In this document: piece after piece, positions 1 through 26,331 of the stretch
Position numbering within the stretch: position 1 is the stretch's first letter
Layout: each line of letters opens with the position of its first letter
Source of the DNA: a virus
IMG/VR virus record: IMGVR_UViG_3300025131_000360
Coordinates: 1 to 26,331 of that record
Direction: 5' to 3' (one strand)
Length of the DNA: 26,331 nt
Position numbers and translations under genes: made by a program
Notes under the pieces: generated by a model
What the model saw: the letters and a program-made list of their open reading frames with translations, nothing else
Told to the model about the DNA's origin: nothing
The model's database searches: none

Positions 1-67
1 TAATTATGAAGGCTTATGAAAAGGGGCGAAACACAAGCAAATCTACCCAGTTAGGGCAACAACTATA
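1..67. other. window edge, no gene recognised
   Basis: This is the stretch downstream of the last minus-strand gene. All three minus-strand frames contain stops within the 67 bases. No start codon with a ribosome site is visible, and no hairpin with a T-tract was found. The next gene of the operon probably starts beyond the window. Confidence 0.4.
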
Positions 68-826
68 TTATTCTAACCCAAGGCTATTATCTTGTACAAC
101 AGGCCGGTCTTGTGGCACCCTAACGCCCTCTTTTATAATAGTATCTTCGTCCTTTAAAGTATAGGAGGCACAATGTGCCTCGGCTAGTAATAGGGCCTCA
201 TACGCACGTTTTAACGTTTCGTCATCATTAAAGCCCTCATTTATATTAGCCTTTAACACAAAGTAAGAACCCTTGTCGCCTTTCTCCTTATCAGAGGATA
301 ACTTAAAACTACGAGCAAATATTGGTTCATTATTCATTTTTCCGTATCGCTTAAGCATAGAACTGATATATTCGCCGGTTTTCTTGCTTGTGCTCTTAAA
401 AATTAGAATATAAGGTACTAGCTCGTTATCTTCTTTTAAAACCACATAGAATCTAAACCGATAAGAGCGCCATTTATCGTCCTCGTTTAACAACTCTCCA
501 TTAGACCAAGTTATACCGTCATTAGAGAAAAGAGTCTTTTCTGATGTGTCGCCATAGGCAGGGAATTTGGCCCAGTCCATGGTCTTTTTAACAATAATTA
601 TGTCTACTGAGTCACCGCAAGGAAGTTCATTCGAAGTTTCCCAGAACTCACCAGCCTTAGCGCCCATCTCAACCTCTGGCGACATCTTCTGTATTAGCTT
701 CAAGTACCCAAGCTTTAACTTTGCCTCTTGAACATCCTCTAACCCGCACCCAGCGAACTTCCCCCAGTTCTTTTTATCCGTATCAAGACCCTGACTTACT
801 GTCGTTAAATCTTTTTCGTTTTTCAT
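68..826 (-). CDS. phage protein, possible DNA-metabolism (ssDNA-binding-like) role
   Basis: A 252-residue soluble protein with no signal peptide or membrane segment. I chose the ATG at 826 because AAAGGAG lies 6 bases upstream. An in-frame ATG at 853 also has a weaker AAAGG site 8 bases upstream and would add nine Lys/Glu-rich residues. The first half carries a pattern I associate with a phage family near replication genes: a leucine-rich segment ending in IQKMSPEV, then GAKAGEFW, then a beta-rich region containing the segment IIIVKKTMDWAKF. That association comes from memory of the family style and is not a domain hit. The gene lies directly downstream of the coiled-coil gene at 857-1222 in a tightly packed operon that also follows a helicase, so a role in replication or recombination is plausible. 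Other possibilities cannot be excluded. Confidence 0.7.
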   Translation of the reverse strand: MKNEKDLTTVSQGLDTDKKNWGKFAGCGLEDVQEAKLKLGYLKLIQKMSPEVEMGAKAGEFWETSNELPCGDSVDIIIVKKTMDWAKFPAYGDTSEKTLFSNDGITWSNGELLNEDDKWRSYRFRFYVVLKEDNELVPYILIFKSTSKKTGEYISSMLKRYGKMNNEPIFARSFKLSSDKEKGDKGSYFVLKANINEGFNDDETLKRAYEALLLAEAHCASYTLKDEDTIIKEGVRVPQDRPVVQDNSLGLE

Positions 827-856
827 TTTTAACTCCTTTTCTTTATTTTCCATTTT

Positions 857-1222
857 TTAAACCTTTCTGAAACTCAGCTTTTCATAGCTATCGACCTCAA
901 CACCTGGCAGTGCGCCCCCTTCATCGATGTGAATTTTAAAGGCTCGGCTATTAATCCGCTTGTGAAGAAAATCATATCTCTCATTATTCTTAACAAAAGT
1001 GAAAAATTCTGCCCAATCAATAACACGAGGCGCTATTTCTTGTTTGAAATGTACACTCAAATTCTTTATCCCGCTCTTCTCTAACCCTTCTTGTTTCATC
1101 TTTCTATGGACATCCGCTTCAATTTGCGCTACCTCGTCTTTTAATTCTCTTACCCGATGAAGCATTAGGGTTATTTCGTTATCAAGTTCTATTTTTTTTG
1201 TCAGTAATTCATTTAAAGTCAT
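857..1222 (-). CDS. small coiled-coil phage protein, function unknown
   Basis: A 121-residue protein. The first 45 residues form a charged heptad-like helix (LLTKKIELDNEITLML onward), typical of a dimeric coiled coil. A compact C-terminal domain follows with a tryptophan motif (VIDWAEFFTFV), HKRINSRAFK and the closing motif LSFRKV. Proteins with this build (N-terminal coil, then a domain ending in an L-x-x-R-K tail) occur in phage early operons beside nucleic-acid-binding proteins; I know no defined function for them. The start is well supported: AAGGAGG lies 5 bases before the ATG. The stop of the 45-residue gene at 1235-1372 lies immediately before this ribosome site, so the two are packed head to tail. 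Confidence 0.75.
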   Translation of the reverse strand: MTLNELLTKKIELDNEITLMLHRVRELKDEVAQIEADVHRKMKQEGLEKSGIKNLSVHFKQEIAPRVIDWAEFFTFVKNNERYDFLHKRINSRAFKIHIDEGGALPGVEVDSYEKLSFRKV

Positions 1223-1234
1223 TTAAACCTCCTT

Positions 1235-1372
1235 CTAATCATCACATGATTGCCTAGAAATTATTACAATTACGATAATAATAAAAACGATTGAGATACA
1301 TATGGTATCTTCTAAATAAGAGCCCTCATCATTAATCCTCAATTGACGGTGAAGGCTCTTTGATTCTCTCAT
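1235..1372 (-). CDS. 45-residue single-pass membrane protein, overlapping gene
   Basis: A short gene whose 5' part overlaps the 3' end of the gene at 1332-1736 in a different frame (41 bases shared). The protein starts MRESKSLHRQLR, has an acidic patch (residues 14-22, including D15, E16, E21 and D22), then one strongly hydrophobic helix (about residues 24-38, almost all Ile/Val/Phe), and ends SRQSCDD. The basic N-terminus predicts N-in topology. Support for it being real: AGGAGG lies exactly 8 bases before its ATG, inside the upstream gene. Its TAG stop sits directly against the AAGGAGG of the next gene, filling what would otherwise be a 109-base gap. No lipobox is seen, so it is not an Rz1-type spanin. 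The function is unknown; small phage membrane proteins may act in exclusion, lysis timing or host takeover. Confidence 0.6.
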   Translation of the reverse strand: MRESKSLHRQLRINDEGSYLEDTICISIVFIIIVIVIISRQSCDD

Positions 1373-1736
1373 TTTTAAAACCTCCTAAAAAATCAGGATC
1401 TGTTGTTCGTATACGGGCGACCATAAACATGGCCTCCTTTGAATTTCTTGCATCAATAGGCGGGCTCGTTATCTCTATTTCTCCAATCCAGGTTATCATG
1501 TGGTACCGGCCCTTAACATTAATTAATTTCGTTTTTTTTAAAATGGGAAACTCATCCCAGCGATTGACATGAACACTAATCCCAGCTATCTGCACTTCGA
1601 CGTCCTCCCTTTTCTTTTGTATCTCAGGAGTTTTTTTAATATCTTTCTTTTCGTCACCTGAGAAGAAGCTAAAAGCAAACATGATAATAAATAACGCCGC
1701 TATAATAACATCTGTATCCGGCAAGAAGCTTCTCAT
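1332..1736 (-). CDS. N-terminally anchored membrane protein, function unknown
   Basis: A 134-residue protein with one hydrophobic segment near the N-terminus (about residues 9-26, VIIAALFIIMFAFSFFSG). A Lys/Glu-rich linker (28-45) follows, then a soluble domain with several predicted beta strands (VQIAGISVHV, YHMITWIGEIEI). It looks like a signal-anchor protein with its domain outside the cytoplasm, or a type II membrane protein. The ATG at 1736 has only a modest ribosome site (AAAAGG, 9 bases away). A short reading frame of eleven codons (MLIYFVKGKLE) ends in a TGA that overlaps this ATG. It is the first long gene after the promoter at 1840-1868. Its last 41 bases are shared with the small membrane-protein gene. 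I do not recognise the family. Confidence 0.65.
   Translation of the reverse strand: MRSFLPDTDVIIAALFIIMFAFSFFSGDEKKDIKKTPEIQKKREDVEVQIAGISVHVNRWDEFPILKKTKLINVKGRYHMITWIGEIEITSPPIDARNSKEAMFMVARIRTTDPDFLGGFKNERIKEPSPSIED
1381..1386 (-). promoter_or_regulatory. ribosome binding site defining the overlapping small gene
   Basis: A perfect AGGAGG on the minus strand, 8 bases before the ATG at 1372. It lies inside the coding sequence of the 1332-1736 gene, where it encodes part of Leu-Gly-Gly. A consensus site at ideal spacing inside a gene is the main evidence for the 45-residue overlapping gene. Confidence 0.6.
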
Positions 1737-1839
1737 TCTAATTTGCCTTTTACGAAATATATTAGCATTGTTTAAGATTTCCTATCACCTCCATACTCTC
1801 GCGTTCCCTTCCGGTACTTGCTTTTTCTGATGTAATTAT

Positions 1840-1868
1840 ATAATAAGCTTTTAGTTGAAAATAGTCAA
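1840..1868 (-). promoter_or_regulatory. sigma-70-like promoter after the helicase gene
   Basis: On the minus strand TTGACT (1868-1863), a 17-base spacer and TATTAT (1845-1840). The -35 box starts just 3 bases past the helicase stop codon. The expected start is near 1833, giving a leader of about 100 bases before the gene at 1736. The same -35/17/-10 arrangement occurs twice at 3717-3845, which strengthens the call. A strong GGAGGTGAT sequence in the leader (near 1790) has no usable start codon at normal distance. Confidence 0.65.
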
Positions 1869-1871
1869 CCT

Positions 1872-3428
1872 TTATTTACCGCCTTGAATAAGCCTGAGGG
1901 CATCACGAGCATTAAAGTCTTTTTGCTTTAAAATCTTAAAGATAGATTCATCCAATGTAGACTCGGCCTGCAAGTATATATAGACAACGCTTTTATTCTC
2001 TGAACCTACCAGTCGTCTATTACGGCCCTTAGCTTGGACGTGATTTACACGACTGTAGTCTGTCTCGTAAAATATAGCGGTGTTTGCGTTTGGTAAAGAA
2101 TACCCGATTCCTGTTTGAATCTGAGCAATGAATACGCGTGTATCGTCACTATTGAATTTCTTATAACACGATTTGTCTTTTGTCTCGGAAAAATATGTCA
2201 TACAAGAGATCTTTAGCTTGTCACATAGCTTCTCGACACGCTTAATAGAGTGCGTGAACCGACACCAGACTATTATTTTTCTTGATGTTTCAAGCAACAA
2301 CTCTTCTAAAACATTAAGTTTTTCGTTACCGATATCGATAATCTCGTTTTCGTTATTAAGTGTAAAGCCCGAAGTGATTTGAGACAGTCGAATAAGCCGT
2401 TCCAGAACATTTGCTGTCATCCTCTCAGTCTCTTTAGCCAAAATAACGAACTCTTTTTCAAGGATTGTATAAGTCCTGCTATTCTTATCATTTAAATTAA
2501 ACTTTTTTATCACTTCAATTTCGGGCGGAAGGTCAACAACATCGTCCAGTTCAAATTTAAGGGAATTTGTACTAAGAAGCTTCCTAAATGAGTGCTCGTT
2601 TATATACCCAACGACTTGATGATTATTAAAGCCGCCCAATACCAAGAAAGAGTCCTTAAACCCGTTAAATGCTGACCCAAAGACGTGCGGTGATATTACC
2701 TTATACGGCATAAACACGTCTTCAAAGCTGTTACTAAACAGAGTACCGGTTAAGCCCACCTTATAACGAACACCTTTACTCAACTTTAAAGCCGCTTTAC
2801 TCTGCAGAGCTTGCCTATTCTTCAATCGGTGACACTCATCAAATACGACCATGTCGTATTTCGGCATTCGACCACCGAGCTTAGATAGCATTTCATAGTT
2901 AATAATATGAACAGGTGTATTCACGTTCAATAACTGTATCCTCTTGTATAAACTGCCCTCTATTACCGTAGACTCTAAATAACTGTGCTCCTCTATTTGG
3001 CTTTGGAAGTTCTTCATAATGGAGGCTGGCGATACAATAAGTGCCCTTTTAACATCACCACGATAATGTAGCTCACTTATGGCGTCAATTACAGCCTTAG
3101 ACTTACCTGTCCCTACGCCGCAAAGGAAGAAACACCTTTCTCTTTCAAGAACAAGATTTGTTAACATAACCTGATGCTTCCATGGCGATGTCTTGCTCTT
3201 AAACCCATGCTTTTGGAAATCTAAATTTAACTTAAGCTTAGACTGAAATAGACTATCTATTTCCTCCGGGAACTCCCAGTTAACGAACCGCTGAGACTTT
3301 ACGATCTCATAATTCATTAGCGTGGCATTCAGTGTCCAAGCCCTATGTTTGTTACTCCAAAAACAAATATCCTTAACATAATCACGGTCTGTATAATCAC
3401 ACTTGACAATAAACTTATCGTTATGCAT
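1872..3428 (-). CDS. SNF2-like superfamily 2 DNA helicase/ATPase
   Basis: A 518-residue protein with a full set of SF2 motifs: Walker A GVGTGKS (104-110), motif Ia region ALIVSPASIMKNF (129-141), Walker B DECH (197-200), motif III GLTGT (225-229), and in the second RecA domain KIIVWCRF (384-391) and motif VI QAKGRNRR (465-472). The order and the QxxGRxxR motif match phage and bacterial SNF2/Rad54-like ATPases, which move on duplex DNA. A short N-terminal domain (1-55) resembles the substrate-binding domain found before such helicases. The ATG at 3428 has no ribosome site and follows a run of (AT)6. The frame is open upstream: AAAAGGA followed after 6 bases by an in-frame ATT could be the true, non-standard start, adding about 11 residues. 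It is probably a replication or recombination helicase. Confidence 0.92.
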   Translation of the reverse strand: MHNDKFIVKCDYTDRDYVKDICFWSNKHRAWTLNATLMNYEIVKSQRFVNWEFPEEIDSLFQSKLKLNLDFQKHGFKSKTSPWKHQVMLTNLVLERERCFFLCGVGTGKSKAVIDAISELHYRGDVKRALIVSPASIMKNFQSQIEEHSYLESTVIEGSLYKRIQLLNVNTPVHIINYEMLSKLGGRMPKYDMVVFDECHRLKNRQALQSKAALKLSKGVRYKVGLTGTLFSNSFEDVFMPYKVISPHVFGSAFNGFKDSFLVLGGFNNHQVVGYINEHSFRKLLSTNSLKFELDDVVDLPPEIEVIKKFNLNDKNSRTYTILEKEFVILAKETERMTANVLERLIRLSQITSGFTLNNENEIIDIGNEKLNVLEELLLETSRKIIVWCRFTHSIKRVEKLCDKLKISCMTYFSETKDKSCYKKFNSDDTRVFIAQIQTGIGYSLPNANTAIFYETDYSRVNHVQAKGRNRRLVGSENKSVVYIYLQAESTLDESIFKILKQKDFNARDALRLIQGGK

Positions 3429-3483
3429 ATGAGATATATATATATGCTTTATGTTATTAATCAGTATTCCTTTTCTGATAAAA

Positions 3484-3672
3484 TTATTCGTCTGGCAGAA
3501 TATAGATTATCTTTGTCCTGTAATTCCGTTTTTCAAGGTTCTTATATAAACCCTGTGTACTAACCCCTATTTTTTTTGCTGATTTTTCGACACCCATTAG
3601 GTTTAATATATCCTCAAGTTTTGTATTCGGTATTTTATTTATAATCCCTTTTCTGCCGCCATCGTTGCCCAC
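3484..3672 (-). CDS. 62-residue Fis-type helix-turn-helix protein
   Basis: A small basic protein starting with GTG at 3672, supported by GAGGAG 8 bases upstream. The core, SAKKIGVSTQGLYKNLEKR (about residues 31-49), has the spacing of a Fis/NtrC-type HTH: a small residue, then G-V-S in the turn, then a recognition helix with L-Y. The basic N-terminus (GGRKGI) could add minor-groove contacts. It lies first behind two tandem promoters and immediately before the helicase gene, so it is most simply a phage regulator of the left-hand module, possibly acting on the promoter repeats or on the inverted repeat between them (inference). It is shorter than most DNA-binding regulators and has no visible partner domain. 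Confidence 0.65.
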   Translation of the reverse strand: MGNDGGRKGIINKIPNTKLEDILNLMGVEKSAKKIGVSTQGLYKNLEKRNYRTKIIYILPDE

Positions 3673-3716
3673 TAGTTAAACTCCTCGCCTTTTTTTATAA
3701 CTCCCCTAGTAACATT

Positions 3717-3745
3717 ATAATACATTAATGGTTGATATAAGTCAA
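3717..3745 (-). promoter_or_regulatory. sigma-70-like promoter, proximal copy
   Basis: On the minus strand TTGACT (3745-3740), 17-base spacer, TATTAT (3722-3717). The predicted start is near 3710, about 40 bases before the GTG of the HTH gene. The spacer holds ACCATTAATGTA, almost identical to the distal copy. Confidence 0.7.
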
Positions 3746-3769
3746 GCATTATGATAGGGGTTTGTGCAC

Positions 3770-3808
3770 TGGGAAGAAACTTTTGTTATATTTTTGAGCA
3801 ACTTCCCA
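3770..3808 (-). repeat. inverted repeat between the two promoters
   Basis: TGGGAAG (3770-3776) and CTTCCCA (3802-3808) form a perfect 7-bp inverted repeat with a 25-base loop. No T-tract follows, so it is not a typical terminator. It lies in the leader of the distal promoter and upstream of the proximal one, where an operator or RNA structure would be expected. Confidence 0.35.
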
Positions 3809-3816
3809 AGGCGAAT

Positions 3817-3845
3817 ATAATATATTAATGGTTTAGGCAGGTCAA
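3817..3845 (-). promoter_or_regulatory. sigma-70-like promoter, distal copy
   Basis: On the minus strand TTGACC (3845-3840), 17-base spacer, TATTAT (3822-3817). It begins 4 bases after the stop of the holin candidate and is offset from the proximal copy by exactly 100 bp. It starts the left-hand transcription unit. Confidence 0.7.
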
Positions 3846-3849
3846 GCTA

Positions 3850-4128
3850 TTAATCTGAGATTTTTTTTATTATCTCTTTGTATCGAAGAACTCTTTTTTC
3901 GAGTCTATTTATAAGACTTTTCTGTAAAGGGTCCTTTAGAAAAGGGGGTAATTTATCTACAATTCTATCATCAACAAAGAAGACCAGGTTATCAAAAAGC
4001 ATAAAGATGACATTTAAAATAGGAATTAAGAGAGCCATACTAACCACCGACCCGCCAAGCGTAACAACCAGTGAAACGGGGTCTAAAGCAAATCCTAAAA
4101 TAGCGTCTATCGGTAAAAAATTATCCAT
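3850..4128 (-). CDS. small hydrophobic protein, holin candidate
   Basis: A 92-residue protein. I set the start at the ATG at 4128, because AGGAGG lies 6 bases upstream; the open frame extends to 4182 but that would overlap the endolysin. Residues 6-50 are hydrophobic and could form one long or two short membrane helices around SLVVTLGGSVVSMALLIPIL. The C-terminal 25 residues are basic and helical (LINRLEKRVLRYKEIIKK), as in many holins, which have charged cytoplasmic tails. It directly follows the endolysin gene. Both facts support a holin, which would permeabilise the inner membrane and release or activate the endolysin. No sequence motif defines holins, so the call is by size, hydrophobicity and position. 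Confidence 0.55.
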   Translation of the reverse strand: MDNFLPIDAILGFALDPVSLVVTLGGSVVSMALLIPILNVIFMLFDNLVFFVDDRIVDKLPPFLKDPLQKSLINRLEKRVLRYKEIIKKISD

Positions 4129-4138
4129 TATCTTCCTC

Positions 4139-4549
4139 CTAGTATTTGTAAGTCCATCTAGCTTGCCTTGATCGGTCGACATCTAAGTGAACAAATCTAA
4201 ATCCTGTCCCCAGCCCTAATATAACATCGTATTTCTTGGCCGCTACCTCACAGACTTGTGCGATTTCAAGACCAATTTTATCCTTAACAGTGATATCAAC
4301 AGCACGCAACCCCCTTTCAAAGGCAGGTAAATGCCGGCTTTTCCAAGGTATCTTTTCAATCCACTCGTCCTTATAGAGGTCTTTATATATTTTTATATGC
4401 TGCTCTATTGTTCGAGTACTTGAGGTTATATTAACAGGACCTATATAGTCCCTAACATATTGCAATACTTTTAATAAGTCCGGTTCTGGGGCTACAAAAT
4501 TGAATTCACTTAACCAAAAATTATCACTCAGTTGTTTATCTATCATCAT
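4139..4549 (-). CDS. M15-family peptidoglycan peptidase, likely endolysin
   Basis: A 136-residue protein with the M15 zinc peptidase signature. SSTRTIEQHIKIY (43-55) is followed by SRHLPAFERG (71-80) and AVDI (83-86), with H73 and D85 as likely zinc ligands. FRFVHLDVDR (117-126) holds the third ligand H121, with D123 in the catalytic region. Family members cleave D-Ala-D-Ala or L-Ala-D-Glu bonds in cell-wall peptides. The spacing H73 to D85 is longer than the usual 7-8 residues, so a small loop seems inserted. The start at 4549 overlaps the upstream stop as ATGA and has AAGGG 5 bases upstream; a second ATG follows directly. There is no signal peptide, consistent with release through a holin. 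The open frame starts at 4594, but that start would overlap the neighbour by 49 bases. Confidence 0.85.
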   Translation of the reverse strand: MMIDKQLSDNFWLSEFNFVAPEPDLLKVLQYVRDYIGPVNITSSTRTIEQHIKIYKDLYKDEWIEKIPWKSRHLPAFERGLRAVDITVKDKIGLEIAQVCEVAAKKYDVILGLGTGFRFVHLDVDRSRQARWTYKY

Positions 4550-4935
4550 CGTATCCCTTGATACACACTTAAGTACTTCATTGCACCGAGACAACCAAGA
4601 AGGGTAATTGTTAGCTTAAGAATTTCAATGCCCCAGTTCGTTTTATCCTTTTGCTCCTGGACAAGGTCCTTGATAGATTCCTTTAATTTATCATCAAAAC
4701 TTTCAGATAAATCTTTTAATTTTAGGCTAAAGTCCTCCTTGATCTTCGTATGCTCTTTCTTTCTTTCTTCTCTCATGGTTAGAAAGTCGTTGTCTCGTTG
4801 TAGGTTTAATACCTCTTCCTTACTTTTTAACGCTTGGTCAAGCTGGTCAGAAAAACTTGGGACTGCGGCTGTATCTGGGAACCGTTCCTTAATCAGCCTG
4901 TTTATAGCCTCCTCGATATCGATATCACTATTCAC
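4546..4935 (-). CDS. coiled-coil protein with C-terminal membrane segment in lysis cassette
   Basis: A 129-residue protein with a GTG start at 4935 supported by AAGGAGG. Residues 35-95 are a highly charged helical region with heptad spacing (KSKEEVLNLQRDN, KLKDLSESFDDKLKESI), so a coiled coil is likely. Residues about 103-122 (IEILKLTITLLGCLGAMKYL) form a single hydrophobic helix followed by a short tail. This tail-anchored design is the reverse of an Rz inner-membrane spanin, whose membrane segment is N-terminal. The gene is first in the lysis cassette, behind a possible extended -10 promoter, and its stop overlaps the endolysin start. It may be a lysis accessory protein or a tail-anchored membrane protein of another role; the family is not recognised. 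Confidence 0.7.
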   Translation of the reverse strand: MNSDIDIEEAINRLIKERFPDTAAVPSFSDQLDQALKSKEEVLNLQRDNDFLTMREERKKEHTKIKEDFSLKLKDLSESFDDKLKESIKDLVQEQKDKTNWGIEILKLTITLLGCLGAMKYLSVYQGIR

Positions 4936-5027
4936 TTCTAGCCTCCTTAATTTACCCCCTGGATTTTATGTAAATAATAAATAAGGGCAAATTAATAAAA
5001 CTACAGCTAGCATTAATCGAAATCTTC

Positions 5028-5036
5028 ATTATATCA
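5028..5036 (-). promoter_or_regulatory. possible extended -10 promoter for the lysis cassette
   Basis: Minus strand TGATATAAT (5036-5028) matches the extended -10 form TGnTATAAT. There is no good -35 box at 17 bases. A start near 5021 would give a leader of about 85 bases before the GTG at 4935. The same 9-mer pattern also occurs inside genes (near 18941 and 22438), so the match alone is weak; its intergenic position is what supports it. Confidence 0.4.
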
Positions 5037-5074
5037 TTTAAAAAAATTAATTGTTTTAGGCATGACTTAAACAA

Positions 5075-5114
5075 CACCTTTTTTAGCATTTGATAGAATT
5101 GCAGCCTTTACAGC
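5075..5114. repeat. 40-bp dispersed repeat, copy at the fibre 3' end
   Basis: This 40-bp block matches 9675-9714 at 37 of 40 positions in the same orientation, with no visible similarity on either side. Here it encodes the last ten fibre residues and the stop codon, in a different frame from the other copy. Confidence 0.85.
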
Positions 5115-7473
5115 CTTCCAGTTTATTTATTCTATTTTCTAACTCATCAATTTTTTGTGATTTTTCTGACAAGTATAAGAAATGGGTTTCTGTTGTGTTC
5201 CATAGTTGACTAACTAATTTCCCTATTGAAGAAGATCCGGCTTTCTCCCATTCTCCACGACCTATGATAGTTGAAAGATGCAAGTTTTCTTTTACAAAAG
5301 AAATCTCTTCAGAAAATGATTTCATTTTGTAATTTTTGAATTTTTCGTCTTTTATTTTTTGTCCAAAATAGGCTTCAAAAACATAGTCTGTTAGCAAAGA
5401 GGTATCATCATAAACAGCTACAGCATTAATAGTTCCAGCACCCCTTGATCCTCCTGTTGGAGCCCCGACTGTCATACCGCCGTCCGAATGAATCTTAAAA
5501 CATTCTGTCAAAGTAACATCCGAACCAACGGCTGTGCTTTGAGAAGCTGCATTACTAAATATAAGTTCATGAGACACTTGAAGAGCAGCTCTGTACCAAG
5601 TGTCATTATCCGCACTAGAAACAAAGCCTACACCACCTGATTTTGGACGAACCGCATAACAAATAGTGGGGGCACCTGTTGAATAATAAGTGCCTAACAC
5701 AGCTACATAATCATTATTAGCTTCTCCATATCTACTTTGTAATACAGTTGTTCCATCAGTAGCTCCTGCATCACCAGCCGTTATCCTTCCATCTACATAA
5801 AGCCTGTCAGAATTGTATATTGTAGAAAACCCAATTCCAACGTCTCCGTTACTATCAACCCTCATTCTCTCAGTGTTATTAGTCCCAAATGTAAGTGCCC
5901 CAGAATAAAAATTAAAAATCTTTGACACATTCGAAGCATCTTGAAATATTTTCAATCCATTAGCGTCTGCATTTGCATATTTAGCTGTAAATACACCTCC
6001 ACCTAATGTAAGAGCTGTCTCAGGAGAGGCATCGTTTATCCCTATGCGATTGTTAGTTGAATCTACATACAAAGTATCCGTATCAACCGTCAAATCACCT
6101 GTAATACTTAAAGATGTTAAGGTTCCTAAACTCGTAATATTAGCCTGTGCTGCTGTTTGTAATGTGCCTGTAATAGCTGTAGAAGTAAGAGCTGTTAAAC
6201 CTGTTAAAATAGTGCCATCGAAACTAGCACCACCGTCTATAACAACTGCTGAACCGGCATTGGGGGTTAATGTTATGTTTCCTGTTGAGGAACTCATATC
6301 GTTGCCATTTACAACTAAATTATCGACGGTTAAAGATGTAACCCCTGCTACAACACCGCCGTCTAGGGTTACAGATTCAATTGAGACAACTTGTCCAGAA
6401 GCCGCAGTTATAGTTAAAGCACTTGCCCCAGCACTAGAAATAGCATTTCCATTTATAGTGATGTCATCTACGGTTAAAGTAGTTAGTGTTCCGACGGAAG
6501 TTAAACTCGAATTAACAACAGCGCCGCCTAATGTTGTGGCATTAAGGACACTAGTATCGTTAATATAAAATGCCTTTCCACTAACTACGTTTACACCAGA
6601 ATCGTTAACATGAAAAATCTCGGTTCCATCAACATTGAATCTAAATTCACCCTTATCTGCGGTCCCACTAGCGACATCTGTCTGAAAAATAACATATGAT
6701 AATGTTTGGGCTCCCGAATCATAAACGCACTGGATATGAAGCTCTTCAGCATCGGTGGCCCCAATCCGCATTTGAGGATTTCCGTCGTTGCTCGCGACAT
6801 AGAACGTATTACCATTAGTCATCACTTCTTGCCATGTATCCGTCGTTAGAATAGCAGCATCAACATAAGCTTTTATACTTTGTTGTGTGGCAAGCTTTAC
6901 CGCTGAGTTTGAACTCATATCATCCTCATCTAATATACCCGTGACCGTAGCACCGCTACCCGCGATATCTAAGCTTACATTACATGTAACGGCCCCGCTC
7001 GAAATTGTCAGACTGGCCGTGCTAGCCCCAGCCTTCATAGAATAAAGGGTTATTTTGCCATCTTCTGTCCCATTCGTAACATCGGTGGATTCGACTAATA
7101 TTTTGCCGAATAAAGTCTTATTTTCTCCATCATCGTTTCCGTAAAAATTAATAACCCCTACATTATCATTGTCCGCAGGGCTAGCGCTTAATTTATAAAA
7201 TTGCAATTCACTTGAATTAGCGTCTGCATTAGTATTTTTTATAGTCAATGCTGGTTTTGCTGATGTTGAACTAGAGTTTGTGATATCCCCGCTATTAGTG
7301 ATGTTTTGTGAGGAATCAATTACGTCGCTGCCCGCTATTTTAAGCTTGGCTATATTTATGTCCTTTGAACCAGCGTCGAGCCCGTCAATTATTGCTGATA
7401 CATTGGAGTTGAGCCTTGCGGCCGTCAAAACGTTAGCCGTGCTCCAGGTGTAAGCTTGTTCTATATATCCCAT
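5083..7473 (-). CDS. tail fibre / receptor-binding protein
   Basis: A 796-residue protein, the largest in the window. The N-terminus (MGYIEQAYTWSTANVLTAARLNSN) is the usual virion-attachment style. Residues 325-480 hold beta-rich repeats of about 50 residues (LTVDDITINGNAIS at 333 and LTVDNLVVNGNDMS at 381), ending with LYVDSTNNRIGINDASPE, a pattern common in phage fibres that form trimeric beta structures. Residues 680-796 (TINAVAVYDDTSLLTDYVFEA, then a helical region, then DELENRINKLE) look like a C-terminal trimerising or chaperone-like domain ending in a coiled coil. The last ten residues include four cysteines (CKGC and a final C, plus the preceding codon context) and come from the out-of-frame 40-bp repeat. 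AGGAGG precedes the ATG. It likely binds the host surface receptor. Confidence 0.85.
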   Translation of the reverse strand: MGYIEQAYTWSTANVLTAARLNSNVSAIIDGLDAGSKDINIAKLKIAGSDVIDSSQNITNSGDITNSSSTSAKPALTIKNTNADANSSELQFYKLSASPADNDNVGVINFYGNDDGENKTLFGKILVESTDVTNGTEDGKITLYSMKAGASTASLTISSGAVTCNVSLDIAGSGATVTGILDEDDMSSNSAVKLATQQSIKAYVDAAILTTDTWQEVMTNGNTFYVASNDGNPQMRIGATDAEELHIQCVYDSGAQTLSYVIFQTDVASGTADKGEFRFNVDGTEIFHVNDSGVNVVSGKAFYINDTSVLNATTLGGAVVNSSLTSVGTLTTLTVDDITINGNAISSAGASALTITAASGQVVSIESVTLDGGVVAGVTSLTVDNLVVNGNDMSSSTGNITLTPNAGSAVVIDGGASFDGTILTGLTALTSTAITGTLQTAAQANITSLGTLTSLSITGDLTVDTDTLYVDSTNNRIGINDASPETALTLGGGVFTAKYANADANGLKIFQDASNVSKIFNFYSGALTFGTNNTERMRVDSNGDVGIGFSTIYNSDRLYVDGRITAGDAGATDGTTVLQSRYGEANNDYVAVLGTYYSTGAPTICYAVRPKSGGVGFVSSADNDTWYRAALQVSHELIFSNAASQSTAVGSDVTLTECFKIHSDGGMTVGAPTGGSRGAGTINAVAVYDDTSLLTDYVFEAYFGQKIKDEKFKNYKMKSFSEEISFVKENLHLSTIIGRGEWEKAGSSSIGKLVSQLWNTTETHFLYLSEKSQKIDELENRINKLEGCKGCNSIKC

Positions 7474-7474
7474 C

Positions 7475-9133
7475 TTATCGTCCTCCTTCTTCTTTAGATC
7501 TTAATAGTCTTCTTAGTTCGGGCGCACTCGAACCAGTTACTCTTCCTGCTTCCTGACCCATAATGACATTTGCGCCCCCTCTTAATCCCCGTTGGGCCGC
7601 TGTACGGAACCCTCTAGACTCTGCCCCTATTAAAGACTTTCCAAATCCACTTGGAGACTTAGCGCCTACTTGAACCCCTGCAAAACCTTTTGTAAATGGA
7701 ATCCCTATATTTTTGCCTCCACGCTGTGTTGTAGAACGAAAATGTTTTGCTGCTCTTTGATCTAAAAGGGCATTAATAACTTTTGATGCTTCTTTACTCT
7801 TTGATGCAAGTTCATCTATTTTGCTTCTAAGCACTGAGCTAGCATTACTAAAATATTTAGTAGCAATTAGCTCTACCTTATCCTCATTAGTAAGCCGCGA
7901 TAGACTATCTTCTAAATCAAAAATAGCCCTATATTCATCTGTTATATTCTTGTACCCAGGAACAGCATCATCTAGTTTGCCTCTTATGCCTTTGTGGACA
8001 TTATGCAGTATGTTCTTTGCGTTATCATTTTCTTTTATACCCTTTACCTTTAAAACCTGATTAATCTTCTGCTTAAGTTTATGAGCGTGTTCTAAGGTAG
8101 GGTTTTTTGAAAATCTATCTATAGAGGATGAGAATTTTTCTAACTGAGCTGTCGCGGCATCATCAAGCCCCGCCTCTCCAATTAACTTTACCTTTCCTTT
8201 TTTACCAATTCTTTTTATGGTCGCTAGCTTTGATAAGTCATCACTGTATTTTTTTATCACATCAGTTAGGTCAATTTTTTTAGTTGTATCATCTAAAAGA
8301 GGCGCGATTTTTTCGCTAAACTCTTCACGTACACCTATCAACGCATCATCAACAGCGTTACTAGCTCTTATGACGACATCAGGATTCATTCCAGGCTTTT
8401 TTAAATTTTTTGGCGTTAATATATTTTTAGGGCCTCTTTCCAATACTCTTTCTGTAGCATAATACAGCACCCCTTTTTCTTCACCAGATCTAGCTATATT
8501 GCTAATTACCGCGTCTCTTGACTCTTCCGGAACCTCATCCACAACACCTTGAAGCCAATTCACCGTTTTTTGCCAAGTATTAGGGCCGCCCTTTGTTTGA
8601 GCGAACTTACTAGGACTAAGCGCTTTTTCGAAAGGTTTCAACGCTGACTTACCAGCTTTTGATAAAGGTTTCAACACTTTTCCGCCTACCTTCATTATTG
8701 GCCCGCCGACTGCAGTGAAGATCCCTTCTTTAACCATATTGCCTAATATGGTGTCATCTTGAATGAAATTCTCAATCGTTTTAGGGAATAGCTTTTTTTC
8801 ACGTTCAAATAATAATTTTTCGAATGCCCCTTGAAGGCCCTTCCCAGCCGCTGCCCCGACCACTGTGCCCGACCCTGCGCTAACGACCCCACCAATAACA
8901 CCGCCTAGCACAGGAAATGCTATATCAGCAATGTCCTTACCCCTATATGAAGGCTCCTTACCTTGCTCTGGGGTTACATCCAAGCCCGTACTTGCTACAC
9001 CGGCACCGTTTTCTTGCGGGGTTTCGTTTTGTGCTATATATGCTTTCACTCCCTGTACAATTTCCGATTGATCGGTGCCTTCCGCGAAAGAAATATCGCC
9101 CCAATTTGTCTCTACTATAATCTCATTAGCCAT
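7475..9133 (-). CDS. internal virion / ejection protein candidate (552 aa)
   Basis: Residues about 70-105 form a glycine- and alanine-rich hydrophobic stretch (FPVLGGVIGGVVSAGSGTVV) that could insert in a membrane. A long helical region with many Lys and Glu follows (about 180-460), and the C-terminus is basic and Gly/Arg-rich. Such architecture, next to two similar large proteins and just before the tail fibre, is typical of podovirus internal proteins that are ejected with the DNA and form a channel across the envelope. The ATG at 9133 overlaps the last base of the upstream stop codon, and GGAGGGGG precedes it. There is no lytic transglycosylase motif that I can see. The functional call is by position and composition, not by a recognised domain. 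Confidence 0.65.
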   Translation of the reverse strand: MANEIIVETNWGDISFAEGTDQSEIVQGVKAYIAQNETPQENGAGVASTGLDVTPEQGKEPSYRGKDIADIAFPVLGGVIGGVVSAGSGTVVGAAAGKGLQGAFEKLLFEREKKLFPKTIENFIQDDTILGNMVKEGIFTAVGGPIMKVGGKVLKPLSKAGKSALKPFEKALSPSKFAQTKGGPNTWQKTVNWLQGVVDEVPEESRDAVISNIARSGEEKGVLYYATERVLERGPKNILTPKNLKKPGMNPDVVIRASNAVDDALIGVREEFSEKIAPLLDDTTKKIDLTDVIKKYSDDLSKLATIKRIGKKGKVKLIGEAGLDDAATAQLEKFSSSIDRFSKNPTLEHAHKLKQKINQVLKVKGIKENDNAKNILHNVHKGIRGKLDDAVPGYKNITDEYRAIFDLEDSLSRLTNEDKVELIATKYFSNASSVLRSKIDELASKSKEASKVINALLDQRAAKHFRSTTQRGGKNIGIPFTKGFAGVQVGAKSPSGFGKSLIGAESRGFRTAAQRGLRGGANVIMGQEAGRVTGSSAPELRRLLRSKEEGGR

Positions 9134-10389
9134 TATGCCCCCTCCATAGATATAAGCGTGCCAGAATTCTGATCCAATTTATATCGACCGGGGGTCAACC
9201 GGTTTATACCGGGGTCAACACGTTTCGCTGGGAACGATCCTGTGATGAATGGTGAGAGTTGGCTAGTCTGATCACCTTCAGCCTGGGCACTTTTTAAATG
9301 ACCCTCATAGCTCTTTTCTTCCTCTTCCGAGAAATGCCTTTTTAAAAAGGCTGCCCTCTTTTCCTCATCCATAGTGCCCCCGTATTTCGCTAGATTTAAT
9401 GTATCTTTTATAATCTGAACAGACCTATTTAACTTTTTTCTCTGTTGAGCTGGTGTGTCGGTCGTTAAAATTGCAAATAGAGCCTTAAAAGCTCTTATCT
9501 CGCTTGCCGGAACCGCCGCCCCTGACAAAGCGCGCCCTAACCCCTCTGTGATTAAATCTAAATCCGATCTCGCCGCTTGATGCTGTTTTAAAACTTGAGC
9601 ACCCGGGGTAGCGGCCCCCATAAGCGTTTTAGAAAAACCTTCGTCTTTATCCAGTTGAGATAGTAGACTTTCAGCACCTTTTTTAGCATTTTTTAGAATT
9701 GAAGCCTTTACAGCAAAATCTTTCATGCCAGTAACCGGTTTTAACATAGTAATCGCATCTTTCCCCTCACCGATTGTTACGAATCCTTCTGTTGGTATAC
9801 TGTCAAGGTCTTCTTTAGTTGCGACCGTGAATCCTTTCATTTGCAAACTTAACTTTGCGGATGCTAGCTCTTTATTGGAAAGCGATCCCATTGCCTCTTT
9901 AGCAGTCTTTAAAGTCTCCGCTTGAAGTTTCCCTGTTTCAGCAATTAGCTTTCTCTTCTCAAGACCTGCCATCTCTTGTGCCGCTGCTTCGGCACCAAGT
10001 TCCTGAACAGCGCCGAGCCCACCTACAACCATTTGGCCAGGAGCACGAGAGCCAGACAAAGAAGAACCAATTTGGGCCCCCAGTTTTGCCCCAGACAAAC
10101 CCATGCCAAGCCCAATTCCGCCAACGGCTGCCCCGCCCAATGAAAGCAAAAGGTTCATCTTGTCTCGTGGCATATCTACTTCTCTTATCGTTTGACGACG
10201 CTGTTTACCCATCTCAGAGACAAGGCTAGCTTGGCCAGCGCCCCTTGCCCTCTCTAGTTCGGCCTGACCTTGAAGCTCGCGTAACTCACCTAGCCTCTGG
10301 GTTTCAGACTCCCTCTTACTAAGGATATCGCCCAACCCTAAAGACTGCGTTAAACTCCTGCCTAAAAGTGATTGTAATCCATTACTCAT
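9133..10389 (-). CDS. internal virion / ejection protein candidate (418 aa)
   Basis: Residues 22-70 are a charged helix (RESETQRLGELRELQGQ). Residues 80-130 form a glycine-rich hydrophobic segment (LLSLGGAAVGGIGLGMGLSG) like a fusion or membrane-insertion element. The rest is mostly helical. This is the middle gene of three consecutive large proteins of this kind, between the nozzle-like gene and the fibre. Podovirus ejection proteins usually occur as such a trio. AGGAGG precedes the ATG at 10389. Residues 226-239 (AVKASILKNAKKGA) are encoded by the 40-bp repeat whose second copy ends the fibre gene. This copy lies mid-gene in an intact frame, so it is the likely ancestral one. Confidence 0.65.
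   Translation of the reverse strand: MSNGLQSLLGRSLTQSLGLGDILSKRESETQRLGELRELQGQAELERARGAGQASLVSEMGKQRRQTIREVDMPRDKMNLLLSLGGAAVGGIGLGMGLSGAKLGAQIGSSLSGSRAPGQMVVGGLGAVQELGAEAAAQEMAGLEKRKLIAETGKLQAETLKTAKEAMGSLSNKELASAKLSLQMKGFTVATKEDLDSIPTEGFVTIGEGKDAITMLKPVTGMKDFAVKASILKNAKKGAESLLSQLDKDEGFSKTLMGAATPGAQVLKQHQAARSDLDLITEGLGRALSGAAVPASEIRAFKALFAILTTDTPAQQRKKLNRSVQIIKDTLNLAKYGGTMDEEKRAAFLKRHFSEEEEKSYEGHLKSAQAEGDQTSQLSPFITGSFPAKRVDPGINRLTPGRYKLDQNSGTLISMEGA
9675..9714. repeat. 40-bp dispersed repeat, copy inside an ejection-protein gene
   Basis: This matches 5075-5114 at 37 of 40 positions. On the minus strand it encodes AVKASILKNAKKG in frame. The other copy would read AVKAAILSNAKKG in the equivalent frame, but the fibre uses a different frame. 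Confidence 0.85.
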
Positions 10390-10404
10390 TTTTTATCCCT
10401 CCTC

Positions 10405-11964
10405 TCATTTTTGACCTGTCGCCCATCGAAATATATTTCCGCCCAAATCCCCCTCTTTTTGTGTTTTTCGCTCTTCTCTTCCTTGCTGGGCAATCAACGC
10501 TTTTTGCTGCTTAATCTGTTCGTCAGAAAGGTCTTTCTGGGCCTTTAAACTGGCCTCAACTAAGGCCTGGCTCATTCTTCTAGACTTAACAGGGTCGTCT
10601 ATAAGCATCGAAATATTTTCGACTTCACTGGCGCCCTCAGTACCTGGGTCTACAATGTTGCCTAACTCGTCTTCCCAATGAGAGCCAAAGATGAATTTGC
10701 CCTGCTCAGTACCAATAGCGTTACGGATTTTTGTATAGTCATCAACGCTCAATCCAGCTGAAGCTGCAATATTTTGTAAATCACGCTCATCGTTCGTGGT
10801 CAATTCTGCGTCTGGGCCAAGGTAGTACTCCAATTCTCTCTGCGCATCCTCAGGAGATACATTGCCCGACAATGCTAATTCTAGAGTCGTTGCGTATCTT
10901 CGTTCTCTTCGGGAGTCCCGATCACTTCTTTCCCTTGATGAGAGCTCCCTTTCTTGGGCCTCTTCTCTAAATTTAATATCAGATTCTTGTAACCATTTTT
11001 GCATATCTCTTTGTAAAGCGCTTTCGTTTATGGTTAATGTTCGACCTAGTAACGCTTGTTCGGCTTCGAATTTCTGGGCGGCTTCTTGAGTATTAAGACC
11101 AAATTCTCGTTGTAATTCATTCTCTTCTCGTGAGAATGTTCTACCTAATTCATTTTCTTGTGCTTGGAATATTTGGCCTGCCTCTTGGGTAGAAAGTCCA
11201 AACTCTCGTTGTAACTCGCTCTCTTCTCGTGAGAAGGTTCTACCTAGAGCCGCTTGCTCTGCCTGAAAAGCTTGGCCAGCCTCTTGAGTGCTCAAGCCAA
11301 ATTGACGTTGCCTTTCTGCTTCTTCTGACGTGAAATCACGTCCTAAAACGGCTTGTTCGGCCTGGAACTCACGTTGCCTTTGTGTCTCCTGGGTGCCTAA
11401 CTCTGCTATTTCTCTACGCAAACCTCTCTCTTGTTCGGCCTGCTCACCAACGAATTCACGTTGTCTTTGCGCTTCTTCAAATCCTTTTTGTGGAAGCTCG
11501 CGCCTTAGTTCTCTCTCAAGACCTGCCTGTTCACGTGTAAGCTCTCTACCTAGCCCCGCCTGTTCACGTGTAAGCTCTCTACCTAGCCCCGCCTCTTTTT
11601 CTTGGAATTCAAAACCGGCGCTCTGTAACTCTTTTTGTAATGTTCTCTGTTTTGCTGCCTCTGAAGCTGCAAAAGCCTGGTCCATAGCACTTTTACCGAG
11701 TTGGGCACCTAGCGAACTTGCAATCTGACCCTCTACACGTTGTTGTTCTTTAAATACATCACGCAAACCCTCACCACCGACCCCGCCAAATGCTATACCC
11801 TTTTGTGCTAAAGACTCAGTTGTGCCTTTCAATCTATCTTGATAACCCGCTCGTAACGGGCTTACAGCTGATTCAAAGGCTTGCGTAGCAACATCTTGCT
11901 GTGAGGTGGGCAATGTTGGTGCTTCCACTGTTGCATATTCTTGTTCTAATTCGTCAATTGGCAT
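10405..11964 (-). CDS. virion protein with long 11-residue-periodic coiled coil
   Basis: A 519-residue protein. Residues 1-126 are a mixed region rich in Ala, Gln and Glu. Residues 127-192 hold six 11-residue repeats (two identical LGRELTREQAG units), 193-206 is a 14-residue bridge, and 207-338 holds twelve more. These last twelve fall into four 33-residue super-repeats, each with units like LGRTFSREESE, LQREFGLSTQE and AGQAFQAEQAA. An 11-residue period predicts a hendecad coiled coil, which is nearly straight or slightly right-handed. The C-terminal 180 residues are non-repetitive and helical. Its position, first of three large proteins after the nozzle-like gene, suggests an internal or tail-channel component ejected with the DNA (inference). 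The ATG at 11964 has AAGGAGG upstream. Confidence 0.75.
   Translation of the reverse strand: MPIDELEQEYATVEAPTLPTSQQDVATQAFESAVSPLRAGYQDRLKGTTESLAQKGIAFGGVGGEGLRDVFKEQQRVEGQIASSLGAQLGKSAMDQAFAASEAAKQRTLQKELQSAGFEFQEKEAGLGRELTREQAGLGRELTREQAGLERELRRELPQKGFEEAQRQREFVGEQAEQERGLRREIAELGTQETQRQREFQAEQAVLGRDFTSEEAERQRQFGLSTQEAGQAFQAEQAALGRTFSREESELQREFGLSTQEAGQIFQAQENELGRTFSREENELQREFGLNTQEAAQKFEAEQALLGRTLTINESALQRDMQKWLQESDIKFREEAQERELSSRERSDRDSRRERRYATTLELALSGNVSPEDAQRELEYYLGPDAELTTNDERDLQNIAASAGLSVDDYTKIRNAIGTEQGKFIFGSHWEDELGNIVDPGTEGASEVENISMLIDDPVKSRRMSQALVEASLKAQKDLSDEQIKQQKALIAQQGREERKTQKEGDLGGNIFRWATGQK
10951..11586 (-). repeat. coding repeat region, 33-bp units in 99-bp super-repeats
   Basis: This DNA encodes residues 127-338 of the coiled-coil protein. 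Units of 33 bp (11 codons) recur. In the later half they group into 99-bp units that are visibly similar at the DNA level (for example the blocks beginning near 11100 and near 11199). It is a coding repeat, not a CRISPR array or an origin. Confidence 0.8.
11525..11594. repeat. perfect 33-bp tandem duplication
   Basis: Two adjacent copies of a 33-bp unit are identical through 37 bases (11525-11561 and 11558-11594). They encode two identical LGRELTREQAG hendecads. Perfect identity while neighbouring units have diverged indicates a recent in-frame duplication. Confidence 0.9.
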
Positions 11965-11975
11965 GTCAGGCCTCC

Positions 11976-13553
11976 TTATTTATTCTTTATTGGTCGATAA
12001 TAAACTATCATTTTATCGATCCGGGTAAACTCATCTGCGTTTAGATTCTCCATTTCAGCACGTAGCATATGACCTTTTAAGCTAGTCCGAAATTTCGAAG
12101 ACCCAACAGAAATCGAACTCAATACAGCGGTCCCAACAACAGCCGTTCCGACTAATGCCTGTGCGGCCGTAGTGCTTTGATAGGTATAGGAGTTGCCTTC
12201 ACCCTCACTCGGAATTATTTGACCAAATTTATAAGCCTTTAATATAATATTTACTGCCCAGTTTTCTGTCTCACCTACAAAATAAACTTGCTTCATCTTC
12301 TTATACAAACTCTCACCGCCAACAGGAAACCAGCCTAAAATTGCCTTGCTCCTTATTGCGGCGCTATTATCATTATGGATAGAGTCATTTAAAGTCTCAT
12401 GTACCTCACCTGCCGTACTTGAACCCTTAGCGCCATAAAGCTTTACTTTTCCGCTAGATAATTGCTGTGTGAAAAAATCATAATCAAATCCACTAAACCT
12501 ACCCCAATACGGTTGTAGGGTTGCGACGCCCTCGAATTGGACGTGCTTTGCAGTGTCCGCAAAATAAGTAATATCATTATAAGTAGAGGCGTTATTTACT
12601 GTCTGAAAACTCAAAATATACAAATCGTTATGTACAATCGCTTGTGCATTCAATTTCTTAGAGTCTTCTAAAAGCTCCTCTAAATCATTTTCGATAGGGA
12701 CACTCACAATAGGGGTTCCGCTCCCACCTAAGGTATACTCACCAGAGCTAAAACTAATTGCCGGGGATAGTTTTCTTACAAAATTATCACTACTAAGAAA
12801 ATAGATACCGTCCATAGTCCTGCGGATACTGTCTGTGCTACCACTGCCCGTTGCTGCATCTGCTCTAAGAACAGCCCAATTGATTTTAGGGACCGGGTCC
12901 GCTGCGTTTGGGATTACATACCAACCGTACTCTTTCGCAATGAAAAGCGCATCGCCCCATATCTCTATTCCGGTAACATCCCCATCAACTCCTGGGGCAA
13001 TATCAATTGTATTATTCGCTGTGTTCCAGGTATCGAAATCTAAAACTTCAGTGAAGTATATAGTTGTTTTATCAATCGCAAAAAGTCTATTCTTATGCTT
13101 AACTATCTGAAAACAAGAAGTGGGGCTATTCGATACCAAGGCCGCGCTAGGGGTTGTCCCGCTTATTTTTATCACCCCTTGATTGGCATTTACACCATAG
13201 AGAGCAGTGCTAGCCCCTTTACCAGCCTGTGCCCATCGAATCTTCTTATTACTAGTCAATGTTAATGATAGGGCTTGCCAGCCACTATTATAATAATAGG
13301 CGTCTGTACCTTGGTTACAAATCAAGAACTCTGATCCGGACGAATTTCTATAATTAGATAAGGAGTATATTTGATTTCCAGCGCTTGGAGCGCTGCCCAG
13401 CCTTGCCCCACCGCCCCGTTCACGTAACCCACCACTAGCCATATAAAGGTAATTGTTATTTTTAGATAGTTGGCCAGGAATTAAAGAAAGCTCATCTCTG
13501 CTAGTATTCATACCAATGAATTTATCGATTGTTACAGAGGCAAAACTACTCAT
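11976..13553 (-). CDS. tail nozzle / tubular-B-like protein
   Basis: A 525-residue protein rich in beta strands, Ser, Thr and Gly, with repeated short strands around aromatic residues. The N-terminus (MNTSRDELSLIPGQLSKNNNYL, then a GGLRERGGG loop) matches the pattern of podovirus tail proteins of the P22 gp10 / SU10 nozzle / T7 gp12 functional type. In these, the opening reads: beta strand, G(M/I)N, several residues, P-G, then N-x-x, and a propeller domain follows. The propeller-like repeats are seen in segments such as LFAIDKTTIYFTEV, IEIWGDALFIAKEYGW and RTMDGIYFLSSDNFVRKL. It follows the adaptor gene by 3 bases, the standard order adaptor then nozzle. It would form the distal tail tube to which the fibres attach. 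Family-level identification is by pattern, not by search. Confidence 0.75.
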   Translation of the reverse strand: MSSFASVTIDKFIGMNTSRDELSLIPGQLSKNNNYLYMASGGLRERGGGARLGSAPSAGNQIYSLSNYRNSSGSEFLICNQGTDAYYYNSGWQALSLTLTSNKKIRWAQAGKGASTALYGVNANQGVIKISGTTPSAALVSNSPTSCFQIVKHKNRLFAIDKTTIYFTEVLDFDTWNTANNTIDIAPGVDGDVTGIEIWGDALFIAKEYGWYVIPNAADPVPKINWAVLRADAATGSGSTDSIRRTMDGIYFLSSDNFVRKLSPAISFSSGEYTLGGSGTPIVSVPIENDLEELLEDSKKLNAQAIVHNDLYILSFQTVNNASTYNDITYFADTAKHVQFEGVATLQPYWGRFSGFDYDFFTQQLSSGKVKLYGAKGSSTAGEVHETLNDSIHNDNSAAIRSKAILGWFPVGGESLYKKMKQVYFVGETENWAVNIILKAYKFGQIIPSEGEGNSYTYQSTTAAQALVGTAVVGTAVLSSISVGSSKFRTSLKGHMLRAEMENLNADEFTRIDKMIVYYRPIKNK

Positions 13554-13556
13554 AAT

Positions 13557-14276
13557 CTAGCTCCCAAAAAACACGCCCGCATCAGATTTTGGTGATCCAT
13601 AGCTACCACCAAAAATATGAGGGTCTAATTCCACCACATCCGTTGTATTTGTCCTTAAAAACGTTCGTAAATCGGCTCTCTCTCTAAATGCAAGCGCCTC
13701 GAATTTTTGTTGGTTCTGTAAGTCATCATCCTTTTGATAAAAAAGAACAGCTGCCTCATATACAATTAATAGGTCATAATCAACGGGCAATTCAGTTGCA
13801 TCATCATCGTCTGAAAGTGTTGATGGTGGACCGATACCATAAATCTTTATCGCTCCTGTTGCTGTCCTATCAAAATACTTATTAAAGATTAAAGAGGTTC
13901 CTCTAACATCATAATAACTAGGGTTACCTGTATTAGATGTATCGAAGAAATTATTAGAAGATTCTAATTCTATCATTCTCTTCAGAGGTTTTTGCCTTAA
14001 CTCAAAAATACTGCCTGAAGAATACTGATAATAAACCAGCTCAGGAACAAAAATGCCAGAAGGAATAGAAACAGTATTTGAACCAGCATTAATATTAACT
14101 GCACTAACAGTTGCTGAATATAATTCATGAGGCCTATCCTTCCGGACAATTTTTCTGATACCTTGGTTAATATAAGTATTTAATATTGCCGAAGAAGGGT
14201 CGCTAGAGGCTGATGTCTCCCCAGAGTCTATTTGATTTTCTAATAAACTTCTAATTGTAGATAACTCACTACCCAT
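13557..14276 (-). CDS. head-tail adaptor (tubular-A-like) protein
   Basis: A 239-residue protein. The opening (TIRSLLENQID, then LNTYINQGIRKIVRKDRP) and the later section PVDYDLLIVYEAAVLFYQKDD followed by a charged helix (ERADLRTFLRTN) match the layout of podovirus adaptor proteins that bind below the portal: N-terminal helices, a beta-rich middle with SIPSGIFVPELVYYQY and YYDVRGTSLIF, and C-terminal helices. The ATG has GGAGGG upstream. The nozzle-like gene follows after 3 bases, the normal neighbour. The SU10-like or T7 gp11-like assignment is by recall of pattern and gene order. Confidence 0.75.
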   Translation of the reverse strand: MGSELSTIRSLLENQIDSGETSASSDPSSAILNTYINQGIRKIVRKDRPHELYSATVSAVNINAGSNTVSIPSGIFVPELVYYQYSSGSIFELRQKPLKRMIELESSNNFFDTSNTGNPSYYDVRGTSLIFNKYFDRTATGAIKIYGIGPPSTLSDDDDATELPVDYDLLIVYEAAVLFYQKDDDLQNQQKFEALAFRERADLRTFLRTNTTDVVELDPHIFGGSYGSPKSDAGVFFGS

Positions 14277-14294
14277 TTTTACTTACCCTCCTTA

Positions 14295-14600
14295 TTATAC
14301 AATTCTAACCCTATATTTTGTGTCTGCTACGTGCGTTATTTTTAGCTTTGCAATACTCAATCCCCGCAACGAATCTGTGTCCGTCGTCGGTAAATAGATT
14401 GCACTTCCATAATTTGTTCCATCAAAGCTAATTTGATAATACAAGTCCCCTGCCCCGTAATTGTCTATATACCCATCTATTCCGTTCCTTAACAATGTTC
14501 CAACGACATCTAAAGTTACCGGAGAATCACCACTAACAAAAGACGTGTCATAAGCACTGAATATTTTTTGTTTGGGTTCATCATAAATGTCTATTGCCAT
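14295..14600 (-). CDS. small beta-rich virion-associated protein, unknown
   Basis: A 101-residue protein of predicted beta strands (SPVTLDVVGTLL, GDLYYQISFDG, SIAKLKITHVADTKYRVRIV) with no signal or membrane segment. It could be a capsid decoration or tail-completion protein; position supports a virion role only. The ATG at 14600 has no good ribosome site (GTGAG at best). It lies about 15 bases past the T-tract of the terminator at 14615-14648. A 16-codon reading frame that starts with TTG in the terminator loop (14641) and has AGGAG 7 bases upstream ends at 14591, just inside this gene. Translation might therefore be coupled to that short frame. Confidence 0.7.
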   Translation of the reverse strand: MAIDIYDEPKQKIFSAYDTSFVSGDSPVTLDVVGTLLRNGIDGYIDNYGAGDLYYQISFDGTNYGSAIYLPTTDTDSLRGLSIAKLKITHVADTKYRVRIV

Positions 14601-14614
14601 TTTTTCTCACTTAT

Positions 14615-14648
14615 AAAATACAAAAAGCCAGCTACAAACAAGCTGGCT
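14615..14648 (-). terminator. rho-independent terminator ending the sugar cassette
   Basis: On the minus strand the perfect 8-bp stem AGCCAGCT / AGCTGGCT (14648-14641 and 14633-14626) has a 7-base loop and is followed directly by TTTTTGTATTTT. It lies 57 bases past the last cassette gene. It would also sit upstream of the tail genes, so they need read-through, antitermination or another promoter. Confidence 0.85.
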
Positions 14649-14704
14649 CTCCTAAAAAGGTTTTAAGTTAGGCTCTTATATATAAATATAGATACGTCCA
14701 TACT

Positions 14705-14713
14705 ATTATAACA
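14705..14713 (-). promoter_or_regulatory. possible extended -10 promoter at the cassette end
   Basis: Minus strand TGTTATAAT (14713-14705) overlaps the stop codon of the last glycosyltransferase. The best -35 is TTGTAT at 16 bases, a poor match. A start near 14698 would put the terminator about 50 bases downstream, an attenuator-like layout. The pattern also occurs by chance in genes, so confidence is low. Confidence 0.3.
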
Positions 14714-15851
14714 GACTTTTAAGAAAATACAAAAGTTTTCGGGTCTCAGTATGAAGACTATAGTATGTTATACACTGTTTACTTAACTTCATCTTCGATT
14801 TATTAGGCTGGCTTTTAGTCTCTAAATGAGATTTTAGGCCGCCTCCTATCCCCAAATCGTTGTCAGATATAAATTCAGTGAAAGCATTCCTCCAACTCTT
14901 GATCGAATTATCGACCAACCAAATACCGCCTTTTGTTTTTCTGTAAGGCTCAACATCACTTGCAAGCAAAGGAACATCAAGACTACTCCACTCGATCCAC
15001 TTCAAATTGCTTTTGCATCTGTTGAATTCACTATCGCATAACGGCGCTAAGGCTAAATCGAGGTCCATATCATATAATTGCTGAGGATATTCCGTCATGT
15101 TCCAGTTAACAGATTTAAAATCAATTTGAGGGTGCTTCTTTAGAAAAGAAGGGCGGTATCCACCATACCTAATAATAAATTTAACATGAATATTGTTATC
15201 TAAGAGCGGGAGAAGTGCCCTATAAGAAATTCTTAAATCATCGTCATGCGCACCCCCGCCCACATAACCAATTCTAATACCGTCGTGGCTAAGTTTCTTC
15301 TTATCCACTTTCCATGTACCTCTATTGATACAGTTAGGTGCAATATGAAGAGGCTTTTCACCGACATGAAGAGGCGTACCCGACGTTAAAACTGGGCGAA
15401 TAGATTTAGCTAAATACTCTGTGCTACATATAACAGCATCCGAACGATACAAATGCTCTGCACTCCATCTATGTTGGTCAGTCCAAGTATAAGGAGAGCT
15501 AGGACTGACCTCCCCTAAACTGTCATCGATCTCAGCGACCGTTTTTACTTTTGGGAACTCTCGTTTAAACTCTTCTATAAGAGCAATAGCCGCCAAGCTA
15601 TGAAATCGCTGAAAAATGATAATATCAAAGAATTTGAACGCACTCCTTAACTTTCTTTGAATTTTATCGCTTATTTCGCCATAACCCACGCACATACTTG
15701 GCCACGATACATGAAGAGGCAAGATATCCTCAAAGTATTCAACATTAACAGTAGCCGAAGCCTTCATCCTGACCATTTGTTCCGCATAATTCTCGATTCG
15801 CCAATAGGCCACACCAAGATTTAGTGTGTTCACATATAATATTTTTATCAT
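14706..15851 (-). CDS. GT4-like glycosyltransferase (GT-B fold)
   Basis: A 381-residue protein. I placed the start at the ATG at 15851 (MIKILYVNTLNLGVAYWR), which has AAAGGA 5 bases upstream and overlaps the methyltransferase stop as ATGA; the open frame extends 11 codons further. The N-terminal domain ends around residue 190. The C-terminal domain has RIGYVGGGAHDDDL (the nucleotide-sugar domain glycine loop) and the segment LKWIEWSSLDVPLLASDVEPY, where the first Glu of a GT4-type E-x7-E-like region would lie. These are typical of retaining glycosyltransferases that use nucleotide sugars. It is the last gene of the cassette, followed by a terminator. Its acceptor is unknown. Confidence 0.8.
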   Translation of the reverse strand: MIKILYVNTLNLGVAYWRIENYAEQMVRMKASATVNVEYFEDILPLHVSWPSMCVGYGEISDKIQRKLRSAFKFFDIIIFQRFHSLAAIALIEEFKREFPKVKTVAEIDDSLGEVSPSSPYTWTDQHRWSAEHLYRSDAVICSTEYLAKSIRPVLTSGTPLHVGEKPLHIAPNCINRGTWKVDKKKLSHDGIRIGYVGGGAHDDDLRISYRALLPLLDNNIHVKFIIRYGGYRPSFLKKHPQIDFKSVNWNMTEYPQQLYDMDLDLALAPLCDSEFNRCKSNLKWIEWSSLDVPLLASDVEPYRKTKGGIWLVDNSIKSWRNAFTEFISDNDLGIGGGLKSHLETKSQPNKSKMKLSKQCITYYSLHTETRKLLYFLKSLL

Positions 15852-16525
15852 TCTTTTTCCTTTACCGCTGTAATACCAACCCATTGGGGCGGAAATATAT
15901 GATTATTCTCTGAGTCAAGGCCTATAGGTTTGATGCCCTCACTAATACAAAAATGATCGATATAAGGTATCTCGACAATAGTTGCCTTGTCCTTCTTGAA
16001 ACAGCTATAGATTAACGTATTAAGTATCTCTAATGTAAAGTTCTGGTGATGGTAATCACCAAGCTTCTCCTCACACATAAAAGAAGATGGATGAGGGACA
16101 GTGATGATATACTTTCCGCCGGGTTTTAACACCCTATACGCTTCCTTAACCGCTGGAAACGGGTCATAAAGGTGTTCAAGGACTTCCCCACACATAACAA
16201 CATCAAAAAAATCAGACTTATACCTAGATAAATCCTCCGCCTCGCCCTGCTCCGCATATATACCTCTCCTCTTTGCTTTCTCTACTAAAGTATCGACTAA
16301 ATCAATACCATTAACGTGACAATCTTTACTTAATAAATGGACACCTAAAGAACCGCCGTTACAACCCACATCTAATACCTTCGATGACTCTGGCACCTGG
16401 TCAACAAAATAACGAATCCTATTATAATGACTCTGGTACGGGTTCCCATACTGCTTTAGAACACCGTCTGACCTATAATTATCTATATGCGAAGCCTGGG
16501 CCTCGTCTTTACTTTTGAACCTCAT
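15848..16525 (-). CDS. SAM-dependent class I methyltransferase
   Basis: A 225-residue protein with the class I methyltransferase motifs: motif I VLDVGCNGGSLG (about residues 44-55), motif II acidic VNGIDLVD, the region FDVVMCGEVLEHL, and the post-motif YRVLKPGGKYIITVPHPSSF. This is the UbiE/type 11 layout common in genes for O-antigen or glycan methylation. The start overlaps the epimerase stop (ATGA), with no separate ribosome site needed. Lying among glycosyltransferases, it probably methylates a sugar in the glycan the cassette makes, for instance as a chain-end modification (inference). The target atom cannot be read from the sequence. Confidence 0.88.
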   Translation of the reverse strand: MRFKSKDEAQASHIDNYRSDGVLKQYGNPYQSHYNRIRYFVDQVPESSKVLDVGCNGGSLGVHLLSKDCHVNGIDLVDTLVEKAKRRGIYAEQGEAEDLSRYKSDFFDVVMCGEVLEHLYDPFPAVKEAYRVLKPGGKYIITVPHPSSFMCEEKLGDYHHQNFTLEILNTLIYSCFKKDKATIVEIPYIDHFCISEGIKPIGLDSENNHIFPPQWVGITAVKEKE

Positions 16526-17433
16526 GTCTCATCCCCTCTTAACTTATCTAAAACATCCTCTATCTTTGTCTGGCAAAATACATTTTCACCACTACTATTC
16601 AAATCTTGCTCTTTAAAATCTCTGGGGTCCTCGTCTATAACTTCGTACTCATTTCCAAACAACTTTAGTAAATACTCAAGGCTATACTCATGCTTTCCTA
16701 ATGCATTTACAATGGAGGCATAACCCCTATCGGCCGTCGATATAAGTATATCTATCAAGTCCTCAACATAAGTAAACCTTCTTCTTATATTAGCGGGATT
16801 TCCATTAACCATTATTTTTTTACCAGATATCAATTTACTTATAAACATATCTGGCCTTCCAAGCTCCCCATAAACTGTAAAGGGCCTTACTATACTAATA
16901 TGGGCACCTCTTAGCCAAGAGAGATACTCTGGGAACCTATCTTGTTCTTCGTGAAAGTCTAAAATACTTTGTTCGGCCATTTTTTTGGATAATGAATAAG
17001 GGGTTTCAACATCTCCTAGAACAGAGGAAGAGCTAACATATATATAACTCATGTAATTTTCATGATTATCTGCACGTATATTCCTAAGATGCTTCTTTAA
17101 CTCATTTACGTTGTTTTTAATATAATCAAGAGGATCTCTATTACCCCTAATCCCCGCATATGAACCTAAATGAAAAACATAATTATAACTATTATGACTA
17201 TAACCACCACGCCATACGCCTCTTTCAAAACCGCCTAGCCATTCCAAGGGTAACGACTCCGGTAATCCCTCCTTTCTCTTCCTTATAACTTCTTCAGAAG
17301 GGTTTCCCGTAGGCTCACCAATATCATAGATATCAAGGTCCGTAACACCCATCTTCAACAACCTTTTGCATAACCATGAACCAATGAACCCGTGCCCCCC
17401 TATGACAAGGACCTTAGAATCTTTATTTATCAT
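16522..17433 (-). CDS. NAD-dependent sugar epimerase/dehydratase (extended SDR)
   Basis: A 303-residue protein. The N-terminal NAD-binding loop is GGHGFIGSW (about residues 12-20). The catalytic YSLSK (Tyr-x-x-x-Lys) follows a Ser-rich strand YIYVSSSSVLGD. The later segments SIVRPFTVYGELGRPDMFI and RRFTYVEDLIDIL match the substrate-binding part of NAD-dependent nucleotide-sugar epimerases and dehydratases. These enzymes convert one nucleotide sugar to another, supplying substrates for the neighbouring transferases. The exact reaction cannot be told. It overlaps both neighbours by 4 bases. Confidence 0.88.
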   Translation of the reverse strand: MINKDSKVLVIGGHGFIGSWLCKRLLKMGVTDLDIYDIGEPTGNPSEEVIRKRKEGLPESLPLEWLGGFERGVWRGGYSHNSYNYVFHLGSYAGIRGNRDPLDYIKNNVNELKKHLRNIRADNHENYMSYIYVSSSSVLGDVETPYSLSKKMAEQSILDFHEEQDRFPEYLSWLRGAHISIVRPFTVYGELGRPDMFISKLISGKKIMVNGNPANIRRRFTYVEDLIDILISTADRGYASIVNALGKHEYSLEYLLKLFGNEYEVIDEDPRDFKEQDLNSSGENVFCQTKIEDVLDKLRGDET

Positions 17434-18158
17434 AAAGCTACCTTAATTCCATAGTCTTCATACTTTTTCTGCTTAAGTTTCTTTGCTTCCTCCTTATTTC
17501 GGTTAGTGTTACCCTCTATTTTCTCCATTAACGGGTCTTGGCAGCCTCCAAACAAGTACCCTTTTTTATGGGCATCTAAAAGAAAAAATTCGTACAAGTC
17601 TGTCTCGATTGAGTCTTCATGATACTTAATTTCATTTGCAACCGACTTTCGATAAGCAATAGTTGGATGAGAGATAGGGCACTTAGAATTAAAATCCCAT
17701 TCGAACGCACCCATATAATCACGCTCCCAAGGCTTATCAGCATCCTTCAAGTCTAGTCCTGAATAAAAAATACTTTTATCTGGGTTCTTTTCAAAGAACT
17801 CACTTATAGCACTACTTCGCTTTGAATCATATATATCTGCATCACAGACCGCTATGATTTCCCCTGTAGCCATGAGGTTCCCGATATTTCGACAATATGC
17901 GGCACCTTTACGGGCAAAGTTATCTATAATGCATCTCTGTGACCTTGTCTTTCCATCTTTATTATAGGTTGTAAATCCGTTGCTCTTAGATAACGCTTCC
18001 TCGTGATGTTTTAAAATATCTCTTGTGAAATCTGTTGACGCATCGTTAATAACTATTATTTCATAAGGCGATATCTCTTGAGAGAGAATTGATTTTAAGC
18101 ACTGGTTTATTGTGTTTTGACTATTAAAAACTGGCAATACATAACTTATCTTCATCAT
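17430..18158 (-). CDS. GT2-family glycosyltransferase (GT-A fold)
   Basis: A 242-residue protein. The opening ISYVLPVFNSQNTINQCLKS and the segment EIIVINDASTDFTRDIL are the standard GT2 N-terminus. VCDADIYD carries the DxD motif that binds a metal and nucleotide sugar, and ARKGAAYCRNIGN precedes it as usual. No membrane helix is seen, so it is soluble. It starts with two consecutive ATG codons overlapping the stop of the upstream two-domain transferase. The likely role is one sugar-addition step in the glycan encoded by the cassette. Confidence 0.88.
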   Translation of the reverse strand: MMKISYVLPVFNSQNTINQCLKSILSQEISPYEIIVINDASTDFTRDILKHHEEALSKSNGFTTYNKDGKTRSQRCIIDNFARKGAAYCRNIGNLMATGEIIAVCDADIYDSKRSSAISEFFEKNPDKSIFYSGLDLKDADKPWERDYMGAFEWDFNSKCPISHPTIAYRKSVANEIKYHEDSIETDLYEFFLLDAHKKGYLFGGCQDPLMEKIEGNTNRNKEEAKKLKQKKYEDYGIKVAL

Positions 18159-19801
18159 TTAATTAGACCCTCTATTTTTTCCTTAAAGACATCGACAGAC
18201 ATTAATTCTGAATAATACTCATGTGCCTTCTCACTCAAGTCACTATGTTCTTTAGCTTTACACTCGCATATCTTTGTAATGAGTTCTGATTTATTGTCCT
18301 CCCATTTCTCCACATCTTCAAAACTTAACTTATCAGCGAACTTCATTTCTTCGTCTGGGCAACTAACTAACGCCTGACGACCACATAACATGAACTGAAT
18401 AGGTAGCTGAGGGAAACCATCATGAACCGTTGCTCTGACAACCATACTACATTCATTTATGAATTTAACCATCTTGTCTTCTGGTATTCGTCCACAGAAC
18501 TCTATGTTATCTTTTTCATCGTACATCTTATCGATACCAAAGAATTTAAAATTAATGTGAGGTAAAGCTTTTGCAACCTCCATGATTAAGGGTATATTAC
18601 TTAAACCACCAGCGCCGTCTAACTTATGGGCCTTATTTGAATCAGAAATATAAACCCCGACGGTGAATGTCTTTGGTAAAGCACTCCCTATATATTTCTC
18701 TATTTGATAGATAGGGGTAAACACGAGCTCGGTATCAAGCCCGCATTCCTTCATCTCTGCTTTACATCGAGAACTATTGGTTAATAGTATCGCGTCTTGG
18801 ACATCGAACATCTTCTTCATATGCTTTAATAGCGAAATAGAGTGGTTGTTATACATCGTGAAAACGTCAGAGCCAATGAAATGATATATAGGTCTACCCA
18901 CAATACTTGTCATATGATTGGACAAAGCATCTATAGATTCATTATAACACCCAACCATATACGTGTGCTTCCATCCTGGAAAATTATAGTTTGAAGGGAA
19001 CATCATTCTACTACTACCATTTCCCATCCCAACGTAGTCCGTACCAAGCATTTTTGCCCTCTGTATTGCCTGTAAAGGCGCTCCCCAAGTCGAGGTAACC
19101 ATGTTCTTATCCTCTATCCCATAATACTTTCTAAATTCAGCACACTTTATTGATAACGTTAACCCCTGTGATCCTGAAATACTTTCCTCTGTCGGGCTCT
19201 TTGTCGAACAAACAAAATATTTATCACCAAGGTAACTACCCTTATATCCCTTTTTTGCTAACTTATAAAACAAGCCCCAATCTTGAAAATATTTACGGTT
19301 ATCAAATCCGCCTACAGATTCAAAAGCCTTCCTCTTAATAGGGCTCATTGTTGGGATATAGTTCATCGTCTCTAATAGAAAAGGGTCAAATTCCTGACTA
19401 ATAAATGCCGGCTTATCTATTTCAAACCTATAATTCCCATAACAGAAATCTATTGATGAATCTAATTCGAACCTAGTATTAAATTCATGCAATATACCAG
19501 GCATCAACTTACAATCTGCATCTATAAAGAATAATATGGACTCGTTGCTCTCGTCTGAATCTCTTGAAATAGATGCGCCTAGATTCCTTGCCGCCGATGC
19601 ACCCGAATTCTCCTTTATTAGCTCAAGAGTAAATGAATACTCATTAGTAAAGGACATAAGTAACTCTTCTGCTTTTTTATCGTGCCCGTCTATGACAACG
19701 GTGACATCATAGTCTTTATGGTCTTGGTCTGCTATCGAAAGTAATAGCGCTTCAATCGTATCGTAATTTTTATAAAAAGGGATAACTATATTAAACTTCA
19801 T
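18155..19801 (-). CDS. two-domain glycosyltransferase, GT2 plus GT-B-like
   Basis: A 548-residue protein. Residues 1-215 are a GT2 domain: FNIVIPFYKNYDTIEALLLS opening, then GASAARNLGAS, a DxD in FFIDADCKL (about 114-122), and GGFDNRKYFQDWGLFYKLAK, the acceptor-side segment. Residues about 270-548 are a second, GT-B-like domain: KTFTVGVYISD, then FKFFGIDKMYDEKDNIEFCGRI, and VRATVHDGFPQLPIQFMLCG, a GT4-like donor-site pattern. A natural fusion of two transferases suggests it adds two sugars in sequence, or that the C-terminal part has a targeting role. It overlaps both neighbours by 4 bases. The exact linkage is unknown. Confidence 0.85.
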   Translation of the reverse strand: MKFNIVIPFYKNYDTIEALLLSIADQDHKDYDVTVVIDGHDKKAEELLMSFTNEYSFTLELIKENSGASAARNLGASISRDSDESNESILFFIDADCKLMPGILHEFNTRFELDSSIDFCYGNYRFEIDKPAFISQEFDPFLLETMNYIPTMSPIKRKAFESVGGFDNRKYFQDWGLFYKLAKKGYKGSYLGDKYFVCSTKSPTEESISGSQGLTLSIKCAEFRKYYGIEDKNMVTSTWGAPLQAIQRAKMLGTDYVGMGNGSSRMMFPSNYNFPGWKHTYMVGCYNESIDALSNHMTSIVGRPIYHFIGSDVFTMYNNHSISLLKHMKKMFDVQDAILLTNSSRCKAEMKECGLDTELVFTPIYQIEKYIGSALPKTFTVGVYISDSNKAHKLDGAGGLSNIPLIMEVAKALPHINFKFFGIDKMYDEKDNIEFCGRIPEDKMVKFINECSMVVRATVHDGFPQLPIQFMLCGRQALVSCPDEEMKFADKLSFEDVEKWEDNKSELITKICECKAKEHSDLSEKAHEYYSELMSVDVFKEKIEGLIK

Positions 19802-20160
19802 TTTGCCCCTTTGAATTGCTCATAGACCTGAATCAATTTCTCCATCCCAAATCCAGCAATCTTTTTTGACTTGGCCGCCCTACTAAACACATCCATAACG
19901 AGCTTGTAATCGTCATTATCTAACTCTAAATACTCCTTAGCCTCAGAACTCTTCTTTATAAGGCCAACATAATTAACCATATCTTCAATATCATCCCATT
20001 CAACAACATTTTTGATCTGCCTTAATATATTTAAGGTTTGATTATCGTTGCTTTCTAGCAACTCTTCTAATGTGATATCGGGGTCTTTCTGAAGGTTCCA
20101 CTGTTTAGTTAATTCATCTCTCTCTTCTTTGGTTATCCTAACTATTTTTGTCTTTTTCAT
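19798..20160 (-). CDS. small acidic protein at the head of the glycan cassette
   Basis: A 120-residue, charged, mainly helical protein with no membrane segment or recognised motif. A basic start (MKKTKIVRITKEERD) is followed by acidic segments (ITLEELLESNDNQ, VVEWDDIEDMV, LELDNDDYK) and a basic end. GAGG lies 6 bases before the ATG at 20160. It is the first gene after the double-hairpin leader, and its stop overlaps the start of the two-domain transferase as ATGA, so it is translated together with the sugar enzymes. It could be a regulator, a chaperone or an acceptor-side factor, but nothing in the sequence decides. No relation to known glycan genes is visible. Confidence 0.7.
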   Translation of the reverse strand: MKKTKIVRITKEERDELTKQWNLQKDPDITLEELLESNDNQTLNILRQIKNVVEWDDIEDMVNYVGLIKKSSEAKEYLELDNDDYKLVMDVFSRAAKSKKIAGFGMEKLIQVYEQFKGAK

Positions 20161-20193
20161 ATACCGCCTCTTTTTTTCTCAAGCCTATTCCAA

Positions 20194-20236
20194 TTGAGGT
20201 AAGGACACGTAGGGGAAAGTAAGCGCCTTACCTCAA
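20194..20236 (-). ncRNA. leader hairpin 2, 11-bp stem
   Basis: A perfect 11-bp stem (20194-20204 with 20226-20236) has a 21-base loop and no T-tract. Part of the same sequence can also form a tighter GTAAG/CTTAC hairpin (20219-20223 with 20227-20231), so two exclusive folds exist. It lies about 25 bases before the ribosome site of the first cassette gene. Confidence 0.6.
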
Positions 20237-20240
20237 GAGT

Positions 20241-20288
20241 ACCAGGGAAACTAATCAGACCCGGCTAGACCTTTTTAGTTTCCCTGGT
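20241..20288 (-). ncRNA. leader hairpin 1, 14-bp stem
   Basis: A perfect 14-bp stem (ACCAGGGAAACTAA at the promoter side, 20288-20275, with 20254-20241) has a 20-base loop and no T-tract on either strand. The predicted transcript start from the promoter at 20296-20324 falls at or one base from its first base. Confidence 0.7.
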
Positions 20289-20295
20289 GACAATC

Positions 20296-20324
20296 AATAT
20301 AGCATTTTTGGCGATATTTAACAA
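20296..20324 (-). promoter_or_regulatory. candidate promoter of the glycan cassette
   Basis: On the minus strand TTGTTA (20324-20319), a 17-base spacer and TATATT (20301-20296), with TGC directly before the -10 (extended form). It lies 14 bases past the capsid stop. The expected start at 20289-20288 coincides with the first base of hairpin 1. Confidence 0.5.
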
Positions 20325-20337
20325 CCAAAAAAGCTAT

Positions 20338-21420
20338 TTATGTCCCTGTCGTCCAGATCCAGATACCAGCAGATTTGTTAAGCACTTTTGCTACTGCCGT
20401 AATACTGAAAGCGGCTTGTTTCTTCTTATTGGTCGGGTCACTAACCGTTGTAGGCCCAGACTGTTTAAGGAAGAACTGGAATCCCTTGGCTCCGCCCTCA
20501 CCTGAAACCTCTGAACATCCGTAAGCCTCATCACCGAACAGTAAGCTACCATACACGTTACCTGAAGAGGTAGACAATGTATCACCACTAATTGGGAATT
20601 TCAATCCCAATGTAGAAGTCTGAATACTTGCACCTGCAACGATATCACGTCGTATCGGGCTAGTTTTCATTGCTTCGCTAGATGTGGGCGATGTCCATCC
20701 CTTGAACCCGGCGGATGTAGTTACTTGGTATGCAACATCAGGGTGACATATCAAGCGGAAATTACCGTCTGATAATGGCGGTACGTCGTTACCTGCTAAT
20801 ACTCTAACGCCATGCTGGATAGTTTTCACAGTCATTCCACTTGCGGCAAGAGAAGTTACAAGCGCAGACTGACCTACACGAGTCTTGTTGTGATACATTG
20901 GAAAGCCGTCGCTTCTGTGTGTCCAGAACCTAACAGTTATACCAGAGTGATTCAACGTTCCGCCATCTATGTTCATATTATCAAACATGTTAGCGGAATA
21001 AACGGCCTTATCTGCAATGGCAACCCCGATATCGTTTCTGCAAAGCTTGTCTAATGTTTTAGCGGCTGCAAATTTAATCTTCTCTGCGGCTCTGTCTAAC
21101 GCTCGGCCACGTGCAGTCAACACAGTATATCGTGATAGCTGTATATACCCGTCCCTCTCATGGAGGGTGGCTGTGACGCTCTGGGCGCTCAAAAATAGCT
21201 GCTGCGCTGTAAATTCGTCTGTATCGTCTTTATATAAAGCATCAACTTTTTTATAGCGGTCAAAATTGATTGTCTTTCCACCAGCAACTGGGATTGGTTC
21301 TTTTACGGGCGCGGCCTCATAGAAAACTGTAGATGCCTCAAAGTCTTGTAGAATCTTCTTGCTATAAAATGTCCCCACCACAGCGGTTATCGCTGCATGA
21401 TCTGATTGTTGGTCCGCCAT
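20338..21420 (-). CDS. major capsid protein, N4-gp56-like
   Basis: A 360-residue protein. The N-terminal motif TFYSKKILQDFEASTVFYEA, followed by PIPVAGGKTINFDRYKKVDAL and later the segment LDKLCRNDIG, is the pattern of the N4-gp56 family of HK97-fold major capsid proteins. Helical segments AAEKIKFAAAKTLDKL would form the spine helix. The C-terminal half has the peripheral beta-rich region (FRLICHPDVAYQVTTS, GASIQTSTLGLKFPI). AAGGAG precedes the ATG. The gene follows the scaffold-like gene directly, with no protease gene between, as in other phages with this capsid type. It would form the shell, and is followed by the glycan cassette rather than by the adaptor. Confidence 0.88.
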   Translation of the reverse strand: MADQQSDHAAITAVVGTFYSKKILQDFEASTVFYEAAPVKEPIPVAGGKTINFDRYKKVDALYKDDTDEFTAQQLFLSAQSVTATLHERDGYIQLSRYTVLTARGRALDRAAEKIKFAAAKTLDKLCRNDIGVAIADKAVYSANMFDNMNIDGGTLNHSGITVRFWTHRSDGFPMYHNKTRVGQSALVTSLAASGMTVKTIQHGVRVLAGNDVPPLSDGNFRLICHPDVAYQVTTSAGFKGWTSPTSSEAMKTSPIRRDIVAGASIQTSTLGLKFPISGDTLSTSSGNVYGSLLFGDEAYGCSEVSGEGGAKGFQFFLKQSGPTTVSDPTNKKKQAAFSITAVAKVLNKSAGIWIWTTGT

Positions 21421-21438
21421 TTTTTTTTACTCCTTAGT

Positions 21439-22320
21439 TCAAATTTTAATACCCTTAGAAAGAGAATGTTGTAGAAATTCATCCGGAGACATATCCTCTA
21501 CACTCTTATTGATTTTCCCAGAGCTTCCTGCACCGCCGCCACCACTTATTGTGGGTGTCCGCTTTTTTACAACAGACTTTTGAACGGGTTTGACCTCAGC
21601 GGCTCCCTTTTTTGAACTTTCAGCGATGAACTCCCTCAGCCATCCTTTACGTTGATATGTAGAAGATTCGTCCGCCTTCATGAGGCGTATTGCCTCTGGC
21701 CCAACTTTCTCATGTAGGGCTGGATTGAATAGCTTAAAATTTTCCCAGAGATCATCGTGCTCTTTCATGATGGCTTCCTTTTCTTTGAGCCTCTTTTCCT
21801 GTATAGCAGCATCTTTCTTTGACATCGCTCGATTAACAAGTGTTTCTATCGCGTTCAAATCTTCTTCAGCATAACGTTCTCTTATCTCATCCAAAGGGTC
21901 CTTAACTTTTTCTTCAACCCTTTTTTCTTGGCTTTTAGATATCTCTTCCATTCGCTTCTTTAAATGATAGATTTCGTTGTTTTGCTGAGAGATTTTACGA
22001 TTAGCGTTACGTTGCATCTCAAGAATGTCATCTTTGCTCTTACCCCTATACTGAGGCTCGACAGAATCCTCTTCATCAACCTTATCTTCTTCTTCAGGTT
22101 TACCCTTAGGTTCCTCTTCTTCGGTTTCTGGTTTAGAGTCTTCTTCTACAGTGGAACTATCGACCGAATCAACTTCCTTATCGACCTCTGTGTTGGGTTC
22201 AGCTTTTATATCAGTCTCAGGTTTAGGCTTAGGTTTACCCTCCGACTCTGATAATAAACTGTCCAAATCGTCCAAGGACATCTCATCTAAATCCATAGTT
22301 GCTATATTTTTATCGCTCAT
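21439..22320 (-). CDS. scaffolding-like protein
   Basis: A 293-residue protein. The first 90 residues are extremely acidic and Pro/Glu-rich (KPKPETDIKAEPN, EEEPKGKPEEE), a style found in phage scaffolding proteins. Residues 95-200 are a charged coiled coil (ILEMQRNANRKISQQNN and beyond). The C-terminus is basic, with a glycine run (ISGGGGAG), consistent with a capsid-binding tail. The position just before the major capsid gene is the standard one. No protease is visible, so the scaffold is probably removed intact. AAGGGG precedes the ATG at 22320. Confidence 0.8.
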   Translation of the reverse strand: MSDKNIATMDLDEMSLDDLDSLLSESEGKPKPKPETDIKAEPNTEVDKEVDSVDSSTVEEDSKPETEEEEPKGKPEEEDKVDEEDSVEPQYRGKSKDDILEMQRNANRKISQQNNEIYHLKKRMEEISKSQEKRVEEKVKDPLDEIRERYAEEDLNAIETLVNRAMSKKDAAIQEKRLKEKEAIMKEHDDLWENFKLFNPALHEKVGPEAIRLMKADESSTYQRKGWLREFIAESSKKGAAEVKPVQKSVVKKRTPTISGGGGAGSSGKINKSVEDMSPDEFLQHSLSKGIKI

Positions 22321-22331
22321 GAAGGACCCCT

Positions 22332-22994
22332 TTATTCCGACTCACCATAGACGGCCTTGTCACGTAAATCGCGAACAAACTCGTCCTTGATGTCTTTTAT
22401 AAGTCCAACATAAGCTTTTGATACATCCACCGTATTTATTATATCATAGAGCTTCTCTTGCGCCACATCTACGCTACGAGACGATTTGTTATACTTTCGT
22501 CTCAACATGTCTCTACTCATTTGCTCCCCGTCTGAAAAGCCGAATCTATCTATTAGATCTGTCGCCCAATATCCATCTATACGCTTCCCTGAAAGAGTTT
22601 CATAAGATTTGGTTAGATGCTCCAAAGATACATCGAAGAACTCTAGAGCTCTAAAAGCACACTTTGCATGGTGTAACGCCTTTTTATTATTCCTAGTACC
22701 GCCTGAGACTTCTTTTATGAAATCATCTGATAGTATTTCTCGCTCCAAGAATCGACTAGTAGGCGTATTCTCAACCACCATCTGACCCCTAGCATTTATT
22801 TGCCTAACTGGAATGGTTTCTGGGTACGTTTCTGTGACCATATATTTCTTAACGTCGAATTTATAAGAAGCTCTCTTCTTTGTCGATTTTGTAGCTCGTT
22901 TTTTAGCTACAGGCTTCTTGTATACAGGCGCCTTTTCCGTAGATAATTCATCAGGGATTACTCTTGGTGGGTTAATAACAACAACTTCTTCCAT
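22332..22994 (-). CDS. hypothetical protein in the head operon
   Basis: A 220-residue protein. The first 45 residues are Lys/Pro-rich (APVYKKPVAKKRATKSTKK), like a nucleic-acid-binding or flexible tail. The rest is a compact helical domain (SRFLEREILSDDF, HHAKCAFRALEFFDVSLEHL, KSYETLSGKRIDGYW, MSRDMLRRKYNK). AAGGAG lies 7 bases before the ATG. It sits between the portal group and the scaffold-like gene in the packaging and head operon, so a virion assembly role is likely. I do not recognise the family. Confidence 0.7.
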   Translation of the reverse strand: MEEVVVINPPRVIPDELSTEKAPVYKKPVAKKRATKSTKKRASYKFDVKKYMVTETYPETIPVRQINARGQMVVENTPTSRFLEREILSDDFIKEVSGGTRNNKKALHHAKCAFRALEFFDVSLEHLTKSYETLSGKRIDGYWATDLIDRFGFSDGEQMSRDMLRRKYNKSSRSVDVAQEKLYDIINTVDVSKAYVGLIKDIKDEFVRDLRDKAVYGESE

Positions 22995-23023
22995 CTATTC
23001 TCTCCTTTTTTATGTATCTTTTT

Positions 23024-23212
23024 TTATGTGTCTCTATTTAATGTGAGCCTTATCCGCTCAATCATTACGCGCTGACTACAAATCCTGCGTATCTTATGAT
23101 CGTCAAGATTATCATCACTCACTGCTCGATCCAGTTCTGAATCCTTGTAACTTTTAAGCTCGTCTAGAGCTTTGTTAATATCTTTTATCAGAATATAATC
23201 TTTTTTATCCAT
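23024..23212 (-). CDS. 62-residue hypothetical protein in the head operon
   Basis: A small, charged, helical protein (IKDINKALDELKSYKD, then ELDRAVSDDNLDD, then RRICSQRVMIERIRL). AAGGGG lies 5 bases before its ATG, giving a real translation signal. It follows the portal gene by 12 bases. The 29 bases after it carry two copies of a 13-14 base AT-rich motif. Function unknown; the size and charge would fit a small head-assembly or regulatory peptide. Confidence 0.65.
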   Translation of the reverse strand: MDKKDYILIKDINKALDELKSYKDSELDRAVSDDNLDDHKIRRICSQRVMIERIRLTLNRDT

Positions 23213-23224
23213 ATATCCCCTTTT

Positions 23225-25189
23225 TTATTGTACTTTCTGTCCCGTGGCTCGCTCAATCATAGCCTCACTCTGCATCTCAACTATCTTGGCCTCGGTCCTC
23301 AGAGCCGTTCCGAACTCAGCATCTTGGCGACCCTCTTGACGTAGATTTTGGCGCTGTTGTTCAACCTGCTGCACTTGCTGTTGCTCTGCTTGAGCTTGTT
23401 CTTGGTCAACCTCCATCATTACTTGGTCGTCAATCCAGATACCCTCTGCCACATCCTTAACGCCGAAAGCCGCTAACTGTTTTTGAGCTACAGCCTGCCA
23501 GTCCAAGTGCTTTGCAACCGGAGGAACCTTCATGGCCCAGTTAATAAATTGGTTCCATCCTTGTTGGTGGGCCACCTCATTAGATAACTCTAGATTTCCT
23601 AGTATTTTTATATCGAAATCGAACATGAATTCTTTCATATGGGTGTCTTCACCTAAACCAGCCTTCTCAAGGTTCTTTACATCCCAGACCTCTAGCAAGT
23701 CAGAGACATCTTTATACACTAAGTTCCGCTCATAAAGCATCTCAAGGAATGGCTTTAACTCGCCTTCGATTGAGTTGTCGATCAGATCGTTAAGCGGCAT
23801 ATCGTTCTGGGATATGATCGAAAGTGTTGCCCTGGCAGTCTTGGGAATTAACCGACTGTCCGTAGTCCCTTCTTGAACCGGACTTAAGCTCGATAACTGA
23901 TCTAAGTCCCTCATGATGAACTCACTATCGTTTATAGATACATTTGATAGGTTAGGATTTATAAGAGGCTGTATTGCGTTACCGCCCTGACTATAAACAA
24001 TCCCGCCAGGCCTCCACTGACCATCCCACCTAACATTCTTAGTTTCATCAACTGTATACATATGGCTAATTGCACGGGTCTTTGCGTCAAGTGCCTGAGC
24101 TCTACACGCATTCAACTCCATTAATAACTGCCTACCTGAAATCACGAACGATGTACCATACAAACAATTGGCGATAGGCTCAGAACGACCAACAATAAAA
24201 GGCCTTACATACCTCTTATGTTTAAAAGGGGTCGGAATCAACTCAATACAAATTCTACCATTGGCGATAGTCGCTTTAACCTCTTCTAGACCGTTACCTA
24301 AATCGTAAAGACCGTAGCACTCATCAATCTGGACAAACCCAGTCTTTTTTGTTTTCTTTAACGAGTCCTTGAAGCTCTTTGTAGCCCCTTTGTTTAACCC
24401 AAGAAACTCTATGTAAGTCTCTTGCTCCTCTGTGATATTAGAACCTCCTCCATCTGAGGCTAATAAATTTAAATTCTTATAAAAACCGACCTCCTTATTA
24501 ACAATCTCAATGTTTCCATACTCGTCCTCAACTTCTTCCTGTATCGTTCTAGTTCGGTTTTCGTAAAGGAATTCCATAGAAACCGATGAAGTCTTTATAC
24601 AGGCCTGACTTTTATTAATATCTTGAAAATTGACATCGCTATAGAACTCAGTAAGTAGAAGGTTACGAAAGTAAGTGTTATCTTTAACAACAACCTTTTC
24701 CGGCTCCTCGTCCTCAAAAAAAGTAAACTTCTTCTCTTCATATTCCTGTGTGATCTCTGCAACTGCGGTACCTTCGATTGTTTTTGATTTATTAAACTGC
24801 TTAAACGCTTGCTTAAACTCTATGGCCTCTAATTGAGATTCAAAGATGTACTTGTTCCAAAGATCGACGATGGTATTGTCGACTGGCTTTAATTTCTTAT
24901 CATCTAATCTGCCTATAGGGTCTATATTGAAAAGGATGCGATTAATTCGAGCGACGACACCGTTCACTTTCCACTTCATGATTGGCACTTTAACATTAGC
25001 CTTCCCCGTATACACCTGCTCTAAATCATCAGTCAAGTGGTAGGCTGCTAATGCCTGCTTCCACTTAGATTCCCATGGCTGCCTTTGGTTTTCATAATTT
25101 GACTTCAACGCCAGAAAATGATCTACCGCAGTATTCTCATCATAAACCCTCTTAGCCCATTCTTCCCCATACCCTTTTTCTGTTGCCAT
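23225..25189 (-). CDS. portal protein
   Basis: A 654-residue protein. I set the start at the ATG at 25189 (MATEKGYGEEWAKRVYDE), which has a perfect AGGAGG (25197-25202) upstream; the frame stays open to 25261 without good initiation signals. Portal-type features are a long opening helical region, WKVNGVVARINRILFNIDPI, the later wing-like beta section, and a helical clip and crown (VQEGTTDSRLIPKTARATLS). The C-terminal 50 residues are Gln-rich (VDQEQAQAEQQQVQQVEQQR), like the barrel tail of podovirus portals. Position directly after the terminase and before the scaffold and capsid supports it. It would form the dodecameric ring for DNA entry and the adaptor. Confidence 0.85.
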   Translation of the reverse strand: MATEKGYGEEWAKRVYDENTAVDHFLALKSNYENQRQPWESKWKQALAAYHLTDDLEQVYTGKANVKVPIMKWKVNGVVARINRILFNIDPIGRLDDKKLKPVDNTIVDLWNKYIFESQLEAIEFKQAFKQFNKSKTIEGTAVAEITQEYEEKKFTFFEDEEPEKVVVKDNTYFRNLLLTEFYSDVNFQDINKSQACIKTSSVSMEFLYENRTRTIQEEVEDEYGNIEIVNKEVGFYKNLNLLASDGGGSNITEEQETYIEFLGLNKGATKSFKDSLKKTKKTGFVQIDECYGLYDLGNGLEEVKATIANGRICIELIPTPFKHKRYVRPFIVGRSEPIANCLYGTSFVISGRQLLMELNACRAQALDAKTRAISHMYTVDETKNVRWDGQWRPGGIVYSQGGNAIQPLINPNLSNVSINDSEFIMRDLDQLSSLSPVQEGTTDSRLIPKTARATLSIISQNDMPLNDLIDNSIEGELKPFLEMLYERNLVYKDVSDLLEVWDVKNLEKAGLGEDTHMKEFMFDFDIKILGNLELSNEVAHQQGWNQFINWAMKVPPVAKHLDWQAVAQKQLAAFGVKDVAEGIWIDDQVMMEVDQEQAQAEQQQVQQVEQQRQNLRQEGRQDAEFGTALRTEAKIVEMQSEAMIERATGQKVQ

Positions 25190-25196
25190 TTGGTTG

Positions 25197-25202
25197 CCTC
25201 CT
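25197..25202 (-). promoter_or_regulatory. ribosome binding site deciding the portal start
   Basis: AGGAGG on the minus strand, 7 bases before the ATG at 25189. It fixes the start of the portal 24 codons downstream of the longest open frame. Confidence 0.75.
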
Positions 25203-25324
25203 ATCAAATCCTGAGACATAGCGCCTCTTTTTAACATATCATAAAAACTCGATACAAACAATGGTTTTTCATTAAAACTATCTACTTTTAGGCTTTTTTA
25301 GCGAAAAAACCATATGAAATAGCA

Positions 25325-26331
25325 TTAATATCCCATACCGGGATAACTCTCTACATATTCAGTGGTTGTCTCTTGCAAAGGACTATCGACAATAGGTTTA
25401 AGCTTTATAGATTCATATTTAATGACGTCCATATAATGGTCGTCTTTTTTTCGGACCCTGTTAAGTAGTTCACTCTTTTCCGATATCCTGGCACTACTAT
25501 AACTGTCCCAGGAATAACGGCTGAACTCCCATAGAACGCCGGGGCATGTATTGAACACATAGAGTTGTGGCTTACGCTTAATCTCACCTGTATTTGTCTT
25601 AACCACTTTTAATCGCTTCTTGACCTCATTGAGGCCTATTGCATTGTCCTTTGAGCACAATATTGTGCTGATACCGTTTCTGAAGAATTCTAACCTTATG
25701 GTTTGCGTCTCATCCTGCTCTTCATCGCGAGCTTTATAAGATATAACACTCGGCTTCATCGCACTCGTATCAATTTGACACCAAGCAGGTTCAATCATAC
25801 CCCCTTTTGTGATGCCACGCTTAATCCTTATGAGCCTGGCAAAGTCGGCGATTATCATGCTCTCTTTAGGTGCTTTTAGCTCATCGCACACATATAATAT
25901 GTTTTCTTGCTTATCATATAAGAAACGGATCCAATAATGGGGGGTCCTCTCGTGCGGGTCGATTCCTTCAGTTAGGATAAACCTTTTGGGGTTATTTAGC
26001 GCTAGCTTAACATGGTCAAAAGGCTCAATAACATGTAAACTCTTCGAAAACTCTTTATAGATAAGTCCCTCTTTTAGGTGCGGCTTACCGTATATACGAG
26101 AGTCTATCTCATCATCATCCACAGTCGCCTTATAATTTTCTTTTGCGGCCTCATCAATAAATGGATTGTCTAACATACTAAGTGTCTTTGTGTATATTAT
26201 CTCCTTATTTGGATTCTCATAAAGGAAATTCACAAGCCGTGTGAAACCACTAAGGCTCGTAAACGTCAACAGAAAAACCCCATCCCTATCTGTAAGTCTA
26301 GCTAAACACTCCTGGAATATATCCCATGATA
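25325..26331 (-). CDS. terL: terminase large subunit, C-terminal part (cut by window)
   Basis: The visible 334 residues are the end of a large terminase subunit. The frame is open to the right edge, so the N-terminal ATPase with Walker motifs lies outside. The first residues SWDIFQECLARLTDRDGVF and TFTSLSGF are the coupling motif region between the ATPase and nuclease. The nuclease domain follows: GKPHLKEGLIYKEF, then the acidic centre EGIDPHERTPHYW with the catalytic Asp, and near the end KKDDHYMDVIKYES, the conserved last acidic motif. The protein would cut and pump DNA into the procapsid through the portal, the next gene. The TTG at 26269 is an in-frame codon, not a start. Confidence 0.9.
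   Translation of the reverse strand, partial: SWDIFQECLARLTDRDGVFLLTFTSLSGFTRLVNFLYENPNKEIIYTKTLSMLDNPFIDEAAKENYKATVDDDEIDSRIYGKPHLKEGLIYKEFSKSLHVIEPFDHVKLALNNPKRFILTEGIDPHERTPHYWIRFLYDKQENILYVCDELKAPKESMIIADFARLIRIKRGITKGGMIEPAWCQIDTSAMKPSVISYKARDEEQDETQTIRLEFFRNGISTILCSKDNAIGLNEVKKRLKVVKTNTGEIKRKPQLYVFNTCPGVLWEFSRYSWDSYSSARISEKSELLNRVRKKDDHYMDVIKYESIKLKPIVDSPLQETTTEYVESYPGMGY

Follow-up and report, generated by a model that had tools for sequence, protein, structure and literature searches.

Probable out-of-frame copy of a piece of another gene at the 3′ end of a phage tail-fibre-like gene

The 3′ end of a tail-fibre-like gene in an uncultured virus carries 40 bases that were probably copied ectopically from the interior of a 418-aa gene of the same phage lineage, by way of illegitimate recombination or a brief template switch. 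The window analysed here covers the virus record in full (26,331 bases), an assembled metagenome contig that may be a fragment. Within it the two copies form a direct repeat with sharp edges and are read in different frames, the 418-aa gene is intact, and the fibre copy is situated directly behind a conserved domain. Scars of ectopic (illegitimate) copying are an already known kind of event, and the general picture of phage evolution is left unchanged by this one. On our reading, it would nevertheless provide a clean natural case of a phage gene acquiring a new terminus when part of an unrelated gene within the same genome is read out of frame, and new tails could evolve at the fibre end behind the coiled coil.

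Table 1. Features of the 26,331-base record that bear on the repeat.
Feature	Position	Strand	Remarks
Terminase-like gene	25325-26269	-	
Portal/head-tail adaptor gene	23225-25261	-	
Major capsid protein gene	20338-21420	-	
418-aa gene, probable donor	9133..10389	-	N-terminal DNA 85% identical to G001; virion or ejection role suggested by position
Probable source site	9675..9714	-	within the 418-aa gene, frame 0, reads AVKASILKNAKKG; ungapped protein alignment to G001 here
Tail-fibre-like gene, 796 aa	5083..7473	-	phrog_9942 tail fiber (E 9e-5); phage tail-fibre proteins matched weakly by tblastn; N-terminus 66% to G008
Fibre C-terminal domain, ends in coiled-coil helix (RINKLE)	5115..5502	-	common to many uncultured phages; 80/84 loci kept; terminal helix in the model
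Fibre-gene copy	5075..5114	-	codes CKGCNSIKC and the TAA stop (5083-5085); extends 8 bases beyond the stop; 37/40 identity to 9675-9714
AU-rich hairpin, possible weak terminator	5030..5085	-	one arm supplied by the block; RNA folding energy -8.3 kcal/mol (z -1.78); 12/200 shuffles as good

The main genes of the record lie on the minus strand (Table 1). After the capsid gene, their order runs through a block of glycosyltransferase, methyltransferase and epimerase genes, the tail-type genes and three genes of 519, 418 and 552 aa to the fibre gene, behind which follow a 129-aa gene and a peptidase M15-type endolysin. The label “ejection protein”, which the initial annotation had given to the 418-aa gene, rests on position; the match to a “pilot protein for DNA ejection” (E 7e-5) belongs to the neighbouring 519-aa protein. 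A Pfam search with the 418-aa protein was without match, and PHROG returned one borderline match of unknown function (E 0.01). Neither the fibre C-terminus nor the whole 418-aa protein had a match among known phages, and the C-terminal part of the latter gave chance-level matches only (E 7). Searches of IMG/VR found one locus for a 525-aa gene, 24 for the capsid protein and two for the fibre N-terminus, and zero relatives were confirmed with the 418-aa gene, the last 239 residues of the fibre or the 552-aa gene.

Positions 5075-5114 and 9675-9714, which run in the same orientation, share 37 of their 40 bases, and the pair can be lengthened to 5072/9672, with 39 of 43 bases identical. The edges are sharp, since position-for-position identity drops beyond them to 11/46 on the gene-upstream side and 9/32 on the downstream side. 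A chance match is excluded: the record compared with itself gives the pair a self-BLAST E of 3.45e-10, a 401-base query against the record gives a blastn E of 5e-12, and the match was recovered in none of 100 dinucleotide shuffles of the record (three differing bases masked, 3 mismatches allowed), while the top direct 40-mer match in 60 second-order Markov windows reached 30/40. The only direct matches that score higher (up to 39/40) are tandem units of the 519-aa gene at 33-base spacing, and the pair is the only dispersed direct repeat of the record (>1 kb apart, E<=1e-5). The block is read in frame 1 by the fibre gene and in frame 0 by the 418-aa gene, and because the frames differ, a common protein function cannot account for the match. 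The match with its abrupt ends, the negligible role of chance and the shift of frame had all been described from the letters of the sequence, and they stand with their coordinates. One detail is adjusted, insofar as the block codes nine residues (CKGCNSIKC) and TAA, preceded by two bases of a Gly codon, so that the “last ten residues” first ascribed to it hold only if the preceding Gly is counted (GCKGCNSIKC).

The last ~130 residues of the fibre constitute a domain that is common to many uncultured phages. A search with an alignment of this domain and three genome-contig relatives returned 84 IMG/VR stretches, of which 80 were kept. C-termini were read in 82 proteins (the 80 viral ones together with L050 and L051); a stop was present in 77, of which 24 carried a terminal heptad of the R(I/L)xxLE type, a count that describes and does not test, since the pattern was written after the relatives had been inspected. 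The tails behind the heptad of these 24 relatives are 2-29 residues long (median 4; 2-9 residues in 22), and none of them contains Cys, one protein having a Cys just before the heptad. Two further proteins, L050 and L051, show a much longer continuation behind the coil, and L052 is cut before its end. In the fibre (5083-7473), the ten residues, three of them Cys, follow RINKLE. The start of the block falls within the codon next to LE, directly behind the terminal coil, where most of the 24 comparable relatives stop. This position agrees with the original suggestion that the fibre gained a new 3′ end. The check proposed along with it, a comparison of fibre 3′ ends in relatives, showed 22 of 24 proteins stopping 2-9 residues past the heptad, in relatives that are distant and were picked by the post-hoc pattern. 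G008 (L040), a relative, matches the fibre at the N-terminus and departs from it at the C-terminus, and L049 breaks off within the fibre.

These observations also bear on how the event should be described. The initial annotation offered illegitimate recombination or a tail swap; illegitimate copying fits best, whereas “tail swap” is too strong because the C-terminal domain is intact. The proposed link to turnover of the receptor-binding gene is conjectural; the block is positioned past the C-terminal domain, adds about ten residues and leaves the domain intact. Mechanistically, template switching or illegitimate joining during replication could have produced a short copy of the piece from the 418-aa gene, and this copy would then have replaced or overrun the native fibre end just behind the terminal coiled coil. 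Read in another frame, the copy would yield a short Cys-bearing tail and a stop, and the new tail may be tolerated rather than needed. The longest exact run in common is 17 bases, and at that length the pair more probably records a past event than serves as an efficient substrate for new ones.

In an AlphaFold monomer model of the C-terminal 139 residues (17 aligned sequences, pTM 0.68), the terminal helix (residues 93-136) is predicted to continue into the new tail, with a mean pLDDT of 94-96 for residues 101 to 130 and of 66 for the last nine residues. By our reading of the heptad register, the three tail Cys occupy positions g, c and a, and consequently no disulfide design is evident. It could be supposed that the copy now serves the phage: the C-terminal Cys tail would be able to lock the chains of the fibre trimer by disulfides, and the block would at the same time contribute the stop codon and a terminator A-tract. 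If so, an accidental out-of-frame copy would have turned into a working gene end, but we find this distinctly unlikely. Our results suggest that the fibre end behind the coiled coil accepts an arbitrary peptide. As to the identity of the C-terminus, no Pfam family names it, and a PDB fold search gave nothing at E<=0.001. An intramolecular chaperone domain of the Peptidase S74 type was considered and rejected, as no Pfam S74 match was present in the fibre, its C-terminus or the families of the 17 aligned members.

The direction of copying was approached through G001 (L041), a 4,653-base contig that carries the closest relative of the 418-aa gene. The 418-aa gene shares 85% DNA identity with it over ~160 codons and then diverges strongly, and is in this sense a mosaic. 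At the site of the block the two proteins align ungapped with the spacing kept on both flanks, at low identity, and because of this ungapped alignment the 418-aa gene is the likelier source. A 40-base insertion into that gene at the site would break the frame, whereas overwriting of equal length would not. The comparison thus favours a copy that would have passed from the 418-aa gene to the fibre end, in line with what had first been proposed.

Among the alternatives, we first consider an external donor, i.e. that the fibre end was exchanged from a phage already carrying a related piece, or that both copies came from a third sequence. The mosaic nature of the 418-aa gene itself is compatible with such an origin, as are the variable C-termini among the fibres of relatives and the difference of the copies at 3 of 40 bases. 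However, a third copy was found in none of the collections searched, and we regard an external donor as unlikely. A contig mis-joined at the fibre end is less probable still. The record is an assembled metagenome contig, and the seven genes left of the fibre have no relative among the loci compared, for which reason a mis-join keeps some weight; tetranucleotide usage, compared between 5-kb blocks, was too noisy to tell whether the record is chimeric. On the other hand, the exact run of 17 bases is below usual assembler word lengths, and a repeat-mediated join would not leave a near-complete second copy in another gene with three differences. Moreover, L040 and L049 keep the gene order up to the fibre.

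It could also be argued that the block is a conserved signal maintained at two places, since both copies have the same orientation and base pairing is possible between an A-tract within the block and a T-tract past the fibre gene. This pairing forms the hairpin behind the fibre stop (Table 1); it may be a weak terminator, and the terminator scan does not list it. Against a common signal, the folds of the two copies have nothing in common (z-scores +0.92 and +0.60), Rfam gave no match in 4900-5400, a promoter and terminator scan of 1-7600 and a tRNA scan revealed nothing common to both copies, and one copy lies inside a coding gene. Recurrence of the block as a site, or its presence at both places in distant relatives, had been named from the start as what would speak against a copying event, and neither was found in the collections searched. 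The block occurs twice in the record, in none of 25 relative records at <=3 mismatches, and nowhere in IMG/VR as an exact pattern. Both 43-base copies were compared with 50,697 phage records without a match covering 80% (best listed E 0.2 and 9), and an ungapped scan of 138 loci (1.26 Mb) reached at best 27/40. These collections may omit records very near this virus; as the block does not recur in them, it is not a common functional site, and we consider a signal of this kind highly improbable. Least probable of all is that the fibre end is the original and the 418-aa stretch was overwritten by gene conversion, which would suit the strong dissimilarity of the 418-aa protein to G001 around the site, but not the spacing kept on both flanks or the fact that the unusual member among relatives is the fibre tail.

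The proposed copying event can be compared with known systems. According to one account (PMC2327257), illegitimate recombination was proposed on the strength of patches in lambdoid phages whose borders carry no signal, and RecA- or Red-dependent recombination is stated to require about 30 bp. The fibre copy resembles the patches as presented there (PMC2327257) in being sharply bordered, of high identity within otherwise unrelated sequence and without border signal. It differs in that those patches (PMC2327257) are exchanges between phages, whereas here both copies reside in one genome, only 40 bases are involved and the frame is changed. Dispersed direct repeats (>1 kb apart, E<=1e-5) were present in 5 of 8 reference phage records (10 pairs in T7, 4 in HTVC019P and 1 each in HTVC115P, HTVC010P and SIO1), and therefore such repeats are not rare as such; among stretches from relatives they occurred in 1 of 9, two of the nine being from one contig. 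Like those of T7, SIO1 and HTVC115P, the fibre/418-aa pair consists of short direct repeats >1 kb apart. The dispersed repeats of T7, however, are largely annotated promoters and the terminal repeat, whereas no common function was found for our pair, and the 38-base, 89% repeat of Pelagibacter phage HTVC115P is read in the same frame in both genes as a protein motif, whereas our pair is out of frame. In Roseophage SIO1 (L140), a perfect 32-base dispersed direct repeat was observed at 8562-8593 and 37462-37493.

Diversity-generating retroelements comprise template and variable repeats. Our pair resembles them in having a near repeat at the 3′ end of a fibre gene, but its partner is inside another coding gene. 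On the coding strand, the differences from the 418-aa copy to the fibre copy are T to G, A to T and A to C; in the reverse direction no difference starts from A, and on the complementary strand one of three does. A retroelement of this type does not fit, because the three differences are not adenine-specific in either direction or strand. No reverse transcriptase was named among the scanned proteins, which represent part of the ORFs of a record that may be a fragment.

Several further features of the record were observed along the way. The glycosyltransferase, methyltransferase and nucleotide-sugar epimerase genes (14706-19801) are located within the structural cluster, and by eye similar ORFs occupy the same place in L040. 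The 519-aa gene contains tandem units of 99 and 33 bases (11063-11289 and 11525-11594); this repeat region is coiled-coil-like and differs from relative to relative. The C-terminal ends of its relatives (L049 2082-3401, L018 11425-12650 and, on the reverse complement, L042 3471-5108) are unlike one another, which suggests that these genes, too, switch ends, and some relatives bear a similar Cys-holding stretch, CTELFRQG/CTELYRQG. In L040, a 197-aa ORF at 16637-17230, by eye of the homing-endonuclease type, directly precedes the fibre gene. Finally, three alike promoter-like sites, TTGAC(T/C)-17-TATTAT with similar flanks, are found on the minus strand at 1840-1868, 3717-3745 and 3817-3845, and a decayed resemblance to them is discernible by eye directly behind the fibre stop.

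Follow-up and report, generated by a model that had tools for sequence, protein, structure and literature searches.

Virion glycosylation by phage-encoded enzymes is known from the mycobacteriophages Che8, Corndog and Myrna, whose own transferases place glycans on proteins of the capsid and the tail tube, which shields the virions against antibodies (Freeman et al. 2023, as cited in passages of PMC12363180, PMC11256854 and PMC12619734); in Maravista, a relative of Che8, the transferase genes lie close to the genome's 3' end (PMC11256854). The locus described here, known from genes alone, likewise carries phage-encoded transferases, but differs from those mycobacteriophage systems, as far as the cited passages describe them, in having a framework of four glycosyltransferase (GT) domains and a methyltransferase that is joined to the capsid gene, belongs to the core of its lineage and contains a variable nucleotide-sugar slot. 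O-antigen conversion by GtrABC/GtrB (PHROG 841 and others) offers a second comparison, the likeness being that the N-terminal GT-A domain of one transferase here (GT3) resembles GtrB; unlike those systems, this locus comes without a GtrA flippase, without the membrane segments of GtrB and without a link to lysogeny throughout. Podoviridae sp. ctQWt234 (MW202801, Manatee Spring) also has glycan genes between its major capsid protein (MCP) and stabilization protein genes, with a homologue of our GT6 last, but its middle enzymes are a radical SAM protein, PhyH, a methyltransferase and a NodB-like protein, and its MCP is 23% identical. Streptomyces phage Zuko, a different phage with two such genes only, carries a GT6 homologue and a sugar-nucleotide enzyme (epimerase/dehydrogenase) upstream of terL, beside the packaging module, in the manner of the relocated cassette of one relative described below (G007). 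Since the mycobacteriophages glycosylate virion proteins, at least as those passages report, the kind of system is already known; what looks new is a capsid-linked, lineage-core framework with a turning-over sugar-editing slot, and we found no description in open papers of this locus type in podoviruses.

The window analysed is a virus record of 26,331 bases whose minus-strand late region runs in the order terminase, portal (phrog_332), scaffold, MCP (phrog_1357), cassette, g14295, SU10-type adaptor, tail genes and fibre. A preliminary description had placed a six-gene glycan cassette in the interval between capsid and adaptor, and gene calls together with Pfam, NCBIfam and PHROGs searches and structure models confirm it: u1, GT2, GT3, EPI4, MT5 and GT6 follow one another on the minus strand between the MCP and adaptor genes.

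20338..21420, minus strand: MCP, the major capsid gene and fixed upstream neighbour (phrog_1357, PHROG 1.6e-19)
20161..20337, minus strand: intergenic region after the capsid gene, containing strong hairpins (stems of 13 and 11 bp) and a chance-level 9/12 promoter-like match
19798..20160, minus strand: u1, 120 aa, first gene of the co-translated run (no Pfam, PHROG or NCBIfam match)
18155..19801, minus strand: GT2, predicted bifunctional glycosyltransferase, GT-A (residues 1-231) fused to GT-B (231-548) (PF00535 2.2e-13; model)
17430..18158, minus strand: GT3, GT-A family 2 transferase (PF00535 6e-20; TM scan)
16522..17433, minus strand: EPI4, NAD-dependent sugar epimerase/dehydratase in the variable slot (PF01370 1.7e-19)
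15848..16525, minus strand: MT5, SAM-dependent methyltransferase (PF08241 3.2e-19)
14706..15851, minus strand: GT6, GT-B fold glycosyltransferase (phrog_7162 3.4e-25; model; Foldseek)
14622..14652, minus strand: intrinsic-terminator-like hairpin 3' of the cassette, 12 bp plus T run
14295..14600, minus strand: g14295, small beta-rich virion-like gene, downstream neighbour
13557..14276, minus strand: SU10-type adaptor gene, downstream boundary (PF24175 4.1e-17)
19798-19801: ATGA overlap of u1 and GT2
18155-18158: ATGA overlap of GT2 and GT3
17430-17433: ATGA overlap of GT3 and EPI4
16522-16525: ATGA overlap of EPI4 and MT5
15848-15851: ATGA overlap of MT5 and GT6

All five identical ATGA overlaps noted earlier were recovered (5/5 junctions), taking the internal ATG at 15851, and not the first ATG of the ORF at 15884, as the start of GT6, an assumption on which the MT5/GT6 overlap depends. 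Such −4 junctions exceed chance, since they make up 5/5 of the cassette junctions versus 0 of ~14 elsewhere in the late operon (Fisher P = 8.6e-5), and a Shine-Dalgarno-like sequence precedes every cassette gene. Together, the overlaps and the enzyme families support the earlier proposal of a co-translated glycan pathway that includes nucleotide-sugar editing and methylation.

The enzyme classes first assigned (two GT-type transferases, one fused transferase, an epimerase and a methyltransferase) agree with Pfam, NCBIfam, PHROGs and structure models. The GT2 model (pLDDT 89) has a complete GT-A and a complete GT-B domain; via structural alignment of this model, residues 1-272 match the chondroitin polymerase K4CP and residues 230-548 the GT4-type enzyme BaBshA, each at Z 23, while sequence profiles relate residues 3-200 to chondroitin synthase and 428-527 to the WbaZ mannosyltransferase, and D94/D96 are invariant (n=21 sequences). 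GT3 matches GtrB-type PHROGs at its N-terminus, over residues 2-80 only, and hydropathy indicated no membrane segment in 23/23 members. EPI4 is by family (PF01370) an extended SDR sugar epimerase, with YxxxK and GxxGxxG present in its sequence and PDB matches to sugar-nucleotide epimerases/dehydratases, including 6zlj and 6kv9. In alignments of close relatives MT5 is the most highly conserved framework enzyme, and GT6 (model pLDDT 84), whose Foldseek matches are GT-B enzymes, has an invariant DxEFNRCKS..K..E block. The first gene, u1, has no family match in Pfam, PHROG or NCBIfam, is poorly conserved and is present in some relatives only. Hydropathy predicts the framework proteins to be soluble, except for marginal segments in GT6 (1.64 in the window) and in one GT2. 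By the domain assignments of GT2, GT3, MT5 and GT6, from sequence and models, the predicted framework is one of four transferase domains (GT-A and GT-B in GT2, GT-A in GT3, GT-B in GT6) and one methyltransferase.

A scan with the MCP profile, which takes no account of the cassette, found 59 loci in records that are contigs, most of them fragments and some near-duplicates of one virus; L134 was left out as a likely chimeric contig. Cassette genes come directly after MCP in 32 of these loci, the adaptor side comes next in 16, 8 are truncated and 3 show another arrangement. The 16 adaptor-next records resemble one clade (G001/G006/G007/G012), of which G001, G007 and G012 cluster with support 1.0 in the virion and cassette trees alike, and in most records of this clade a g14295-type gene directly follows MCP. 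In all four sufficiently long records of the clade (4/4) the cassette occupies a different site, which in G007 is upstream of the packaging genes; in G001, G006 and G012 it lies at other places. The cassette thus appears from gene order to have been relocated, most simply as one block, and neither gained nor lost, and adjacency to the capsid gene is not required, because in this clade the cassette has left it. The slot of the four relocated cassettes holds a UDP-sugar dehydrogenase, and a GalE-like epimerase gene is present in 4/4, not always adjacent.

Evolutionarily, the framework was found in every lineage record long enough to tell. Its pairwise distances correlate with those of MCP at 0.81 (GT2), 0.77 (GT3), 0.88 (MT5) and 0.89 (GT6), against 0.90 (MCP-adaptor) and 0.84 (MCP-tail) for virion controls; on these sequence distances, the framework enzymes appear to follow the divergence of the capsid roughly as closely as the virion proteins. 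Some exchange of cassettes within the lineage is possible, because the virion and cassette trees have 8/16 splits in common and do not resolve the deep order. A nucleotide search of the phage collection returned no match, and scanning GTDB with the GT2 profile yielded partial matches only, with no bacterial source found.

These comparisons bear directly on the earlier reading of the cassette as an inserted moron, that is, an accessory cassette acquired recently and transcribed on its own, which should be missing or different at the same place in relatives. Instead, the framework lies directly after MCP in the 32 records and elsewhere in the 4/4 long ones, and the moron reading fails because relatives share GT2-GT3-MT5-GT6 as core genes at this place; comparison of relatives already largely refutes it. 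What could still be said for a moron is the terminator-like hairpin 3' of the cassette, the placement of the entire cassette at another site in one clade, and good promoter matches after MCP in a few relatives (L017, L129). Against it stand the presence of the framework in every long-enough lineage record, its co-divergence with the capsid gene and a GC content near that of the neighbouring genes, and the promoter in the window is at chance level: the match at 20324-20296 scores 9/12, a score attained by 10% of local shuffles, with 28 such matches found versus 25.8 expected from shuffles, and promoter matches after MCP are inconsistent across relatives. We had first taken this promoter as real, until the shuffles put the match at chance. 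We consider a true moron the least probable of the explanations weighed here.

Two structured elements flank the cassette. Strong as it is (z -4.9), the hairpin earlier called the structured leader of the cassette has strong counterparts after MCP in nearly all relatives, including the cassette-less sites of L011, L016, L121, L125 and L126, and we rejected the leader as a cassette regulator, as it also lies 3' of MCP where no cassette comes next. Because it recurs where the cassette is absent, the post-capsid hairpin is better viewed as a putative 3' element of the capsid gene, which may limit read-through or protect the capsid message. The terminator 3' of the cassette stands as a sequence pattern only, a hairpin with a T run at 14652-14622, and comparable hairpins recur after GT6 in L007, L017 and L020.

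The slot between GT3 and MT5 differs among phages whose capsids are 81-83% identical to that of the window, as follows.

Window: EPI4
L008 (96%): EPI4
L004: TylF
L006: TylF and another methyltransferase
L007: TylF, EPI4 and a UDP-sugar dehydrogenase

In several further relatives no sugar enzyme was recognised at this position. Judged by gene content, the occupant of the middle slot changes from one close relative to the next: a predicted epimerase, UDP-sugar dehydrogenase or TylF methyltransferase, or none of these. Glycan loci made up of other enzymes also directly follow MCP in L061 and in more divergent phages (L139, L140 and L109, with capsids 37%, 35% and 23% identical); some of these four loci include genes for radical SAM, PhyH and polysaccharide deacetylase proteins and for additional GTs.

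Functionally, we posit that the cassette is probably a core locus for late glycosylation, inherited vertically in a podovirus-like lineage, whose enzymes would build a short, methylated glycan on a protein of the virion. Working in the cytoplasm and drawing directly on nucleotide sugars, the framework enzymes would make the presumably short glycan and methyl-cap it, with the variable middle slot determining which sugar is used, and the product would most likely be transferred late in infection to a virion protein, whether the capsid, a decoration or fibre of the head, or a tail protein. Translation of the enzymes would be coupled through the five ATGA overlaps, and their level is probably held below that of the capsid by the hairpin after the capsid gene. 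A glycan on a virion protein is the most likely product because of the fixed late position by MCP in most records, the co-divergence with virion genes, the soluble enzymes, and searches of 14 records in which neither GtrA nor a phosphoglycosyltransferase or flippase turned up; one relative only looks complete (123-bp terminal repeat), and gene absences elsewhere hold for mostly fragmentary records. Position beside MCP can also reflect late timing alone.

The preliminary description had allowed for a glycan on either the virion or the host surface. Its virion half remains plausible from the capsid-adjacent position, whereas membrane-export functions were searched for in 14 records and not found. 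A host-surface role, in which O-antigen or capsule conversion would block superinfection or re-adsorption to debris, could draw on the GtrB-type match of GT3, on small membrane proteins inside the cassettes of some relatives, and on the integrases in 3/13 relatives, which make a lysogenic version possible. That match, however, is limited to the N-terminal residues given above in a protein that has none of GtrB's membrane segments, the cassette adjoins the capsid gene in a late position, and the relative with terminal repeats has the cassette and no integrase. Furthermore, GtrA (PF04138) was absent in 14 records, 13/14 of them being or possibly being fragments, with the control matched in 7 genomes, and Bac_transf (PF02397), the one initiator family searched, and the Wzx-type flippase family Polysacc_synt (PF01943) were absent in the same number with controls matched. 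Host lipid-carrier genes could be borrowed by the cassette pathway. On balance we regard modification of the host surface as unlikely, though it is the strongest of the rival explanations.

Two other destinations for the sugars appear less probable still. An injected or secreted protein, or a glycoconjugate with some other role, is brought to mind by the signal-peptide-like proteins that follow GT6 in G008, L020, L042, L037 and L028, but those tested gave no family match and the downstream gene of the window, g14295, is without such a signal; we think this improbable. DNA hypermodification, in which the transferases would put sugars on modified phage bases, has precedent in phage GTs that act on DNA, according to a title cited in PMC12619734, and GT6 homologues in Phapecoctavirus form a run of four GT genes beside primase and polymerase genes. 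Here, by contrast, the cassette lies within the late structural region, and no gene of the thymidylate-synthase/hydroxymethylase family (PF00303) was found in 13 records, including the one with the 123-bp terminal repeat, with controls matched in 9/14 genomes; in the search for Tet/JBP-type oxygenases no control matched. We consider sugars on DNA highly improbable for this locus.

If the target of the cassette is the virion, as we favor, glycosylation would be a lineage-defining trait of a group of uncultured phages and not a mycobacteriophage rarity, the turnover of the slot would supply a natural set of phages predicted to differ in their coat glycans, and the role of phage coat glycans outside animal hosts would become directly testable. 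More speculatively, and with distinctly less confidence than in virion glycosylation itself, we suggest that phages of this lineage might wear exchangeable 'coat sugars', in which a conserved capsid-linked framework and a turning-over slot would yield chemically different virion glycans between close relatives. Such variation would be serotype-like, in phages with no known immune system to evade, and could perhaps be selected by grazing, particle adsorption or host-surface mimicry. The C-terminal ends of MCP, inspected for an acceptor motif, are short and variable (for example, TTGT, TTKV and STEQV).

In several relatives, the position occupied in the window by g14295, a small beta-rich, virion-like gene 3' of the terminal cassette gene GT6, is taken by beta-rich, fibre-like proteins whose N-termini, judged by eye, resemble signal peptides, an odd start that would be unexpected if these are virion proteins. 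Several relatives also carry small hydrophobic, membrane-type proteins within or adjoining the cassette, which the window lacks.

Genes at the cassettes of relatives (L numbers, loci of relatives)
Beta-rich fibre-like proteins, signal-peptide-like N-terminus, after GT6 (by eye):
L114:5788-6906
L114:6897-9095
L020:16504-18018
L042:13375-15126
L037:7001-7378
L028:14156-14716
Small hydrophobic membrane-type proteins, in or beside the cassette:
L004:6772-7017
L007:17343-17558
L006:2349-2681
L020:14238-14693
L042:11057-11524

Radical SAM/SPASM genes lie in the glycan loci directly 3' of the major capsid gene in two divergent phages and could possibly provide additional protein or sugar modification:
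L139:14440-15474
L109:14513-15577

The G014 record encodes a TylF-type methyltransferase directly upstream of the terminase and outside its cassette (L128:181-834), and Phapecoctavirus nepoznato has four glycosyltransferase genes in a row, adjoining primase/helicase (L145:5645-8789), one of which is a homologue of GT6.

The terminase large subunit of the L121/L125 clade lies on the strand opposite to the portal and capsid genes:
L121:794-2272
L125:1-706

A single ORF at L134:4189-5714 fuses a uracil-DNA-glycosylase-like start to an apparent capsid-type start, and this contig is probably chimeric. L022:160-3728, upstream of the terminase, holds several neighbouring ORFs built from 'NDKEVVLAAVKQ'-type tandem repeats. 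L115:2371-3294 (minus strand) encodes a protein with a long 'NSGNWNSGDG' repeat in an otherwise ordinary early region.
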